Notes under the pieces: model-generated
Databases searched by the model: none
The model's input: only the letters and a program-made list of their open reading frames with translations
What the model was told of the DNA's origin: nothing
Shown here: in pieces, positions 1 through 64,000 of the stretch
Numbering within the stretch: the first letter of the stretch is position 1
Layout: every line of letters begins with the position of its first letter
Assembly (NCBI GenBank): GCA_025352565.1
Contig: JANXTF010000010.1
Location: 1 to 64,000, forward strand
Source: Rhodospirillales bacterium
GTDB lineage: Bacteria; Pseudomonadota; Alphaproteobacteria; Acetobacterales; Acetobacteraceae
Direction of reading: 5' to 3'
DNA length: 64,000 nucleotides
Made by a program: the position numbers and the translations under genes

Positions 1-2529
1 CTGGAAAGTACCTTGCAGCGACACGGGCGCGCCCACTTGCGCCATCACCGCGTTGATCGCGTCCACCGCCTGGCCGAGGGCGGCGCCGGCTGCGAGGTTG
101 AACGAGATCGTCACCGCCGGGAACTGGCTCTGATGGTTCACGGACAGCGGCGCCACCTTGTTGGTGTCCACCTTCACGAAGGTCGAGAGCGGCACCGCCT
201 GGCCCGACGCGGCCTTCACGTACAGCTTGTCCAGCGTGCTCACCTCGCCGAGCATCGCGGAGGGCACCTCCATCACCACGTGATACGAGTTCACCTGCGT
301 GAAGTACTGCGTGATCTGACGTTGTCCGAAGGCATCGTAAAGCGTGTCGTCGATCACCTGCGGCTGGATGCCGAAGCGCGCGGCGGCGTCGCGGTCGATG
401 GTCAGCGTGGCCGTGGTGCCGCCGGATTGCTGGTCGGTCGCAAGGTCGCGCAGCTGGGCCACAGTGCGTAATTTCGCCAGCACCTTGGGGGCGAAGTCGT
501 ACAATTCGGCCGCGTCGGCGTCCTGCAGCGTGTACTGGTATTGCGTTTTCGAGATGCGTCCGCCCACGCGGATATCCTGCGCCGCCTGGAGGAACAGCTG
601 TGCGCCCTCGACGGCGGCGAGCTTGGGCCGCAGCCGCGCGATAATCTGTTGCGCCGAGGCGTCGCGCTCTCCGAACGGCTTCAGCGAGACGAAGAACCGC
701 CCGTTATTGCCGGTCTGGCCGCCGGAGCCGGCGCCGATGCTGGCCGAGTAGGCGGCGATCGCCGGGTCCTCGAGCAGCACCTTGCCGAGCGCCAGCGTGC
801 GCCGCTCCATCTCCTTGTAGGAGACGTCCTGGGCTGATTCCGACACGCCGATCAGCACGCCGGTGTCCTGGTCGGGAAAGAAGCCCTTGGGGATCGTGAC
901 GAACAGGAACACCGTCACGCCGAGGGTCGCGAAAAACACCAGCAAGGTGAGGAACTGAAACCGCAACGCGATGTCGAGCGTACGGCGGTAGAAGCCGATC
1001 ATGCCCGTGAAGAACGCCTCGATGATGCGGTACAACAGGCCGTGGCTTTTCTGGTGGCGCAGGAAGCGCGAGCACATCATGGGCGTCAGCGTCAGCGACA
1101 CGAAGGCCGACACCACGACGGCGATGCTGACCGTCATCGCGAACTCGCGGAACAGCCGCCCCACGATGCCGCCCATCAGCAGCAGCGGGATGAACACCGC
1201 GATCAGCGACAAGCTGATCGAGATAATGGTGAAGCCGATCTCGCCGGCCCCCCGAATCGCGGCATCCATCGGCTTCATGCCGTCCTCGATGTAGCGGAAG
1301 ATGTTCTCGAGCATGACGATGGCGTCGTCCACGACGAAGCCCACCGCGATGGTCAGCGCCATGAGCGAGAGGTTGTCGAGCGAGTAATTGAACAGATACA
1401 TCACGGCGAACGTGCCCACGAGCGCCAGCGGCACCGTGACGCTGGGGATGATGGTCGCCCACACGTTGCGCAGAAACAGGAAGATCACCATCACCACGAG
1501 GCCGACCGACAGCATCAGGGTGAACTGCACGTCATGCACCGAGGCGCGGATGGTCTGCGTGCGGTCGATGATCTCGGTCACATGGACCGATGGCGGAATG
1601 GACGCGATCAGGCGCGGCAGCTGCGCCTTGATGGCGTCCACCGTCTCGATGATGTTGGCATCCGGCTGCTTGAAGATGATCAGCTGCACGCCCTTGCGCT
1701 GGTTCTGATAGCCGCCGTTCAGCACGTTCTCCGGCGCGTCGATCGCCGCGCCGATGTCCTTCACGCGGATCGGGGCGCCCGCGCGGAACGACAGGATGAC
1801 GTTGTTGAATTCATCCGCCTTGGTCAGCTGATCGTTGGCGTAGATGGTGAACACCCGCCGCTCGCCGTCCACCGTGCCCTTCGGGCTGTTGGTGGTCGAG
1901 TTCACCAAGGCGAGCCGCGCGTCCTCCAGCGTGAGGCCCATGGCGGCCAGGCGCGACGGATCGACCTGGATGCGGACCGCGCGCTTCTGCTCGCCGCCGA
2001 TGAACACCTGAGCGACGCCGGTGACCTGGCTGATCTGCTGGGCCAGGATGCTGTCGGCGTATTCGTTCACGTCGATCATCGGCAGTTCGTCGGACTGCAC
2101 CGCGAGGATCAGGATCGGGCTGTCCGACGGGTTGACCTTGTAGTAGTTCGGGTTGCTCGGCAGGTTCTTCGGCAACTGGCCCGACGCCGCGTTGATGCGC
2201 GCCTGGATGTCCTGTGCCGCCGCGTCGATGTTGCGGTTGAGGTCGAACTGCACCGTGATCGAGGTCTGGCCCAGCACGCTCACCGACGTCATCTGCGACA
2301 CGCCGGCGATCTGCGCGAACTGGCGCTCCAGCGGCTGCGCCACGGTGGCCGCCATGGTCTCGGGGCTGGCGCCGGGGAACTTGCCGTTCACGTTGATCGT
2401 CGGGAAATCGACGCGGGGCAGCGGCGCCACCGGCAGCAGCGGGTAGGCCGCGATGCCCGCCAGCAGGATCGCCGCCATCAGCAGAGACGTCGCCACGGGG
2501 CGTCGGATAAACGGGGTCGAGATGCTCAT
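1..2529 (-). CDS. RND multidrug efflux inner-membrane pump (AcrB/MdtB/MdtC type), C-terminus outside the window
   Basis: Proton-driven inner-membrane transporter that exports drugs or lipophilic compounds through a tripartite envelope complex. The reading frame is open from ATG at 2529 to the window edge, 843 codons of the roughly 1040 usual for the family. The N-terminus begins MSISTPFIRRPVATSLLM, the typical cytoplasmic end and first membrane helix, followed by a porter domain starting PLPRVDFPTINV. A later helix carries VGFVVDDAIVMLEN, with the two adjacent aspartates of the proton relay in TM4. It lies 54 bases downstream of the adaptor gene on the same strand, so the two are one operon; a second pump gene and an outer-membrane factor could follow beyond the edge. 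Family is certain; substrate is unknown. Resemblance to MdtB/MdtC is my judgement from the N-terminal sequence. Confidence 0.93.
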   Translation of the reverse strand, partial: MSISTPFIRRPVATSLLMAAILLAGIAAYPLLPVAPLPRVDFPTINVNGKFPGASPETMAATVAQPLERQFAQIAGVSQMTSVSVLGQTSITVQFDLNRNIDAAAQDIQARINAASGQLPKNLPSNPNYYKVNPSDSPILILAVQSDELPMIDVNEYADSILAQQISQVTGVAQVFIGGEQKRAVRIQVDPSRLAAMGLTLEDARLALVNSTTNSPKGTVDGERRVFTIYANDQLTKADEFNNVILSFRAGAPIRVKDIGAAIDAPENVLNGGYQNQRKGVQLIIFKQPDANIIETVDAIKAQLPRLIASIPPSVHVTEIIDRTQTIRASVHDVQFTLMLSVGLVVMVIFLFLRNVWATIIPSVTVPLALVGTFAVMYLFNYSLDNLSLMALTIAVGFVVDDAIVMLENIFRYIEDGMKPMDAAIRGAGEIGFTIISISLSLIAVFIPLLLMGGIVGRLFREFAMTVSIAVVVSAFVSLTLTPMMCSRFLRHQKSHGLLYRIIEAFFTGMIGFYRRTLDIALRFQFLTLLVFFATLGVTVFLFVTIPKGFFPDQDTGVLIGVSESAQDVSYKEMERRTLALGKVLLEDPAIAAYSASIGAGSGGQTGNNGRFFVSLKPFGERDASAQQIIARLRPKLAAVEGAQLFLQAAQDIRVGGRISKTQYQYTLQDADAAELYDFAPKVLAKLRTVAQLRDLATDQQSGGTTATLTIDRDAAARFGIQPQVIDDTLYDAFGQRQITQYFTQVNSYHVVMEVPSAMLGEVSTLDKLYVKAASGQAVPLSTFVKVDTNKVAPLSVNHQSQFPAVTISFNLAAGAALGQAVDAINAVMAQVGAPVSLQGTFQ

Positions 2530-2583
2530 GCGGCGGTCAGCCTCGTCGGTAATCGGCGGGGGAGAGAGGTCAGGCGAGAAAAA

Positions 2584-3717
2584 TCAGCTATTGGGCTTGG
2601 CCGGCGTGGCCGCGACCCGGGTTCCGTTCTGCAGGCGCGACTGGCCATTGGTGACCACCTGGACGCCCTCGTCGAGCCCCTTGGTCACCACTGCGTAGGC
2701 GCCATCATCCTGCTGCACCTCGACCGGCTGCACGGCGGCGGTGTTGTCCGGCTTCACGGCGAATACGAACAGCCCGTTGACACCCCGCTGCACCGCGACG
2801 CTGGGCACGGTCAGCACCTGGGACAGCGTGCCGAGTTGCAGCCGCACGTTGACGAACTGGCCGGGCCATAATTTGTCGTCGGCATTGGGAAACACCGATT
2901 TCAGCCGGATCGTGCCGGTGGCCGGGTCGATCGCGTTGTCCGTGGTCAGCAGCTCGCCCTGGCTCAGCTCGGTCTTGTCGTCGGAGGTGAAGGCCTGAAC
3001 CCGCAGCTTGCCCTTGGCCATGGCCGCGCGGATGGCCGGCAGCGTGTCCTGCGGCAGCGTGAAGATGGTCGAGATCGGGTGGATCTGCGTGATCGTGACG
3101 ATGCCCTGGACGTCGTTGGCATGGATCAGGTTGCCCGGATCGACCAGCCGCAGCCCGGTGCGCCCTTCGATGGGCGATTTGATGTTGGTGAATTCGAGGT
3201 TCAGGCGCGCATTGGCGACCGAGGCCTCGTCGCCCTTGATGTTGGCCGAATACTGGGCGACCAGGGCGGTCTGGGTGTCGAGCTGCTGGCGGGAGGCGAA
3301 ATTGCTGGTGGCGAGGCTGGCGTAGCGGCCCTGGTCGCGCTGCGCGTTGGCCAGCTGCGCCTCGTCGGCGGCCTTCTTGGCCATCACCTGCGCGAGCGTC
3401 GCGGCGTAGGGGCGGGGGTCGATCTCGGCCAGCTGGTCGCCGGGCTTCACGTCCTGGCCCTCGATGAACACGATCCTGGTCAACGTGCCATCGACGCGCG
3501 CGCGGACCAGCACGGACTGGAAGGCCTGCACCGCGCCGATATTGCGCAGCAAAATCGGAATGTCGCGCCGCGCAACGACGGCGGTCTGCACCGGCACGCC
3601 AGCCGGCGGCCGGTTCTCGGCGGCCGGCGCACCGGCGGGCGCCTGCGCCCCTGCCCCGTGCGGGAGCAGGGCGGCAGCGAGGATCGGAAGCAGGTGCCGG
3701 AGCCGGTATGCGAGCAT
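2584..3717 (-). CDS. RND efflux periplasmic adaptor (membrane fusion protein, MdtA-like)
   Basis: Periplasmic adaptor linking the RND pump to an outer-membrane channel. I start it at MLAYRLRHLLPILAAALL because this opens a signal peptide ending near HGAGAQA; the open frame extends 30 codons further upstream, but that stretch is Arg/Phe-rich and unlike a leader. The protein is 377 aa. It has the lipoyl half-motif VRARVDGTLTRIVFIEGQ, a helical hairpin rich in Ala and Gln (AKKAADEAQLANAQRD), the second lipoyl half around NIKSPIEGRTGLRLVDPG, and a beta-barrel with TDNAIDPATGTIRLKSVF. First gene of the efflux operon. The 5' region holds two 15-bp direct repeats that may bind a regulator. Confidence 0.93.
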   Translation of the reverse strand: MLAYRLRHLLPILAAALLPHGAGAQAPAGAPAAENRPPAGVPVQTAVVARRDIPILLRNIGAVQAFQSVLVRARVDGTLTRIVFIEGQDVKPGDQLAEIDPRPYAATLAQVMAKKAADEAQLANAQRDQGRYASLATSNFASRQQLDTQTALVAQYSANIKGDEASVANARLNLEFTNIKSPIEGRTGLRLVDPGNLIHANDVQGIVTITQIHPISTIFTLPQDTLPAIRAAMAKGKLRVQAFTSDDKTELSQGELLTTDNAIDPATGTIRLKSVFPNADDKLWPGQFVNVRLQLGTLSQVLTVPSVAVQRGVNGLFVFAVKPDNTAAVQPVEVQQDDGAYAVVTKGLDEGVQVVTNGQSRLQNGTRVAATPAKPNS

Positions 3718-3728
3718 CGATGATCCCA

Positions 3729-3761
3729 GGCGAAATATGCGGAACGGGCGAAATATGCGGA
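3729..3761. repeat. Two 15-bp direct repeats 12-44 bases upstream of the efflux adaptor start
   Basis: GGCGAAATATGCGGA occurs at 3729-3743 and again at 3747-3761, an 18-bp period. The copies sit just before the adaptor start at 3717 in a locally AT-richer patch. Spaced direct repeats of this kind are typical of response-regulator or other dimer binding sites that control efflux operons. Binding is inferred only. Confidence 0.5.
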
Positions 3762-3846
3762 GTGGGCGGCAAGGCGAAGCGTATCCGCGCCAGGGTGACG
3801 CGGGCATGGCGGATGAATAACACGCGCGTCATGCAAGCCCGACGGA

Positions 3847-3869
3847 AATTGTGAGCGCTCCCATTTTGG
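3847..3869. promoter_or_regulatory. LacI-family-like operator in the divergent efflux/acyl-CoA dehydrogenase promoter region
   Basis: AATTGTGAGCGCTC at 3847-3860 contains the perfect palindrome GAGCGCTC and equals the left part of the symmetric lac operator; the right half (CCATTTTGG) is degenerate. It lies about 130 bases upstream of the efflux adaptor and 99 upstream of the acyl-CoA dehydrogenase. No regulator gene of the LacI family is in the window, so the site is only a candidate. Confidence 0.3.
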
Positions 3870-3958
3870 CAATGCGCGACGAAGGCGAGGGTCGCAAGCG
3901 GCTTGCCACTCGGCCCGCCCATTCGTAATCAGGTTCTCGCAACGGGAGCATGGCGGCC

Positions 3959-5131
3959 ATGGACCAGGCGGTCTCGATCACATCCGGACCACACGACGAA
4001 ATCCGCGCCGAGGTCGCCAAGCTGTGCGCCCGCTTCCCCGGCGAGTACTGGCGCAAGCTGGACGAGGTGCGCGGCTACCCCACCGCGTTCGTGACCGCGC
4101 TCACCGAGGCGGGCTACCTCTCCGTGCTGATCCCGGAGGAGTATGGCGGCTCCGGCCTCCCGCTGTCGGCGGCCGCCGCCATCCTGGAAACCGTCCATGC
4201 CTGTGGCGCCAACGGTGCGGCCTGCCATGCCCAGATGTACATCATGGGCACCATCCTGCGGCACGGCTCGGCGGCGCAGAAACAGCGGTATCTGCCCAAG
4301 ATCGCCAGCGGCGCCCTGCGCCTCCAGGCGTTCGGCGTCACCGAGCCGACCAGCGGGACCGACACCACCAGCCTGCGTACTTTCGCCCGCCGCGAGGGCG
4401 ATACCTATGTGGTGAACGGCCAGAAGGTCTGGACCAGCCGCGCCGAACACTCGGACCTGATGTTGCTGCTGGCCCGCACCACGCCGCGCGACCAGGTGGC
4501 GAAGAAGACCGAGGGCCTCTCCACCTTCATCGTCGACATGAAGGCGGCCCTCGGCAACGGCCTCACCATTCGCCCCATCCGCACCATGATGAACCACAAT
4601 TCCTGCGAGGTGTTCTTCGACAACATGGTGGTGCCGGCCGAGAACCTCGTGGGCGCGGAGGGGCGCGGCTTCCGCTACATCCTCGACGGCATGAACGCGG
4701 AGCGGCTGCTGATCGCGTCCGAATGCATCGGCGACGCCAAATGGTTCACCGCGAAATCATCGGCCTACGCGCGCGACCGCCAGGTGTTCGGCCGCCCGAT
4801 CGGCCAGAACCAGGGCGTTCAGTTCCCCATCGCGCGCGCCTACGCCCAGATGCGGGCGGCCGAGTTGCTGGTCCATGCGGGGATCGGGAAATTCGACGCC
4901 GGGCTGCATTGCGGCGAGGAGGCCAACATGGCCAAGATGCTGGCCGCCGAGGCCAGCTGGGCGGCGGGCGAGGCCTGCATCCAGACCCATGGCGGCTTCG
5001 GCTTCGCCGAGGAATACGACATCGAGCGGAAATACCGCGAGAACCGGCTGTACCAAGTGGCGCCGATCAGCACCAACCTCGTGCTCTCCTATATCTCCGA
5101 GCATGTGCTCGGCCTGCCCCGGAGCTTTTGA
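3959..5131 (+). CDS. Acyl-CoA dehydrogenase family protein
   Basis: FAD enzyme that introduces an alpha-beta double bond in an acyl-CoA, passing electrons to ETF. 390 aa, the normal family length. Start chosen at ATG 3959 because GGGAG at 3944-3948 is 10 bases upstream; an in-frame ATG at 3950 is only one base from it. Visible signatures: middle-domain VTEPTSGTDTTSLRTFA, then KVWTSRAEHSDLMLLLART, and C-terminal QTHGGFGFAEEYDIERKYRE. The usual catalytic Glu near the C-terminus (YRD...EGT) is replaced by YRENRLYQVAPIST, whereas LDGMNAERL places a Glu at residue 248, the helix-G position used by isovaleryl-CoA dehydrogenase. It is followed six bases later by a class III CoA-transferase, so the pair probably degrades one carboxylic acid via its CoA ester. 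Substrate not identifiable. Confidence 0.92.
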   Translation: MDQAVSITSGPHDEIRAEVAKLCARFPGEYWRKLDEVRGYPTAFVTALTEAGYLSVLIPEEYGGSGLPLSAAAAILETVHACGANGAACHAQMYIMGTILRHGSAAQKQRYLPKIASGALRLQAFGVTEPTSGTDTTSLRTFARREGDTYVVNGQKVWTSRAEHSDLMLLLARTTPRDQVAKKTEGLSTFIVDMKAALGNGLTIRPIRTMMNHNSCEVFFDNMVVPAENLVGAEGRGFRYILDGMNAERLLIASECIGDAKWFTAKSSAYARDRQVFGRPIGQNQGVQFPIARAYAQMRAAELLVHAGIGKFDAGLHCGEEANMAKMLAAEASWAAGEACIQTHGGFGFAEEYDIERKYRENRLYQVAPISTNLVLSYISEHVLGLPRSF

Positions 5132-5137
5132 ACGCCC

Positions 5138-6265
5138 ATGGCCGGCGCACTCGACGGGCTGCTGGTGCTCAGCTTCGAGCAGGCGGTGGCCGCCCCATAT
5201 TGCAGCTCCCGCCTCGCCGATGCGGGCGCGCGGGTCATCAAGCTGGAGCGGCCGGAGGGTGATTTCGCACGCGCATACGACAGCTCGGCGGCCGGGCTTT
5301 CGAGCTATTTCGTCTGGCTGAACCGGGGCAAGCAGAGCCTGGTCGCCAACATCAAGGCGCCGGGGGATGCGGCGCTGCTCCACCGGATCATCGGGCAGGC
5401 CGACATCTTTATCCAAAACCTGGCCCCGGGCGCCGCCATTCGCGCGGGCTTCGGGTCGGAGGCGCTGCGGGCGCTGCACCCGGCGCTCATCACCGTGGAT
5501 ATCTCGGGCTATGGCGACAGCGGCGAATACGCCGACATGAAGGCGTACGACCTGCTGGTCCAGGCCGAGAGCGGGCTCGCCGCGATCACCGGCCGCCCCG
5601 AGGGGCCTGGGCGCGTTGGCGTCTCGGCCTGCGACATCGCCTGCGGCATGGCGGCCCACGCGGCGATCCTGGAGGCGCTGATCGAGCGGGGCCGAACCGG
5701 GCGGGGCAAGGGGTTGCAGGTGAGCCTGTTCGACGGCATGGCGGATTGGATGAACCCGCCGCTGCTGTTGTTCGAGGGCACCGGGCTGGTGCAGCCGCGC
5801 GTGGGGCTGAGCCATTTCACCATCTGTCCCTACGGCGCGTTCGCCACCGCCGATGGCGTCGAGGTGCTCATCAGCATCCAGAACGAGCGCGAATGGGTGG
5901 AATTCTGCACGTTGTTCCTGCTGGAGCCGGATCTTCCACAGCGCCCCGGCTTCGAGACCAACCAGATCCGGGTGGCCAACCGGCCGATGGTGGACGCGCA
6001 TGTCGCCGCCATGTTCGCGACCCTGACCCGCGCGCAAGCCGCCACCCGGCTGCGCGTGTCCAAAACGGCGTTCGGCTTCGTCAACAACGTGGCCGATTTC
6101 GCCCGCCACCCCGCCTTGCGCCGCATCGAGGTGATGACGCCCGGCGGCCCTGTCTCGATGGCGGCGCCGCCCGCGATCGCGACCGACGACGCGCGCGAAT
6201 ACGGGCCGGTGCCGGCGATTAACTCCCATGGCGCGGCCATCCGCGCGGAGTTCGCGGGGCCGTAG
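5138..6265 (+). CDS. Class III CoA-transferase (CaiB/BaiF family)
   Basis: Transfers CoA between carboxylic acids through an aspartyl-CoA thioester intermediate. 375 aa, close to the usual 380-420. Family hallmarks are the N-terminal VLSFEQAVAAPYCSSRLADAG, GARVIKLERPEGD, the NRGKQSLVANIK segment, and the catalytic aspartate at residue 166 in GVSACDIACGM. Further on, RTGRGKGLQVSLFDGMADWM is the typical dimer-interlock segment. It starts six bases after the acyl-CoA dehydrogenase stop and is almost certainly co-transcribed with it; the combination suggests activation of an acid by CoA transfer followed by oxidation, as in carnitine-, itaconate- or branched dicarboxylate-type pathways. The exact acid cannot be told from sequence. 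Confidence 0.92.
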   Translation: MAGALDGLLVLSFEQAVAAPYCSSRLADAGARVIKLERPEGDFARAYDSSAAGLSSYFVWLNRGKQSLVANIKAPGDAALLHRIIGQADIFIQNLAPGAAIRAGFGSEALRALHPALITVDISGYGDSGEYADMKAYDLLVQAESGLAAITGRPEGPGRVGVSACDIACGMAAHAAILEALIERGRTGRGKGLQVSLFDGMADWMNPPLLLFEGTGLVQPRVGLSHFTICPYGAFATADGVEVLISIQNEREWVEFCTLFLLEPDLPQRPGFETNQIRVANRPMVDAHVAAMFATLTRAQAATRLRVSKTAFGFVNNVADFARHPALRRIEVMTPGGPVSMAAPPAIATDDAREYGPVPAINSHGAAIRAEFAGP

Positions 6266-6308
6266 CTTTCGGCCAACCGCTGCCTCGCGGTGACAAACGA
6301 AGCTGAGG

Positions 6309-6432
6309 GTTCGATGGCAATTAATCGCTTCAAGTTTCGCACAGTCGTATCGTCCCGTTGTGGTCGGCGGAGGCCGGCCACGACGTGGAGGAGTTCGCAC
6401 GCGATTCCACCTGATTCCAGTTATTTACCAAC
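6309..6432 (-). repeat. Dispersed intergenic repeat, short copy (E1)
   Basis: Read on the minus strand, this 124-bp stretch matches 13828-14006 on the plus strand over both ends: GGTAAATAACT, ATCGCGTRCGAACTCCTC, GGCCTCCGCCGACCA, GATACGACTGTGC and a final GCCATC..AAC. It lacks about 57 internal bases present in the other copy. It lies between two convergent genes and fills most of that gap. No transposase is near. It may be a non-autonomous mobile or BIME-like element. Confidence 0.7.
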
Positions 6433-6437
6433 GGACA

Positions 6438-7340
6438 TTAAGCCGGCGGCCGCCGCATCCCGCCGGTAAGCTGGGACGCCGCGAGCGGCATCGTCCGCCC
6501 GGTCAGCTGGATCGGTGCCAGGCGGTAGGCGCCCAAATCCCGCCCCGGTGCCGCATTGGCGGCCAGCGGCAGCATCCGGCCCTGGGCAGCGTTGTTGCCC
6601 AGCATCACCGCCCCGGCAGCCCCCGCGACCGCCCCCGGCGGCAGGCTGGCCGCCGGAGGCGGGGTGCCGGCGATCCGTTGCTCCTCCGGCAATGCCGCCA
6701 TCACCTTGCGTCGGTAGGGCTCCCCCAATTCGGGGTTGCCGGAGTGGTAGGCGGCAACCGCGCGGTCCCAATTGCCGGTCTGATCGCGCAGCCGAACCAG
6801 GAATTGCGCGGCGTAGGTGGCGTTGATCGCCGGGTCGAACGCCTGGTCGAGATCCGCGAACGCCGCCGGGTGGTGGAACAGATTGACCTGGAGGCAGCCC
6901 ACGTCGATCGAGCGGGCGCCCCGCGCCTGATAGCCCCGCACCGCCGCGATGGCCTCCGCCTTGCTGTCATAGACGTGGTCGATGCCTTCGACGTTGATCG
7001 ACCACGGCCATGGCGCCGTCCCGCCGGCGCCGTCGGCGCGGCCGCTCTCGATCCGGGCGATGGCACTCAACATCCCCTCCGGCACCGCCGCCGCCCGCCC
7101 CGCCGCGCGCGCCGCCTGCCGGCAGACATCGCCCGTCACGGCAGGGCCCGTCACGGCAGGGCCCGTCACGGCAGGCACGGCCGATGCCCCTGCCGGAGCA
7201 CTCGCCCGCGCTGGCGCCACGCCGATCGGCGGCCCGAACAGATAGAAACTTCGCGGCACCGGACCCGGCGTGGAGTCCGCCAAGGCGGGCTCCGCGAGGC
7301 ACAGCAACACCGAAACGAGGGTCAGCCAAAAAGCGTGCAT
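6438..7340 (-). CDS. Lytic transglycosylase, SLT-domain, secreted
   Basis: Murein-cleaving enzyme acting in the periplasm. I start at the Met giving a clean signal peptide MHAFWLTLVSVLLCLAEPALA; the open frame runs 34 codons further upstream, into the sRNA promoter area. 300 aa. A goose-lysozyme-like/SLT catalytic core runs from about residue 75 to 210: the catalytic Glu is E98 in MLSAIARIESGR, followed by a WSINVEG segment, VGCLQVNLFHHP and the YHSGN motif. Between signal and catalytic domain a linker carries AVTGP repeated in tandem, encoded by three 15-bp repeats at 7132-7176 (CCCGTCACGGCAGGG). The C-terminal 80 residues are Pro/Ala/Gly-rich without a recognisable domain. Such enzymes sometimes serve secretion or flagellar assembly, but no such genes are adjacent. 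Confidence 0.88.
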   Translation of the reverse strand: MHAFWLTLVSVLLCLAEPALADSTPGPVPRSFYLFGPPIGVAPARASAPAGASAVPAVTGPAVTGPAVTGDVCRQAARAAGRAAAVPEGMLSAIARIESGRADGAGGTAPWPWSINVEGIDHVYDSKAEAIAAVRGYQARGARSIDVGCLQVNLFHHPAAFADLDQAFDPAINATYAAQFLVRLRDQTGNWDRAVAAYHSGNPELGEPYRRKVMAALPEEQRIAGTPPPAASLPPGAVAGAAGAVMLGNNAAQGRMLPLAANAAPGRDLGAYRLAPIQLTGRTMPLAASQLTGGMRRPPA

Positions 7341-7407
7341 GGCGCAGCCTGTCACGGGCGCATTAACAAAACGTAACCCCGATTTATGCTGCACTGCAAA
7401 AAAACAC

Positions 7408-7436
7408 TTGCATGGGATCGCTCCCATGCGTAGATT
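7408..7436 (+). promoter_or_regulatory. sigma70-type promoter of the sRNA, with a palindrome in the spacer
   Basis: TTGCAT (7408-7413) and TAGATT (7431-7436) are separated by 17 bases. The spacer region holds an inverted repeat, CATGGGA-TCGC-TCCCATG (7411-7428), overlapping the -35 box. A start point near 7443 follows. A regulator bound to this dyad would cover the polymerase site. Confidence 0.65.
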
Positions 7437-7442
7437 GTGCAT

Positions 7443-7528
7443 CGCAGCAAGACGGCTTCGGCCTCTTCCTGCTTCTTGGACGTTTCCTCCCTAAACTTGG
7501 CGGCGTGGCAACACGCCGCCACTTTTTT
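7443..7528 (+). ncRNA. mmgR: Trans-acting sRNA of the mmgR (suhB / alpha-r8) type
   Basis: About 86 nt from the predicted start to the end of a T-run. Structure visible: a 5' hairpin made of AAGA-C-GGC, a TTCG loop and GCC-TCTT; an unpaired core CTTGGACGTTTCCTCCCTAA containing a CCTCCC anti-Shine-Dalgarno stretch; then a 9-bp GC stem with a GCAA loop and a T-run. This arrangement and core match my memory of the mmgR/suhB family, conserved across alphaproteobacteria, where mmgR limits polyhydroxybutyrate accumulation in Sinorhizobium. It has its own promoter and lies in the 191-bp gap between two minus-strand genes, so it is an independent gene. Family assignment is from memory of the consensus, not from a search. 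Confidence 0.72.
7499..7528 (+). terminator. Rho-independent terminator of the sRNA
   Basis: A perfect 9-bp stem GGCGGCGTG / CACGCCGCC around a GCAA tetraloop (7499-7520) is followed by ACTTTTTT. The T-run is on the plus strand, so it ends the sRNA rather than the minus-strand hydrolase, although the stem could slow transcripts from that side too. Confidence 0.9.
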
Positions 7529-7531
7529 GCC

Positions 7532-8395
7532 TCAGGCGAGGCCGCGCGAACCGATCTGGCCGGCCAGCGTGCCGATGAAATGCGTCATGTCCGTCCGCAG
7601 CCTCGCGAAGCGGCGCGAACGCTCGATCCGCGACTCGTCCATATACAGCGTGCGGCAGATCTCGATCTGCAGCGCATGCACATGCTCGCGCGGGCGACCG
7701 TAATTGCGGGTGATGTAGCCGCCGGCATACGGGTCGTTGCGCCGCACCGCATAGCCGAGGTCACCCAGCGCGCGCTCGATCAGGCGCGTCGCGCTGGGCG
7801 CGCAGGCGGTGCCGTGCGCGTCGCCCAGCACGAAATCGGCCGGATTGCGGGCGGCCAGGCTGGTGCCGGGCATCGAGTGGCAGTCGATCAGCAGGCAGGT
7901 CCCGAAACGCGCGCGCGTGGCGTCGATGGCGCCCTGCAAGGCGGCATGGAACGGCTCCCAGCAGTCGCGCACCCGTGCCTCAGCATCCGCGAAGCTCAGC
8001 TTGTCCCGATAGATCGCCTCGCCCGACCCCACGATGCGCGCGATGGTGCCCAAACCCGCCCCTACGCGGGCGCTGGTCGTGTTCACCCACTCGGGCAGCG
8101 CGTCCGCGAACATCTCCGGATCGAGTTCCCATGCCTCGCGGTTGGGGTCGCAGAACGCCCGCGGAAAATGCGCGGCCAGCAGCGGCGCGCCCAGGCTGGG
8201 GGCGGCCTCGAACAACTCCTCCACGAAGCTGTCCTCGCTGCGCCGCAACGTCAGTGCGTCGAGCCGCGCTGCGGCCAGGAATTCGGTGGGATAGCGCCGG
8301 CCGGAATGGGCCGACACGAACACCAGCGGCACCGTCTGCACGACGGGTGCCATCAGCACGAAAGGCGGCTCGGTGATCGACAGCGGCAGGTCCAT
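7532..8395 (-). CDS. N-formylglutamate amidohydrolase family protein
   Basis: Zn-dependent amidohydrolase family that releases formate from N-formylglutamate (last step of one histidine degradation route) or acts on related N-formyl amino acids. 287 aa, normal for the family. Signatures: SAHSGRRYP at 28-36, DCHSMPG at 171-177, NDPYAGGYITRNYGRP from residue 220, and ALQIEICRTLYMDE near the end. No hut genes are adjacent, so a histidine role is not supported by context; many alphaproteobacteria carry stand-alone members. A 41-codon ORF ends 12 bases upstream on the same strand. Confidence 0.9.
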   Translation of the reverse strand: MDLPLSITEPPFVLMAPVVQTVPLVFVSAHSGRRYPTEFLAAARLDALTLRRSEDSFVEELFEAAPSLGAPLLAAHFPRAFCDPNREAWELDPEMFADALPEWVNTTSARVGAGLGTIARIVGSGEAIYRDKLSFADAEARVRDCWEPFHAALQGAIDATRARFGTCLLIDCHSMPGTSLAARNPADFVLGDAHGTACAPSATRLIERALGDLGYAVRRNDPYAGGYITRNYGRPREHVHALQIEICRTLYMDESRIERSRRFARLRTDMTHFIGTLAGQIGSRGLA

Positions 8396-8407
8396 CGCGC
8401 GTTCCTG

Positions 8408-8533
8408 TCATGCCCCCGAAAGCCATTGCGGCCCGCGCTCGAAGCCCTCCCGGCTCACCCGGATGAACACGTCGGAGTCGCGCCACACCGCCCAGTTCTC
8501 GATCGGCTCGCGGATATCGGCGCGGTCAGGCAT
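8408..8533 (-). CDS. Very small hypothetical protein upstream of the amidohydrolase
   Basis: 41 codons from ATG 8533, ending 12 bases before the amidohydrolase start. Its sequence begins MPDRADIREPIENWAVWRD, which resembles the first helix of SnoaL-like/NTF2-fold proteins (typically xxLIENWxxWRDAGDW), then stops at PQWLSGA. It could be a translated leader, a truncated remnant of a SnoaL-like gene, or chance. Nothing downstream in the same or neighbouring frames continues the NTF2 fold. Confidence 0.35.
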   Translation of the reverse strand: MPDRADIREPIENWAVWRDSDVFIRVSREGFERGPQWLSGA

Positions 8534-8695
8534 GTGCGGGGCTTTCCTCGGGGTGCGGTGACGGTGCGGAGCGGCGCGGGCGGCGTCAAGCGCGGGCGGC
8601 GGCCACGGACGCGACGGGGCATTGCCACTGCGGTCGCGCGCGGGCAAATCCGCGACCGTCCCCATATGTTGACACTCGCCGCCAAGGAGCTGCCC

Positions 8696-9022
8696 GTGAC
8701 CGATGCCGCGCCCACCATGCTCGACGACTCCCGCGCCGCGGAGATCCTCGACATCGTCGCGGCCGAAACCGGCGTGCCGCGCGACAAGCTGACGCCCGAC
8801 GCCAGCCTCGAAGCCCTCGGCATCCCCTCGCTCGACCTCGTGCAGACGGTGTTCGCGCTCGAAACCAGATACGACATCGAGATCCCGGTGGCGGCCGACC
8901 GCAGCGGGGCCGGCGAGTTCGACACGGTCGGCGACCTGGTGGCGCACGTGCTGGCGACCCTCGACCGCGCCCACCCCCTCGACCGTCCGAAGCCTGTCGA
9001 CCGTCCGAAGCCTGCCGCCTGA
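8696..9022 (+). CDS. Acyl carrier protein of the type III PKS operon
   Basis: Carries acyl chains on a phosphopantetheine arm. Start chosen at GTG 8696 because AAGGAG at 8684-8689 lies six bases upstream; an in-frame ATG at 8666 has no ribosome site. 108 aa. The prosthetic-group serine is S45 in LGIPSLDLVQ, where the usual Asp-Ser-Leu is Pro-Ser-Leu. Acidic helices follow (FALETRYDIEIPV). The C-terminus ends in a short repeat, LDRPKPVDRPKP, outside the ACP fold. Its stop touches the ketosynthase start (TGAATG), and three more genes follow with overlaps, so it is dedicated to that pathway rather than housekeeping fatty acid synthesis. No phosphopantetheinyl transferase is in the window. Confidence 0.88.
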   Translation: MTDAAPTMLDDSRAAEILDIVAAETGVPRDKLTPDASLEALGIPSLDLVQTVFALETRYDIEIPVAADRSGAGEFDTVGDLVAHVLATLDRAHPLDRPKPVDRPKPAA

Positions 9023-10234
9023 ATGCCGCCTGGGATGCGACGGGTCGCGATTACCGGCATCGGCGCCATCTGCGCCATAGGGCATGATTCCCGGCAGGTG
9101 TGGGCGGCCGCCCGCGACGGCGTGTGCGGCATCCGCCCGATCGCCGCCATCCCCACCGCACGGCTCAGCGCCAGACTCGCCGCCGAGGTGATCGGGTTCG
9201 ACCCGGCCGTCCATTTCGACCGGCGCCGCCTGCCGATGCTCGACCGTGCGGCCCAACTCGCCCTGGTGGCCGCGCGCGAGGCCATGGCGATGGCCGCGTT
9301 GCCCGCCTTCGCCCCCCATCGCGCCGGCGCGGTGCTGGGGGCAGCGATCGGTCAGCAGACCTTCGACGACGCCTACCGCGCTTTCTACGGCGAGGGTGCC
9401 AGCCGCGTGCCGCCGCTGACGGTGCCGCGCGCCATGCCGAGTGCCGCCGTGAGCGCCATCTCGATGGAATTCGGCCTGCGCGGCCCGACCTTCGCCACCG
9501 CCTCGGCCTGCGCCTCCAGCGCCCACGCCATCGGCCAGGCGTTCCACATGGTTCGCTCCGGGATGCTGGACGTGGCCCTTGCCGGCGGCGGCGATGCCTC
9601 GGTGGTGGTCGGCGTGTTCAAGGGCTGGGAGGCGCTGCGGGTGCTCAGTGCGGATGCCTGCCGCCCGTTCTCGCGCGACCGCACCGGCCTCGTCATCGGC
9701 GAGGGCGCCGCCATCCTGGTGCTGGAGCCGCTCGCCGCCGCCCGCGCGCGCGGCGCCCCCGTGCTGGCCGAGTTGGTCGGCTTCGGCATGAGCGCCGACG
9801 CGGCGGACCTCACCGCCCCCGACGAGGCCGGCGCGGCCTTCGCCATCGCGGCGGCGCTGGCCGATGGCGGGCTCGACGCGTCCGAGATCGGCTACGTCAA
9901 CGCCCACGGCACCGGCACGCGGCTGAACGACCGCACGGAGGCGGCCGCCCTGCGTCGCGTGTTCGGTGCGCATCCGCCGCCGGCTTCCTCCAGTAAATCC
10001 ATGATGGGACATTGCATGTCGGCGTGCGGCGCGTTGGAGATGGTGGTGACGGTGCAGGCCTTGCGCCACGGCGTGCTGCCGCCGACCATCGGTTTTCGCG
10101 AAGCCGACCCGGAATGCGACCTGGATTGCGTGCCCAACGTCGCCCGCGTGGCCCCGGCGCAAGCCGCGCTCTCCAACTCTTTCGCGTTCGGCGGCCTCAA
10201 CGCCGTGCTGGCGCTGCGGAGCGCCGCGGCGTGA
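9023..10234 (+). CDS. Beta-ketoacyl-ACP synthase (KAS II / FabF-like)
   Basis: Condenses malonyl-ACP with an acyl chain. 403 aa from ATG 9023, immediately after the ACP stop; ATG 9035 is an alternative and begins RRVAITGIGAICAIG more like family members. The Cys-His-His triad is complete: C163 in ATASACASSAHAIG, H295 in VNAHGTGTRLND and H330 in KSMMGHCMSACG. N(S/A)FAFGGLNAVL closes the protein. Located between an ACP and a type III PKS, it probably elongates or supplies a special starter chain to the PKS. KAS-type pairs (chain length factors) need a partner; none is seen, so it likely works as a homodimer. Confidence 0.92.
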   Translation: MPPGMRRVAITGIGAICAIGHDSRQVWAAARDGVCGIRPIAAIPTARLSARLAAEVIGFDPAVHFDRRRLPMLDRAAQLALVAAREAMAMAALPAFAPHRAGAVLGAAIGQQTFDDAYRAFYGEGASRVPPLTVPRAMPSAAVSAISMEFGLRGPTFATASACASSAHAIGQAFHMVRSGMLDVALAGGGDASVVVGVFKGWEALRVLSADACRPFSRDRTGLVIGEGAAILVLEPLAAARARGAPVLAELVGFGMSADAADLTAPDEAGAAFAIAAALADGGLDASEIGYVNAHGTGTRLNDRTEAAALRRVFGAHPPPASSSKSMMGHCMSACGALEMVVTVQALRHGVLPPTIGFREADPECDLDCVPNVARVAPAQAALSNSFAFGGLNAVLALRSAAA

Positions 10235-11301
10235 CCGCCTATGTGAACCGCGTCGGCACCGCGGTCCCCGAGCACGACGTCCATGCCGCGTTCGTCGCCT
10301 TCGCCCGCACCTTGCTGCGGGACGACCGCACCCGCGCGGTGTTCGACAAGATGGCCGAGCGATCCGGCATCGAGCACCGCTATTCGCATTTCCAGCCCGG
10401 CCGGCTCGATGCGGGCGAGGTGGACAGCGGCGGCTTCTTCCGGCGCGGCGCCTTCCCCACCACCGGCGCGCGCATGAAGCTCTATGAAGCCTGGGCGCTT
10501 GCCCTCGCCTTGCGGGCCGTGGCCGACCTCGGCATCGCGGGCGAACTGGCCCGCATCACCCACGTCATCGTCGCCTCCTGCACCGGCTTCTCGGCCCCCG
10601 GCCTCGATCTGCAACTGACGCGGGCGCTGGGTCTGTCCCCATCGGTCCAGCGTTCCGTGATCGGTTTCATGGGCTGCTCGGCCGCCGTCCCCGCCTTGCG
10701 CGCCGCCGACGCGGCGGTGCGGGCGGACCCGGCTTCGCGGGTGCTCGTGGTCAACCTCGAACTCTGCTCGCTGCACATGCAGGAAACCTCCGACCTCGAG
10801 ACGGTGCTGTCGTTCCTGCTGTTCGCCGATGGCTGTGCCGCCACGCTCGTGACGGCGGACGCGGCAGGCGTCGCGTTGGACGACTTCCGCAGCGCCATCA
10901 TTCCCGACAGCGCCGATTTCATCACTTGGCATATCGGCGACCAGGGGTTCGACATGCGCCTGTCCGGCAAGGTCCCCGGCCGCATCGCACAAGTGCTGCG
11001 GGAGGAGCGGGCGCGCAACGACACCGACGGGCTGCTGCGCGGCGTCGAGATCGGCGAGTTCGCGCACTGGGCCGTCCATGCCGGCGGCCGCACCGTGCTC
11101 GACGCGGTCGAGATCGGGCTCGGGCTGGCCGCCGACGCCTTGGCGCCGTCGCGGTCAATTCTGCGGCGCTTCGGCAACATGTCGTCGGCCACGGTGTTGT
11201 TCGTGCTGCAACGCATCATGCGTGCAGGCGCCGGAAAGGGCATGGCGATGGCATTCGGTCCGGGTATGGTCGCCGAGACGTTCAGGTTCCGCGTGCTGTG
11301 A
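10231..11301 (+). CDS. Type III polyketide synthase (chalcone/stilbene synthase superfamily)
   Basis: Homodimeric synthase that extends an acyl starter with malonyl-CoA and cyclises it to a resorcinol, pyrone or phloroglucinol. GTG start at 10231 overlaps the ketosynthase TGA (GTGA); 356 aa. The Cys-His-Asn triad is visible: C149 in GFMGCSAAVPALR, H283 in WAVHAGGRTVLD and N316 in RRFGNMSSATVLF. SCTGFSAPGLDL is the conserved substrate-tunnel segment. The following methyltransferase and flavoprotein mirror the srsABC arrangement of Streptomyces, in which alkylresorcinols are methylated and hydroxylated to quinones. Product class is inferred from that; chain length cannot be read from the sequence. 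Confidence 0.9.
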   Translation: MTAYVNRVGTAVPEHDVHAAFVAFARTLLRDDRTRAVFDKMAERSGIEHRYSHFQPGRLDAGEVDSGGFFRRGAFPTTGARMKLYEAWALALALRAVADLGIAGELARITHVIVASCTGFSAPGLDLQLTRALGLSPSVQRSVIGFMGCSAAVPALRAADAAVRADPASRVLVVNLELCSLHMQETSDLETVLSFLLFADGCAATLVTADAAGVALDDFRSAIIPDSADFITWHIGDQGFDMRLSGKVPGRIAQVLREERARNDTDGLLRGVEIGEFAHWAVHAGGRTVLDAVEIGLGLAADALAPSRSILRRFGNMSSATVLFVLQRIMRAGAGKGMAMAFGPGMVAETFRFRVL

Positions 11302-11990
11302 TCGACCTCACGGCGCGCAGTTCCGAGCGGGAGTGGATGGAGACCGAGGCGGTCGAGGCCGGGGATTTCGCCCGCTGCCTGGGCGACCTCGCCACGGTCA
11401 ACCGCCTGACCCTCGCCCATGGCCCCACGCTGCGCTGGCTGGCCCGCGCCGTCGGCCCCGCGAAGGTATTCTCGGTGCTCGATATCGGCTCTGGCGAGGG
11501 CGACATGCTGCGCGCCATCTGGCGCTGGGCCGCGCGGCACGGCAAGCGCGTCGAGCTGGAGGGGATCGACCTCGACCCCAGCAGCGAACTCGCCGCACGC
11601 GCGCAAACCCCGGCCGACATGGCGATCGGCTACCGCACCGGCGACGTGTTCGACCTGGTGGCGGAGCGCCGCCCGAATTTCGTCATCAGCTCGCTGGTGG
11701 CCCACCACATGACCGACGAGCAGATTGTCCCGTTTCTGCAATGGATGGAGGCGACCGCCACGCGCGGCTGGTTCGTCAACGACCTGCACCGCAGCGCGGT
11801 CGCCTATTACGGCTTTCGCACGCTCGCCTCCGTCGCCGGCTGGCATCGCTTCGTCCAGCATGACGGCCCGCTGTCGATCGCCCGCGCGTTCCGCCGCGAG
11901 GATTGGGAGCGGCTGCTCGCCGAGGCGGGGCTGGCGGCCGATATCCGCTGGGAGATGCCGTTCCGCTACTGTGTCGGCCGGGTGAAGTGA
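11298..11990 (+). CDS. SAM-dependent methyltransferase of the type III PKS operon
   Basis: GTG at 11298 overlaps the PKS stop as GTGA; 230 aa. Class I methyltransferase fold: motif I is VLDIGSGEGDMLRA, followed by ELEGIDLDPSSELAARA for the ribose-binding acidic loop, and NFVISSLVAHHMTDEQI as motif IV. WFVNDLHRSAVAYYGF is shared with methyltransferases found next to type III PKSs. It probably O- or C-methylates the polyketide ring. ATG at 11337 is a weaker alternative start. The overlap on both sides indicates translational coupling within the operon. Confidence 0.88.
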   Translation: MIDLTARSSEREWMETEAVEAGDFARCLGDLATVNRLTLAHGPTLRWLARAVGPAKVFSVLDIGSGEGDMLRAIWRWAARHGKRVELEGIDLDPSSELAARAQTPADMAIGYRTGDVFDLVAERRPNFVISSLVAHHMTDEQIVPFLQWMEATATRGWFVNDLHRSAVAYYGFRTLASVAGWHRFVQHDGPLSIARAFRREDWERLLAEAGLAADIRWEMPFRYCVGRVK

Positions 11991-13063
11991 ACGACATCGT
12001 CGTCGCCGGCGGCGGGCCGGCCGGTGCCGCGGCGTCGTGCCTGCTGGCCCGCGCGGGCCGGCGCGTGGTGGTGGTGGAGCGCGAGACCGCACCCGCGCAT
12101 CGCATGTGCGGCGAGTTTCTGGCGGGTGCGGGACTCGATCGTCTGGCCGAACTCGGCATCGACATGGCGGCCCTCGGCGCGCGCCCGATCACCCGGATGC
12201 GGCTGGTGCGCGGCGGGCGGGCGACGGAGGCGGCATTGCCGTTCCCGGCGCTGAGCCTGTCGCGCCGGGCGCTGGATGCCGCGCTGCTGGAGCGCGCCGA
12301 GCAGGCCGGGGCCAAGGTGCTCCGGGGCCACGCCATCCGCGCGGTGGGCGACGGCGTGCTGCATATCGACGGACACGGCGAACTGGCCGCGCCCACGCTG
12401 CTGCTGGCGACCGGCAAGCATGATGTGAGGGGCGTGCGGCGGGAGGCAGGCGAACCCGCCGACCTGATCGGCTTCAAGACCCATCTGCGCCTCGTCGCGC
12501 CCGAGGCGGCGGCGCTGGAGGGGTTCGTCGAACTCATCCTGTTCCGCGACGGCTATGCCGGGTTGCAGATGATCGAGGGCGGGGAGGCCAATCTCTGCCT
12601 CCTGGTCGATCGCACCCGCTTCCTGCGCGACGGCGGAACCTGGGAAGGGCTGGTGGCCGGGCTGGTGGACGAATGCGCCCATCTCGGACGGCGGCTCGCG
12701 GGCGCCGAAGCCTGGCCCAGGCCGCTGGCGATCGCGCGGGTTCCCTATGGCTATGTCCATCAAGGCGTCTCGGCGGGGGTGTTCCGGCTGGGCGACCAGA
12801 TGGCGGTGATCCCGTCCTTCACCGGCGGCGGCATGACGATCGCGCTGCACAGCGGCGCGTTGGCGGCGCGGTGCCTGATCGAAGGCGGCGGAGCGGACGA
12901 CTATGCGCGCGCCATCCGCCGCGCCGTGCGCCGCCCGGTGCGGCTGGCCGGGGCGCTGTACCGCGCGGGGCGCGCGAACTGGCTGCAAGGCCCGATCATA
13001 CGGATGGCGAGCTGGTGGCCGGGCGGCGTCTCGGGGCTGGCGGCGATGACGCGGGTGGGATGA
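11987..13063 (+). CDS. FAD-dependent oxidoreductase / monooxygenase (geranylgeranyl-reductase-like)
   Basis: GTG at 11987 overlaps the methyltransferase TGA (GTGA); 358 aa. The N-terminus has the dinucleotide-binding motif VVAGGGPAGAAASCLLARAG, then VVVVERE and MCGEFLAGAGLDRL, the motif common to the geranylgeranyl reductase/aromatic hydroxylase group. The second FAD motif reads RLGDQMAVIPSFTGGGMTIALHSG. In srsABC-like clusters the flavoprotein hydroxylates the methylated resorcinol to a quinone-forming compound; reduction of a lipid double bond is the other family activity. Last gene of the five-gene operon; 190 bases without a gene follow. Confidence 0.88.
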   Translation: MNDIVVAGGGPAGAAASCLLARAGRRVVVVERETAPAHRMCGEFLAGAGLDRLAELGIDMAALGARPITRMRLVRGGRATEAALPFPALSLSRRALDAALLERAEQAGAKVLRGHAIRAVGDGVLHIDGHGELAAPTLLLATGKHDVRGVRREAGEPADLIGFKTHLRLVAPEAAALEGFVELILFRDGYAGLQMIEGGEANLCLLVDRTRFLRDGGTWEGLVAGLVDECAHLGRRLAGAEAWPRPLAIARVPYGYVHQGVSAGVFRLGDQMAVIPSFTGGGMTIALHSGALAARCLIEGGGADDYARAIRRAVRRPVRLAGALYRAGRANWLQGPIIRMASWWPGGVSGLAAMTRVG

Positions 13064-13253
13064 TTGAAGGTTGCGCCCGGGAATGCCATGCTTGCGTCAC
13101 CGGGAGGCAGCCATGGGACAGGATTTCGTCCTCGATCTCGGCGATGCGGTTATCGGGGCTTGCGTTTGAAGGCGGCTGCTCAGAGTGGCGCGCGCTCGGC
13201 AATACCTCCTCATCAACTGCCTCTCAGAGGTACAACCATTCAAGGGAGCGCCC

Positions 13254-13820
13254 ATGCGTATCGATGCCATCGCCATCGGCCATAATCCGCCCGATGACGT
13301 CAACGTCATCATCGAGGTCCAGATCGGCGGCGAGCCGATCAAGTACGAGATGAACAAGGAAGCCGGCACGCTGTATGTCGATCGCTTCCTGCACACGCCG
13401 ATGCGCTATCCCGGCAATTACGGGTTCGTGCCGCATACCCTGTCCGACGACGGGGACCCGATCGACGTGCTGGTGGCCAACACGCGGCCGATCATCGCGG
13501 GCGCGGTCATCAACGTGCGGCCCATCGGCGTGCTGAAGATGGAGGATGACGGGGGTGGCGACGAGAAGATCATTGCCGTTCCGTCGCGCAAGCTGACCAA
13601 GCGGTACGACAACGTCGAGAACTACACCGATCTGCCGATCATCACGGTCGAGCAGATCCAGCATTTCTTCGAGCATTACAAAGACCTTGAACCGGGCAAA
13701 TGGGTCAAGGTCGGCGGCTGGGGGGATGCGGCCGAAGCCAGGAAGCTGATCGTGGAAGCGATCGAGCGGGAGAAGAAGCGCGCGCGCGACCAGGTGAAGC
13801 GACGCAAGACGGATCCCTAG
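13254..13820 (+). CDS. ppa: Inorganic pyrophosphatase, soluble family I
   Basis: Hydrolyses pyrophosphate from biosynthesis to phosphate in the cytoplasm. Start at [20 protein letters not shown], preceded by GGGAGC six bases upstream; the open frame reaches 23 codons further back without family similarity. 188 aa, typical for bacterial family I. Active-site signature [10 protein letters not shown] is complete, with [15 protein letters not shown] and [10 protein letters not shown] before it, and [20 protein letters not shown] later. The C-terminal tail is strongly basic ([15 protein letters not shown]). Opposite and downstream lies the membrane H+-pyrophosphatase gene, so two pyrophosphate-consuming enzymes are side by side; the membrane one carries a nonsense codon. 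Confidence 0.96.
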
Positions 13821-13827
13821 GCGTCCG

Positions 13828-14006
13828 GTGGTAAATAACTGAATCGGTTGGGATCGCGTACGAACTCCTCTACGTCATGGTCCGCGAAGGCGGACCATCC
13901 ACGACTTGCGGTGCGGGTCTCGAAAAGTCGTGGGTGGTCGGCCTCCGCCGACCAGGACGGGATGATACGACTGTGCAAATCTTGCAGCGATAAATCGCCA
14001 TCAAAC
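13828..14006 (+). repeat. Dispersed intergenic repeat, long copy (E2), with internal inverted repeat
   Basis: Second, fuller copy of the element at 6309-6432, in opposite orientation. It contains a large inverted repeat: left arm from about 13878 to 13907 (TGGTCCGCGAAGGCGGACCA then TCCACGACTT) and right arm about 13925 to 13955 (AAGTCGTGGG then TGGTCGGCCTCCGCCGACCA), with a loop of about 17 bases. Each arm is itself palindromic. The short copy lacks most of this middle part. It fills the space between ppa and the terminator of hppA. Confidence 0.72.
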
Positions 14007-14023
14007 TAAGCGGATCGGATCAA

Positions 14024-14054
14024 GCGGGTGGAATGCCAAACGCATTCCACCCGC
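14024..14054 (-). terminator. Strong hairpin downstream of hppA
   Basis: A perfect 13-bp stem, GCGGGTGGAATGC with GCATTCCACCCGC and a CAAAC loop, lies 38 bases past the hppA stop. There is no long T-run on either side, so it may act as a bidirectional or processing-protecting 3' end between the convergent ppa and hppA genes. Confidence 0.65.
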
Positions 14055-14091
14055 CCAAAATCCAACAGGGACTTCGGATCGAGGCTGGCCG

Positions 14092-16185
14092 TTACCCCCA
14101 CTGCGCCAAAATCGCCAACAGCAGCAACGCCACGATGTTGGTGATCTTGATCATCGGGTTCACCGCCGGGCCGGCGGTGTCCTTGTAGGGGTCGCCCACG
14201 GTATCCCCGGTCACGGCCGCCTTGTGCGCGTCCGATCCCTTGCCGCCGTGGTTGCCTTCCTCGATGTACTTCTTGGCGTTGTCCCACGCACCGCCGCCCG
14301 AGGTCATCGAGATGGCGACGAACAGGCCGGTCACGATGGTGCCGAGGAGCATGGCGCCCAGCGAGGTGAAGCCCGCCGCCCGGCCCGCGATGGCCGAGAT
14401 CACGAAGAACAGCACCACGGGTGCGAGCACCGGCAGCAGCGACGGCAGGATCATCTCCCGGATCGCGGACTTGGTCAGCAGGTCCACCGCGCGGCCGTAA
14501 TCGGGCTTGGCGGTGCCTTCCATGATGCCCGGGATCTCGCGGAACTGCCGCCGCACCTCGACCACCACGGCACCCGCGGCGCGGCCGACGGCGGTCATGC
14601 CCATCGCGCCGAACAGATAGGGCAGCAGGCCGCCGATGAAGAGTCCCACCACCACGAACGGGTCCTGCAGGGCGAACGTCACCTTCAGGTTCGGGAAGTA
14701 GTGCGTGAGATCCTCGGTGTAGGCGGCGAACAGGACCAGCGAGGCAAGGCCCGCCGAGCCGATCGCATAGCCCTTGGTGACCGCCTTGGTCGTGTTGCCG
14801 ACCGCGTCCAGCAAATCCGTGGTCTTGCGAACCTCTGGCGGCAGATCCGCCATCTCGGCGATGCCGCCCGCGTTGTCGGTCACCGGGCCGTAGGCGTCGA
14901 GTGCGACCACCATGCCGGCCAGCGCCAGCATCGTGGTGGCGGCCACCGCGATGCCGAACAGGCCCGCGATGAGGTACGACAGGATAATCGCGAGGCAGAT
15001 CACCAGCACCGGCAGCGCGGTCGATTCCATGGAGACCGCGAGGCCCTGGATGACGTTGGTGCCGTGGCCTGTGGTCGAGCTTTGCGCGATGCTCCGCACC
15101 GGACGGTATTCGGTCGAGGTGTAGTATTCGGTGATCCATACGATCAGCCCGGTGACGCCCAGGCCCACCAGCGCGCACTCGAACAGTTTCAGGCCGGTCA
15201 CGGTGGCGCCGCCGACCAGGGCAAGCGGCGTGGAGAAGCCAAGCATCGTGCCGATCACCAGCGCGATGGCGATGGCCGACAGCCCGCCCGTGACGGCGAG
15301 GCCCTTGTAGAGCGCCCCCATGATGTTCTGGCTTGGGCCGAGGCGCACGAAGTAGGTGCCGACCACCGAGGTGATGATGCAGACGGCGCCGATCGCCAGC
15401 GGCAGCATCATCAGCGTGTCCCGCAGCGCCCCCTCGAAGAAGATCGCGGCGAGCAGCATGGTGGCGACGATGGTGACCGCGTAGGTCTCGAACAGGTCGG
15501 CCGCCATGCCGGCGCAGTCGCCCACGTTGTCGCCCACGTTGTCGGCGATCGTGGCGGGGTTGCGGGGGTCGTCCTCGGGAATGCCGGCCTCGACCTTGCC
15601 CACGAGGTCGGCGCCCACATCGGCGCCCTTGGTGAAGATGCCGCCGCCGAGGCGGGCGAAAATCGAAATGAGGGAGGCGCCGAAGCTGAGCCCCACCATG
15701 GCCTCCAGCACCGGACGAAGGTCGTTGCCCTGGTTCATCCCGCGCAGGATGAAATAGTAGATGCTGACGCCGAGCAGGCCGAGGCCGACCACCAGCATCC
15801 CGGTGATGGCACCCGACTTGAACGCGACGTCGAGCCCGGCCGCGAGCCCGCGGCGGGCCGCCTGGGCGGTGCGGACATTGGCGCGCACCGAGACGTTCAT
15901 GCCGATTTAGCCGGCGACGCCCGACAGCACCGCGCCGATCACGAAGCCCACGCCCACGCGCAGGCCCAATGTGGCGGTCAGCAGCACGAGGATGACGACG
16001 CCCACGATGCCGATGGTGGTGTATTGGCGGTTGAGGTAGGCGCGCGCGCCCTCCTGGATGGCGGCGGAAATTTCCTGCATCCGCGCGTTGCCGGCGTCGG
16101 CGGCGAACACCTGTTTGGTGGCAACGAAACCGTAGAGCAGCGCGATCAGCCCGCAGGCGATGATCCCGATTTGGACCAGAGTCAT
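14092..16185 (-). pseudogene. hppA: Membrane-bound H+-translocating pyrophosphatase, interrupted by an in-frame TAA
   Basis: Proton pump driven by pyrophosphate hydrolysis, in the inner membrane. Without the stop it would be 697 codons, full family length. Codons 1-92 (16185-15910) end with GAVLSGVAG, then TAA at 15909-15907, then Ile-Gly-Met-Asn-Val, and 602 codons stay open to 14092 in the same frame. Relatives read [15 protein letters not shown] there as I recall, so a Tyr TAC or TAT codon changed to TAA is the simplest explanation. All else is intact: [39 protein letters not shown], and [17 protein letters not shown], whose Lys in place of Ala marks the K+-independent subclass. ATG 15900 could restart translation, losing the first two helices. 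Either a recent null mutation, a sequence error or an unusual two-piece gene. Confidence 0.9.
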
Positions 16186-16368
16186 CCGAAACGTCTCCTC
16201 GTATTGTTCTTATGACAGCGAAACTGACAGAGACGCGGGTTTCGGGCAATCGGTCGTGGCAGCCGTTCGGCCGGGAACGTGAAGTACGGTCGCGATCACG
16301 GGTTGTGCCAAACGCCGGATGGCACATTTATATGGCCGGCTGACCAAACGTGACGAGGACGGACCCCC

Positions 16369-17367
16369 ATGGACTACCTGATCGGCCAAAAGCCCCCCCA
16401 AGCGGCGCCCGCGCGGCGCCCCGCTCCGGTCGCCGGCGCGGTGCCGCCTCCGGCCGCCGTTCGCGACATCGGCGACGACGACATCATCATGGACGGCGAC
16501 CAGTCCAACTTCATGCTCGAGGTGATCGAGGCCTCGCGCCATCTGCCCGTGCTGGTGGATTTTTGGGCGACGTGGTGCGGGCCCTGCAAGCAGCTGACGC
16601 CGACGCTGGAAAAGGTCACGCGGTCTGCCGGCGGCAGGCTGAAGCTGGTCAAGATCGACATCGACAAGAACCGTGCGCTGGTCCAGCAATTGGCCCAGCT
16701 CGGCCTGCCGATGCAGTCCGTGCCGACCGTCGCCGCGTTCTGGCAGGGCCAGATCGCCGACGTGTTCCAGGGGGCACTTCCGGAGTCGGAGGTGAAGCGG
16801 TTCGCGGAAGCGTTGCTGAAGCGGGCCGGCGGCACCATGCCCGGCGCCGACCTGATCGCGGAGGCCCGGATGGCCTCCGCCGAGGGGCAGCACCAGGAGG
16901 CCGCCGAACTGTTCAATGCGGTGCTGGAACAGGAACCCGACAACCCCGAGGCCTGGGGCGGCCTGGCGCGCGCGGCGCTCGCTTTGGGTGACGAGGCGCA
17001 GGCGGCCGAGGTGCTGGCCGGGGTTCCGGCGGCTCTCGCCGCCCACGCCGAGATCGTCGGCGCCCGGAGCGCGCTGGCGCTCGCCGAGGAAGGGCGCGAG
17101 GCCAAGGCCAAGCTCTCCACCTACGAGGCCCGGCTGGCGGCCGATCCGCTCGACCATCAGGCCCGCTACGATCTGGCTACCGCGTTCAACGCCATGGGAC
17201 GGAGGGACGACGCGGCCGATGCGCTGCTGGAGATCGTCGGCAAGGATCGCGCCTGGAACGAGGATGGTGCCCGGCTGCAGCTGTTGAAATTCTTCGAGTC
17301 CTGGGGCATCACGGACCCTGCTGCGATGGCCGCGCGCCGCCGCCTGTCGGCGTTGTTGTTCCGGTGA
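16369..17367 (+). CDS. Thioredoxin-domain TPR protein, CnoX/YbbN-like
   Basis: Chaperone-redox protein that, in known members, protects clients from overoxidation and hands them to GroEL or DnaK. 332 aa. A Pro/Ala-rich N-terminal 30 residues precede a thioredoxin domain (about 40-150) with FWATWCGPCKQLTP; the cysteines are C70 and C73, so it keeps a full CGPC pair (E. coli CnoX has SxxC). The C-terminal half is TPR-like helices (AEGQHQEAAELFNAVLEQEPDNPEAW, written here in part as EGQHQEAAELFNAVL), ending with LLKFFESWGITDP, typical of the family. Its stop overlaps the LON-domain gene (TGATG), a pairing common in alphaproteobacteria. Confidence 0.92.
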   Translation: MDYLIGQKPPQAAPARRPAPVAGAVPPPAAVRDIGDDDIIMDGDQSNFMLEVIEASRHLPVLVDFWATWCGPCKQLTPTLEKVTRSAGGRLKLVKIDIDKNRALVQQLAQLGLPMQSVPTVAAFWQGQIADVFQGALPESEVKRFAEALLKRAGGTMPGADLIAEARMASAEGQHQEAAELFNAVLEQEPDNPEAWGGLARAALALGDEAQAAEVLAGVPAALAAHAEIVGARSALALAEEGREAKAKLSTYEARLAADPLDHQARYDLATAFNAMGRRDDAADALLEIVGKDRAWNEDGARLQLLKFFESWGITDPAAMAARRRLSALLFR

Positions 17368-18050
17368 TGGAGTCAGGGAGCGCCCCGCTGCGTGGCCTGC
17401 CGGACACAATTCCGGTGTTCCCGCTGACCGGCGCGCTGCTGCTGCCCCACGGCAAGCTGCCGCTCAACTTCTTCGAGCCGCGCTACCGCGCCATGACCGA
17501 GGACGCGCTGGGTGCTGGGCGCGTGTTGGGCATGATCCAGCCCGACCCGACCAAGCCCGCCACCGCGACCGGCCCCGCGCTGTACCGGGTCGGCTGCATC
17601 GGCCGCCTGTCCTCTTTCAGCGAGACCGAGGATGGCCGCTATCTGGTGACGCTCACCGGCGTCATCCGCTTCGCCGTCTCGGCCGAGATCGAGCCGTTGC
17701 ACGGCTACCGTCGGGTGCGCGCGGACCTCGCCCCCTATCTGGGGGATCTCGAGCCGGATGGCGCCTCGGCGGGCGGCATCGACCGCGCCACGCTGATGAC
17801 GGCCCTGCGCGCCTACTTCGCCAAGCGCGGCTTCGACGCCAATTGGGACGCGATCGACGGGATGGCGGATGACGACCTCGTGCTCACCCTCTGCATGGTC
17901 TGCCCGTTCGAGCCGGCCGCGAAGCAGGCGCTGTTGGAAGCGGCCAGCGGCGCCGCCCGCGCCGAGACGCTGCTGGCGATCCTGCGCATCGATGCCTACG
18001 AAGCCGGGCGCGCGGAGGACGACGACACGCCGCGTCCCCGGGCCAGTTGA
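17367..18050 (+). CDS. LON-domain (Lon protease N-terminal substrate-binding) protein
   Basis: 227 aa protein made of only the N-terminal domain of Lon (PUA-like fold); no ATPase or protease part. Recognisable by [29 protein letters not shown] at the N-terminus (key: FPL, LLP, PLNxFEPRY), [23 protein letters not shown] in the middle and [14 protein letters not shown] at the end. GTG 17364 directly precedes ATG 17367; both overlap the upstream stop. Function is not established; it may bind substrates for proteolysis or chaperoning alongside the CnoX-like protein with which it is coupled. Confidence 0.9.
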
Positions 18051-18060
18051 GGGACCCGCC

Positions 18061-18255
18061 ATGACCGAAACGCCAATCGGCTCCCCGGTGGACCCCAGGC
18101 TGCTGGAAATCCTCGTCTGCCCGCTCACCAAGGGGCCATTGGAGTACGACCGCGCGGCCAACGAACTCATCAGCCGCTCGGCCCGGCTCGCCTATCCCGT
18201 GCGCGACGGCATTCCGATCATGCTGCCCGAAGAGGCCCGCGCGCTCGATGGCTGA
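18061..18255 (+). CDS. Trm112-family small protein (UPF0434/YcaR)
   Basis: 64 aa. The core reads [17 protein letters not shown] and [19 protein letters not shown], the conserved YcaR/Trm112 pattern, in which Cys and the second-half PVxxGIPxML are hallmarks; family members often bind zinc and activate methyltransferases, but bacterial roles are unclear. The gene starts 10 bases after the LON-domain gene and overlaps the following DUF971 gene by eight bases, so all belong to one operon. Confidence 0.9.
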
Positions 18256-18610
18256 CCGGCCTGTTCCGACCGAGATTCGGCTGATCCGCGCCGAAAAGCG
18301 GCTGGACGTGACGTTCGACGATGGCGCCCGCTTCTCGCTCCCGGCCGAATACCTCCGCGTGGAAAGCCCCAGCGCCGAGGTCCAGGGCCATTCGGCCGCC
18401 GAGCGGAAAACGGTGCCCGGACGGCGCCATGTGGGCATCATTGGCGTGGAGCCGGTCGGCCACTACGCCGTGCGCCTGCTGTTCGACGACCTCCACGACA
18501 CCGGCATCTATTCCTGGGAGTACCTGCATCGCCTCGGCCGCGAGCAGGCGCCGCGCTGGGAGGCCTATCTCAATGCGCTGGCGTCCAAAGGAATGTCGCG
18601 GGAGCCGTAA
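18248..18610 (+). CDS. DUF971 / gamma-butyrobetaine hydroxylase N-terminal-like protein
   Basis: 120 aa. Matches the DUF971 pattern: [40 protein letters not shown] (key [13 protein letters not shown]) and [32 protein letters not shown] (key GIYSWxYL). In multi-domain relatives this unit folds with zinc at the N-terminus of gamma-butyrobetaine dioxygenase; stand-alone bacterial forms are thought to have a role in iron-sulfur protein maturation (ApbC-linked), which is not shown here. Last gene of the cnoX-like operon; convergent with the L,D-transpeptidase gene 40 bases on. Confidence 0.88.
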
Positions 18611-18650
18611 GGCCGGCCGCGGGGATCGGCTGGGAGGCGGGGCGGCGTTG

Positions 18651-19160
18651 TCAGTTCCGCAGGTCTTCGGCGACCACGCGCAGCAAGGTCAATCCCGCAC
18701 CCAGCAGGGCCAGCAAATCCGGCAGCAGCAACGCCACGCAACCTTGGGTGGGTGCGTAATCCGTGTGCGCCACATGCAGGAAGATGGCCGAGCCCCTGCC
18801 ACGCGCCACCGGCGCGTCGTTCCAGCCCAGCACGCCGACCAGGTCGTACAGCGGGTCCGCCCGCCATAATTCCTCCGCCCGGCCGGGATGCGGCAAAGTC
18901 ACGCTGCGGTTATAGGCCGCGTCGGCCGGGTCGTCGCACCAGCCGTCGCGCGCACCGATCGGCTCGCGCGGCACGGCGGCCGGCGGGATGGCGAGCCGGT
19001 CGGCGCGATACAGCACGCGCCGCAACGGCAGCACTCCCAGCGGCGTCGCGCCGTCGCCCTCCTCCTTGCGGTCGCTCACGCCCGCGCGTCCCAGCGCGGC
19101 CCGCCAACGCCGGCCGCCGAGCACGATGTGGCCATTGGCGAACACGATGGCTTCGGTCAT
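18651..19160 (-). CDS. L,D-transpeptidase (YkuD) family protein
   Basis: 169 aa. Catalytic YkuD signature near the C-terminus: FLHVAHTDYAPTQGCVALLL, where the Cys of QGC is the nucleophile and the upstream His is its partner; Ser/Thr-x-GC replaces the more common SHGC. The N-terminus carries GDGATPLGVLPLRRVLYRAD, the usual peptide-recognition stretch with conserved G-TP-G. No signal peptide is present, so either it is cytoplasmic or is exported another way; related cytoplasmic-looking members exist in Acetobacteraceae. Acts on peptidoglycan cross-links or on free muropeptides. Overlaps the upstream gene by four bases (ATGC...TGA region at 19157-19160), so it is the last gene of the ribA operon. 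Confidence 0.85.
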   Translation of the reverse strand: MTEAIVFANGHIVLGGRRWRAALGRAGVSDRKEEGDGATPLGVLPLRRVLYRADRLAIPPAAVPREPIGARDGWCDDPADAAYNRSVTLPHPGRAEELWRADPLYDLVGVLGWNDAPVARGRGSAIFLHVAHTDYAPTQGCVALLLPDLLALLGAGLTLLRVVAEDLRN

Positions 19161-19561
19161 GCCGTGCCCACGCCGTTCCACGCGTAAAGCTGGTCGGCCT
19201 TGGCATAGGCCGAAGCCGCCATCGCGGGCGTCACCGCAGCGGCTTCCGGCTCGGCGTGGGTCTCCCGCGCCCGGTGGAACGCCTCCTCGACGAAGCAGCC
19301 GATCACGCCGGTCGCCAGGCCCAGCGGGCCGCCGGTCAGCAATCCGCCGATCAGAGAGCCCAGCAGGCGCATCGGCGCCGGGATCGTGTCGCCGGTGATC
19401 GCCCGGTAGATCGTGCCGATCACCGGCAGATGTTGCAGCGGGTTGAGCGCATGGAGCACCTCGCCGAATGTGATTTTTCCGTCCTTCGGCCAGGATTGCT
19501 CCGACCCAGCGCCCTGCTGCCCCAGAGGCTGCCATGGCGCGACCCACATCTCGTCCAGCAT
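19157..19561 (-). CDS. Hypothetical protein with hydrophobic glycine-rich helices
   Basis: 134 aa from ATG 19561, chosen because GGGAGG lies eight bases upstream. A longer version from ATG 19624 would overlap the ribA stop as ATGA but lacks a ribosome site. The N-terminal part reads WPKDGKITFGEVLHALNPLQHLPVIGTIYRAITGD, followed by a hydrophobic stretch MRLLGSLIGGLLTGGPLGLATGVIGCFVEEA (segments of MRLLGSLIGGLLTGGPLGLA), likely a membrane hairpin with glycine-zipper spacing. Function unknown. It sits between ribA and an L,D-transpeptidase gene and overlaps the latter. Confidence 0.75.
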   Translation of the reverse strand: MLDEMWVAPWQPLGQQGAGSEQSWPKDGKITFGEVLHALNPLQHLPVIGTIYRAITGDTIPAPMRLLGSLIGGLLTGGPLGLATGVIGCFVEEAFHRARETHAEPEAAAVTPAMAASAYAKADQLYAWNGVGTA

Positions 19562-19620
19562 CGCCTCACCCTCCCATGCGTGCCATGGCGGTCGCACAGC
19601 AAGACCCGTGCCGGGGGCCG

Positions 19621-20778
19621 TCATCCCAGCAGATGCCCGAAACGGGCGGCCTTGGTGGCGAGGTAGAAATCGTTCACCCCGTTGGCTGGAATGGCGTGGG
19701 CCTCCCGGCGCTGGACCGTGATGCCGCAGGCTTCCAGCGCGGCGATCTTGTCGGGGTTGTTGGTCAGCAGCCGCACCCGCGACACGCCCAGCTCCTGAAG
19801 CATCCGCGCCGCGATCAGGAAATTTCGCTCGTCGGCCTGCCAGCCGAGTGCCTGGTTGGCATCGGCGGTGTCGGCCCCCTGGTCCTGCAGCGTGTAGGCG
19901 CGCAGCTTGCTCGCGATGCCGATGCCGCGGCCCTCCTGCGCCAGATACAGCAGGATGCCCGTGCCTTCCTGCTCCATCCGGTCGATCGCCTGGCGCAGCT
20001 GCGGCCCGCAATCGCAACGCAGGCTGCCCAGCAGGTCGCCGGTGAAGCATTCGGAGTGGATGCGGGTGAGCGGCGCGCCTTCGGCCTGCTCCGGCCGGCC
20101 GATCAGGATGGCGAGGTGCTCCACCCCCGCGTCGGCCGCCCGGAAGGCGACGATGCGCGTGTCGCGCGCACCCTCCAACGGCACGCTCGCCTCGGCCACG
20201 CGGGTCAGGCTCGCCGCGATGGAAGTCGGATAGGCCAGCACGTCCGCCTCGGCCACGGCGAGCAGGCCAGCGGCGGCGGACGGCTTGAGCGGCGCCGCCA
20301 GCACGGCCGGGAGCAGGCGCGCCAGCTTGGCCAGTGCGATCGCGGCGACCGCCGCCGCCGGCGCTTCGGCGAGGCCCGCGATCTCATCCAGTGGCAATTG
20401 CGCGAGGATCGGGTCCGCGAGGCCATGCAGCATCGCGACATGCGGGATCGCGGTGCGGAGCCGCGCCGCGACGATGTGTGCCCCCGAAGCGATCGGGCGG
20501 CGCAAGGCGGCGGCCGCGCGCGAGCCAGCGAGCAAAATCAGGGCCGGGCCATCGATGCAGCCGGCGAATTCGGCAAGTCCTTCCCCGCCGGCGGTCTCCG
20601 CGGCAAGGAGCACCAGCGGCGATGGGCCTTGCAGCACCACGGGCGTGCCCCGGCGCAGTTCGCCGAGCACGCGATGCACCGCGCGGACGGCCAGTTTCTC
20701 CGCGCGGCCGGTGTCGAACGCCGATGAAGCGGCATCGCCCGCCAAGGCGGCGGAAAGGCGGGGGAACGGATCGGTCAT
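19621..20778 (-). CDS. ribA: GTP cyclohydrolase II with an N-terminal degenerate domain
   Basis: First enzyme of riboflavin synthesis, opening the imidazole ring of GTP. 385 aa from MTDPFPRLSAALAGD; the frame extends 14 codons further upstream. The C-terminal about 190 residues are a complete RibA domain: zinc ligands in SECFTGDLLGSLRCDCGPQ (Cys-x10-Cys-x-Cys), catalytic YLAQEGRGIGI, and LLTNNPDKIAALEACGI near the end. The first 190 residues are Ala-rich and do not keep the motifs of an active dihydroxybutanone phosphate synthase; this inactive extension is known in alphaproteobacterial RibA proteins. Head of a three-gene operon with an unknown gene and an L,D-transpeptidase. Confidence 0.9.
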   Translation of the reverse strand: MTDPFPRLSAALAGDAASSAFDTGRAEKLAVRAVHRVLGELRRGTPVVLQGPSPLVLLAAETAGGEGLAEFAGCIDGPALILLAGSRAAAALRRPIASGAHIVAARLRTAIPHVAMLHGLADPILAQLPLDEIAGLAEAPAAAVAAIALAKLARLLPAVLAAPLKPSAAAGLLAVAEADVLAYPTSIAASLTRVAEASVPLEGARDTRIVAFRAADAGVEHLAILIGRPEQAEGAPLTRIHSECFTGDLLGSLRCDCGPQLRQAIDRMEQEGTGILLYLAQEGRGIGIASKLRAYTLQDQGADTADANQALGWQADERNFLIAARMLQELGVSRVRLLTNNPDKIAALEACGITVQRREAHAIPANGVNDFYLATKAARFGHLLG

Positions 20779-21043
20779 GGCGGATTCCGGCTGAAAGACT
20801 GCCGGCGCACGCGCCGGCATCGGCCATCTTCGATGACCGCGAGCCCTTCATATGGACGGTTTGACATGGTTGTCGCGCCTTCGTTCACAAAAATGTGTGT
20901 ATAAACTGACCGGAGCGCCTTTCGAATCGGGTTGTGGCGCGTTCGGTATGGGCGAACCGGCCGCGCAACGGCCGGCTGCGGTTTTGGCTCAATTGAATTC
21001 GCGCCCGCGCCGCAGCGGGGCAGGGGCGAGAGAGGAAGGCTTC
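20779..21043. other. Divergent promoter region between ribA and the response regulator gene
   Basis: 265 bp with no convincing gene. A TTGACA box is at 20861-20866 on the plus strand and an AT-rich stretch (ACAAAAATGTGTGTATAAAC) at 20887-20906 contains TATAAA; their spacing is not canonical, so I do not assign a promoter. GAGAGGAAGG at 21029-21038 is the ribosome site of the regulator gene. Confidence 0.5.
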
Positions 21044-21748
21044 ATGTCGGGCGAGCGCCCCATTCTGATTGTCGACGACGACGCGGCGTTGCGGTCCACG
21101 CTGGCCGAGCAGCTGTCGTTCGAAGGCGAGTTCGCCGCCAGCGAGGCCGAGACGGCCAGCAAGGCCGAGGCCATGGTCACGGCCAAGGAGTCGCGCTTCG
21201 ACGCGCTGATCCTCGACGTGGGCCTCCCCGACGGCGACGGGCGCGACCTCTGTGCCCGGCTGCGCAAGCACGGCGTCAAGGTGCCGATCATCATGCTCAC
21301 CGGCTCGGACGAGGAGAGCGACGTGGTGCGCGGGCTCGATTCCGGCGCGAACGACTACATCGCCAAACCGTTCCGCATGGCCGAACTGCTCGCCCGCCTG
21401 CGCGCGCAGTTGCGTATTTTCGAGAACAGCGAGGACGCGGTGTTCACCATCGGTCCCTACACGTTCCGCCCGGCGGCCAAGCTTCTGCAGGAGCCCGCGC
21501 GCAACCGCCGCATCCGGCTGACCGAGAAGGAGGCCGCGATTCTGAAATTCCTGTATCGCTCCGGCACCAGGCCGGTGGCGCGTCAGGTGCTGCTGAACGA
21601 GGTGTGGGGCTACAACGCCGCTGTCACCACGCACACCCTCGAGACGCATATCTACCGCCTGCGCCAGAAGATCGAACCCGACCCCACCAACGCCAGGCTG
21701 TTGGTGACCGAGGGCGGCGGGTACCGGCTGGACCCCGCCGCCGGCTAG
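21044..21748 (+). CDS. cenR: OmpR/PhoB-type response regulator, CenR-like
   Basis: Two-domain transcription regulator, 234 aa. Receiver: acidic IVDDDAAL, phosphoacceptor D58 in LILDVGLPDGDGRDL, MLTG and AKPF. Effector winged helix: IRLTEKEAAILKFLYR, RQVLLNEVWGYNAAVTTHTLETHIYRLRQKIE, GGGYRLDP. The segment FTIGPYTFRPAAKLL joining the domains and the recognition helix closely match what I recall of CenR, the cell-envelope regulator of Caulobacter and other alphaproteobacteria. Its kinase CenK is not adjacent, as is usual for CenR. The stop codon shares the palindrome CTAG (21745-21748) with the stop of xth on the other strand. Confidence 0.85.
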   Translation: MSGERPILIVDDDAALRSTLAEQLSFEGEFAASEAETASKAEAMVTAKESRFDALILDVGLPDGDGRDLCARLRKHGVKVPIIMLTGSDEESDVVRGLDSGANDYIAKPFRMAELLARLRAQLRIFENSEDAVFTIGPYTFRPAAKLLQEPARNRRIRLTEKEAAILKFLYRSGTRPVARQVLLNEVWGYNAAVTTHTLETHIYRLRQKIEPDPTNARLLVTEGGGYRLDPAAG

Positions 21749-22548
21749 ACCGAAAGGTCGATGCAGACCGGGACATGGTCGCTCGTCTGCGGCCAGTCGC
21801 GCGCATCCTTCAACACGGTATGGGCGCGCAGGCTGGGCAGCAGGTCCGGCGTGATCCAGACATGGTCGAGCCGGCGGCCACGGTTCGAGCCGCGCCAGTT
21901 CTGGTTGCGATACGACCACCACGTATAGAGCTTCTCGTCCGCCGGCACGAAATGCCGCAGCGCGTCGATAAAGCCGGTCTGCTGCCAGGCGGTCAGCGCC
22001 GCCACCTCGACCGGCGTGTGGCTCACCACGTCCAGCAATTGCCTGTGGCTCCACACATCGTGCTCCATCGGCGCGATGTTGAGGTCCCCGACCAGCACTG
22101 AGCGCGGGGCGAGGTTGCCGGCGAACCACGCGGTCGCCTCCGCCACGAAATCGAGCTTGTGCGCGAATTTCACGTTGGCCGCGCGATCGGGAATGTCGCC
22201 ACCGGCCGGCACGTAGAAATCATGCAGCTCGATCGGACCCGAGGGCACCGAGAGGGTCACCGCCAAATGCCGGCAGTCGCCCTTCTCGCACCAGTCCGGC
22301 GCCTGCTCGTGCGGCGTGAACGGCACCCGCGACAGGATGGCCACGCCATTATAGCCCTTCATCCCCCGGAAGCTGACATGCGGGAAGCCGAGCCCGGCGG
22401 GGCCGCCCGCGGGAAACAGCAGGTCCGGCACCTTGGTCTCCTGCAGGCAGATCACGTCGGGGTTCAACTCGCCGACCAGCCGCTCCAGCAAGGGCATGCG
22501 CAGGCGCAGCGAGTTGATGTTCCAGGTGGCGATGCGGAGATGACCCAT
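21745..22548 (-). CDS. xth: Exodeoxyribonuclease III
   Basis: AP endonuclease and 3'-5' exonuclease of base excision repair. 267 aa from MGHLRIATWNINSLRLR. Metal and catalytic residues are in place: N12 in WNINS, E37 in CLQETKVPD, D155 and N157 in VGDLNIAP, and D257-H258 in QTSDHVPVC. Also typical are FYVPAGGDIPDR and WWSYRNQNWRGSNRGRRLDHVW (key WRxNRGxRLDHV). Length and motifs agree with bacterial XthA. Convergent with cenR, the two stop codons overlapping in one CTAG. Confidence 0.95.
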   Translation of the reverse strand: MGHLRIATWNINSLRLRMPLLERLVGELNPDVICLQETKVPDLLFPAGGPAGLGFPHVSFRGMKGYNGVAILSRVPFTPHEQAPDWCEKGDCRHLAVTLSVPSGPIELHDFYVPAGGDIPDRAANVKFAHKLDFVAEATAWFAGNLAPRSVLVGDLNIAPMEHDVWSHRQLLDVVSHTPVEVAALTAWQQTGFIDALRHFVPADEKLYTWWSYRNQNWRGSNRGRRLDHVWITPDLLPSLRAHTVLKDARDWPQTSDHVPVCIDLSV

Positions 22549-22635
22549 GCCCCTCTTTGCGGAACCGGCGGCGGAGTGGCAAGGTCGGCTTCGTCTGAAC
22601 GAGGAAACGCCACGTTGCGCGATGTGCCCGCCACC

Positions 22636-23334
22636 ATGTCCGACCGCCTGATCGTCGGCCTCGACGTGCCCACTATCGCGGCCGCGCGCGACATGATCGC
22701 GCGGCTCGACGGGGTGGTCTCGTTCTTCAAGGTCGGGCTGTGGCTGCTGTTCGCGCCGGGGGCCGAGGCGCTGATCGACCGCGACCTGATCGGACGCGGC
22801 AAGCGCGTGTTCCTCGACGCCAAGATGTACGACATCGGCGAGACGGTGCGGCGCGGCGTCCAGCGCGCCACCGAACGCGGCGTCAGCATCGTGACCGTTC
22901 ACGGCGACGACGAAATCCTCCGCGCGGCCGCTGACGGCCGGGGCGATTCGGTCGTGACGAAAGTGTTCGCCATCAGTGTCCTCACCAGCCTGGACACCGA
23001 GGGGCTGCGCGGCATGGGCTATGCGGTGGATGCCGGGACGCTGATCCGCGCCCGCGCCCGCGCGGCGGTGGCCTGCGGCTGCGACGGCCTGATCGCCTCC
23101 GCGCGCGACGTTCCAAACGCGTTGCGAACCGAGGCTGGAAGCGACGACCTCCTGATCGCCACCCCCGGTATCCGGCCGGCGGGTGCCTCGGTGGACGATC
23201 ACAAACGGCCGGCGACCCCCGCCGAGGCGATCCAGGGTGGGGCCGACTACCTCGTCGTCGCTCGCCCGGTCGTCGCTGCCGCCGATCCGCTTGCGGCGGC
23301 GCTCGGCATCATCCGCGAGATGGAGGCCGCGTGA
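22636..23334 (+). CDS. pyrF: Orotidine 5'-phosphate decarboxylase
   Basis: Last step of UMP synthesis. 232 aa from MSDRLIVGLDVPTIAAARDM. The active-site array is D61, K63 and D66 in VFLDAKMYDIGETV, with the second K in FFKVGLW at residue 32; phosphate-binding ATPGIRPAG and DDHKRPATPAEAIQGGADYLVVARP complete the barrel. Divergent from xth. The 3' end overlaps the last 26 bases of the convergent hypothetical gene. A dihydroorotase gene lies far away at 54729, so pyrimidine genes are not clustered. Confidence 0.95.
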   Translation: MSDRLIVGLDVPTIAAARDMIARLDGVVSFFKVGLWLLFAPGAEALIDRDLIGRGKRVFLDAKMYDIGETVRRGVQRATERGVSIVTVHGDDEILRAAADGRGDSVVTKVFAISVLTSLDTEGLRGMGYAVDAGTLIRARARAAVACGCDGLIASARDVPNALRTEAGSDDLLIATPGIRPAGASVDDHKRPATPAEAIQGGADYLVVARPVVAAADPLAAALGIIREMEAA

Positions 23335-23878
23335 TCGCCGCCGTCTCGAGCTGGACGGTCATGACCTCGCTGGCGCCCGCGCCGCGCATGAGGGCCATCG
23401 CCTCGGCCTGACGCTCGGGCGTGGCCGCGCGCGCCGACAGCACGAGTTCGCCGCGCGCGGCGGAGTCCTCGCGCCCGGCGTGCTGCACCGCTTCCGCCGC
23501 GTTGCCACCGGCGTTGGCCAGCAGCGCCGCACCGCCGCCCGCGGCGGCGGCGGCCGCGATCACGATCGCGGCGGCGCCTCCGGTCGCGATCACGGCACCC
23601 GCGGCGGCCAACGCACCCACCGCGCCGGCCATGCTGGTGGCCATGGTGCGGACCTGGCGGATATCGGTGTCCGTGGTGACGGCGCTGGCACCTTGCTCGG
23701 GCGTGGCGGTGGCGATGGAGGGGGTCGCTTCCGGCAGGCTGAGATCAGCCCGGTCGAACCCCGACTGGGTCAGCCGCGCGACCGCCTTCTGCAAGGTCGT
23801 GTCGCTCGGGAAGATGCCCTGCACCTCGATGATGGTGAGGCCGATGCCGGAGCCTGGCGTGTCTGTCGCGTCCGACAT
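23309..23878 (-). CDS. Hypothetical protein with a glycine/alanine-zipper membrane segment
   Basis: 189 aa. An N-terminal region resembling small ligand- or stress-protein folds (IIEVQGIFPSDTTLQKAVARL, GFDRADLSLP) is followed by a long Ala/Gly stretch (MAGAVGALAAAGAVIATGG, then IVIAAAAAAGGGAALLAN) that could form one or two glycine-zipper helices, and a C-terminal soluble part ending VQLETAAI. The layout is like the general-stress-protein 17M/YflT group, but the match is weak. Unknown function; overlaps pyrF by 26 bases tail to tail. Confidence 0.7.
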   Translation of the reverse strand: MSDATDTPGSGIGLTIIEVQGIFPSDTTLQKAVARLTQSGFDRADLSLPEATPSIATATPEQGASAVTTDTDIRQVRTMATSMAGAVGALAAAGAVIATGGAAAIVIAAAAAAGGGAALLANAGGNAAEAVQHAGREDSAARGELVLSARAATPERQAEAMALMRGAGASEVMTVQLETAAITRPPSRG

Positions 23879-23950
23879 GGTGTCCCCCTGATCGTTGTCA
23901 CGAACCGAACGCCTGCCGGGGGTGGCTGTTCCCGCGCGTCTTTGGCCCGG

Positions 23951-24649
23951 TTACTGACCTGTGCAGAGCGGGATGAGCCGTTCGGCCAGCCGGGCGATCG
24001 GCTGCACCGGCGAATTGCCGACCGGCTGCTGCCCGATCGGCACCTGGGCGATGGCGGCTTCGAGGAAAGTGATGAACGGGGTAGGGTCGGTCCGTTCCGG
24101 GATGCGATACCGGATGCCGCCGTTGTTTACCGGGAAGTAGCGTTCGGCGTATCGCGGCTGGCCCGTGTCCTGGTCGTCGATCGCCTCACACAGCTTGTAG
24201 ACCCGGCCCTGCCACTCCGTCTCGCCGATCAGGCGGCGCACGTGGTGGGAGCCCTGGTGAGGAATGACGGTCCAGGTGAACGAGCCGATCAGATCGCCCG
24301 GCGGCGGCAGCAGCACGATCTTGTCGGGCAAGGTCTCCTGGTGGCTCAGCACGATGTTGATGCCGGTCCTCAACAGGATGCGATCCTCCGGGGTGTTGCG
24401 GGGAAACACGAAGCTCAGCAGTGGCGCGGCGGAGACGGCCGCCTGCTGCGGTGCGGTGGCCCGGCCCGGCAGCAGGCGCAGGATCGCCCCCGAGAATACG
24501 ATGACCGCGATCATCGCCGCGACGATGACGAGCAGCAGGATGAGCAGTATCGACCGCCGGCTGGCGCCGCGCTCTGTCTTGCGGGTCTGCGATCGGCGCG
24601 CCATGGCCGTGTCGGCCAGGATTTCGCCCGATTTCGTCGTTACTGCCAC
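23951..24649 (-). CDS. Hypothetical single-pass membrane protein
   Basis: 232 aa; ATG 24604 (MARRSQTRKTERGAS) is an alternative start. A basic cytoplasmic head is followed by one hydrophobic helix at about 34-57 (ILLILLLVIVAAMIAVIVFS) and a periplasmic domain of about 170 residues: SFVFPRNTPEDRILLRTG, NIVLSHQETLPDKIVLLPP, and WQGRVYKLCEAIDDQDTG. The two Cys are far apart. I do not recognise the family. The gene 60 bases upstream on the same strand is also unknown; both may form one unit. Confidence 0.72.
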   Translation of the reverse strand: MAVTTKSGEILADTAMARRSQTRKTERGASRRSILLILLLVIVAAMIAVIVFSGAILRLLPGRATAPQQAAVSAAPLLSFVFPRNTPEDRILLRTGINIVLSHQETLPDKIVLLPPPGDLIGSFTWTVIPHQGSHHVRRLIGETEWQGRVYKLCEAIDDQDTGQPRYAERYFPVNNGGIRYRIPERTDPTPFITFLEAAIAQVPIGQQPVGNSPVQPIARLAERLIPLCTGQ

Positions 24650-24709
24650 GTCCCGGTTCCCCGTTGCCGATGGCGGGATACCCGCCGCGATTGCCTTGGC
24701 CGACCCCGA

Positions 24710-25105
24710 TCAGGCGGCCCGCGACGCGCCGAGGACCGGGCGGATGAAGTGCAGCGCCTCGTCGAAACTCCGCAGCCGGCCGAGCGCCTGCTGCCGCACG
24801 CAGTCCGACACCGTCCAATGCGACCCGGCCGGTACTATCATATAGGCCGGATCGGGGTTCTCGCGCACCCAGATAAGCACGTAGTCAGTATTCGGTTCCA
24901 CGCCGTCGCCCGCGCCGCCGCGCCCCGATTGAAACGCCGACGCGTCGCAAAGCCCCATGCAGCGCCCGGCCTGCAGCCATTGCGTGAGCACAGCCACATG
25001 ACGCGGCAGGATGCGCATGTGAAATTCGATGACGTTCGCGTCGCGCGGCGGCGGAGCGGTGCTGCCTCGATCGGTCTGGGTCGGCGCTGGCCTGGCGATA
25101 AGCAT
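24710..25105 (-). CDS. Hypothetical protein
   Basis: 131 aa from ATG 25105, which has GAGGG nine bases upstream; the frame continues 18 codons to ATG 25159 without a ribosome site. After a Pro-rich N-terminus come VIEFHMRILPRHVAVLTQWL, GRCMGLCDASAFQSG with two close cysteines, and DYVLIWVRENPDPAYMIVP, then SHWTVSDCVRQQALGRLRSF. It looks like a small globular protein. No family recognised. Its neighbour downstream is an unknown membrane protein on the same strand. Confidence 0.6.
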   Translation of the reverse strand: MLIARPAPTQTDRGSTAPPPRDANVIEFHMRILPRHVAVLTQWLQAGRCMGLCDASAFQSGRGGAGDGVEPNTDYVLIWVRENPDPAYMIVPAGSHWTVSDCVRQQALGRLRSFDEALHFIRPVLGASRAA

Positions 25106-25457
25106 CTCGGGAGCCCTCGGGATGGGAGGACTGTATCGTGGAATTTGAGGCTTCTCCACGGCTCAGCCTGTCATTCCGACGGGTCGCGGGTTTCTGTTGT
25201 AAAATTACAACAGGAAAATTCAGCCTGTTGCCGATTAGATGCAGCACGATATCCTAAACATCTGAAAACGTGGAAAAGACCAAGATCTTCATCACATCGT
25301 TTGGTGTAGCGATCGGGTTGCCCGCACCAAAGCGCGGTACCGGCCCGCCACGCCGGGTTTTCGCCACATTCGCCATCTAGAGCATGACGTCGCGCCGCAG
25401 CCGGGCTCCCGGAGTGTGCGCTTCGTCGTCTGAATGCCAGAAAGAGGGTCCGCACCG
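25106..25457. other. 352-bp gene-free region with a perfect palindrome
   Basis: Between the divergent unknown gene and the glycosyltransferase. It is AT-richer than its surroundings around 25190-25310 and holds the perfect inverted repeat at 25194-25213. No ORF here has coding character in codon use. Short matches such as ACATCTGAAAACGTGGAAAA give no clear promoter. Confidence 0.5.
25194..25213. promoter_or_regulatory. Perfect 9-bp inverted repeat, probable operator
   Basis: CTGTTGTAAAATTACAACAG is a full palindrome: 9-bp arms with an AA centre, of the TTGTAA-N2-TTACAA type bound by dimeric helix-turn-helix repressors. It lies 89 bases upstream of the minus-strand unknown gene and 245 upstream of the glycosyltransferase, so it more likely controls the former. 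The regulator is unknown. Confidence 0.5.
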
Positions 25458-26513
25458 ATGCGCATCGCCCAAATCGCCCCGCTTTTCGAGGCGGTCCCTC
25501 CCAAGCTGTATGGTGGCACCGAGCGCGTGGTTTCCGCGCTGACCGAGGAACTGGTGGCGATGGGCCATGACGTGACCCTGTTCGCCAGCGGCGACAGCAT
25601 CACCTCGGCCAAGCTCGACGCGGTATGGCCGCGCGCGCTGCGGCTCGATCCGACCATCAAGGACTGGATCGCGTCTTACATGCGCATGATGGAACTGGTG
25701 CGCCGCCGCGCCGACGAGTTCGACGTGCTGCATTTTCACGTGGATTACTTCCCGTCCTCGCTGTTCAGCCGCCAGACCACCCCGTTCCTGACCACGGTGC
25801 ATGGACGGCTCGACCTGCCCGAGTTCGCCGAGGTCTATAACCTGTTCCCCGACGTGCCGATGGTATCCATCTCCGACAACCAGCGTCTGCCGCTGCCCAA
25901 TCTCGGCTGGGTCGAAACGGTGCTGCACGGCATTCCCGAGGAACTGCTCACCCCGCAGCCGGGGCCGCAGGAATATCTGGCGTTCCTTGGCCGCATCTCG
26001 CCCGAGAAAGGCATCGAGGCCGCCATCCGCATCGCCGGCCGGGTGGGCATGAAGCTGAAGGTCGCGGCCAAGGTCGATGTCGCCGACAAGGATTATTTCG
26101 ACCGCTGCGTCGAGCCGCTGCTCGCCAACGCCAACGTCGAGTTCGTCGGCGAGATCAACGACGCGCAGAAGCCCGCCTTCCTTTCGGGCGCGCACGCGCT
26201 GCTGTTCCCGATCGACTGGCCCGAGCCGTTCGGCCTGGTGATGATCGAGAGCATGGCCTGCGGCTGCCCGGTGATCGCATTCCGCCGCGGTTCGGTGCCC
26301 GAGGTGATGGACCACGGCATCACGGGCTTCATCGTGGACAACGAGGACGAGGCGGTGGCCGCCCTGGGCAAGCTGGCCTCGCTCGACCGCGCCGGCGTGC
26401 GCGCCCGCTTCGAGAAGCGCTGGACCGCGCGGCGCATGGCCGAGGACTACGTGCATGTCTATGAGCGGCTGGCCCGTCGCTCCAAGCCGCTCCTGCGCGC
26501 GGTGGGCGACTGA
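25458..26513 (+). CDS. Glycosyltransferase family 4
   Basis: 351 aa from MRIAQIAPLFEAVPPKLYGGTERVV, the typical GT-B N-terminal nucleotide-free loop with the GGTE motif; the open frame begins eight codons earlier. The C-terminal donor-binding domain has FLGRISPEKGIEAAIRIA and the E-x7-E motif as E256 and E264 in EPFGLVMIESMACGCPVIAF, then GSVPEVMDHGITGFIVD. Retaining transferase using a sugar nucleotide; relatives with this N-terminus are often single genes of unknown acceptor or linked to trehalose/sucrose-like glycoside synthesis. Stand-alone gene with a terminator-like hairpin after it. Confidence 0.92.
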   Translation: MRIAQIAPLFEAVPPKLYGGTERVVSALTEELVAMGHDVTLFASGDSITSAKLDAVWPRALRLDPTIKDWIASYMRMMELVRRRADEFDVLHFHVDYFPSSLFSRQTTPFLTTVHGRLDLPEFAEVYNLFPDVPMVSISDNQRLPLPNLGWVETVLHGIPEELLTPQPGPQEYLAFLGRISPEKGIEAAIRIAGRVGMKLKVAAKVDVADKDYFDRCVEPLLANANVEFVGEINDAQKPAFLSGAHALLFPIDWPEPFGLVMIESMACGCPVIAFRRGSVPEVMDHGITGFIVDNEDEAVAALGKLASLDRAGVRARFEKRWTARRMAEDYVHVYERLARRSKPLLRAVGD

Positions 26514-26571
26514 CCCCAGCCGGCCATAAGCGCGCGGGTCACGGGCTACCCGACGCGAATGACAGGCCGAC

Positions 26572-26590
26572 GGCCGGTGTTCCGGCCTTT
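26572..26590 (+). terminator. Possible terminator after the glycosyltransferase gene
   Basis: GGCCGG-TGTT-CCGGCC (26572-26587) followed by TTTCCTCCC. The stem is short and the T-run only three bases, so it is a weak candidate. Confidence 0.4.
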
Positions 26591-26641
26591 CCTCCCGTCC
26601 CGGATTGATGGAGCATCGGCTCCGGACGTGCGAGAGGACGT

Positions 26642-27430
26642 ATGGGCGATGGGACGATGACATTGGTGTGCCGCGCCGTATCGGCGGGGGTGGCGCGGCT
26701 GACGCTGAACCGGCCCGCGTCGCGCAATGCGTTGTCGGTGGAACTGCTCGCCGCCTTGCGCGCCGCGCTCGATTGGGCGGCGGCCGAGACCGAAATCCGG
26801 GTTATCGTGATCGCCGGCGCCGGTGCCGCCTTCTGCGCCGGGCATGATTTGCGCCAGATGCGAGAGGATTCGGGTCGGCGGGCGATGGAGGCGCTGTTCG
26901 CGCAATGCTCGGAGGTGATGCTGCGCATTCAGGCGGTGTCCAAGCCGGTGATCGCGCGGGTACATGGCGTGGCGACGGCGGCGGGCTGCCAGTTGGTCGC
27001 CAGTTGCGACCTCGCCATCGCCGCCGACACCGCGCGGTTCGCCACGCCAGGCGTCAATATCGGCCTGTTTTGCTCGACGCCCATGGTCGCGCTCACCCGC
27101 GCGGTCGGCCGCAAGGCGGCGATGGAGATGCTGCTGACGGGCGACTTCATCGACGCCGCGCGGGCGCGCGAGATCGGGCTGGTGAACCGCGTGGTGCCGG
27201 AGGCCGCATTGGATGACGCGGTGGCGCTGCTCGCCGGTGCGATCGCGGCCAAAAGCGCCGCGACGCTCGCAATCGGCAAGGCGTTGTTCCATCGTCAGGC
27301 GGATATGGACGTGGCCTCGGCCTACCGTCTGGCCGGCCAGGCCATGACGGAAAACATGATGGCCCGCGACGCGGCGGAGGGCATCGACGCCTTTCTGGCC
27401 AAGCGCGCGCCGGTTTGGAGCGACACATGA
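26642..27430 (+). CDS. Enoyl-CoA hydratase/isomerase family protein (ECHDC3-like)
   Basis: 262 aa crotonase-fold protein. ATG 26642 has GAGAGG four bases upstream; ATG 26657 is an alternative. Motifs: LNRPASRNALSVELL, the CoA-anion hole GAGAAFCAGHDLRQM and HGVATAAGCQLVASCDLAIAADTARFATPGVNIGLFCS (key GxxTAAGCQLVASCD and ATPGVNIGLFC). That block is typical of the ECHDC3 subgroup, which lacks the standard pair of catalytic glutamates, so it may not be a classical hydratase. The stop overlaps the next gene (ATGA), coupling it to a two-domain VOC protein; the pair may handle an aromatic or branched acyl compound. Confidence 0.9.
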   Translation: MGDGTMTLVCRAVSAGVARLTLNRPASRNALSVELLAALRAALDWAAAETEIRVIVIAGAGAAFCAGHDLRQMREDSGRRAMEALFAQCSEVMLRIQAVSKPVIARVHGVATAAGCQLVASCDLAIAADTARFATPGVNIGLFCSTPMVALTRAVGRKAAMEMLLTGDFIDAARAREIGLVNRVVPEAALDDAVALLAGAIAAKSAATLAIGKALFHRQADMDVASAYRLAGQAMTENMMARDAAEGIDAFLAKRAPVWSDT

Positions 27431-28311
27431 ACGACGCCGTCCCCGCCTTCGACCGCACCACCGAGGATCTCGGCAACATCGTCGAGTTCGGCCACGTCAA
27501 CACCCGGGTCCCGGACCAGCGCTTCGCGACCTTGTTCTATGTTTCGGGCCTCGGGCTCACCCGCGATCCGTTTCTCATGGTGAGCGTGGACAACATGTGG
27601 ATCAACGTCGGTACGTGCCAGTTCCATCTGCCCACTGGCCCGGCGCAGGTGATCCGGGGCGTGACCGGGCTTGTGCTGCCCGACCTCGACGCGCTGGCGC
27701 GGCGGCTGCGCGGGGTGGCGTCGCATCTGAAGGGCACGGAATTCGCGTACACCCTCGGACGCGACGTGACGGAGGTGGTCTCGCCCTGGGGCAACCGCAT
27801 CCGCTGCCACGCGCCTTCTCCCAGGTTCGGCGCGGTCGGGCTCGGGATGCCGTACGTGGAACTGGACGCGCCGATCGGATCATCCGAGGCGATCGCGCGC
27901 TTCTACCGCGAGATGCTCGGCGCCCACGCCCATCGCGGGCAGGACGAGCGCGGCGTGTTCGCCCATGTGGCGGCCGGCCGCGCGGAAAGCCTGGTATTCC
28001 GCGAGACCGACGCCGCCCAGCCCGAATACGACGGCAACCACGTCCAGATCGGGCTGCAGGATTTCTCCGGGCCCCATCGGCTGCTGCTGGAGCGCGGGCT
28101 GGTGAGCGAGGAGAGCAACCAGCATCAGTACCGCTTCCTCGACATCGTGGATCTCGACACCGGGCAGAAGCTGGTGCGGATGGAGCACGAGGTCCGCAGC
28201 ATGCGCCATCCGATGTACGCGCGCTCCCTGCTCAACCGCGACCCGTCGCGCACCAACAACTCGTACGCGCCGGGTCTCGAGGCGCTGGCGTGGTTCCTGC
28301 CGCATGTCTGA
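27427..28311 (+). CDS. VOC-family (glyoxalase/dioxygenase fold) protein
   Basis: 294 aa, starting MNDAVPAFDRTTEDLGNIVEFGHVNT and coupled to the enoyl-CoA hydratase by an ATGA overlap. Two VOC modules are apparent: about 20-130 (FGHVNTRVPDQRFATLFYVSGLGLTRD; key FGHVNxxVPDQxxATxFY) and about 140-270 (GLGMPYVELDAPIGSSEAIARFYREMLGA). Candidate metal ligands include His in EFGHVN, Glu in VVSPW region and His in YDGNHVQIGL, as in dioxygenases and glyoxalases. Substrate unknown. A strong hairpin between this gene and convergent glmS probably terminates both. Confidence 0.85.
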   Translation: MNDAVPAFDRTTEDLGNIVEFGHVNTRVPDQRFATLFYVSGLGLTRDPFLMVSVDNMWINVGTCQFHLPTGPAQVIRGVTGLVLPDLDALARRLRGVASHLKGTEFAYTLGRDVTEVVSPWGNRIRCHAPSPRFGAVGLGMPYVELDAPIGSSEAIARFYREMLGAHAHRGQDERGVFAHVAAGRAESLVFRETDAAQPEYDGNHVQIGLQDFSGPHRLLLERGLVSEESNQHQYRFLDIVDLDTGQKLVRMEHEVRSMRHPMYARSLLNRDPSRTNNSYAPGLEALAWFLPHV

Positions 28312-28352
28312 ACGCGGAGCGCCCGTGACGCCCCCCGTGTAGGCGCCTGCCC

Positions 28353-28374
28353 CTTCCCCCTCGTGGGGGGGGAA
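28353..28374. terminator. GC-rich hairpin between convergent VOC gene and glmS
   Basis: CTTCCCCC-TCGT-GGGGGGGAAG forms an 8-bp stem with a TCGT loop. No T-run follows on the plus strand. A second dyad (CAGGGCGAACCCTG, 28387-28400) lies just downstream. Likely a bidirectional transcription end. Confidence 0.55.
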
Positions 28375-28417
28375 GCAAGTGCCGGGACAGGGCGAACCCT
28401 GTAGGGCCAGCCCAGCC

Positions 28418-30241
28418 CTATTCCACTGTCACGGACTTCGCCAGGTTGCGGGGCTGGTCCACGTCCGTGCCCTTCAGCACCGCCACCTGATACGCGATCA
28501 TCTGCACCGCGATGGCGTAAAGAATTGGCGCCACGAACGGGTCCACCCGTGGCAGCACCATCGTCTCGACCGCGATGCGGCGGAGTTTGGCGGCCCCTTC
28601 CGCGTCGCTGAGCACGATCAGTTGCCCGCCCCGCGCGGCGGCTTCCTGCAGGTTGCTTGCGGTCTTCTCGAACAGCGGACCGCTCGGTGCGATCGCCACC
28701 ACCGGGACGTCGCGGTCGATCAGCGCGATCGGGCCGTGCTTCATCTCGCCGGCCGCATATGCCTCGGCGTGAATGTAGCAAATCTCCTTCAGCTTCAGCG
28801 CACCCTCCAGCGCGATCGCGAAGCAGGTGCCGCGCCCCAGATACAGCACGTCGCGCGCCACCATCAGCCGCTCCGCGACGCGCTGGATCGTGGCCGTGTC
28901 CTCCAGCACCAACGCCGCGGCCGCCGGCACCTGCAGCAGCGCCGCCGTCAGTTCCGCCTCGCGGGCGGCGTGCAGCGTTCCGCGCGCCCGACCGATGCCA
29001 AGTGCCAGACATGCCAGCACCGTCAGCTGCGCGGTGAACGCCTTGGTCGAGGCCACCGCGATCTCAGGCCCCGCCACCGTCTGCAACACGGCGTCACTCT
29101 CGCGCGCCATCGTGCTCTCGGCGACGTTCACCACGGACAGCACGGGCGTCCCCGCATGGCGCAGGTATTTCAGCGCCGCCAGCGTGTCGGCGGTCTCGCC
29201 CGACTGCGACACCAGCACCCCGAGCGTGCCGGCCGCCATCGGCGGCGCGCGGTAGCGGAACTCGCTGGCCACGTCGATGTCGGCCGGGATGCGCGCCACT
29301 TCCTCGATCCAGCCGCGCCCGGCCAGCGCCGCGTAATAGGCTCCGCCGCAGCCGACCAGGCTGACGCGCTCGATTGCTGCCGGGTCCATCGCGAGCCCCG
29401 GCAGCATCACCGCGCGGCTGGCCGGGTCGACCATCCGGTGCAGCGTGTCGCCGATCACGGCGGGGTGCTCGTGCAGCTCCTTCTCCATGAAGTGCCGGTA
29501 GCCGCCCTTGCCCACGCCGCCGCCCGCCACCGACGAAAGCCGGATTTCGCGCGTGACCTCGGCGCCCTCCGCGTCGAAGAATGCCGCTCCCTCGCGCGTC
29601 ACCACCGTCCAGTCGCCGTCGCGCAGATAGGCCACACGCCGCGTCAGCGGCGCCAGCGCCAGCGCGTCCGAACCCAGGAACATCTCGTGCTGGCCGTACC
29701 CGACCGCGAGCGGCGCGCCGAACTGGGCGCCGATCATCAGCTCCGGGTGGCCCGCGAACACCATGGCCAGCGCATAGGCGCCGTGGAGCCGCCCGAAAGC
29801 GGCGCCCGCGGCCTCGATCGGCGTCATGCCGCGCCGCAGGTTGAAATCGACCAGTTGCGCGACCGTCTCGGTGTCGGTCTCGCTGGTGAATTCCTGGCCT
29901 TCCCGTTCCAGTTCGGCCCGCAATTCGGCGTGGTTCTCGATGATGCCGTTATGCACGATCGACACGCGCGCGGTGCCGTGCGGGTGCGCGTTGCGTTCGG
30001 TCGGCGCCCCATGCGTCGCCCAGCGCGTATGGCCGATGCCGGTGCTGCCCGCCAATGCGGTGCGCGCCAGCGACGCCGCGAGGTTGGCCAGCTTGCCCTC
30101 CGCCCGCCGCCGCTCGATGTGGCCGTTCACCAGCGTGGCGATCCCCGCGCTGTCGTAGCCGCGATACTCCAGCCGTTGCAGCGCACCCAGAATCACCGGC
30201 GCCGCCGGGCCGTTTCCGATCACGCCCACGATCCCGCACAT
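28418..30241 (-). CDS. glmS: Glutamine--fructose-6-phosphate aminotransferase
   Basis: Makes glucosamine-6-phosphate for peptidoglycan and LPS. 607 aa. N-terminal glutaminase domain starts MCGIVGVIGN with nucleophile C2, then GHTRWATHG, VHNGIIEN and SETDTE. Two SIS domains follow: LVSQSGETADT in the first and ALKLKEICYIHAEAYAAGEMKHGP in the second; the C-terminus is VDQPRNLAKSVTVE with the Schiff-base lysine K602. All catalytic parts are present, in contrast with the paralogue at 33598. Overlaps glmU by one base (TGATG), so glmU-glmS is one operon. No glmS ribozyme or sRNA target is visible, as expected when glmU precedes. Confidence 0.97.
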   Translation of the reverse strand: MCGIVGVIGNGPAAPVILGALQRLEYRGYDSAGIATLVNGHIERRRAEGKLANLAASLARTALAGSTGIGHTRWATHGAPTERNAHPHGTARVSIVHNGIIENHAELRAELEREGQEFTSETDTETVAQLVDFNLRRGMTPIEAAGAAFGRLHGAYALAMVFAGHPELMIGAQFGAPLAVGYGQHEMFLGSDALALAPLTRRVAYLRDGDWTVVTREGAAFFDAEGAEVTREIRLSSVAGGGVGKGGYRHFMEKELHEHPAVIGDTLHRMVDPASRAVMLPGLAMDPAAIERVSLVGCGGAYYAALAGRGWIEEVARIPADIDVASEFRYRAPPMAAGTLGVLVSQSGETADTLAALKYLRHAGTPVLSVVNVAESTMARESDAVLQTVAGPEIAVASTKAFTAQLTVLACLALGIGRARGTLHAAREAELTAALLQVPAAAALVLEDTATIQRVAERLMVARDVLYLGRGTCFAIALEGALKLKEICYIHAEAYAAGEMKHGPIALIDRDVPVVAIAPSGPLFEKTASNLQEAAARGGQLIVLSDAEGAAKLRRIAVETMVLPRVDPFVAPILYAIAVQMIAYQVAVLKGTDVDQPRNLAKSVTVE

Positions 30242-31575
30242 CAGCTTTTCTCCGCCTTATGCGCCGCCCGGAACGCGGCACCCCGCCCCGGCCTGGCGAC
30301 CTGGCGCGCCCGGCCGAACGCCATCGCATCCGCCGCCACGTCCTCGGTGATGACGCTGCCGGCGGTCACGAACGCCCCGTCGCCCAGCGAAACCGGCGCC
30401 ACCAGCACGGCGTCCGAGCCGACGAACACGCCGGCCCCGATCGTGGTGCGGTGCTTGGCGAACCCGTCATAGTTGCAGGTGATGGTGCCGGCGCCGATGT
30501 TGCTGCCGGCACCGATATCGGCGTCGCCCAGGTAGCTCAGGTGGTTGGCCTTGGCACCCTCGCCGAGCCGCGTCGCCTTCAGTTCCACGAAATTGCCGAC
30601 ATGGGCGCGCGCGCCCACCTGCGTTCCGGGCCGCAGCCGGGCAAACGGCCCGATCACGGCGCCCGGCCCGATCTCGCAGCCGTCCAGATGGCTGAACGCG
30701 CGGATTTCCGCCCCGGCCGCCACGCTCACGCCCAGGCCGAACACCACGTTCGGCCCGATGGTGACATCGGCGGCAAGGGTCGTGTCGTGGCTCAGGAACA
30801 CCGTGTCCGGTGCCGTCATCGACACGCCGCCATCCATCGCGGCAAGCCGCAGCCGCGCTTGCACCACCGCCTCCGCCTCCGCCAGTTCGGCGCGCGAATT
30901 GATGCCGCGCAACTCCGCGTAAGGCGCCTCCACGGCCGCCACCCGCATGCCGTCCGCGCGGGCCAGGGCAACCACGTCGGTCAGGTAGAATTCGCGCCCG
31001 GCATTCTCGTTGCCCACCGCGCGCAGCCACTGGCGCATCCGGTCCGCGTCGGCGCACAGCACGCCGGCGTTGCACAGGCCCTCGTCCCGCTCGGCGCCGG
31101 CCAGGTCCGCGAACTCCACGATGCGCTCCACGAACCCGCCCGCGCCGATCACCCGGCCATATTTCAGCGCGTCGGGCGGCCGCATCGCCAGCAGCGCGAG
31201 CCCGGCATCGCCCGCCCGCCCACGCGCCAACAGCCGGCGGAGCGTGGCCGCCGAGATCAGCGGATTGTCGGCATACAGCACCGCGACATCGCCCGCGCCG
31301 AACAACGCCTCGGCCTGCAAAGCGGCGTGCGCCGTGCCCAGGCGCTCATGCTGCACCACCACCGAATGAGGCGCGGCCAGCGATGTCACGCGGTCCATGC
31401 CCGGCCCCACCACCACCACGATGCGGTCGAACACCGCCTCGCACGCCCGGATCAGGTGGCACAGCATCGGCAGGCCGGCGATCGGGTGCGCCGCCTTCGG
31501 CAATGCCGAGTGCATCCGCGAACCCATGCCGGCAGCAAGCAGGATCGCGGTGGCGCGGCGGGGGGATGCGGACAT
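30241..31575 (-). CDS. glmU: Bifunctional UDP-N-acetylglucosamine pyrophosphorylase / glucosamine-1-phosphate acetyltransferase
   Basis: 444 aa from MSASPRRATAILLAAGMGSRM; the frame runs 42 codons further up but that part lacks similarity. The uridyltransferase half has LLAAGMGSRMHSALPK (family LAAGxGTRM), VVVQHERLGTAHA, LYADNPLI and GREFYLTDVV. The C-terminal half is a left-handed beta helix of hexapeptide repeats (VTIGPNVVFGLGVSVAAGAEI) with acetyltransferase residues in NFVELKATRLGEGAKANHLSYLGDADIG (key KxxxxGxGxKxxHLxYxGD) and GTITCNYDGFAKHRT. Converts glucosamine-1-phosphate to UDP-GlcNAc. First gene of the glmU-glmS operon. Confidence 0.96.
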   Translation of the reverse strand: MSASPRRATAILLAAGMGSRMHSALPKAAHPIAGLPMLCHLIRACEAVFDRIVVVVGPGMDRVTSLAAPHSVVVQHERLGTAHAALQAEALFGAGDVAVLYADNPLISAATLRRLLARGRAGDAGLALLAMRPPDALKYGRVIGAGGFVERIVEFADLAGAERDEGLCNAGVLCADADRMRQWLRAVGNENAGREFYLTDVVALARADGMRVAAVEAPYAELRGINSRAELAEAEAVVQARLRLAAMDGGVSMTAPDTVFLSHDTTLAADVTIGPNVVFGLGVSVAAGAEIRAFSHLDGCEIGPGAVIGPFARLRPGTQVGARAHVGNFVELKATRLGEGAKANHLSYLGDADIGAGSNIGAGTITCNYDGFAKHRTTIGAGVFVGSDAVLVAPVSLGDGAFVTAGSVITEDVAADAMAFGRARQVARPGRGAAFRAAHKAEKS

Positions 31576-31683
31576 GGCTCCTCGGTAGCTTCCGCCACCC
31601 GCACCTGTCAAAGCCCAACTGATCACCGATTGTGACCGGCGATGACAACGCATGTGAGCCCGACCACATAGCGTCACACCGTC

Positions 31684-32090
31684 ATGACGCATCATCGACA
31701 TGAATTGCCCTTATTTGAAGGCCAAATCATCAACTTCACCCCAGGATTCGCCGTGAAGATGCCCGATCAATTCGCGCTGCAACTCACGCGGGACCTGGAC
31801 CCGGCCGATCTGCGGCACGTGCTCGCCGTGTTCGAGACGGATCTCGCGCGGCTGGTGGGCCTCCTGCACGACGCCACGGAGGCGCCCGACGCGGTGAAGT
31901 TCTGCCGCGTGGCCCACCAATTGGCCGGCGCGGCGGGGGCGGTGGGTGCCACGGCGCTCGAGGACGCCGCCCGCCTCGCCATGGACAATGACCGTGTGAC
32001 CCCGGCCGGCATGGAAATGTCCGGTGCCGCGCTCGCCGCCCTGGCGCGCGATGCCATCGCCCGCTCCCGTGCCTTCGTGGCAAAGCTCCC

Positions 32091-32094
<4 letters not shown>
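31684..32094 (+). CDS. HPt (histidine phosphotransfer) domain protein
   Basis: 136 aa from ATG 31684; ATG 31759 (MPDQFALQLTRDLD) would give a tighter 111-aa domain and no clear ribosome site separates the choices. The phosphoacceptor is H78 in FCRVAHQLAGAAGAVGA, the classic HxLKGxA pattern with Ala in place of Lys. The helices around it (LAVFETDLARLVGLLHDA) fit a four-helix bundle. It overlaps the next gene as ATGA, so it is translated with an NtrC-type regulator and probably passes phosphate to that receiver. No histidine kinase is in the window; a hybrid kinase elsewhere must feed it. Confidence 0.85.
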
Positions 32095-33476
<1,382 letters not shown>

Positions 33477-33490
33477 AACCCGCATTCGCG

Positions 33491-33512
33491 TTTCGCCTCG
33501 CAAAATGCGAAA
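33491..33512. promoter_or_regulatory. Dyad upstream of the sigma54 promoter, candidate activator site
   Basis: TTTCGC (33491-33496) and GCGAAA (33507-33512) form an inverted repeat with 10-base spacing; an inner TCGC-AAAAT-GCGA overlaps it. It is centred about 75 bases upstream of the predicted start point, a usual distance for an NtrC-family enhancer. Only sequence symmetry supports this. Confidence 0.4.
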
Positions 33513-33549
33513 ATCTACGGGTTTGGCTGCTGAAACACCCGCTTTCGGG

Positions 33550-33564
33550 TGGCACGATCCATGC
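33550..33564 (+). promoter_or_regulatory. Candidate sigma54 promoter of the GlmS-like gene
   Basis: TGGCACG-ATCC-ATGC: the -24 element equals the consensus TGGCACG, and the GG (33551-33552) and GC (33563-33564) are exactly 10 bases apart, as sigma54 requires. The -12 box reads ATGC instead of TTGC. The start would be near 33576, leaving a short leader with GGAGGA (33583-33588) nine bases before ATG 33598. It directly follows a sigma54 activator gene. Confidence 0.6.
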
Positions 33565-33597
33565 GCTGCGTCCTCCAGGTTCGGAGGATTTTCGCTC

Positions 33598-35421
33598 ATG
33601 AGCGGCATCGTAGGCTTGGTTGACGGCTACCCGGTGGCACGCGACCTGATCGAGGCGCTGGGCCGCCTGGAACATCGCGGCCACGATGCGGCGGGAATCG
33701 CCGTCGCGGGACCCGGCTTCGGCATCCGCAAGGTGGTCGGCCGGTCGGCGGGGCTCGACACCGCGCTGGACCGCCTGGACGCAGCCCCCATGGGCGGCCA
33801 TGCCGGCATTGCGCAGAGCAGCTGGGCGCCGTTCGGCGGCGCCGAGGCGCCGGGTGCGGACCCTTTCGTGTGGGGCGGTGTCGCCGTGGTGCATGACGGG
33901 CTGATCCAGAACCAGCGCGAACTCCGGATGGAACTGCGCCTGGCCCTCGGCGCCAACCAGCGCGAGATGGCTCCCTCCGACAACGACGCCGAGGGGGAGG
34001 TGATCCCCCGCCTGATCGCCGCCGCCCGCGCCCGCGGGGCCGCCCCGATGGAAGCCGTCCGCTGGGCGACCGGCCGACTGCGCGGCGCCTACTCCCTGGC
34101 CGTGCTGTTCCAGGACCAGCCGGATGTGCTGCTGGTCGCCAATCATGGCAGCCCGATCGTGGTCGCCCGCAACCAGACAGGGTCCGGCGTCGCCTCCGAT
34201 CCGCGGGCGCTGCGGGGGCTGTGCGAGGACTACTCCCCGCTCGAGGACGGCGACATCGCCGAACTGCGCCCCGACGGCGTCCGCATCCATGACCGAGGGG
34301 GCCTGCTGACCGAGCGGCACTGGCAGAAGGTCATGCCCGATGCCCGCGTCGTGCCGGAGGAAGGCTATGTCTATCGCACGCGCGGCGACATCGCCGGCAC
34401 CCGCGCGGCCCTGGTCCGCACCGACGCGGCCCTGCGCGACCGCGCCGTGCCCGGCGCGATATCGGCCGCCAACCGTCTGCTTGTTCTCGGGGTCGGCAGC
34501 GCCCTTCGTGCCGCCGAGACCGCGCGCGTCTGGCTGGAGCGGCTGAGCGGTCTGCCCGTCGACGTCGAGTGCGCCGCCGAATATTGCGGCCGCGATGCGC
34601 CGCCTCGCCAGGGCAGCGTCGCCATCCTTGTGTCCCGCACCGGCGAGACGGCCGACATCGTGCTCGCCCGCCAGATGCTTGCCGCCCAGGGCCTGCCCTG
34701 CGTGGCGCTTACCGAGGCCCCGCATAGCCGCCTCGCCGACGGCGCGGCCCTGTTCTGGCCCACCAATGCCGGCCCGGAGGCGGCGCCCGCCGCCACCAAA
34801 AGCTTCTCCGCCCAGTTGCTCGCCTTGCTCCGGCTCGGGCAGCGGATCGGCGCCGCCCGTGGCACGCTGAGCGGCGACGCGCTGGCCGAAGCCGAACTGG
34901 CACTCGCCGAGGCGCCCGTCGCCGCCGCGCTGGCCGAGGCCGCCGAAGCCCGTTTCGCCGCCATCGCCTGCCGTCTCGCCCAGGCCAATGAGGCCCTGCT
35001 GATCGGTCGCGGCGGCGGCGCGGCCATCGCCGCCGACGGCGCCCAGAAGCTGCGCGAACTCGCCCAGCTCCCCGCCCATGCCTGCGCCGCCGGCCAGCTG
35101 CGCCACGGCGCCATCGCGCTCGTGCATGACGCCATGCCCGTCATCGTCTGCGCCGAGGCTGATGCGCGCCTGGCCAGCACCGTGGTCGATGCCGAGGAAG
35201 CGCGTGCGCGCGGCGCCCAGGTGATCGTGCTGGTCGAGTCACGCGCCACCGCCGATTTCCACCATGTGGCGCATGACGTGGTGGCGCTGCCGGGCAGGGG
35301 CCTCGCCAACCTGTTCGCGCAGGCGATGGCGGTGCAGCTGATCGCCTACCACACCGGCCTCGCCTTGGGGCACGATGTGGACCGGCCACGCAACCTGATG
35401 CACGCCGTCGGCGTGGAATAG
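33598..35421 (+). CDS. GlmS-like protein lacking catalytic Cys and Lys (probable sugar-phosphate-binding paralogue)
   Basis: 607 aa, the same length as the window's true GlmS and aligning with it end to end, but degraded at key points. It begins MSGIVGLVDG: the glutaminase nucleophile C2 is Ser. TRWATHG has become SSWAPFG, and VHNGIIEN is VHDGLIQN, so glutamine hydrolysis should be lost. Both SIS domains remain (LVSRTGETADI; QKLRELAQLPAHACAAGQLRHGA), keeping the Glu and His of the isomerase site, but the final NLAKSVTVE is NLMHAVGVE, so the Schiff-base Lys is His602. Binding of a sugar phosphate without amination is plausible. It sits behind a sigma54 promoter and an activator gene and 99 bases before an ABC importer, suggesting a sensor or an isomerase/deaminase-like role. 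Confidence 0.88.
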   Translation: MSGIVGLVDGYPVARDLIEALGRLEHRGHDAAGIAVAGPGFGIRKVVGRSAGLDTALDRLDAAPMGGHAGIAQSSWAPFGGAEAPGADPFVWGGVAVVHDGLIQNQRELRMELRLALGANQREMAPSDNDAEGEVIPRLIAAARARGAAPMEAVRWATGRLRGAYSLAVLFQDQPDVLLVANHGSPIVVARNQTGSGVASDPRALRGLCEDYSPLEDGDIAELRPDGVRIHDRGGLLTERHWQKVMPDARVVPEEGYVYRTRGDIAGTRAALVRTDAALRDRAVPGAISAANRLLVLGVGSALRAAETARVWLERLSGLPVDVECAAEYCGRDAPPRQGSVAILVSRTGETADIVLARQMLAAQGLPCVALTEAPHSRLADGAALFWPTNAGPEAAPAATKSFSAQLLALLRLGQRIGAARGTLSGDALAEAELALAEAPVAAALAEAAEARFAAIACRLAQANEALLIGRGGGAAIAADGAQKLRELAQLPAHACAAGQLRHGAIALVHDAMPVIVCAEADARLASTVVDAEEARARGAQVIVLVESRATADFHHVAHDVVALPGRGLANLFAQAMAVQLIAYHTGLALGHDVDRPRNLMHAVGVE

Positions 35422-35520
35422 AGCGAAGGCATTCGGTTGCCGGTCCGGCGCAACTCGGTCAAATTGAGCGCCGCGCGATAGAGCCCGCATCAAGCGGGCC
35501 GCGCAGGAGGGAACACGGCC

Positions 35521-36579
35521 ATGAAGCAATCACCCGGGCGTGGCGGCGGACGCCGGCGGCTGGCGCGAAGCGCGCTGCTTGCGATGTTCGGCCTCGGCGT
35601 GCTCAACGCCGCGCCCGCGCGGGCGGCCGGAAACGTCGTCGTGTATTGCGGCGTGAACGAGGAGTGGTGCCGCGCGGCCGCGACCGCGTTCGAGCAGAAA
35701 AGCGGCGTGCATGTCGACATGACCCGCCAGAGCGCCGGCGAATTGTACGCCCGCCTGCGCGCCGAGAAGGACAATCCACGCGGCGACATTTGGTACGGCG
35801 GCACCGGCGACCCGCATTTGCAGGCGGCGTCGGACCAGCTGACCGAGCCGTATCAATCGCCGGCCCTGAGCCAGCTGCGCGAATGGGCGCAGAATCAGGC
35901 GAAGCGGTCCGGCAACCGCACCGTCGGGCTGTATCTCGGCGCGCTCGGCTTCGGCTATAACGCCGACGAACTGGCCAAGCGCAAACTCGCCGCGCCCGCC
36001 TGCTGGGCCGATCTGCTCAAGCCCGAGTTCAAGGGCGAGGTCGAGATGGCCGACCCCAACGCGTCCGGCACCGCATGGACCATGCTCGCGACCATCGTGC
36101 AGCTGATGGGCGAGGATCGCGCGTTCGACTACCTCAAGAGCCTGCACCGGAACATCGTCCAGTACACCAGTGCCGGCGCCGCGCCCGCCATGGCGGTTGG
36201 CCAGGGCGAGGTGATCGTCGGCATCGCCTTCCAGCACGACATGATCGACAGCGCCAAGCACCATCCGGCGGTCAAGGTGGTGTCGCCCTGCGAGGGCACC
36301 GGCTACGAGATCGGCTCCATGAGCATCATTAAGGGCGCCCGCCACCCCGACGAGGCGCGCCAGTTCTACGAATGGGCGCTCACCCCGGCGGCCCAGGCGA
36401 TCGCGGGCCGCACCGGCAGCTACCAGATCCCGTCCAACACGGCCACGCCGGTTCCCCCCGAGGCGCCCGACATCAGCAAGATCAACCTGATCGACTACGA
36501 TTTCGCGAAATTCGGCTCGTCCGAGACGCGCAGGCGGCTGCTCATGCGCTGGACCAAGGAGGTCAAGAACGGCGGCTAA
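35521..36579 (+). CDS. ABC transporter periplasmic binding protein (ferric/hexose-phosphate type, AfuA/FbpA-like)
   Basis: 352 aa with a signal peptide; RRRLARSALLAMFGLGVL has a twin-arginine look, cleavage near ARA-AGN. Mature protein starts NVVVYCGVNEEWCRAAATAF, as in the Fe3+-type (FbpA/AfuA) binding-protein cluster, with GDIWYGGTGD and GYNADELAKRKL. No tyrosine pair for ferric iron is obvious; instead H239-D240 in AFQHDMID and E263 in GTGYEIGSMS have the same spacing as the sugar-phosphate-contacting His-Asp and Glu I recall for AfuA, which binds hexose phosphates. AGGAGGG precedes the ATG. First gene of a tightly coupled operon with permease, ATPase and iolGDE, so the ligand is probably an inositol-type or phosphorylated polyol. 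Ligand is inference. Confidence 0.9.
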   Translation: MKQSPGRGGGRRRLARSALLAMFGLGVLNAAPARAAGNVVVYCGVNEEWCRAAATAFEQKSGVHVDMTRQSAGELYARLRAEKDNPRGDIWYGGTGDPHLQAASDQLTEPYQSPALSQLREWAQNQAKRSGNRTVGLYLGALGFGYNADELAKRKLAAPACWADLLKPEFKGEVEMADPNASGTAWTMLATIVQLMGEDRAFDYLKSLHRNIVQYTSAGAAPAMAVGQGEVIVGIAFQHDMIDSAKHHPAVKVVSPCEGTGYEIGSMSIIKGARHPDEARQFYEWALTPAAQAIAGRTGSYQIPSNTATPVPPEAPDISKINLIDYDFAKFGSSETRRRLLMRWTKEVKNGG

Positions 36580-36587
36580 GGCGCGAC

Positions 36588-38675
36588 ATGCGCACAGCCC
36601 TGGCGGGCGCCACCGGAAGCGGCCCCATTGCGTGGGCCTTGATCGCCATCGTCTCGCTGGCGCTGGTGCCTTGGTACGGCATCGAGGGCGGCCCGGCCGC
36701 GTGGTCCGCCCTCGTGCATGGCTGGCGCGGCCATGCCTGGCTGCTGCCGATGCTGGCGGTACCGGTTCTTGCCTGCTGCTCGACCGGCCGGCCCTGGCTG
36801 CTCGTGGCGGCCGGTCTGGGCGGGCTCGCCTGGCTCGGCGTGGAGGCATTCGCCATCGGACGCGGCCAGCCGGCCCTCGGATGGGGCGCGTTGGCGTTCG
36901 CCATCGCCTGCCTGATGCTCGCGGCCCACGGGCTGGCCCTCAGGGGCTGGTGCCGGGGCGACGTGTTCACGGTGGGTGCGATCGGGCTGGTCGCGGGCTC
37001 GATCCTGGTGTTCGTCGGCTACCCGGTCGGCTGCATCCTCCTCTCCGCCTTCCAGGACAATGCCGGCCGCCTCGACCTCGCGGCCTTCGCGGCCAAGCTG
37101 ACCGACCCGTCGATCTGGGGCCTCGGCTGCCTCCAGGGCGGGCGAAGCTGCGGCATCGCGTGGAACTCGCTGGCCCAGGCGGTGATCGTGGGCGTGCTGA
37201 CCACGCTGCTCGGCCTCGCCTTCGCGCTCGTCTCGGCGCGCACGCGGGTTCGCTTCAAGCCGCTGCTCCGGGTCATGTCGGTGCTGCCCGTGATAACGCC
37301 CCCCTTCGTCATCGGGCTCGCGCTGATCCTGCTGTTCGGCCGCGCCGGCATGGTCAGCAACCTGCTGCGCGACTGGTTCGACATTCCGCGCAGCCGCTGG
37401 ATCTACGGCATGCCCGGACTCACCATCGCGCAGCTTCTGGCGTTCACGCCGATCGCGTACCTCGTGCTGCTCGGCGTGCTGCAAGGCGTCAGTCCGAGCA
37501 TGGAGGAGGCTTCCCAGACGCTGCGCGCGGGGCGTTGGCGCACCTTCCGCCTCGTCACCTGGCCATTGATCCGCCCCGGCCTCGCCAACGCCTTCCTGAT
37601 CGGCTTCATCGAGAGCCTGGCCGATTTCGGCAACCCGATGATGATCGGCGGCAATTTCCGGGTGCTCTCGACCGGCGTCTATTTCGCCGTCGTGGGTGCC
37701 GCCGTCGATCAGGGACAGGCCGCCGTGCTGGCGATCGTGCTGCTGGCGTTCACGCTCGGCGCCTTCGTGCTGCAACGCCTCTGGACCGGACGGCGCAGCT
37801 ACGTGACCGTGACCGGCAAGGGCGATTCCGGCGTGCCGGCCACGCTGCCGCCCGTTCTGCGCGGCGTCTGCTTCGCGGCCGTGGCGCCCTGGATCGTGCT
37901 CACCGTGGCCGTCTATGGCGTGATCCTGTTCGGCGGCTTCGTCGAGGCGGTGGGCACCAACAACACGCCGACCTTGGCCTATTTCCGCACCGCCTTCGCC
38001 ATCGGCCGCGGCGATCACGGCTGGTTCCTCGCCGGCTCCGCCTGGAACTCGCTCATCACCACCCTTGAGGTCGCCGCCCTCGCCATGCCGATCACGGCGG
38101 CATTCGGCATCCTGACCGCCTACCTGCTGAGCCGGCAGCCTTTCGCGGGCCGCTCGCTGTTCGAATTCCTGACCATGATGAGCTTCGCCATTCCCGGCAC
38201 CGTCATCGGCGTCAGCTACATTCTCGCCTTCAACGTGGCCCCCATCGAGCTGACCGGCACGGGCCTCATCATGGTGATCGCCTTTGTTTTCCGAAACATG
38301 CCCGTCGGCATCCGCGCGGGGCTGGCCAATCTCAGCCAGATCGACCGCTCGCTCGACGAGGCGTCGTTCACGCTCGGCGCCCGCTCGTCCGTCACGCTGC
38401 GCCGCGTTATCCTGCCGCTGTTGCGTCCGGCGGTCGCGACCTCGATGGTGTATGCGTTCGTGCGCGCCATCACCAGCGTCAGCGCCGTTATCTTCCTGGT
38501 GAGCGGCGAGTACAACCTCGCCACCGTCTATATCGTCGGACGCGCCGAATACGGGGAGTATGGCCTGGCCATCGTCTATTCCGCCGTGCTGATCGCGATC
38601 ATGGTCGTGGCGCTGCTCGCCATCCAGGCCCTCGTCGGCGAGCGCCGCATCGGCCGCCGCGCGGTCGCGGCATGA
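36588..38675 (+). CDS. ABC transporter permease, fused two-domain (FbpB/AfuB-like)
   Basis: 695 aa inner-membrane protein with about 12 helices, two BPD-transport permease modules in one chain. Each half has an EAA-type loop contacting the ATPase: MEEASQTLRAGRWRTFRLVTWPLIRPGL in the first (key EASxTLRAGxWxTFxxVTxPLxxP) and LDEASFTLGARSSVTLRRVILPLLRP in the second. The first 120 residues form extra hydrophobic helices before the first module. Starts eight bases after the binding-protein gene and overlaps the ATPase gene by four bases (ATGA). Translocates the ligand of the binding protein. Confidence 0.92.
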   Translation: MRTALAGATGSGPIAWALIAIVSLALVPWYGIEGGPAAWSALVHGWRGHAWLLPMLAVPVLACCSTGRPWLLVAAGLGGLAWLGVEAFAIGRGQPALGWGALAFAIACLMLAAHGLALRGWCRGDVFTVGAIGLVAGSILVFVGYPVGCILLSAFQDNAGRLDLAAFAAKLTDPSIWGLGCLQGGRSCGIAWNSLAQAVIVGVLTTLLGLAFALVSARTRVRFKPLLRVMSVLPVITPPFVIGLALILLFGRAGMVSNLLRDWFDIPRSRWIYGMPGLTIAQLLAFTPIAYLVLLGVLQGVSPSMEEASQTLRAGRWRTFRLVTWPLIRPGLANAFLIGFIESLADFGNPMMIGGNFRVLSTGVYFAVVGAAVDQGQAAVLAIVLLAFTLGAFVLQRLWTGRRSYVTVTGKGDSGVPATLPPVLRGVCFAAVAPWIVLTVAVYGVILFGGFVEAVGTNNTPTLAYFRTAFAIGRGDHGWFLAGSAWNSLITTLEVAALAMPITAAFGILTAYLLSRQPFAGRSLFEFLTMMSFAIPGTVIGVSYILAFNVAPIELTGTGLIMVIAFVFRNMPVGIRAGLANLSQIDRSLDEASFTLGARSSVTLRRVILPLLRPAVATSMVYAFVRAITSVSAVIFLVSGEYNLATVYIVGRAEYGEYGLAIVYSAVLIAIMVVALLAIQALVGERRIGRRAVAA

Positions 38676-39823
38676 CCGGCATGGCGGACGCGGTCGTGTT
38701 CGACGCGGTCACCAAGCGGTACGGGCTGGTCACCGCCGTCGACGATGTGAGCTTCACGATCGCGCCCGGAACGCTGGTGACGCTGCTCGGCCCGTCCGGC
38801 TGCGGCAAGACCAGCACGCTGCGCCTGATCGCGGGGCTGGAGCAGCCGAGCAAGGGGCGCATCCTGATCGGCGGCGCCGACGTCACGCATCTTTCGGCCG
38901 CCGAGCGGGATGTCAGCATGGTATTCCAGTCCTATGCGCTGTTCCCGCACATGAGCGTCATGGACAATGTCTGCTACGGCCTGCGCGCCGGCGGCAGCAA
39001 GCGGCGCGCGGCCGAGGCGATGGCCGCCGACAAGATCGGCGCGGTCGGGTTGTCGGGCTTCGAGCGGCGCCTGCCGAGCGAACTTTCCGGCGGCCAGCAG
39101 CAGCGCGTGGCGGTGGCACGCGCGATCGTGCTCGAACCGAAGGTTCTGCTGTTCGACGAGCCGCTCTCGAATCTCGACGCGAAATTGCGCCGCCGCGTCC
39201 GCGACGACATCCGTGCGCTGCAACAATCCCTCCGTCTCACCGTCGTGTACGTGACGCATGACCAGGAGGAGGCGCTGGCGGTGTCGGACCGGATCATCGT
39301 CATGCACCGCGCGCGCATCGTGCAGGACGGCACGCCGCGTCAGCTGTACGAGCAGCCCAGCAGCCGCTTCATCGCCGATTTCATCGGCAACGCGAACCTG
39401 ATCCCGATCACCGTGGCGCGGGATGGCGATTTCGCGCGCGCCACGCTCGGCACGATGACGCTGCGCCTGCCCCACCGCGACGTGCCGGATGGGTTGGCGG
39501 AACTTGCGGTACGCCCCGAGGCCATCCGCATCTTCGCCCGCGCGCCCCAGCCCAACGAGATCGCCGGCACCATCCGCAAATCGGCCTATCTCGGCAGCCA
39601 TATAGAATACGAGGTGGCGCTCGACGGCGTGCCCGGCGAGATTTTCGTGATCGACGGTGACGTGGCGGCGCCGCTGCCGCCGGGAACCGCCATCAGCGTT
39701 GCCATCGCCCCCGGCGGCGCTACCATCGTCGCCGCCCCCGGCGGCGCCACAGTGGGCGGTGCCCCCGGCGGCGCCACAGTGGGCGGCGCTGCGCCTGACC
39801 AACCGGAGAGACAACCAGCATGA
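38672..39823 (+). CDS. ABC transporter ATP-binding protein (FbpC/PotA-like)
   Basis: 383 aa. Walker A LLGPSGCGKTSTLRLIAGLE, Q-loop VFQSYALFPHMSV, signature LSGGQQQRVAVARA, Walker B VLLFDEPLSNLD and switch His in VTHDQEEAL. The C-terminal TOBE/OB domain runs from about 240 (ANLIPITVAR; LAVRPEAIRIFAR). The last 30 residues are a low-complexity tail, PGGAT repeated three times, from three 27-bp DNA repeats at 39707-39787; this tail lies outside the fold. Both ends overlap neighbours as ATGA. Powers the importer encoded just upstream. Confidence 0.95.
   Translation: MTGMADAVVFDAVTKRYGLVTAVDDVSFTIAPGTLVTLLGPSGCGKTSTLRLIAGLEQPSKGRILIGGADVTHLSAAERDVSMVFQSYALFPHMSVMDNVCYGLRAGGSKRRAAEAMAADKIGAVGLSGFERRLPSELSGGQQQRVAVARAIVLEPKVLLFDEPLSNLDAKLRRRVRDDIRALQQSLRLTVVYVTHDQEEALAVSDRIIVMHRARIVQDGTPRQLYEQPSSRFIADFIGNANLIPITVARDGDFARATLGTMTLRLPHRDVPDGLAELAVRPEAIRIFARAPQPNEIAGTIRKSAYLGSHIEYEVALDGVPGEIFVIDGDVAAPLPPGTAISVAIAPGGATIVAAPGGATVGGAPGGATVGGAAPDQPERQPA
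39707..39787 (+). repeat. Three 27-bp tandem repeats in the ATPase 3' end
   Basis: Units at 39707-39733 (diverged), 39734-39760 and 39761-39787 (identical: GCCCCCGGCGGCGCCACAGT followed by GGGCGGT). In frame, they add PGGATVGGA units to the protein tail, probably by slippage. Confidence 0.85.
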
Positions 39824-40812
39824 TCGGTTTCGCCGTCATCGGATGTGGCCGTATCGGTCGGATGCACGCCCGCAATGTTCGCGCGCATCCCCGCGCCGAC
39901 CTCGTGGCATGTTACGACATCGCTTCCCAGGCGGCCGCCGAGACCGCCGCCGAACTTGGTTCGGCGGCGGCGCGCTCGATCGAGGAGGTGCTCGCCAACC
40001 CGCGAATCCGTGCCGTGTTCATCGCGTCGAGTACCGACACGCACACCGACCTGATCGAGCGGTCGGTCAAGGCCGGCAAGGCGGTAATGTGCGAAAAGCC
40101 GGTCGATCTCGACCTCGCACGGGTCGATGCGTGCTGGCAGCGGATCGCGGACCTGAAGCCGCTGGTGATGATCGGTTTCAACCGCCGTTTCGACCCGTCG
40201 TTCCGCGCCGTGCGGGCGCGTGTCGCCGCGGGCGAGATCGGCGCCGTCGAGCAGGTCGTCATCACCAGCCGCGACCCCGCGCCGCCAGCGGCCGCCTATG
40301 TCGCGGTGTCGGGCGGGCTGTTCCGCGACATGACGATCCATGATTTCGACATGGCACGGTACCTGGCGGGCGATATCGTCGAAATGCGGGCGATGGGAGC
40401 CAATCTGATCGCGCCGGAAATCCGCGCGGCGGGCGATTTCGACGCCGCCATGCTGATCATGCGCGCGGCGTCGGGCGCTCTCGTCCACATCAACAACAGC
40501 CGCCGCTGCGCCTATGGCTACGACCAGCGTATCGAGGTGTTCGGCGCCACCGGCATGTTGCAGGCCCATAACCGCCACGACACCACTGTCGAGGCGTGGG
40601 GCGCGGGGGCCACGCACGCGCGGGATCGGGCGCAGGACTTCTTTATCGCGCGCTATGCCGAAGCCTATCGCGCCGAACTCGACCACTTCATCGACTGCGT
40701 CGAGACCGGGGCCGCCCCCATCGCGGGCTTCGCGGAAGGCCGCGAGGCGCTGCGGCTGGCTGACGCCGCGATCGAGAGTGCCGAGAGCGGGCGCGCGGTG
40801 CGACTGGCATGA
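39820..40812 (+). CDS. iolG: Inositol 2-dehydrogenase family (Gfo/Idh/MocA oxidoreductase)
   Basis: NAD-dependent oxidation of myo-inositol to scyllo-inosose (or a related polyol). 330 aa. Rossmann motif AVIGCGRIGRMHARNV, catalytic K93 in CEKPVDLD, then GFNRRFDPSF and GGLFRDMTIHDFDMARYL with D170 and H174, matching Lys97, Asp172 and His176 of Bacillus IolG. It overlaps the ATPase gene (ATGA) and the next gene likewise. With iolD and iolE downstream the inositol assignment is firm, although the isomer (myo, scyllo, chiro) cannot be told. Confidence 0.92.
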   Translation: MIGFAVIGCGRIGRMHARNVRAHPRADLVACYDIASQAAAETAAELGSAAARSIEEVLANPRIRAVFIASSTDTHTDLIERSVKAGKAVMCEKPVDLDLARVDACWQRIADLKPLVMIGFNRRFDPSFRAVRARVAAGEIGAVEQVVITSRDPAPPAAAYVAVSGGLFRDMTIHDFDMARYLAGDIVEMRAMGANLIAPEIRAAGDFDAAMLIMRAASGALVHINNSRRCAYGYDQRIEVFGATGMLQAHNRHDTTVEAWGAGATHARDRAQDFFIARYAEAYRAELDHFIDCVETGAAPIAGFAEGREALRLADAAIESAESGRAVRLA

Positions 40813-42638
40813 GGCTTACCGCGGCACAGGCGCTCGTGCGCCATCTGGCGGCGCAGCGCACGATCGTCGGCGATGTGGAGCTGCCGTTGTTCGCCGGCTG
40901 CTGGGCGATCTTCGGGCATGGCAACGTCGCCGGCATGGGCGAGGCGCTGCATCAGGCGCGCGATACGTTGCCGACGCTGCGCGCGCATAACGAGCAGGCG
41001 ATGGCACTTGCCGCCATCGCTTTCGCCAAGGCCCGCAACCGCCGCCAGATGATGGCCTGCACCAGTTCCATCGGGCCGGGTGCCATGAACATGCTGACGG
41101 CGGCCGGGGTGGCGCATGTCAACCGCCTGCCGGTGTTGCTGCTGCCCGGCGACGTGTTCGCCAGCCGCCGCCCCGATCCGGTGTTGCAGCAGGTCGAGGA
41201 TTGGGGCGACGGCAACGTCAGCGCCAATGACTGCTTTCGCCCGGTGTCGCGCTACTGGGACCGCATCACGCGGCCGGAACAACTCCTCACCGCTCTGCCG
41301 CGCGCGATCGCCGTGCTGACCGATCCCGCCGAATGCGGGCCAGTGACGCTGAGCCTGTGCCAGGACGTGCAGACCGAGGCGTTCGATTTCCCGGACTGGC
41401 TGTTCGAGACGCGCGTGCATCGCGCGCGGCGGCCGGCGCCCGACGCGCATGAACTCGCGCGCGCCGCGGCCGTGCTGCGCGCGGCGGCGCGGCCGCTGAT
41501 CGTGGCGGGCGGCGGCGTGCTGTACGCCGACGCGGCGGAAACGCTCCAGCGTTTCGCGCGGCTTCACGGTTTTCCTGTCGCGGAGACGCAAGCGGGCAAG
41601 GGAGCGGTGGCGTGGGATCATCCCATGGCGGTTGGCGCGATCGGGGTGACCGGCGGCACGGCGGCCAATACGCTTGCCCGCGAGGCCGACGCGATCCTTG
41701 CCATCGGCACAAGGCTGCAGGACTTCATCACCGGCTCGCGCGCCCTGCTGCCGGGGGGCGCGCGGATGATCCAGTTGAACGTCCAGGCGTTCGACGCCGG
41801 GAAGCACAACGCCGTCGCGCTCGTGGGCGACGCGAAGGTAACGCTCGACGCGCTGACGGCGATGCTGGGCGATCACCAAACCCCGGCCGGGTGGCGCGAA
41901 CGGACCCGCGCGCTCGGATCGGCGTGGAACGCCGATGTCGAAATCGCGACCGCGCGGAGCGCCGTTGCGCCGCCGACCGACGCACAGATCGTCGGCGCGG
42001 TGAACCGTGCCGCGCGCGCGAACGATGTCGTCGTCTGCGCGGCGGGCGGGCTGCCGGGCGAGTTGCACAAATTGTGGCGCGCATCCAGCCCGGGCACGTA
42101 TCACGTCGAATACGGCTTCTCCTGCATGGGCTACGAGATCGCCGGCGGTCTCGGCGTCAAGATGGCGCACCCGGCGGACGAGGTGTTCGTCATGGTGGGC
42201 GACGGCGGCTACCTGATGATGAACTCCGAGTTGCAGACCTCGGTGATGCTCGGCCGCAAGCTCATTGTGGTGGTGCTCGACAACCGCGGCTATGGCTGCA
42301 TCAACCGCCTGCAACGTGCCACCGGCGGCGCGTCGTTCAACAATCTGATCGCCGATGTGGACGGGCGGGTGGACGGGTCGTGGGTCGATTTCGCGATGCA
42401 CGCGCGCAGTCTTGGCGCGCTGGCCGAACAGGTCGCCGATGTGGCGGGGCTCGAAGCGGCGCTGACACGCGCGCGCGGCGCCGCGCGGACCAGCGTGGTC
42501 GTCATCGAGACCGATCCCATGGCGACCACCGAGGCGGGTGGCGCATGGTGGGACGTGGCGGTGGCCGAGGTGTCGCCGCGCGCGGAGGTGCGCGAAGCGC
42601 GGGCGGCCTATGTCAAGGCGTTGGGAGAAACGGCATGA
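40809..42638 (+). CDS. iolD: 3D-(3,5/4)-trihydroxycyclohexane-1,2-dione hydrolase
   Basis: ThDP enzyme that opens the inositol-derived ring. 609 aa. Starts MRLTAAQALVRHLAAQ; the ThDP-activating Glu is E62 in RAHNEQAMALAA, followed by SSIGPGAMNMLTAAGVAHVNRLPVLLLPGD. The Mg-ThDP motif is VGDGGYLMMNSELQTSVML with NRGYGCINRLQ, a pattern specific for IolD among acetolactate-synthase relatives. Start and stop overlap iolG and iolE (ATGA in each case). Acts after IolE in the pathway, giving 5-deoxy-glucuronate. The later enzymes IolB, IolC, IolJ and IolA are not in this window. Confidence 0.95.
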   Translation: MRLTAAQALVRHLAAQRTIVGDVELPLFAGCWAIFGHGNVAGMGEALHQARDTLPTLRAHNEQAMALAAIAFAKARNRRQMMACTSSIGPGAMNMLTAAGVAHVNRLPVLLLPGDVFASRRPDPVLQQVEDWGDGNVSANDCFRPVSRYWDRITRPEQLLTALPRAIAVLTDPAECGPVTLSLCQDVQTEAFDFPDWLFETRVHRARRPAPDAHELARAAAVLRAAARPLIVAGGGVLYADAAETLQRFARLHGFPVAETQAGKGAVAWDHPMAVGAIGVTGGTAANTLAREADAILAIGTRLQDFITGSRALLPGGARMIQLNVQAFDAGKHNAVALVGDAKVTLDALTAMLGDHQTPAGWRERTRALGSAWNADVEIATARSAVAPPTDAQIVGAVNRAARANDVVVCAAGGLPGELHKLWRASSPGTYHVEYGFSCMGYEIAGGLGVKMAHPADEVFVMVGDGGYLMMNSELQTSVMLGRKLIVVVLDNRGYGCINRLQRATGGASFNNLIADVDGRVDGSWVDFAMHARSLGALAEQVADVAGLEAALTRARGAARTSVVVIETDPMATTEAGGAWWDVAVAEVSPRAEVREARAAYVKALGETA

Positions 42639-43540
42639 CGATCTGCTTCGGCACCAACCCGATCGCCTGGAGCAACGACGACATGCCCGAACTCGGCGGC
42701 GACACGCCGCTCGAGACCTGTCTGGCGGAGGCGCGCGAGGCTGGCTTCACCGGCATCGAGAAAGGCAACAAATTCCCGACCGGGGCCGCGGCACTCCAGG
42801 CGGTGCTCGCGCGGCACGGACTCACCTTCGTGTCAGGCTGGTATGGCGCGGCATTGCGCCACCGCGACGTGGCCGACGAAATCGCCGCCATGCGCCCCCA
42901 TCTCGACCTTCTGCGCGCGTGCGGTTGCGCGGTGATGGTGTTTGCCGAGACGTCGGACACGGTCCAGGGAAAACGCCGCGTGCCGGTGGCGGAGCGGCCG
43001 GTGATGCGTGAGGCGGAATGGCCGGTGTTCCTCGACCGCCTCGGCCGGCTCGGCGACTGGATGGCGGGTGAGGGCGTGCGGATCGCGTTCCATCATCACA
43101 TGGGAACCGTGATCGAGACCGCCGCCGAGATCGACCGCCTGCTCGCCGGCACGCCCGACAGCGTCGGCCTGCTGTTCGACACCGGCCATCTCGCCTTCGC
43201 GGGCGAAGATCCGGCCGCGGTGGCACGGCGCTGGGCGCATCGCATCAACCACGTCCATGCCAAGGACGTGCGCCCCGATCTGCTCGCGCGGGCACGCGAA
43301 CAGCGATGGAGCTTCCTCGATTCGGTTGTGCAAGGCGTCTTCACCGTGCCGGGAGACGGCTGCATCGACTTCGCCGCCGCCCTGCGCCCGATCGCGGACG
43401 CGGGGTATGACGGCTGGCTGATCGTGGAGGCCGAGCAGGACCCGGCGAAGGCGCATCCGCTCACCTACGCCAAGGCCGGATACCTGCATCTTCGGGCCGC
43501 CGCCCATGCGGCCGGTTTCGCCGGGGTCCGAACGGGCTGA
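42635..43540 (+). CDS. iolE: Inosose dehydratase
   Basis: Removes water from 2-keto-myo-inositol to form the diketone used by IolD. 301 aa TIM-barrel of the xylose-isomerase-like group. N-terminus CFGTNPIAWSNDDMPELGGDTPLE is the IolE hallmark; metal ligands are expected in FTGIEKGNKFP, IAFHHHMGTVIET, LFDTGHLAFAG and HVHAKDVRPD, and VVQGVFTVPGDGCIDF is conserved. ATG overlaps the iolD stop (ATGA). Last gene of the importer-iol operon, ending at an intrinsic terminator that includes its stop codon. Confidence 0.94.
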   Translation: MTICFGTNPIAWSNDDMPELGGDTPLETCLAEAREAGFTGIEKGNKFPTGAAALQAVLARHGLTFVSGWYGAALRHRDVADEIAAMRPHLDLLRACGCAVMVFAETSDTVQGKRRVPVAERPVMREAEWPVFLDRLGRLGDWMAGEGVRIAFHHHMGTVIETAAEIDRLLAGTPDSVGLLFDTGHLAFAGEDPAAVARRWAHRINHVHAKDVRPDLLARAREQRWSFLDSVVQGVFTVPGDGCIDFAAALRPIADAGYDGWLIVEAEQDPAKAHPLTYAKAGYLHLRAAAHAAGFAGVRTG

Positions 43541-43557
43541 GGCAAGCCCGGATTTTT
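43533..43557 (+). terminator. Rho-independent terminator of the importer-iol operon
   Basis: CGGGCT-GAGGCA-AGCCCG then GATTTTT. The 6-bp stem overlaps the iolE stop codon and ends 12 bases before the convergent putA stop. Confidence 0.75.
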
Positions 43558-43568
43558 CTCAACCGACT

Positions 43569-46500
43569 TCAGCCGATCATCATCAGGGTGGCATTGCCGC
43601 CGGCGGCGGCCGTGTTGGTGCTGACCGAGCGTTCCAGGATCAGGAACTCGAGCGGGTAGTCGCCTTCAGGACCGGCGATATGGACCGGCACGATCCGCCC
43701 TGGCCGTGACGCGAGCCTGGCGCCGAGTGCCAGCAGGCTCGCGCGATCCCCCTCGAACAGCACCGCGTCGATGGCGGCGTCATGCTCCTGGGCATTTTCC
43801 ACCACGAACGCGGCGAGCGTGCGCGGCACGGCGTCGAGCGCCCTGGCGCCAATCAACGCCCGGTTGCCGGTGGCGATCGCGGCACCGATCTGGTCGAGCA
43901 AGGCCTGACGGCTCGCGGCGATGCACAGGACCGCGCCGCGCGGCGTCGTGGCGTAGTCGTTGCGTTCGCCGGTCGGGCCGGTCAGCACCATGGCGCGGCC
44001 GACGGGCGACACGGCGAGTGCGCGTTTGAAGTTCCGCGCGGCCGGTTCCTCGCCGATCGCGTCCAGCCAGGCCGCCCACGCGTCCGCGGCTGTCGAACGC
44101 ACACAGGCCGGCAGGCCGGATGCCGCCGGGCGGCTGGCCAGCAGGCGGCGCAGATAGAGCGGGCCGCCGGCCTTGGGGCCGGTGCCGGACAGGCCATGGC
44201 CGCCAAACGGCTGCACGCCCACCACAGCGCCCACCAGATTGCGATTGACGTAGATGTTGCCGGCGTCCGCGCGGCCCGCGACGCGGGCGATGGTCTCGTC
44301 GATGCGGCTGTGAACGCCGAAGGTCAGGCCATAGCCGGTGGCGTTGACCGCGTCCACGACGGCGTCCATCGCGTCGCGGGGGAAGCGCAATACATGCAGG
44401 ACGGGGCCGAACACCTCGCGCGTCAGCTCCGAAAGGCTGCCGATCTCGATGATGGTGGGCGGCACGAACGTACCGTGCGCGCAGGTGTCGGGAAGCGGGG
44501 TTTGGTACACCTTCCGCCCGGCGCCGCGCATGGCCTGGATGTGCGCGACGATCCCGTCGCGCGCCTCGCTGGAGATGACCGGGCCGATATCGGTCGCCAG
44601 CCGATCCGGGTTGCCGACCGAGAGTTCCGCCAGCGCGCCACGCAACATGGGCAGAATGTGGCCCGCGGCATCATCCTGCACGCACAGCACCCGCAGGGCC
44701 GAGCATCGCTGCCCGGCGCTGTCGAACGCCGAGACCAGCACGTCCGTCACCACCTGCTCCGCGAGTGCCGAGGAGTCGACCACGAGCGCGTTCTGACCGC
44801 CGGTTTCCGCAATGAGCGGGATCGGCGCGCCGTCGGGTGCGAGCCGGCACGCGAGTTGCCGCTGGATCAGGCGGGCCACTTCGGTCGAGCCGGTGAACAT
44901 CACCCCCCGCGCGCGTGGGTCCGCGACCAGTCGCGCGCCCACCTCGCCGCCGCCCGGCAGAAGCTGGACGGCGGCGGCCGGGATGCCGGCCTCGCGCAGG
45001 ATGGCGACCGCCTGGGCCGCGATCAGCGGCGTTTCCCCGGCCGGTTTGGCGACCACCGCATTGCCCGCCGCCAACGCCGCCGCGACCTGGCCGGTGAAGA
45101 TCGCGAGCGGAAAATTCCATGGCGATATGCACACGACGGTGCCGAGCGGGCGATGGCTGTCCGGCGCGAAGCCGTCGCCAATTTGGCCCGCGTAGTAGCG
45201 CAGGAAATCGACCGCCTCGCGCACTTCGCCGACGGCGTTGGCGAGCGACTTGCCGGCCTCGCGCACGATCAGCCCCAGCAGATCGGGCATCCGCGTTTCC
45301 AACAGATCGGCCGCGCGCAGCAGGCAGGCGGCGCGGGCGCTGGGGAGCGTCGCGGCCCAGGTGGTCGCGGCGGCTTCGGCGTGCGCCAGCGCGCGATCCA
45401 CCTCCGCCGGCCCCGCCGCGACGACATGACCGACCACGTCGCGACGATCGGCCGGGTTGCGGATTTCCTGGCCGGTGCCGGCAGCATTGCCGTCGGCCAG
45501 CATCGGCGCCGCGTTCCAGTCCCGCGCCGCGCTGTCGCAAAGGCTGCGGGTCAGTGCGGCGAGATTCCGTTCGTTGGCGAGGTCGAGCCCGGCCGAGTTC
45601 GCGCGATCCGGGCCGAACAGGTCGCGGGGCAAGGCGATGGCGGGATGCGGCGCGCCGATCGGCAGCGCCGCCGCGACTTGCGCCACCGGATCGGCCGCCA
45701 GAGCCGCGACCGGAACGGAGAGGTCCTGGATGCGGTTGACGAAGGAGGAATTGGCACCGTTCTCCAGCAGCCGACGCACGAGATAGGCGAGCAGCGTCTC
45801 ATGCGTGCCGACCGGCGCGTAGATGCGGCACGGGCGGGCGAGCCCGTCGCGCCGCGCCACCTCCTCGTAGAGCGGTTCGCCCATGCCATGCAGGCACTGG
45901 AACTCGTATTGACCGGGCCGGAAATCGTCGCCGGCCATCGCGTGGATGGCGGCTGCGCTGTAGGCGTTGTGCGTGGCGAATTGCGGGAACACGGCGTCCG
46001 GCGCGTCCAGCAATTTGCGGGCGCAGGCGAGATACGAGACATCGGTGTGGATCTTGCGGGTGAACACCTGAAATCCCGCCATCCCGTCGACCTGCGCGCG
46101 CTTGATCTCGCTGTCCCAGTAGGCGCCTTTGACAAGCCGCACCATCAGCCGATGGCCAGAACGGCGGCCGAGGTCGATCAGGTAGTCCAGCACGAAGGGC
46201 GCGCGCTTCTGGTAGGCCTGCACGACGAAGCCGATGCCGTTCCACCCGGCAAGCGCCGGGTCGAGACAGAGCGCCTCAAGCAGGTCGAGCGACAAATCCA
46301 GCCGGTCGGCCTCCTCGGCGTCGATGTTCAGGCCGATATCGTGGCCGCGCGCGTGTTCCGCGAGGGCGGTCAGGCGCGGCAGCAATTCGGCCATCACCCG
46401 GTCGCGCTGCGCGCGGACGTAGCGCGGGTGCAGGGCGGAGAGCTTGATCGAGATGCCCGGCCCCTGGACGATGCCGCGGCCGCGCGCGGCGGTGCCGATG

Positions 46501-47285
46501 GCATGGATCGCGCGCTCGTAGGATGCGTAGTAACGGGCGGCGTCCGGCGCCGTCATCGCGGCCTCGCCGAGCATGTCGTACGAGTAGCGGAAACCCTTGG
46601 CCTCCATTCGGCGGCTGTTGGCCAGCGCCTCCTCGATGGTCCGGCCGGTGACGAACTGCTCGCCCATCATGCGCATTGCCATGTCCACCCCCCGGCGGAT
46701 CACCGGCTCGCCGCCGCGCGCGATCAGGCGCGCCAGCGCCCGTGACAGGCCCGTCTCGCTGCTGGTGGAAACCAGCTTGCCGGTGACCACCAGCCCCCAG
46801 GTGGCGGCGTTGACGAACAGCGAGGGGGAGTGGCCGACATGGGAACGCCAGTCGCCCGTCGCGATCTTGTCGCGGATCAGCGCGTCGCGCGTGGCCTGGT
46901 CGGGAATCCGGAGCAGCGCCTCGGCAAGGCACATCAGCGCGACGCCTTCCTGGCTCGAAAGCGAATACTCCCGCACCAGCCCCTCGACCGCGCCACGCTG
47001 CCCCTTGGCCCGCAGCGCCTCCACCAGCACCCGCGCGGTGGCCTGCGCGCGGGCCGCCGTGGCTGGCGCGAGCATGGCCGTCTCCAGCAATCGGGCCACG
47101 CATCGCGGCTCGCTGGCCCGGTCATGCGCGGTGATCGCCGCGCGGAGCGGGGACTGAGCGACCCCCCCGGCGCCCGGCGATCCGGCGACCCCCGATCCGG
47201 CGAACGCCGCGAACGGGACCGGGGCTGCACGGCTGTCGATGAGGTCCATCGGGATGCCTTTTCGGACGGTGGATGCAGCGCTCAT
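43569..47285 (-). CDS. putA: Bifunctional proline dehydrogenase / glutamate-semialdehyde dehydrogenase
   Basis: Oxidises proline to glutamate in two channelled steps. 1238 aa from ATG 47285; ATG 47249 ([10 protein letters not shown]) has AAAGG six bases upstream and may be the true start. No ribbon-helix-helix is at the N-terminus, so unlike E. coli PutA it should not be a DNA-binding repressor. PRODH barrel: [16 protein letters not shown], and [14 protein letters not shown]5C dehydrogenase: [27 protein letters not shown] and the catalytic Cys in [15 protein letters not shown]-terminal extension of about 200 residues ends [19 protein letters not shown], the conserved tail of long PutA proteins lacking the DNA-binding domain. 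It follows ygfZ by 13 bases. Confidence 0.96.
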
Positions 47286-47298
47286 CCAGCAGGGCGGA

Positions 47299-48111
47299 TC
47301 ACGCGTCGGCGGGCAGTTTCATCCAGCCGGGAACAGCGGGCCGCAACTCGCGGCCGTCGCAGGTGAGGGCGGCGTCGAGCGCATCGATCCGGAGTTGCGC
47401 GATGGCGCGGGTGCCGCGACCCGAGCGGAGGGTGCCGACCTCGGTGCCGTCCCGCAAAATCGGCGTGCCGAAGGGCGGCAAACCATCCGCGACGACCACG
47501 GGGACCAGGCGGCGCTTGAGCAGGCCGCGGTACTTGGTCCGGGCGGTGAGCTCCTGGCCCATGTAGCAGCCTTTGGTCCAGGACAGGCCATGCAACTCGT
47601 CGAAGCCGGCTTCGAGCAAAACGGTCTTGTCGGATTCGAGATCGCGCGAGCCATCCGGCAAACCCAGGGCCAGGCGGTGGGCGTCCCACGCGGCGGCATC
47701 GGCGTTGGTGGCGAGCGCGGTTTCCGCCAGCACGCGCCAGCCGGCTTCGGGCAGCCTCGGGTCGCGGGCCGTGATGGCGCCGGGCGCGTGCGGCTTGCCA
47801 TCCCACGCGGCATGAACCCGCAGCGCGGTCGGCTCGACCGCCACCCTGGCGCGCAGGCGATAGCGGGTGAGGCGCTGGGCGAGCATCGGCGCGAGTGCGG
47901 TCTCGCAGTCCAGCAGCAGGCGATCCGCGTCGGCCAGGATGAGGAAATCGGCCAGCCACTTGCCCTGCGGCGTCAGCATGGCGGCGAACACGGCGGCGCC
48001 CGGCACCGCCGCTCCCACGTCGTTCGAAACCAGGCCTTGCAGAAAGGCCACGCGGTCATCGCCCGACACAGCGAGCACCGAACGATCAGGCAGGACGGCA
48101 AGCTTTGTCAT
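47299..48111 (-). CDS. ygfZ: Folate-binding protein YgfZ
   Basis: Folate-dependent factor that helps maintain some iron-sulfur enzymes such as MiaB. 270 aa. Signature KGCYMGQELTARTKYRGLLKRRL contains the family motif K-G-C-Y-x-G-Q-E with its conserved Cys; N-terminal VSGDDRVAFLQGLVSNDV and LTPQGKWLADFLIL are typical of the GcvT-like fold. Divided by 13 bases from putA on the same strand, so possibly co-transcribed. Upstream, 38 bases separate it from the stop of a Spy-like protein gene. Confidence 0.94.
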   Translation of the reverse strand: MTKLAVLPDRSVLAVSGDDRVAFLQGLVSNDVGAAVPGAAVFAAMLTPQGKWLADFLILADADRLLLDCETALAPMLAQRLTRYRLRARVAVEPTALRVHAAWDGKPHAPGAITARDPRLPEAGWRVLAETALATNADAAAWDAHRLALGLPDGSRDLESDKTVLLEAGFDELHGLSWTKGCYMGQELTARTKYRGLLKRRLVPVVVADGLPPFGTPILRDGTEVGTLRSGRGTRAIAQLRIDALDAALTCDGRELRPAVPGWMKLPADA

Positions 48112-48149
48112 CCGTGCCAGATGGGCCGGGCGGACCCGCCCGGCAAGCT

Positions 48150-48725
48150 TTATCGCCGGGCAGCCGGCCGCGCGGCACCCTGCGCCGCCTGCTGGCGGAA
48201 CATCGTGTCGGCGGCCTTCTTCTGTTCCGGCGAGAACGTGCCGTAGAGCGCCTGGAATGCGGCGGCAAGTTTCTCATTGCCGTCGGCGTAGGCGCGGGAG
48301 ACACGGGCGTAGGATTCGAGGTTGGTCGTCGCGTCCATGCTCGGAACCCCGGCCGCGCGCTCGCGGAACAGGGCATCCGTGGCGGTCGCGTTGTCGCGCA
48401 TGATCTGTGCCACCGAGTACCATTGCGCGGCCTGCGCCTGGGTGATGGCGAGCTGGGCTTGCAGCCCCGCGATGCGCTGCTCGGCGGCCTGCTGGCCCTG
48501 CGACATGGGTTGCGCGGGCGGGGCGGCGGCCACCGGAACCGGGGCGGGAGCCGCCACCGCGACCGGGGCGGGGGCCGGGGCGGCCGGGGCCAGCAGGGGC
48601 GAAGGCTGCGCCAGCAGGGGCGAAGCCGGGGCCAGCGGCGTTTGCGCGGCCACCTGGGCGAACGCCGGCAAGGGCGACGCGGCCAGCAGGATGGCGGCAA
48701 GGCGGTAGAGCGTGGACGAGGTCAT
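48150..48725 (-). CDS. Secreted Ala/Pro-rich protein, possibly LTXXQ/Spy-like
   Basis: 191 aa. Signal peptide MTSSTLYRLAAILLAASPLP then AFA-QVA. A low-complexity linker with repeated APASPLLAQP and APAPVAVAAPAPVPVAAAPP follows (24-75). The C-terminal 110 residues are helical (QGQQAAEQRIAGLQAQLAIT; LAAAFQALYGTFSPEQKKAADTMF), where the end resembles the LTPEQ-type motif of Spy-like periplasmic chaperones. Direct repeats in the linker DNA (GGGGCGAAGG around 48595-48620) suggest slippage. Transcribed ahead of ygfZ. Role unknown. Confidence 0.75.
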   Translation of the reverse strand: MTSSTLYRLAAILLAASPLPAFAQVAAQTPLAPASPLLAQPSPLLAPAAPAPAPVAVAAPAPVPVAAAPPAQPMSQGQQAAEQRIAGLQAQLAITQAQAAQWYSVAQIMRDNATATDALFRERAAGVPSMDATTNLESYARVSRAYADGNEKLAAAFQALYGTFSPEQKKAADTMFRQQAAQGAARPAARR

Positions 48726-48754
48726 GATGGTCTCCGTTGCGATCGCGCTTCGTG

Positions 48755-49798
48755 TCAGTGGCCGTGCCCGTGGCCCCCGCCGTGGCCTTCGCCATGGCCC
48801 TCGCCGTGGCCGCGTCCCGGAAAGTCCTCGAAGTCGAACCGGCGGCCCCGGCCAGGAAGAAAACCGATCCAGGGGGGCTGCGTGACATAGGTCTCGCGGT
48901 GGCGGGCGTACCCAGCCCCGGCAAAGCCGGCAACGGCGACGGCCGAGGCCGCATACACTGCGGATGACGCGTACCATCCGCCGGCATAGCCTGGGCTCGC
49001 ATAATATCCGCCGGCGTAATACCCGCCCCGCCCGAGGTAGCGGCTGGTCCACCATTCGTCATGCAGCACGGCGACCGACAGCAACGGCGGCGCGAACGCC
49101 AACACGGGCCAAACGGACAGCGCGTAGGACGGCGGGGAGAAGATGAGCGATGGCGGCGCGGCGGCGATCATCACCTCGCGGGGCGGCAGCATGATCAAGG
49201 GCGGCGGCAGGGAAGCCGACAGCAGCACCTCGGGGGCCAGATCGGGTTGCCCCGGCACGGCGATGCCGGCTTGTGCCTCGGCGTACGGCGCGGGCGCATC
49301 GAGCCATGGCACCGAACCCACCATCGGCGGCAGGTCGATATAGGTCGGAGGCGGCACGAACACGACCGGCGGCGCATAATAGGCGAAGCTGGAGCCGAGG
49401 CCCCAGGCAGCCCCCCACGCGGCGGCAACGGCGATCGCGGCGCCTTGCCACGCGTAGCCGCCGCCGCCCCATGCCCGCCGCCCGACCCATTCACCCGCGT
49501 AGGTCGAGGGGTAAACTGGAGCGTAGCGGGTGTAGGGCACCACCACATACGGCTCGGGAGCGGCATAGACCGGGCCGCCGTGCTTGTACCAGCCGAGATG
49601 GCGGCCGCGGTCATGGTCCTCGCCGTCACCCCCGCCGCCCCGTTCCCCACCGCCCCGCCCTTCGCCGCCATGGCCACCCCCACGCCCCGCCAGGGCCTGC
49701 GGCGGGATCGCCAACGCGGCCGTGGCCGCGAACAAGGCCACACGGATCACGCGGGCGACATGACGGATCGGGTGCAGGCTCAAATCGGGTACTTTCAT
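48755..49798 (-). CDS. Secreted Gly/Tyr/Pro-rich protein with His-rich tail
   Basis: 347 aa from MKVPDLSLHPIRHVARVIRV; the frame is open 58 codons further up without coding character. Signal peptide ends near PPQALA-GRG. The mature protein begins with a Gly/Arg/His stretch (GRGGGHGGEGRGGGERGGGG), then Tyr/Pro/Val-rich segments (YVVVPYTRYAPVYPSTYAGE), hydrophobic Ala/Trp patches and a final GHGEGHGEGHGGGHGHGH that could bind Ni, Zn or Cu. No enzyme domain. Likely an extracellular or envelope structural protein. Divergent from the small gene at 49938. Confidence 0.7.
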   Translation of the reverse strand: MKVPDLSLHPIRHVARVIRVALFAATAALAIPPQALAGRGGGHGGEGRGGGERGGGGDGEDHDRGRHLGWYKHGGPVYAAPEPYVVVPYTRYAPVYPSTYAGEWVGRRAWGGGGYAWQGAAIAVAAAWGAAWGLGSSFAYYAPPVVFVPPPTYIDLPPMVGSVPWLDAPAPYAEAQAGIAVPGQPDLAPEVLLSASLPPPLIMLPPREVMIAAAPPSLIFSPPSYALSVWPVLAFAPPLLSVAVLHDEWWTSRYLGRGGYYAGGYYASPGYAGGWYASSAVYAASAVAVAGFAGAGYARHRETYVTQPPWIGFLPGRGRRFDFEDFPGRGHGEGHGEGHGGGHGHGH

Positions 49799-49937
49799 GT
49801 GGCGCCGCCACTGCGTCGGCAACGGACGATTACGGCCCAGCGGCGCGAAGGTTGCGCCCCGCCGCGCCCGCGCCGAACTGGCGCGCGGGAATCGCCGGTG
49901 GCATGATCCGGCGGAACGAATGCGGGAGCGAAAGCCC

Positions 49938-50162
49938 ATGTCCGATGCCGTCGAATCCCTCGTGCACGACATGGTCGCGTGGGTCGCGCAAGCCGACCGG
50001 CCCTATGCGGAGGTGATGGAGGCGTGGCGCACCTCGTGCCCGCGCCTTACCGTCTGGGAGGATGCGACCGAGCGCGGTCTGGTCGAGCGTGTTCGCGCCG
50101 GGCACGAGGCTCTGGTGCGGGTGACACCGGCGGGCCGCGCGTTGCTGATGCGGCGGGCCTGA
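49938..50162 (+). CDS. Small conserved-type hypothetical protein
   Basis: 74 aa from ATG 49938, preceded by GGGAGCG. Sequence: [20 protein letters not shown], then [23 protein letters not shown], then [20 protein letters not shown]. The last part, with VTPAGRALL, has the look of a short winged-helix end. The gene lies two bases before the 2-hydroxyacid dehydrogenase start, so they form one operon. Function unknown. Confidence 0.75.
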
Positions 50163-50164
50163 CC

Positions 50165-51142
50165 ATGCGCATCGCCATGCTGGACGATTGGGGCGACACG
50201 CTCCGCACGCTGAGGTGCTTCGGCAAGCTGGCGGGCCATGAGGTCAGCGTGTTCACCGACCATGTGCTGGACGAGAACGTGCTGGCGCGGCGGCTGGCGG
50301 ATGCCGAGGCGCTGGTGCTGATCCGCGAGCGCACCAGGGTCACCGCATCCCTGCTGGAGCGGCTGCCCAAGCTGCGCCTGATCAGCCAGCGCAGCGTGTA
50401 TCCGCATATCGACGTAGCCGCCTGCACCCGCCTGGGCATCGTCCTGTCCTCCGGACAGCACGCGGATTCGCCGTCCTACGCCACGGCGGAACTCACCTGG
50501 GGGCTGGTGCTGGCGGCGATGCGGGGCATTCCGCGCCAGATGGCCGCGATGAAGGCGGGCGGCTGGCAAACCGCCATCGGCAACACGCTGCGCGGCAAGA
50601 CGCTCGGCATCTACGGTTACGGGCGGATCGGGCGCGTGGTGGCGGGGTACGGCCAGGCCTTCGGCATGAAGATCATGGTTTGGGGACGCGAAGCCACCCG
50701 CGCGCAAGCCGCCGCCGACGGCCACGCGGTCGCGACCGACAAGGCGGCGTTCTTCGCCGGATGCGACGTGATCACCCTGCATGTGCGCCTGGTCGACGCC
50801 ACGCGCGGCATCGTCACCGCGGCGGACCTCGCGTGCATGAAACCGACCGCGCTGCTGGTGAACACAAGCCGGGCCGGGCTGATCGAGCCGGACGCGCTGG
50901 TGGCGGCGTTGCGCGCGGGGCGGCCGGGGCTGGCGGCGGTGGACGTGTTCGAGACCGAGCCCCTGGTGGGCGGCCACCCGTTGCTGGAAATGGACAACGT
51001 GGTCTGCACCCCGCATGTCGGCTACGTGACGCGCGAGGAGTTCGAGGTGCAGTTCAGCGAGATATTCGACCAGATCGCGGCATACGCGGCGGGCGCGCCG
51101 GTGAGCGTGGTGAACCCCGAGGTGCTCGGGCACGCGCGGTAG
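50165..51142 (+). CDS. D-isomer-specific 2-hydroxyacid dehydrogenase
   Basis: NAD(P)-dependent enzyme of the D-lactate/phosphoglycerate dehydrogenase superfamily; 325 aa. Start [16 protein letters not shown] follows the small gene by two bases. Coenzyme motif [22 protein letters not shown]; catalytic Arg in NTSRAGLIE, Glu in VFETEPL and His in [14 protein letters not shown]. Substrate contacts at [16 protein letters not shown] resemble hypothetical D-2-hydroxyacid dehydrogenases rather than SerA (no ACT domain, short). Substrate unknown. Confidence 0.9.
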
Positions 51143-51209
51143 GGCATGCGCCGCAGGGCATGCGCGGCAGGGGCAAGCGCGGCAGGGGCAAGCGCGGCAG
51201 GGGCAAGCG
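51143..51209. repeat. Short tandem repeats between convergent genes
   Basis: GCAGGGGCAAGCGCG repeats several times with about 13- to 15-bp units (51165-51210), preceded by two GGGCATGCGC units. Gene-free. Slippage-type low complexity; no hairpin with a T-run. Confidence 0.7.
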
Positions 51210-52814
51210 CTATCCGATGAACACCCAGCCGTCATGCGTGGCCGGCGCGGTGGCGAGGCGGTTCTCGGTGCTGTCGGAGAAGCTCAGCAGCACGCTTTCG
51301 CGGCTCGCGCCGTTGGCCAGGGCGTTCGAATAGAGCTGCGCGCCGGCCGCGTCAGGGGCGCGGTGCAGCACGTTGGCATAGAGTTGGCTCACGAAACCGG
51401 CCGTGGTGACCGGGCCGTAGGTGGCGGTGAACTCGGCCGAGGCGACGAACCCACGGGCGATCTGCTCCGGCGTCGCACCATTGGACAGCGCGGTCGAGAA
51501 CAAGGCGAGGCCCGCCGCGTCGGGGGCCCGGTTCAACGCCGCCTGATAGAGCCGGGCGGCCTCGCCATCGTTGCGGTCGCCCGCGACGGGCAGCAGAAGC
51601 TGTCGGTTCTCACGGCTGTCCGCGAGGCTCGCCAGCACGTCGCCGCGCGTGCCGCCGCTGTTGAGCAGGTTGACGAAGTTCTGGGCGCCGGCCGCGTCGG
51701 GCGCGCGATGGAGCACGTTCTGGTAGAGGCGGCTCACGAACCCCGCGTTGTCGGGCGTGCCGCTCGCGCGGATGAACTCGGGCGAGGTGGCGAAGCTTGC
51801 CGCGAGCGCCGAGATGGTGATGCCGCCGCTGGAGATTGCTGCTGTGAACAGATCGAGGCCCGCCTGGTCGGGCGCGCGGTTGAATGCCGCCTGATACAGG
51901 CGCGTGACGATCTCGGCATTGCCGGTCGGGTCGATCTCGCCGATGCCGTCCGCGAAGGCCACGTGCTGGAGGCCGGCGACGATCTGGGTGCCGTCGCGGC
52001 CCGGCACGAGGTCCTGAACCACGGTCTGGCCGTCCGGCGTGGCGGCGATGACGTACTGGGTGTGGTTGCCCGACAGCGCGATGTCCTGCGCGCCCAGCGC
52101 CGGCGAGGCGATGGCGCGGCCTGCGGCGCTGGTGGTGATGGCGCTGCCCGGCACCGCGAGCGTGACCGCGAACGCCTCGGCACCGCGATTGGATGGCCGC
52201 GCGGTGTTGACGATCAGGGCGGCGGTGGTGGCGCCCGCGGCGAAGCTGACGCTGCCGCTCGGGTTGGCGAAGCTGTTGGCGGGCGCGGGCGCGCCATCGA
52301 TGCCGGCGACGGTGTAGGCGAGCGTCACGGCCTGGCTGGTGTCGCCGGTGCGGGTGACGGTGAAGTTGTACGGCGTCGCGCCGAAGCCCGCCACCTTGGC
52401 CGCGTCGGCGGCCGCGATACTGAAGCTGGACGTGCCCGCACCGGCCGCGACCGTGATGGGATCGTCGTTCAGGATCGTGTTGGTGACCTGGTAGCTCCGG
52501 AAGCTGGCGTGGAAGCCGATATCGGTCGGGATATCGAACTCCAGCACCGAGACCACGAAGCCGGCATTGGCGGCGGCGACCGTGTCGCCCGCCACGAATA
52601 CGGCGATGTTGGCGACCTGGCCGACATTCAGGCTGAGATTGCCGGTCGGGAACACCCCGCCGACGAAGTTCGCGGCGGTGGCGGGATTGGCACCCGTGCC
52701 GGACACCGACCAGTTGACGTTTCCGTTTTTGCCGGTCTTGACGATGGTGAAGTCGAACTCGGTGGTGCCCGAATTGCCCTCCAGCCTGGCGGTCTGCGAC
52801 GCGGTGATGGTCAT
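51210..52814 (-). CDS. Calx-beta / DUF4214 repeat protein, probably exported
   Basis: 534 aa, starting MTITASQTARLEGNSGTTEF, no signal peptide. Residues 1-118 and about 120-230 are Calx-beta-type sandwiches (FTIVKTGKNGNVNWSVSGTG; FTVTRTGDTSQAVTLAYTVAG). After a linker (HTQYVIAATPDGQTVVQDLV), four alpha units of DUF4214 type follow: RLYQAAFNRAPDQAGLDLF, RLYQNVLHRAPDAAGAQNF, RLYQAALNRAPDAAGLALF and QLYANVLHRAPDAAGAQLY, alternating A-B-A-B, hence a duplicated pair. Such architectures are common in alphaproteobacterial type I secreted proteins, whose signal is C-terminal and uncleaved; this one ends WVFIG. No secretion genes are near. Confidence 0.85.
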   Translation of the reverse strand: MTITASQTARLEGNSGTTEFDFTIVKTGKNGNVNWSVSGTGANPATAANFVGGVFPTGNLSLNVGQVANIAVFVAGDTVAAANAGFVVSVLEFDIPTDIGFHASFRSYQVTNTILNDDPITVAAGAGTSSFSIAAADAAKVAGFGATPYNFTVTRTGDTSQAVTLAYTVAGIDGAPAPANSFANPSGSVSFAAGATTAALIVNTARPSNRGAEAFAVTLAVPGSAITTSAAGRAIASPALGAQDIALSGNHTQYVIAATPDGQTVVQDLVPGRDGTQIVAGLQHVAFADGIGEIDPTGNAEIVTRLYQAAFNRAPDQAGLDLFTAAISSGGITISALAASFATSPEFIRASGTPDNAGFVSRLYQNVLHRAPDAAGAQNFVNLLNSGGTRGDVLASLADSRENRQLLLPVAGDRNDGEAARLYQAALNRAPDAAGLALFSTALSNGATPEQIARGFVASAEFTATYGPVTTAGFVSQLYANVLHRAPDAAGAQLYSNALANGASRESVLLSFSDSTENRLATAPATHDGWVFIG

Positions 52815-52947
52815 GCGCGGCTCTCACTCCGGTGATCCGTCACCATAGGCAATCGCACGGTCGAAGGTCATCAGGAAACCGCCGAGGCAGACAACCTGCC
52901 GCCCCGATGTTACACGCGCGCATGCTCCTTTCGCCCCACCGCCGCTG

Positions 52948-54714
52948 ATGTGCGGCATCGCCGGCATCATCGCCGCCCCGAATGCGCCTCCCCCCCGTCC
53001 TGACCAGCTCGCGGCGCTCGCGCGGGCGCTGGCGCATCGGGGGCCTGACAGCAGCGGGCATCATGTGGTCGGGCGGGTGGCATTGGTGCACAACCGGCTC
53101 GCCATCATCGACGTGGCCGGCGGCGATCAGCCGCTGTTCGCGGCCTCGGCGGCGCTGGTGGGCAACGGGGAGATCTACAATTACCGCGAATTATATGCCG
53201 AACTGCCCGGCGTGCGCTTCGCCACCGGCAGCGATAACGAACCGCCGCTGCATCTGTGGCTACGCGACGGTGCGAGGTTCGCCGAGCATCTGCGTGGCAT
53301 GTATGCGATCGCGATCCACGAGCGCGCCGACCGCACCGTGACGCTGGCGCGCGACCCGTTCGGCATCAAGCCGCTGTACGTGTGCGCCACGCCGTCGGGG
53401 CTCGCTTTCGCATCGGAGGCACAGGCGCTGCTTGCGGCGGGGCTGGCGCCGCGCAAGCTGCGCGCCGCCGCGCGGGACGAGTTGCTCCAGGTGCAGTTCA
53501 CCTCGGGCGCCGAGACCATCTTCGAAGGCATCCAGCGCGTGCTGCCCGGTGAGACGCTGACCTGTGCGGATGGCCGCGTGCTGGAGCGGTCGCGCATCGC
53601 GGCCCTGCCCGAAGGCGGGCCGGAGGAGATCGGCGAGGACGCGGCGCTGGCGCGGCTCGATCGGGCGCTCACCGAAAGTGTCGATTTTCATCAGCGCAGC
53701 GACGTGCCCTACGGCATGTTCCTCTCGGGCGGCGTGGACAGCGCCGTGCTGCTGACCCAGATGGCGCGGCTGAACGCTTCGCCGGTGCTGGCCTACACGG
53801 CCGGCTTCGCGGGGCCGGCCGTGGCCGACGAGCGCGGCCAGGCCGCGCGCGTGGCCCATGCGCTCGGCGCGCGGCACGAGACCATCGAGGTGACGGCCGC
53901 GATGATGTGGGAGCATCTGCCCGAGATCGTCGCCTGCATGGACGACCCGGCGGCCGATTTCGCCATCATCCCCACCTGGTTTCTGGCCCGCCGCGCGCGG
54001 ATCGACGTGAAGGTGGTGCTGTCCGGCGAGGGCGGCGACGAGATGTTCGCCGGCTACGGGCGCTATCGCGCCGCCATGCGGCCATGGTGGCTGGGTGGGC
54101 GGGTGATGCGCGGGCGCGGCAATTTCGACCGGCTGGATGTGCTCCGCGCGCGGCCGCCCGGCTGGCGCGACGGCATCGCCGCCGCCGAGGCGCGCGCCGC
54201 CATGCCGGGCCGCTCGCGGCTGCAGATCGCCCAGGCGACCGACATCGCGGACTGGCTGCCGCACGATCTGCTGCTGAAGATCGACCGCTGCCTGATGGCC
54301 CATGCGGTCGAGGGCCGCACGCCGTTCCTCGACAAAGGCGTGGCGGCGGCCGCGTTCCGGCTGCCGGACGGCCTCAAGGTCCGCGGCGGCCAGGGCAAAT
54401 ATCTGCTGCGGCGCTGGCTGGAGCGCAATTGCCCGGCGGCCGAGCCGTTCGCGCGCAAGCAGGGCTTCACCGTGCCGGTGGGCGCCTGGATCGCCGAGCG
54501 GGGCGCCCGACTGGGTCCGCTGGTGGCGGCGCAGCCGGGGGTGGCGGAGATCGCCGATCCGGCGCGGGTGGCGGCGCTGTTCCGCGCGGCGGGGCATCAC
54601 CGGCGAAACGGCTTCGGCGCCTGGGTGTTGTTGTTCTACGCCCTGTGGCATCGCACCCACATCATGGGGCTGGCCCCCGAGGGCGACGTGTTTGCAACGC
54701 TGTCCGCGCGCTGA
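52948..54714 (+). CDS. asnB: Glutamine-hydrolysing asparagine synthase family protein
   Basis: 588 aa. Glutaminase half: nucleophile C2 in MCGIAGIIAAP, NRLAIIDV at 49-56, NGEIYNYREL and GSDNEP at 94-99 (usual GSDTE). Synthetase half: PP-loop SGGVDS at 260-265, SGEGGDEMFAGYGRYR, and VEGRTPFLDK. All catalytic segments are complete. May serve asparagine synthesis or amidation in polysaccharide or peptide biosynthesis; family members near surface-glycan genes are common, but here neighbours are a Calx-beta protein and dihydroorotase. Followed 14 bases later by the dihydroorotase gene on the same strand. Confidence 0.92.
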   Translation: MCGIAGIIAAPNAPPPRPDQLAALARALAHRGPDSSGHHVVGRVALVHNRLAIIDVAGGDQPLFAASAALVGNGEIYNYRELYAELPGVRFATGSDNEPPLHLWLRDGARFAEHLRGMYAIAIHERADRTVTLARDPFGIKPLYVCATPSGLAFASEAQALLAAGLAPRKLRAAARDELLQVQFTSGAETIFEGIQRVLPGETLTCADGRVLERSRIAALPEGGPEEIGEDAALARLDRALTESVDFHQRSDVPYGMFLSGGVDSAVLLTQMARLNASPVLAYTAGFAGPAVADERGQAARVAHALGARHETIEVTAAMMWEHLPEIVACMDDPAADFAIIPTWFLARRARIDVKVVLSGEGGDEMFAGYGRYRAAMRPWWLGGRVMRGRGNFDRLDVLRARPPGWRDGIAAAEARAAMPGRSRLQIAQATDIADWLPHDLLLKIDRCLMAHAVEGRTPFLDKGVAAAAFRLPDGLKVRGGQGKYLLRRWLERNCPAAEPFARKQGFTVPVGAWIAERGARLGPLVAAQPGVAEIADPARVAALFRAAGHHRRNGFGAWVLLFYALWHRTHIMGLAPEGDVFATLSAR

Positions 54715-54728
54715 GGAGAGATATTGGT

Positions 54729-56048
54729 ATGCCGCATTACGATCTGCTGATCCGGGGTGGCGACATCGTGCTGCCCTGGGGGATCGAGCGGCTGGACGTG
54801 GCCGCGCGCGACGGGCGGATCGCGGCGATCGGCGTGGGCGCGGACGCGACCGCCGGGCAGGTGTTCGACGCGGCCGGCCTGCATGTGCTGCCCGGATTGA
54901 TCGACCCGCATGTCCATCTGCGCGACCCTGGCGACCCCGCGATCGAGAGCATACCCACAGGCACCCGGGCCGCCGTGCTGGGCGGGCTGTGCGCGGTGTT
55001 CGATATGCCGAACACCGATCCGGCGATCGCCGACACGACCCGGCTGGAATGGAAGCGCGAATATGTGGAGCGCGTCGCGTGGTGCGACATGGGGCTGTAT
55101 GTCGCGGGCACCAAAGGCAACATCCCCGCTTTGGCCGATCTGGAGCTGGAGCGCGGCGTCTGCGCGATCAAGATCTTCGCGGGAAGCTCCACCTCGTCGC
55201 TGCTGATCGAGGATGACGAGCATCTCGGCCGCGCCATGCGGGCGGGGCGGCGGCGGATCGCCTATCACAGCGAGGACGAATACCGGCTGATCGCGCGCAA
55301 GCCGATGTTCAAGCTGGGCGACCCGTATGCCAGCCACATGGAGTGGCGCGACGAGGAATGCGCCTTCCTCGGCACTCGTCGCCTGATGGCGCTGGCCCGG
55401 CGCACCGGCCGGCCGGCGCATATCCTGCACGTCTCGACCGCGCAGGAACTGGATTACCTGAAGGACTTCCGCGATCTCGCGACCGCGGAAGTGCTGGTGA
55501 ACCACCTGACGCAATGGGCGCCCGACGTGTACGAGAAGCTCGGCGGCTTCGGGGTGATGAACCCGCCGATCCGGGGACGCCGGCACTATGAGGCCGCCTG
55601 GGCGGCGGTGCGCGACGGCACGGTGGACACGATCGGCTCGGACCACGCCCCGCATGCCCGCGCCGACAAGCTGAAGCCGTGGCCGGATTGCCCGGCCGGC
55701 CTGCCCGGCGTGCAGACGCTGGTGCCGCTGATGCTCGACCATGTGAACGCGGGCCGGCTCAGCCTGGGGCGGATGGTGGACCTGATGTGCGCGGGCCCGG
55801 CACGGGTGTACGGCGCGGTCGGCAAGGGGCGGATCGCCGCCGGGTACGACGCGGATTTCACCCTGGTGGACATGAAGCACCGCCGTCGCATCGAGGATCG
55901 CTGGATCGCGACCCCCGCGGGCTGGACGCCGTTCGATGGCGTGGAGGTCACCGGCTGGCCGATGGCCACCATCATCCGCGGGCATGTCGCGATGCGCGAC
56001 GACGAGGTGTTGGGCGCACCGCAAGGAAGGCTGGTACGGTTCGGCTAG
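54729..56048 (+). CDS. pyrC: Dihydroorotase (amidohydrolase family)
   Basis: 439 aa, type I-length zinc amidohydrolase. Ligands: H61 and H63 in IDPHVHLRDPG, carboxylated K148 in CAIKIFAGSS, His in ILHVSTAQEL and the general base Asp in GSDHAPHARADK. DMPNTDPAI is the substrate-side motif. GAGGAGAG lies ahead of the ATG. Dihydroorotase fits best, but dihydropyrimidinase/allantoinase-like members share these motifs; EYRLIARKPMFKLGDPYASH is typical of PyrC paralogues in alphaproteobacteria annotated dihydroorotase. Located just behind asnB with 14 bases between. Confidence 0.88.
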   Translation: MPHYDLLIRGGDIVLPWGIERLDVAARDGRIAAIGVGADATAGQVFDAAGLHVLPGLIDPHVHLRDPGDPAIESIPTGTRAAVLGGLCAVFDMPNTDPAIADTTRLEWKREYVERVAWCDMGLYVAGTKGNIPALADLELERGVCAIKIFAGSSTSSLLIEDDEHLGRAMRAGRRRIAYHSEDEYRLIARKPMFKLGDPYASHMEWRDEECAFLGTRRLMALARRTGRPAHILHVSTAQELDYLKDFRDLATAEVLVNHLTQWAPDVYEKLGGFGVMNPPIRGRRHYEAAWAAVRDGTVDTIGSDHAPHARADKLKPWPDCPAGLPGVQTLVPLMLDHVNAGRLSLGRMVDLMCAGPARVYGAVGKGRIAAGYDADFTLVDMKHRRRIEDRWIATPAGWTPFDGVEVTGWPMATIIRGHVAMRDDEVLGAPQGRLVRFG

Positions 56049-56054
56049 AAATTG

Positions 56055-56097
56055 TTCCACGCTGGAAATTTGTATGTTGTGGAATTTCACGGCTGAT
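56055..56097 (+). promoter_or_regulatory. Candidate promoter and dyad upstream of cysH
   Basis: TTTGTA (56069-56074) and GATAAT (56092-56097) are 17 bases apart. They are flanked by an inverted repeat, TTCCAC (56055-56060) with GTGGAA (56079-56084). The patch is clearly AT-rich against its surroundings. A transcript from about 56104 would leave a leader of about 100 bases. Confidence 0.4.
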
Positions 56098-56207
56098 AAT
56101 ACGTTGCGGTGGCGCTGTTTACGATTAAACCCACTGGAACGCAGTTGTTTGACAATTCCGCCACTCTGACGATCCTCGCCGCCGGACTCAACGCGGCGGC
56201 GTTTGCC

Positions 56208-56945
56208 ATGACCGACATCGCCGCCCGACTGGCGCTGGTGCGCGATCTCGTGCCCGGCCGGCTGTGTCTGACCACCAGCTTCGGCATCGAGGACCAGTTG
56301 CTCACCTGCGTTGCCGCCGAACTGAGCGGCGGCGTAGAGCTGGGAGATGGCGTAGAGATAGTAACGCTCGACACCGGGCGGCTATTCCCGGAAATCCACG
56401 ATGTGTGGCGTCTGACGGAACGGCATCTCGGCATCACCATCGCGGCGCTGTCGCCCCCGGCTGCCTCGGTTGCGGCGCTGGTCGCACGCGATGGCAACGA
56501 CGGCTTCACCGCCTCGGTCGCCAATCGCCGGGCCTGCTGCCATGTCCGCAAGCTCGAACCGCTCGCGCGCGCGCTCAGCGGGGTGGCGGCTTGGATCACC
56601 GGCCTGCGCGGCGAGCAGTCGCCCGACCGCGAGGGCGTGCCGTTCGCGGAAGTGGACGCGGCGCGCGGCCTGCTCAAGATCAACCCGCTGTTCGACTGGA
56701 GCCGCGCCTCCGTGCTGGCCGAACTGGGCGCGCGGGCCATGCCGGTCAGCGCGCTGGAGGGTCGCGGGTATCGCTCGGTCGGTTGCGCGCCCTGCACCCG
56801 CGCCGTCCGTCCCGACGAGCCGGAACGCGCCGGGCGCTGGTGGTGGGAGGAATTGGGCGCGGCGAAGGAATGCGGCCTGCACCCCCCGGCAGCGTTCACC
56901 ACGCCCACCATGGCCGCGTCCGGTTCGCCTCCTGCGCCGGTGTGA
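56208..56945 (+). CDS. cysH: Phosphoadenylyl/adenylyl-sulfate reductase
   Basis: Reduces activated sulfate to sulfite. 245 aa from MTDIAARLALVRDLVPGRLC; a GTG at 56109 in the same frame gives 33 more residues with no family similarity. PP-loop LTTSFGIEDQLL, DTGRLFPE, then cysteines C110-C111 in RRACCHVRKLEPL and C193-C196 in VGCAPCTRAV. This CC...CxxC pattern binds a 4Fe-4S cluster and marks the APS-reductase type, the usual form in alphaproteobacteria. The catalytic Cys is in the final ECGLH. The other sulfur genes (cysI, cysD, cysN) are not adjacent here, which is unusual. Overlaps a small lipoprotein gene on the other strand. Confidence 0.9.
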   Translation: MTDIAARLALVRDLVPGRLCLTTSFGIEDQLLTCVAAELSGGVELGDGVEIVTLDTGRLFPEIHDVWRLTERHLGITIAALSPPAASVAALVARDGNDGFTASVANRRACCHVRKLEPLARALSGVAAWITGLRGEQSPDREGVPFAEVDAARGLLKINPLFDWSRASVLAELGARAMPVSALEGRGYRSVGCAPCTRAVRPDEPERAGRWWWEELGAAKECGLHPPAAFTTPTMAASGSPPAPV

Positions 56946-57171
56946 GCGTCAGCGGACCATCCGCGACGCCGCGCGGATGGTCCGCGAGCGCGGCCGGGTT
57001 CGCCCAACAATCCACATTTGCCAGGCTTCGCGTGCAGAAAGGCGGCGTTTCGGGCAGGAGACGCCCGGCATCGGCGGCGGCGAAGCCCTCATCCGGGCCG
57101 ATCCAAAGTCCGCACGCCCCGAACAGCAGGGGCACGAACAGTAGAGCCTTGAAGGCGAGGGTCCGGTGCAT
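56896..57171 (-). CDS. Small lipoprotein, unknown
   Basis: 91 aa with a lipoprotein signal: MHRTLAFKALLFVPLLFGAC, lipobox LFGAC, so Cys20 would be acylated. The remainder reads PPFCTRSLANVDCWANPAAL, a Cys-x8-Cys pair found in small envelope lipoproteins of Alphaproteobacteria ending in Trp-rich tails. Its last 50 bases overlap the 3' end of cysH. Function unknown. Confidence 0.65.
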   Translation of the reverse strand: MHRTLAFKALLFVPLLFGACGLWIGPDEGFAAADAGRLLPETPPFCTRSLANVDCWANPAALADHPRGVADGPLTLTPAQEANRTRPWWAW

Positions 57172-57489
57172 GGCGCCAGCCTAACGCGCCGTGGTGAACG
57201 AACCCTTACCGCGCATGACGACGTGTCGCAGGAGCTTCAGCTAGCCGCGGCGCCGCATCTGACCGGATCTGAAGATACGCGCGTTCTTACCTGCTCATGG
57301 CAGCGCGCCCATAGCTTCATAATACCTGGACGCGGAGGGATTGACTCTCGCCCACCGGGGTGGGGGGCGGCGGTGGGTTGATATCAACGCGGACTGGTAT
57401 AGCACGGCAGGTGCGGATTCAAGCCCGGCGCAGACGGTATTCCTAGAGATCAGTTGAGGCGGCTCCTTGTCCTAGGCTTTAATACCTCG
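57172..57489. other. 318-bp gene-free region
   Basis: Between the lipoprotein and the basic unknown gene. It holds a G-rich run (GGGGTGGGGGGCGGCGGTGGG, 57357-57377 region, given in part), TTGATATCAA (57380-57389) as a perfect 10-bp palindrome, and several weak -10-like boxes. I found no convincing tRNA, ORF or terminator. Confidence 0.5.
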
Positions 57490-58140
57490 ATGTCCCGCCG
57501 GGTCCCCACTGCCGAAGCCGTCACGCTGTTCAGCCGGATCATCGACGAGATGGGCCGGTTGATGGGCAACCGCTTTCGCCGGGAGCGCGCCGCCTATCCC
57601 CTCATGACGCTGATCTGGCTGCGGCTGACGAGGCTGCGCGGTCGGTTCGTTCTCCTGGCGGCGCGGGCGCAGGCGGGCACCCTGCCGATGCGGCGGGCGC
57701 GGGCGAGACGCCAGCCCGGCAACGAGGCGACGGTGGAAAGCAAGCGGGTGCCGGCCCAATTGCCGCGCGGCTTCGCATGGCTGGCCCACCTGGTGCCGGG
57801 TGCCGGCGGGTGTGGGGAAATGATCGTGGACATGATCCTCAACCATCCGGAGATGCGGGCGCTGCTGCGGGCCGCACCCCAGGCGGGACGCATCCTGCGG
57901 CCGCTGCTGCACATGACCGGGGCCGATCCGATGCCGGAGATCGTCCGGCTGCCGAAACCCCGCCGCCGGGTGAGCCGGGCGGCGCGGGCCAAGGCGAGGG
58001 CGAAGGCCAGCGCCAGGGCCAAGGCGCGGGCCATGCGGGAGGCTTACGAGAACCGGCCCGCGCGGTTCCGCCCGCTGATCCCCGAGCGCCCCGGCGCCCG
58101 CCGGGCGAACCGCCTCACGCGAGATGGGCCCGGTGGATGA
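57490..58140 (+). CDS. Basic hypothetical protein
   Basis: 216 aa from MSRRVPTAEAVTLFSRIIDEM; the frame begins 12 codons earlier. A helical N-terminus (MGRLMGNRFRRERAAYPLM, then LIWLRLTRLRGRFVLL) is followed by RGFAWLAHLVPGAGGCGEMIVDMILNHPEMRALL, then a strongly basic KA-rich tail (RAAREKARAK-like; actual KARAKASARAKARAMREA). The tail resembles histone-H1-like or DNA-binding extensions. I recall similar proteins from Acetobacteraceae only as hypothetical. No membrane helix is certain. Confidence 0.7.
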   Translation: MSRRVPTAEAVTLFSRIIDEMGRLMGNRFRRERAAYPLMTLIWLRLTRLRGRFVLLAARAQAGTLPMRRARARRQPGNEATVESKRVPAQLPRGFAWLAHLVPGAGGCGEMIVDMILNHPEMRALLRAAPQAGRILRPLLHMTGADPMPEIVRLPKPRRRVSRAARAKARAKASARAKARAMREAYENRPARFRPLIPERPGARRANRLTRDGPGG

Positions 58141-58208
58141 GCGCACTCGTTTGCTCCGAACCCGACCCGCCGCTATGGTTCGCCGCTCCAAGTTCAAGGG
58201 TTCCCCGG

Positions 58209-58859
58209 TTGCCTGACATTTTCGACGAGGTCGAGGAAGACCTCCGCGCCGACCGCGCGCGGCGGCTGTTGCGGCGCTATGGCGGCCTGATGGTCGCCGC
58301 CGTGCTCGTGGTGATCGTCGGCGTGGCGGCGAGCCAGGCGTGGCGAGGCTGGCGCGCGCGCGACGCGGCGCGCGTGGCCACCGACTATATCGCCGCCATG
58401 ACCATCGCCGACGGCGCCGAGGCCGGCCGCCAGGGGGCGGCACCGGGCTTCGCGAAAGTCGCGGGCGAGAGCAGCGCCGGCTATGCCACGCTGGCCCGCC
58501 TGCGCCTCGCGGCCCTGAAGGCCGATTCCGGGGACCTGCCCGGCGCGCTGGCGCTGTGGGACCAGGTGGCGCGCGACGACGCGGCCGATCGGATGTTGCG
58601 CGATCTGGCCAGCCTGCGCTGGGCGATGCACCAGATCGACAAGGGCGACCCGGCTGCCGTCGCGGCGCGGCTGCGGCCGCTGCTGGTGCCGGAGAATCCA
58701 TGGCATTCATTGGCCCAGGAAGGCGAGGCGCTGCTCGCGCTGCGCCAGGGCGACGAGGCCGGCGCCCGCGACTTCCTGAAGCGGCTCGCGGCTGACGCGA
58801 CCGCGCCCGATGGCGTGCGGGGCCGCGCCAACGGACTTCTCTCGCGTTTGGGTGGATAG
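58209..58859 (+). CDS. YfgM-like TPR membrane protein (ancillary to BamB)
   Basis: 216 aa if initiated at TTG 58209. The sequence then begins LPDIFDEVEEDLRADRARRLL, exactly where homologues start with MxDIFDEVEEDL; no ATG or GTG exists nearby in frame. One membrane helix follows (GGLMVAAVLVVIVGVAASQ), then TPR-like helices typical of the YfgM/TPR_21 family. YfgM associates with the SecYEG translocon and periplasmic chaperones; genes of this family stand next to bamB and der throughout alphaproteobacteria, as here. Stops four bases before the bamB start. Confidence 0.85.
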   Translation: MPDIFDEVEEDLRADRARRLLRRYGGLMVAAVLVVIVGVAASQAWRGWRARDAARVATDYIAAMTIADGAEAGRQGAAPGFAKVAGESSAGYATLARLRLAALKADSGDLPGALALWDQVARDDAADRMLRDLASLRWAMHQIDKGDPAAVAARLRPLLVPENPWHSLAQEGEALLALRQGDEAGARDFLKRLAADATAPDGVRGRANGLLSRLGG

Positions 58860-58863
58860 ACCG

Positions 58864-60261
58864 ATGACCACGACACTGGGCCGCCGCGCGGCGATGATGC
58901 TGGGCCGCCGTGCGGCGATGAAACTCAGCCGCCGTGCGGCGCTGAAACTAAGCCGCCGTGCGGCGCTGCTGATGCCGCTGGCCCTCGCCGGCTGCGAAAC
59001 GCTGGACGATCTGTTCACCACGCACAAGGACCCCATCCCCGGCGCCCGCATCGCGGTCATGTCCGCAGGCGAGGGGCTGACGCTCGACCCCGCGATGAAG
59101 GGCCGCGTGGCGCTGCCTCGCCCCGCCGAGCGCGCCAACGCGATGCAGCCCGGCGTGACGCCCGATCATGTCTTCGGCCACCCGACGTTGCGCGACACGC
59201 TCGCCCAGGCCTGGAGTTCGGCCATCGGCGAGGGCGGCGGCTACCGGCGCAAGATCCTCGCACAGCCGGTGATCGCCGATGGCCGCGTGGTGGCCATGGA
59301 CAGCGACGGCGCCGTGAGCGCGTACGACACACGCAATGGCGGCCGCATCTGGCGGGTGGACACCCAGGCCGACGACAGCCGCAGCAGCAATATCGGCGGT
59401 GGCGTCGCGATCGACGGCGGCGTGGTGTTCGCCGCGACCGGGCGCGGCGAGATGCTGGCGCTCGACGCCGCGACCGGCGCGATCAAGTGGCGCAAATCGC
59501 TCGGCACCGCCGCCCGCTCGGCCCCCACCATCGCCGAGGGCCGCGTCCATGTGACCACGCTGGACAACCAGCTGATCACGCTCGCCGCCGATGACGGCCG
59601 CAAATTATGGTCCTACCAGGCGCCCAACGGCAGCACCTCCCTGCTCGGCCTGCCGGCACCTGCCGTGTCGGAAGGCACCGTGATCGGCGGTTTCGGCTCG
59701 GGCGACCTGATCGCGCTGCGCGCCGTTTCGGGAGCCGTGGTCTGGAGCGACAGCCTGGCCTCCAGCCGGGGCCGCAACTCGCTGCTCGACCTGTCCACCA
59801 TCCACGGCATGCCGGTCATCGTCGGCAACGTGGTGCTGGCGATCGGCCTCGGCGGCCTGATGATCGCGATTGACCTGCGCTCCGGACGCCGCCTGTGGGA
59901 ACGCTTTATCGGCTCGACCGAAACGCCGTGCGTCGCCGGCAACTGGGTGTTCGTGCTCACCAACGACCAGATTCTGGCGGCGATCGACGTGGCCGAGGGC
60001 CGCGTCGCGTGGTCGTCCCAGATGCCGAAATGGGAGCGGCCGGAGAAGCAGCGGGACCCGATCACCTGGGTCGGGCCCGTGCTCGCCGGCGACCGGCTGC
60101 TGCTCGGCGGCAGCGATTCAAGTGCGATCGCCGTCAGCCCCTACACGGGCGAGATTCTGGGCCAGCAGAAGCTTTCGGGCAAAGCGTCGGTGGCCCCGGT
60201 GGTGGCCGACAACACCGCCTATGTCGTGACCGACGACGGTCGCCTGATCGCGCTGCGGTAG
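58864..60261 (+). CDS. bamB: Outer-membrane assembly lipoprotein BamB
   Basis: Beta-propeller subunit of the BAM complex that inserts outer-membrane proteins. 465 aa from MTTTLGRRAAMM. The signal region is odd: the unit L-x-RR-AA occurs four times in a row (residues 5-36), before LMPLALAGC, whose Cys begins the mature lipoprotein. Propeller blades carry PQQ-like repeats such as GRVVAMDSDGAVSAYDTRNGGRIWR and GEMLALDAATGAIKW, and WSSQMPKWERPEKQRDPITW. Adjacent to the YfgM-like gene and der, the classic order. The repeat is from four 24-bp DNA units. Confidence 0.93.
   Translation: MTTTLGRRAAMMLGRRAAMKLSRRAALKLSRRAALLMPLALAGCETLDDLFTTHKDPIPGARIAVMSAGEGLTLDPAMKGRVALPRPAERANAMQPGVTPDHVFGHPTLRDTLAQAWSSAIGEGGGYRRKILAQPVIADGRVVAMDSDGAVSAYDTRNGGRIWRVDTQADDSRSSNIGGGVAIDGGVVFAATGRGEMLALDAATGAIKWRKSLGTAARSAPTIAEGRVHVTTLDNQLITLAADDGRKLWSYQAPNGSTSLLGLPAPAVSEGTVIGGFGSGDLIALRAVSGAVVWSDSLASSRGRNSLLDLSTIHGMPVIVGNVVLAIGLGGLMIAIDLRSGRRLWERFIGSTETPCVAGNWVFVLTNDQILAAIDVAEGRVAWSSQMPKWERPEKQRDPITWVGPVLAGDRLLLGGSDSSAIAVSPYTGEILGQQKLSGKASVAPVVADNTAYVVTDDGRLIALR
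58876..58971 (+). repeat. Four 24-bp tandem repeats encoding the bamB signal region
   Basis: Units at 58876-58899, 58900-58923, 58924-58947 and 58948-58971 differ at few bases (core GCCGCCGTGCGGCG). Each encodes L-(G/S)-R-R-A-A-(M/L)-(M/K/L). The repeat multiplies the n-region of the lipoprotein signal peptide. Confidence 0.92.
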
Positions 60262-60262
60262 C

Positions 60263-61591
60263 ATGCTCCCCACGGTCGTCATCGCCGGGCGCCCCAATGT
60301 CGGCAAATCCACGCTGTTCAACAAGCTGGCGGGCCGCCGCCACGCCCTGGTATCCGACACGCCTGGCGTCACCCGCGACCGCAAGGAGGCCGAGGCCATG
60401 CTGCGCGGCCGCCAGGTGCGGCTGATCGATACGGCGGGGCTGGAGGAGAGCGACCCCGACAGCCTGTACGGGCGGATGCGCGCCTCGTCGGAGGCCGCGG
60501 TGACGCAGGCCGACCTCGTGCTGTTCGTGGTCGATGCCCGCGCCGGGATCACGCCGGCCGACAGCCATTTCGCTGCCTGGCTCCGCAAGCAGGACCGCCC
60601 GGTGCTGCTGATCGCCAACAAGGCCGAGGGCCGCGCCGGCGCCAATGCCGCGCTGGAAGCCTACTCGCTCGGCCTTGGCGCGCCGCTCGCCATTTCCGCC
60701 GAGCATGGCGAGGGCCTCGCCGACCTCATGGGCGAGATCGCCGACCGCCTGCCCGCCGAGGGCCGCGAGCCCGAGGAGGACCACAACCGCCCCCTCAAGC
60801 TCGCCATCGTTGGCCGCCCCAACGCCGGCAAATCCACGCTGCTTAACCGCCTGCTAGGCGAGGAGCGCATGATCACCGGCCCCGAGCCGGGCCTCACGCG
60901 GGACGCGGTGGCCAGCCACTTCTCCGATGCTTTCGGTGAGATCGAGATCGTGGACACCGCCGGCATGCGCAAGCGCGCCCGCGTGGAGCAGGACCTCGAA
61001 CGCATGTCGGTCAGCGCCAGCATCGAGGCGCTCAAGATGGCCGAGGTGGTGGTGCTGTGCATCGACGCGCTGCTGGGCGTCGAGGAGCAAGACCTGCAAA
61101 TCGCCCGTCTGGTGGAGCGCGAGGGCCGCGCCTGCGTGATCGCGCTCAACAAATGGGACGCGGTGGCAGACCGCGACGCCGCCCGCAAGCAGGTGACGGA
61201 CCGGCTGGAGACCAGCCTCTCCCAGATGAAGGGCATCCCGGTGGTGACGTTCTCGGCGCTGACCGGCAAGGGCGTGGACCGCCTGCTGCCCGCCGTCCGC
61301 AAGGTCCATGCGGTGTGGAACCAGCGCGTCGCCACTGGCGAGCTGAACCGCTGGTTCGAGGACGCGCTGGCCCGCCACCCGCCGCCGCTGGTGTCCGGTC
61401 GCCGGCTCAAATTGCGCTACGTGACGCAGGCCAAGGCCCGGCCGCCGACGTTCATCGCGTTCGGCACCCGCTCGGAGCAGACGCCGCAATCCTATCAACG
61501 CTATCTGGTGAACAGCCTGCGCGACAATTTCGATCTGCCGGGCGTGCCGATCCGGCTGCAGTTCCGCGGGACGACGAACCCGTTCGATTGA
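60263..61591 (+). CDS. der: GTPase Der (EngA), ribosome biogenesis
   Basis: Tandem-GTPase needed for 50S assembly. 442 aa. First G domain: GRPNVGKST, DTPGVTRDR, DTAGLEE, NKAEG. Second: GRPNAGKST, PGLTRDAV, DTAGMRKRARVEQDLERMSVS, NKWD. C-terminal KH-like domain: LKLRYVTQAKARPPTFIAFG and LRDNFDLPGVPIRLQFRGTTNPF. All motifs complete. Starts one base after the bamB stop, and the pair is conserved in proteobacteria. Confidence 0.97.
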   Translation: MLPTVVIAGRPNVGKSTLFNKLAGRRHALVSDTPGVTRDRKEAEAMLRGRQVRLIDTAGLEESDPDSLYGRMRASSEAAVTQADLVLFVVDARAGITPADSHFAAWLRKQDRPVLLIANKAEGRAGANAALEAYSLGLGAPLAISAEHGEGLADLMGEIADRLPAEGREPEEDHNRPLKLAIVGRPNAGKSTLLNRLLGEERMITGPEPGLTRDAVASHFSDAFGEIEIVDTAGMRKRARVEQDLERMSVSASIEALKMAEVVVLCIDALLGVEEQDLQIARLVEREGRACVIALNKWDAVADRDAARKQVTDRLETSLSQMKGIPVVTFSALTGKGVDRLLPAVRKVHAVWNQRVATGELNRWFEDALARHPPPLVSGRRLKLRYVTQAKARPPTFIAFGTRSEQTPQSYQRYLVNSLRDNFDLPGVPIRLQFRGTTNPFD

Positions 61592-61607
61592 GCGGCGCGG
61601 CGCGGCC

Positions 61608-62690
61608 TCATACCTGATCGTAGTCGACGAGCACGCGCCTGCTGGTCGGGCGCGCCTGGCAGGTGAGCACGAAGCCTGCCTGAAGCTCCCACGCTTCGAG
61701 CGAGAAATTCACCGCCATGACCGCCTCGCCTTCCACCAGCCGCGCCCGGCACGTGCTGCACATGCCGCCCTTGCAGGCATAGGGCAGGTCGAGCCCGGCG
61801 CGGATCGCGGCGTCCAGAACGGTCTCGCCCTCGGCCACCGGAACCTCGCGCAGCTTGCCGTCGAACACCACGGCGGCGATGGCGTGCGGTTCGGCGGAGA
61901 CGGCGGCGATGGATTGCGGACGCGGCTTGCCGTCATGCGCCGAGACGAAGCGTTCGACATGGATCTGCGCGGGCGTCAGGCCGAGTTCGAGCAGCGTGGC
62001 CTCGATCTCGTCGCTCATGGCGCTGGGTCCGCACAGGAACGCGTGGTCCACCATGTCGGCCGGCACGATGTGGCGGAGCAGCAGGCGGATTTTCGCGGCG
62101 TCCAGGCGGCCGTTCAAGACCGGAATGTCCTGCTGTTCGCGCGACAGCACATGGAACACCGAGAGCCGGCCCATGTGGCGGTCCTTGAGTTCCTCCAATT
62201 GTCCCTGGAACAGCATGTCGGCGGTCGAGCGGTTGCCGTAGAACAGAAATACGCGGCTGCGCTTCTCGCGGCTCAGGATGCCGCGAATGATCGACAGGAT
62301 CGGCGTGATGCCGGAGCCCGCCGCGAACGCGACATGCACGCGCGCTTCGTCGGGCGCGTGCATGATGCCGAAACGGCCGGTCGGCGTCATCACGTCCAGC
62401 ACGTCGCCGGTCTGGATGCTGGTGCTGGCCCAGCCGGAGAACAGCCCGCTTTCCACCCGCTTGACGGCGATGCGCAACTCCGGGTCGTCCGGCCCCGAAC
62501 AGATCGAGTAGGAGCGGCGCACCTCCTCGCCGTCCAGCGTGGCGCGCAACGTCAGATACTGGCCGGCCGCGAACGCATAATCCGCGCGCAGTTCGGGCGG
62601 AATATCGAACGTGATCGAAACCGCATCGGGTGTTTCGCGCCTGATTTCGGCCACGGCCAGGCGGTGGAAACGGGGAGGTGCGGCGGCCAG
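61608..62690 (-). CDS. paaE: Phenylacetyl-CoA epoxidase reductase subunit PaaE; start uncertain
   Basis: Passes electrons from NADPH via FAD and a 2Fe-2S centre to the PaaABC oxygenase. Domains: FAD-binding RRSYSICSGP, NAD-binding FAAGSGITPILSIIRGIL, then a plant-type ferredoxin at the C-terminus with ACKGGMCSTCRARLVEGE and LTCQARP. The family N-terminus is FHRLAVAEIRRETPDAVSITFD, present from about 62672. There is no ATG or GTG before it within the gap to paaD: the frame offers CTG 62690 and GTG 62654, the second inside the conserved start. I take CTG 62690 as a working start. About 360 aa. Last gene of the paa operon in this window. Confidence 0.9.
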   Translation of the reverse strand: MAAAPPRFHRLAVAEIRRETPDAVSITFDIPPELRADYAFAAGQYLTLRATLDGEEVRRSYSICSGPDDPELRIAVKRVESGLFSGWASTSIQTGDVLDVMTPTGRFGIMHAPDEARVHVAFAAGSGITPILSIIRGILSREKRSRVFLFYGNRSTADMLFQGQLEELKDRHMGRLSVFHVLSREQQDIPVLNGRLDAAKIRLLLRHIVPADMVDHAFLCGPSAMSDEIEATLLELGLTPAQIHVERFVSAHDGKPRPQSIAAVSAEPHAIAAVVFDGKLREVPVAEGETVLDAAIRAGLDLPYACKGGMCSTCRARLVEGEAVMAVNFSLEAWELQAGFVLTCQARPTSRRVLVDYDQV

Positions 62691-62697
62691 GATGCGG

Positions 62698-63189
62698 TCA
62701 GTGGCACTTGAAGTAGTCGAACGGCTCGCGGCAATCCTCGCACCGCCACAGGGCCTTGCAGGAGGTCGATCCGAATTCCGACAGCTTCGTGGTGCGCGCG
62801 GATTGGCAGTTCGGGCACGCCACCTCCTCCGTGCCGAACAGGCCGCGCCTGCCGCCACCGCGCGTGGGTGGCGCGATGCCGTATGCGCGCAGTTTCTGGC
62901 GGCCCGCCTCGGTCATCCAATCGGTCGTCCAGGCAGGCGACAGCACGAGCTTCACCTGGCCGCCCCGGATGCCGGCCTTCTCGAGCGCCAGTTCGATATC
63001 GAGTTGGATCGTGCTCATCGCCGGGCAGCCGGAATAGGTCGGCGTGATCGCGACCTCGATGTGCCCGTCTTGCATCCTCACGTCGCGCAGCACGCCGAGA
63101 TCGGCGATGGTGAGAACCGGGATTTCCGGGTCGCACACCTCGCTCACCGCTCGCATGGCGCGCGCGCGCCACTCGTCCGGGGTCACCAT
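62698..63189 (-). CDS. paaD: Phenylacetyl-CoA epoxidase-associated protein PaaD
   Basis: 163 aa. N-terminal DUF59/MIP18-like domain with VCDPEIPVLTIADLGVLRDV and ITPTYSGCPAM, characteristic of PaaD; a C-terminal extension has a zinc-ribbon set of cysteines (ACPNCQSART and RCEDCREPFDYFKCH). Needed for epoxidase activity, probably in iron-sulfur or diiron maturation. ATG 63189 overlaps the paaC stop by seven bases. In this form the gene order is paaB, paaC, paaD, paaE, as in other proteobacteria. Confidence 0.95.
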   Translation of the reverse strand: MVTPDEWRARAMRAVSEVCDPEIPVLTIADLGVLRDVRMQDGHIEVAITPTYSGCPAMSTIQLDIELALEKAGIRGGQVKLVLSPAWTTDWMTEAGRQKLRAYGIAPPTRGGGRRGLFGTEEVACPNCQSARTTKLSEFGSTSCKALWRCEDCREPFDYFKCH

Positions 63190-63941
63190 TTCGCCCCCGG
63201 AAAGCTGCGTTGCAGATGCTGCAGCGGCGCCAGCAGATGGCCGAGATGCTCGCTGTGTTTGCCGCGCCGCCCGCCGGACTGCATCCAGCCGCCATGCGGC
63301 ATGACGAGCGTCGCGCGCGACAGGACTTCGGCGATGGTCTGCCCCCATCGCGCGCGGATCGCGGCGGGATCGACCACGCCCGCATCCGCCGCGTCGGCCT
63401 CGAACAACTCGCCGGTGAAGCTCCATAGGTCATCGACCGCAAGCTGGGCGCGGCGATGGCTGTCCTCGGTGCCATCGCCCAGCCGGATCATCCATTCGGA
63501 TGCGTGACGCAGATGGTAGGCGCTCTCCTTCTCCGATTTGGCCGCGACGGCGGCGAGCGTCTCGACCGGGCTTGCCATCGTCGCGCGCCAATACGGATCG
63601 GCGAAGGCGGAGTAGAAAAGCTGGCGCGCCATGGTCCGCGCGAAATCGCCGTTCGGCTGCTCCACCAGCAGCAGGTTGCGGTATTGCGGCGCGTCGCGAA
63701 GATAGGCGTAGGCATCCTCGTCACGCCCGGCGCCCTCGGTCTCGGCGGCGAACGCATAGAGCGAGCGCGCCTGGCCCAGCAGATCGAGCCCGATATTGCC
63801 GAGCGCCATCTCCTCCTCCAGCGTCGGCCCGTGGCCGATCCACTCGGACAGGCGGTGCCCCAGCACGAGCGCATCGTCCGCGCGGCGCAGCGCGTGCAGC
63901 ACGAGCGGAGTTTCGTTCACCGTGATCGACGTGGTCGCCAT
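63183..63941 (-). CDS. paaC: Phenylacetyl-CoA epoxidase structural subunit PaaC
   Basis: Ferritin-fold scaffold subunit that pairs with catalytic PaaA in the ring-epoxidising complex and itself lacks the diiron site. 252 aa from ATG 63941, which overlaps the paaB stop (ATGTGATGG); a GTG at 63944 directly precedes it. Characteristic stretches: LRRADDALVLGHRLSEWIGHGPTLEEEMALGNIGLDLLGQARSLY (key LGHRLSEWxGHGPxLEEDxALxNxxLDLxGQAR), VEQPNGDFARTMARQLFYSAF and ESAYHLRHASEWMIRLGDGTEDSHRR. Length and motifs are normal. Confidence 0.96.
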   Translation of the reverse strand: MATTSITVNETPLVLHALRRADDALVLGHRLSEWIGHGPTLEEEMALGNIGLDLLGQARSLYAFAAETEGAGRDEDAYAYLRDAPQYRNLLLVEQPNGDFARTMARQLFYSAFADPYWRATMASPVETLAAVAAKSEKESAYHLRHASEWMIRLGDGTEDSHRRAQLAVDDLWSFTGELFEADAADAGVVDPAAIRARWGQTIAEVLSRATLVMPHGGWMQSGGRRGKHSEHLGHLLAPLQHLQRSFPGAKW

Positions 63942-64000
63942 CACATGTGGCCGACTTCGTCCGGCACGTCGTAGAAGGTGGGATGCCGGTAGGGCTTGGA
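63941..64000 (-). CDS. paaB: Phenylacetyl-CoA epoxidase subunit PaaB, C-terminus only
   Basis: The last 19 codons before the edge read SKPYRHPTFYDVPDEVGHM, matching the PaaB C-terminus (E. coli ends SKVYRHPTFYTIPDGIEHM), then TGA at 63943-63941. The rest of the gene and paaA should lie beyond the right edge. The stop overlaps the paaC start. Confidence 0.9.
   Translation of the reverse strand, partial: SKPYRHPTFYDVPDEVGHM

Follow-up and report, generated by a model that had tools for sequence, protein, structure and literature searches.

What is a full-length GlmS without its catalytic residues doing close to the ordinary glmS of a genome? Is it a pseudoenzyme retained for another task, the remnant of an enzyme in slow decay, a catalyst with a changed reaction, or simply a mutated copy of its neighbour? 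These questions are raised by a locus in the window, that is, the whole stretch of 64,000 nucleotides that was analysed. The features needed to follow the argument are these:

28418-30241, minus strand: the ordinary glmS of the genome, used for comparison (TIGR01135, 754 bits against a cut-off of 418)
30241-31701, minus strand: glmU, adjoining glmS and transcribed away from the Hpt gene (NF010933, 616 bits against a cut-off of 505); its true start is probably further in
31684-32094, plus strand: Hpt phosphotransfer protein with an HQLAG motif, overlapping the start of the regulator gene
32091-33476, plus strand: LuxO/NtrC-type sigma-54 response regulator with a receiver, an AAA+ domain with GAFTGA, and HTH_8
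33550-33564, plus strand: predicted sigma-54 (-24/-12) element TGGCACGATCCATGC, 48 nt upstream of the ATG
33583-33588, plus strand: ribosome-binding site GGAGGA, read from the sequence
33598-35421, plus strand: the GlmS2-derived paralogue (pseudo-GlmS), 607 aa, frame intact, catalytic residues of the glutaminase and isomerase sites lost

The earlier note on this DNA described a full-length GlmS paralogue of 607 codons in an open frame, and the plus-strand frame at 33598-35421 indeed runs without a stop. The paralogue equals the window's own glmS in length and shares 36% identity with it. Its best model is NF001484, a GlmS subfamily, whose cut-off of 381 it passes with 395.7 bits, whereas it fails TIGR01135, the GlmS equivalog (379 bits against 418.05). 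The earlier note had proposed a comparison with GlmS-like, AgaS and FrlB families; the models for NagB-II (78.7 bits, cut-off 430), GlmD (39.9, cut-off 580), FrlB (21.6, cut-off 430) and AgaS (19, cut-off 529.2) all score far under their cut-offs. An AlphaFold2 model of the paralogue, built on a two-row alignment of the window proteins, reached a mean pLDDT of 43 and a pTM of 0.32, too poor for use.

Which residues have gone? The active-site columns are E. coli GlmS residues placed by motif, from a list that we take to describe its active site. The glutaminase site of the paralogue carries C2S, R75S, H79F and N100D: HTRWATHG has become QSSWAPFG (with H73Q, T74S and T78P in addition) and HNG has become HDG. 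At the C-terminus RNLAK reads RNLMH (A601M, K602H), and the Schiff-base lysine is gone. The earlier note had counted C2, the Arg and His of RWATHG, the Asn of HNG and K602 as lost and the isomerase Glu and His as kept, and the alignment bears this out throughout. Unchanged are R27, G28, W76, G101, K484, E487 and H503, the last three corresponding to the isomerase residues Lys485, Glu488 and His504 in E. coli numbering. Absent from the earlier note are the changes in the sugar-phosphate loop, where SQSGET has become SRTGET (Q347R, S348T), and those at V397P, E480D, L483Q and K486R. The S-x-T-G-x-T pattern of the phosphate loop is still present, which is a point for a retained pseudoenzyme. D132E is alignment-dependent, since a 7-residue insert adjoins D132. 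A302, which we take to match E. coli S303, was considered as a further loss and rejected; CGSA and CGGA are both common in the ordinary glmS of these bacteria. GlcN6P synthesis would hardly be possible for a protein without the Cys nucleophile, the glutaminase Arg, His and Asn, and the Schiff-base Lys, and we infer that the paralogue has no synthase activity.

Are the losses concentrated in the active site? Nineteen intact proteins (seven GlmS and the 12 members of a clade described below as GlmS2) share 123 invariant columns, 39 of which have changed in the paralogue. Losses fall on 11 of the 19 active-site columns and on 28 of the 104 others (27%; hypergeometric P=0.0098); with D132 aligned the other way the active-site count becomes 10 of 19. 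When the domains are taken separately, with the test restricted to columns that 18 or more of the 19 intact rows keep, the N-terminal part has lost 6 of 10 active-site columns against 14 of 58 others (P=0.03) and the SIS part 5 of 10 against 23 of 81 (P=0.15), a weak enrichment. The 'selective loss of ammonia transfer' that the earlier note had read from this pattern is unsupported, because the sugar site is hit as well (Q347R, S348T, V397P, K602H), together with 27% of the other invariant columns. Both catalytic sites appear to be impaired, beyond ammonia transfer.

Where does the paralogue come from? A protein search with it across 397 genomes of the family, one per species and most of them drafts, found 12 full-length intact relatives in six genera at 46-56% identity; these are the full-length relatives above a gap, among the matches listed, between 1.6e-119 (worst) and 1.4e-93 (next). 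MCG, HTRWATHG, HNG and the C-terminal Lys stand in all 12, and the isomerase His is Tyr in one. Judged against these relatives, every one of which keeps C2, the Arg, the His, the Asn and the terminal Lys, the degeneration of the paralogue is beyond chance. In both the SIS tree and the N-domain tree the paralogue nests with the 12 (100/100 each), which assigns it to a second GlmS clade, here called GlmS2, and makes it no recent local copy of glmS. The earlier note had held that, if relatives carried Cys2 and the Lys, this copy would be simply a mutated glmS duplicate. They do carry them, in 12 of 12, but the conclusion fails: the clade is separate and linked to exopolysaccharide (EPS) genes, and losses occur in three other genomes too.

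The reach of the clade was also followed outside these genomes. A scan of assembled contigs with peptide patterns of the divergent paralogue alone gave two weak loci and no orthologue, a scan of viral contigs gave no match to the paralogue, and the best 15 of 330 matches in plasmid records are GlmS-like proteins at no more than 34.4% identity. Two observations concern the copy number of GlmS in the family. In G352 the GlmS2 copy is the only one found at E<=1e-20, with no ordinary glmS, either through a draft gap or with GlmS2 doing the housekeeping. Eight genomes (G091, G260, G268, G280, G294, G300, G321 and G387) have two full-length GlmS-like genes each, 32-37% identical to the query and by score outside GlmS2.

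What would a second GlmS be for? Gene groups at the loci were formed with a simple ORF caller and BLAST clustering, and some stretches end at contig ends. Downstream of GlmS2, the fetched stretches of 11 of the 12 intact loci code for a conserved protein, c2, of roughly 770 aa; at the G418 locus c2 is not in the stretch and other cluster members are present. A Wzz/GNVR-type protein (c4) occurs at nine of the 12, a glycosyltransferase (c5) at eight, and an SLBB/Poly_export exporter (c7) inside the fetched stretch at six, while in G123 exporter, Hpt, regulator and a Wzz-type gene lie further along the GlmS2 contig. The Pfam names come from the proteins of G345 (SLBB, Poly_export, GNVR with Wzz under cut-off, Glyco_trans_1_4, Hexapep) and, for Hpt, from a G188 protein. 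A LuxO-like sigma-54 regulator, homologous to that of the window, directly precedes GlmS2 in 6 of the 12 intact loci, with one gene between in G345, and a homologue also precedes it in G027. By gene content an intact GlmS2 locus reads as a putative site of exopolysaccharide synthesis that brings its own source of GlcN6P.

At the paralogue this EPS context is lost. Between positions 22000 and 46000 of the window no ORF falls into the protein groups of the EPS cluster except GlmS and the regulator (Hpt was recognised by Pfam). Of ten genomes searched for c2, most of them drafts, three have it, and these are all the intact-GlmS2 genomes among the ten; it was not found in the four with a degenerate GlmS2 (G000, which is the window's genome, G027, G076 and G281), nor in G001, G137 and G166. 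A search for sugar transferases across G000 gave one weak match.

Is the gene still under dedicated control? The search for sigma-54 sites was prompted by the sigma-54 activator encoded next door; with Walker A, GAFTGA, receiver, HTH and HQLAG all present, regulator and Hpt look functional. The 'dedicated-looking promoter' of the earlier note has gained a concrete candidate in the predicted element at 33550-33564: a TGGCAC-N6-TGC element lies at most 120 nt upstream of 15 of the 16 clade genes, namely all 12 intact ones and those of the window, G027 and G076. In G281 there is no -24/-12 element within 120 nt upstream, which speaks against a retained pseudoenzyme. Counting these 15, the pattern occurs 35 times over the 579,832 strand-positions of the scanned loci, which gives an expectation of 0.006 per upstream stretch; the 15 are not independent, as several loci are closely related. 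Across the window's own genome the pattern is not enriched (26 sites against 27 for the control), so that the case for a promoter rests on the conserved place of the element before the relatives. In two or three cases the ORF behind the site was read as a flagellar or nitrate-transport gene, a hint that this genome does use sigma-54.

The regulator has a life of its own. It has matches at E<=1e-130 in 101 of the 397 family genomes, and Hpt precedes it in some EPS loci and in most of the stand-alone loci examined. That the Hpt-regulator pair and GlmS-like genes form a fixed module was considered and rejected: at 15 further regulator loci, including one in an EPS cluster (G123), no fetched stretch has a GlmS-type match. 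Two of these 15 contigs break off shortly behind the regulator; G137, from the genus of G027, has 140 nt left there, and these lack the -24/-12 element. Since a sugar transferase (PF02397) lies downstream at 4 of the 15 (three of the four carrying an element with no more than one mismatch), the theme of the regulator is probably polysaccharide synthesis. These four loci (L188, L190, L191 and L194, in G127, G358, G216 and G091) are Hpt/regulator pairs without GlmS2, followed by the sugar transferase, one of them with an element of perfect consensus, and may represent a polysaccharide regulon. Two features of the regulator argue against a retained pseudoenzyme: in the regulator tree the window copy falls outside the EPS-cluster copies, and the genes of G076 and G281 do not adjoin a regulator.

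The surroundings of the paralogue hold two further items. At 35521-42638 on the plus strand it is followed by an operon-like run of ORFs for a solute-binding protein, a permease, an ABC ATPase, a dehydrogenase-like and a ThDP-enzyme-like protein, the last two named by reading alone; for the solute-binding protein the closest NCBIfam models, under cut-off, are 2-aminoethylphosphonate binding proteins. The sole Rfam family above threshold in the window is the suhB/mmgR small RNA (RF00519, 49.5 bits) at 7464-7535 on the plus strand.

How far has degeneration gone in the relatives? Degenerate GlmS2 members were found in four genomes of four genera. The gene of G027 lies behind Hpt and regulator in an arrangement like that of the window and shares C2S with it; it reads ARWAS for TRWAT and breaks off after 252 residues at the contig end. 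The proteins of G076 (377 aa) and G281 (372 aa) are SIS-only, with neither a glutaminase domain nor a C-terminal tail that can be recognised. The sugar-phosphate loop is broken in G076 (MRGGEA for SQSGET), the SIS motifs of G281 are broken too, and the positions of K485, E488 and H504 hold M/R/G in G076 and N/D/H in G281; this want of conservation among the kin counts against a retained pseudoenzyme. With the G076 protein as query the window paralogue is the best match after the query itself, followed by the rest of the clade (worst 1.8e-45), and nothing new lies between the clade and the next matches (2.8e-34). The SIS-only genes lie at L093 (G076:C35) and L094 (G281:C378), the G281 gene about 345 nt downstream of a hybrid-histidine-kinase-like ORF. 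Losses at invariant columns are biased to the active site in G076 (8 of 9 against 24 of 55, P=0.013) and G281 (8 of 9 against 27 of 55, P=0.027). G027 has no such enrichment (3 of 10 against 13 of 48, P=0.56), a further point against a pseudoenzyme. Missing parts decided the rows used: the SIS tests were run without G027, the N-domain tests without G076 and G281.

Did these members degenerate once or several times? In the SIS tree the window paralogue, G076 and G281 form one clade with a support of 99/98, which stays at 98/91 after columns invariant in the 19 intact rows are dropped. Placed one at a time, the window and G076 go to the same branch (with a support of 42 for the fork enclosing G076) and G281 goes elsewhere (77). 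The pairing of window and G027 in the N-domain tree falls from 89/88 to 61/12 without the invariant columns. The trees favour a single origin, and long-branch attraction may lie behind the grouping; the long branches of the degenerate members are themselves a point against a retained pseudoenzyme.

How can these observations be brought together? The ancestor was, on the reading we prefer, a second glucosamine-6-phosphate synthase (GlmS2) that served an exopolysaccharide cluster. A sigma-54 promoter would have driven its transcription, and the activator was probably an Hpt/LuxO-like regulator such as the one now beside the paralogue. In the lineage of the window the EPS cluster has gone from the locus, and the full two-domain protein remains behind the same kind of promoter; it would be produced when the Hpt-regulator pathway is active. 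Its role would be non-catalytic. Most probably it would bind phosphosugars or serve as a subunit-type partner and so tune hexosamine supply, whether by touching the GlmS of the same genome or by signalling hexose phosphate to the polysaccharide regulon. We lean, by a little, towards a retained pseudo-GlmS, regulated by sigma-54 and derived from an EPS-dedicated GlmS. The main rival is slow decay: a GlmS2 left jobless after EPS loss would be drifting, its frame kept by slow decay in high-GC DNA and its promoter and regulator persisting by chance or for other reasons. This rival, which we regard as possible though not the likelier outcome, would account for the missing c2 hallmark in the four degenerate genomes, the long branches, the 28 of 104 invariant columns lost outside the active site, and the G076 and G281 genes without glutaminase domain and tail. 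No clade member was found in G001, the other genome of the window's genus (a draft, 93% complete), and the persistence of the regulator needs no pseudo-GlmS, because it also occurs without GlmS2. Drift is harder to square with frames that are open in all three complete degenerate ORFs as well as in the fragment from G027, with an element kept in 3 of the 4 degenerate members, and with a crude neutral replacement model without indels, in which 17, 2 and 0 of 1000 ORFs stayed free of stops at 0.3, 0.6 and 1.0 replacements per site. The comparison of dN/dS across relatives that the earlier note had suggested cuts both ways, with dS near saturation throughout: the ratio is below 1 in the four degenerate pairs (0.44 for the window with G281, 0.44 with G027, 0.70 with G076, and 0.62 for G076 with G281) and above the 0.37 of two intact pairs, so constraint is present but weaker than in the active clade. 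The verdict of 'not random decay' stands in part, carried by the open frame, the promoter element, the active-site bias and the degenerate kin; it is weakened by the losses in other columns and the weak enrichment in the SIS part.

Could the protein still do chemistry? SIS-only relatives of GlmS such as NagB-II, FrlB and AgaS work without a glutaminase domain, and with K484, E487, H503 and the S-x-[ST]-G-x-T phosphate loop retained, a SIS domain beside a dead glutaminase might isomerise or otherwise act on a phosphosugar. K602H, A601M, Q347R and V397P, the divergent residues at the K484, E487 and H503 equivalents in G076 and G281, and the low scores with the NagB-II, GlmD, FrlB and AgaS models make such a changed catalyst unlikely. 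Equal length and close linkage might point to a simple mutated duplicate of the window's glmS, or to a sequencing or assembly artefact. We consider this highly improbable, given 36% identity to its own glmS against up to 56% to the GlmS2 clade, its position within that clade in the trees, numerous scattered in-frame codon changes at a coding-like GC3 of 0.88, and the C2S common to the paralogue and G027.

How does a retained pseudo-GlmS compare with known systems? With GlmS (TIGR01135/NF001484) the paralogue has the two-domain architecture in common besides its length and identity, and it differs in the residues lost. NodM of rhizobia is a pathway-dedicated second GlmS in the nod cluster; the 12 intact relatives resemble it as GlmS genes inside a polysaccharide cluster, whereas the window paralogue has lost both active site and cluster. 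NagB-II, GlmD, FrlB and AgaS share the SIS fold (Pfam) with the paralogue and, like G076 and G281, have no glutaminase domain; unlike them, the paralogue keeps an inert one. A connection between sigma-54 and amino sugars also has a precedent, in which GlrR is the name of the regulator. Sigma-54 controls exterior polysaccharides, to which it has an established tie, and amino-sugar supply through GlmY and GlmZ (PMC3162934). The likeness is that sigma-54 is tied to glucosamine-6-phosphate synthase and exterior polysaccharides; the difference is that here the element lies directly before the GlmS-type gene, active or dead, and Rfam finds no RNA family at 25000-42000. Among the titles and abstract openings listed from the open-access literature, with subscription papers mostly outside that scope, no GlmS pseudoenzyme was found.

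GlmS is the entry point to the amino sugars of cell wall and polysaccharide. We tentatively propose, as a doubtful but coherent possibility, a family of GlmS pseudoenzymes exapted from an EPS synthase: a dead GlmS, switched by sigma-54 and Hpt, would sense hexose phosphate or pair with the housekeeping GlmS and so set amino-sugar flux for cell-surface polysaccharide, its glutaminase having been shed by point loss or by domain deletion according to genus. The rare series from active through point-mutated to domain-less members would make the birth of a pseudoenzyme traceable, and the idea of a GlmS-derived regulator testable.
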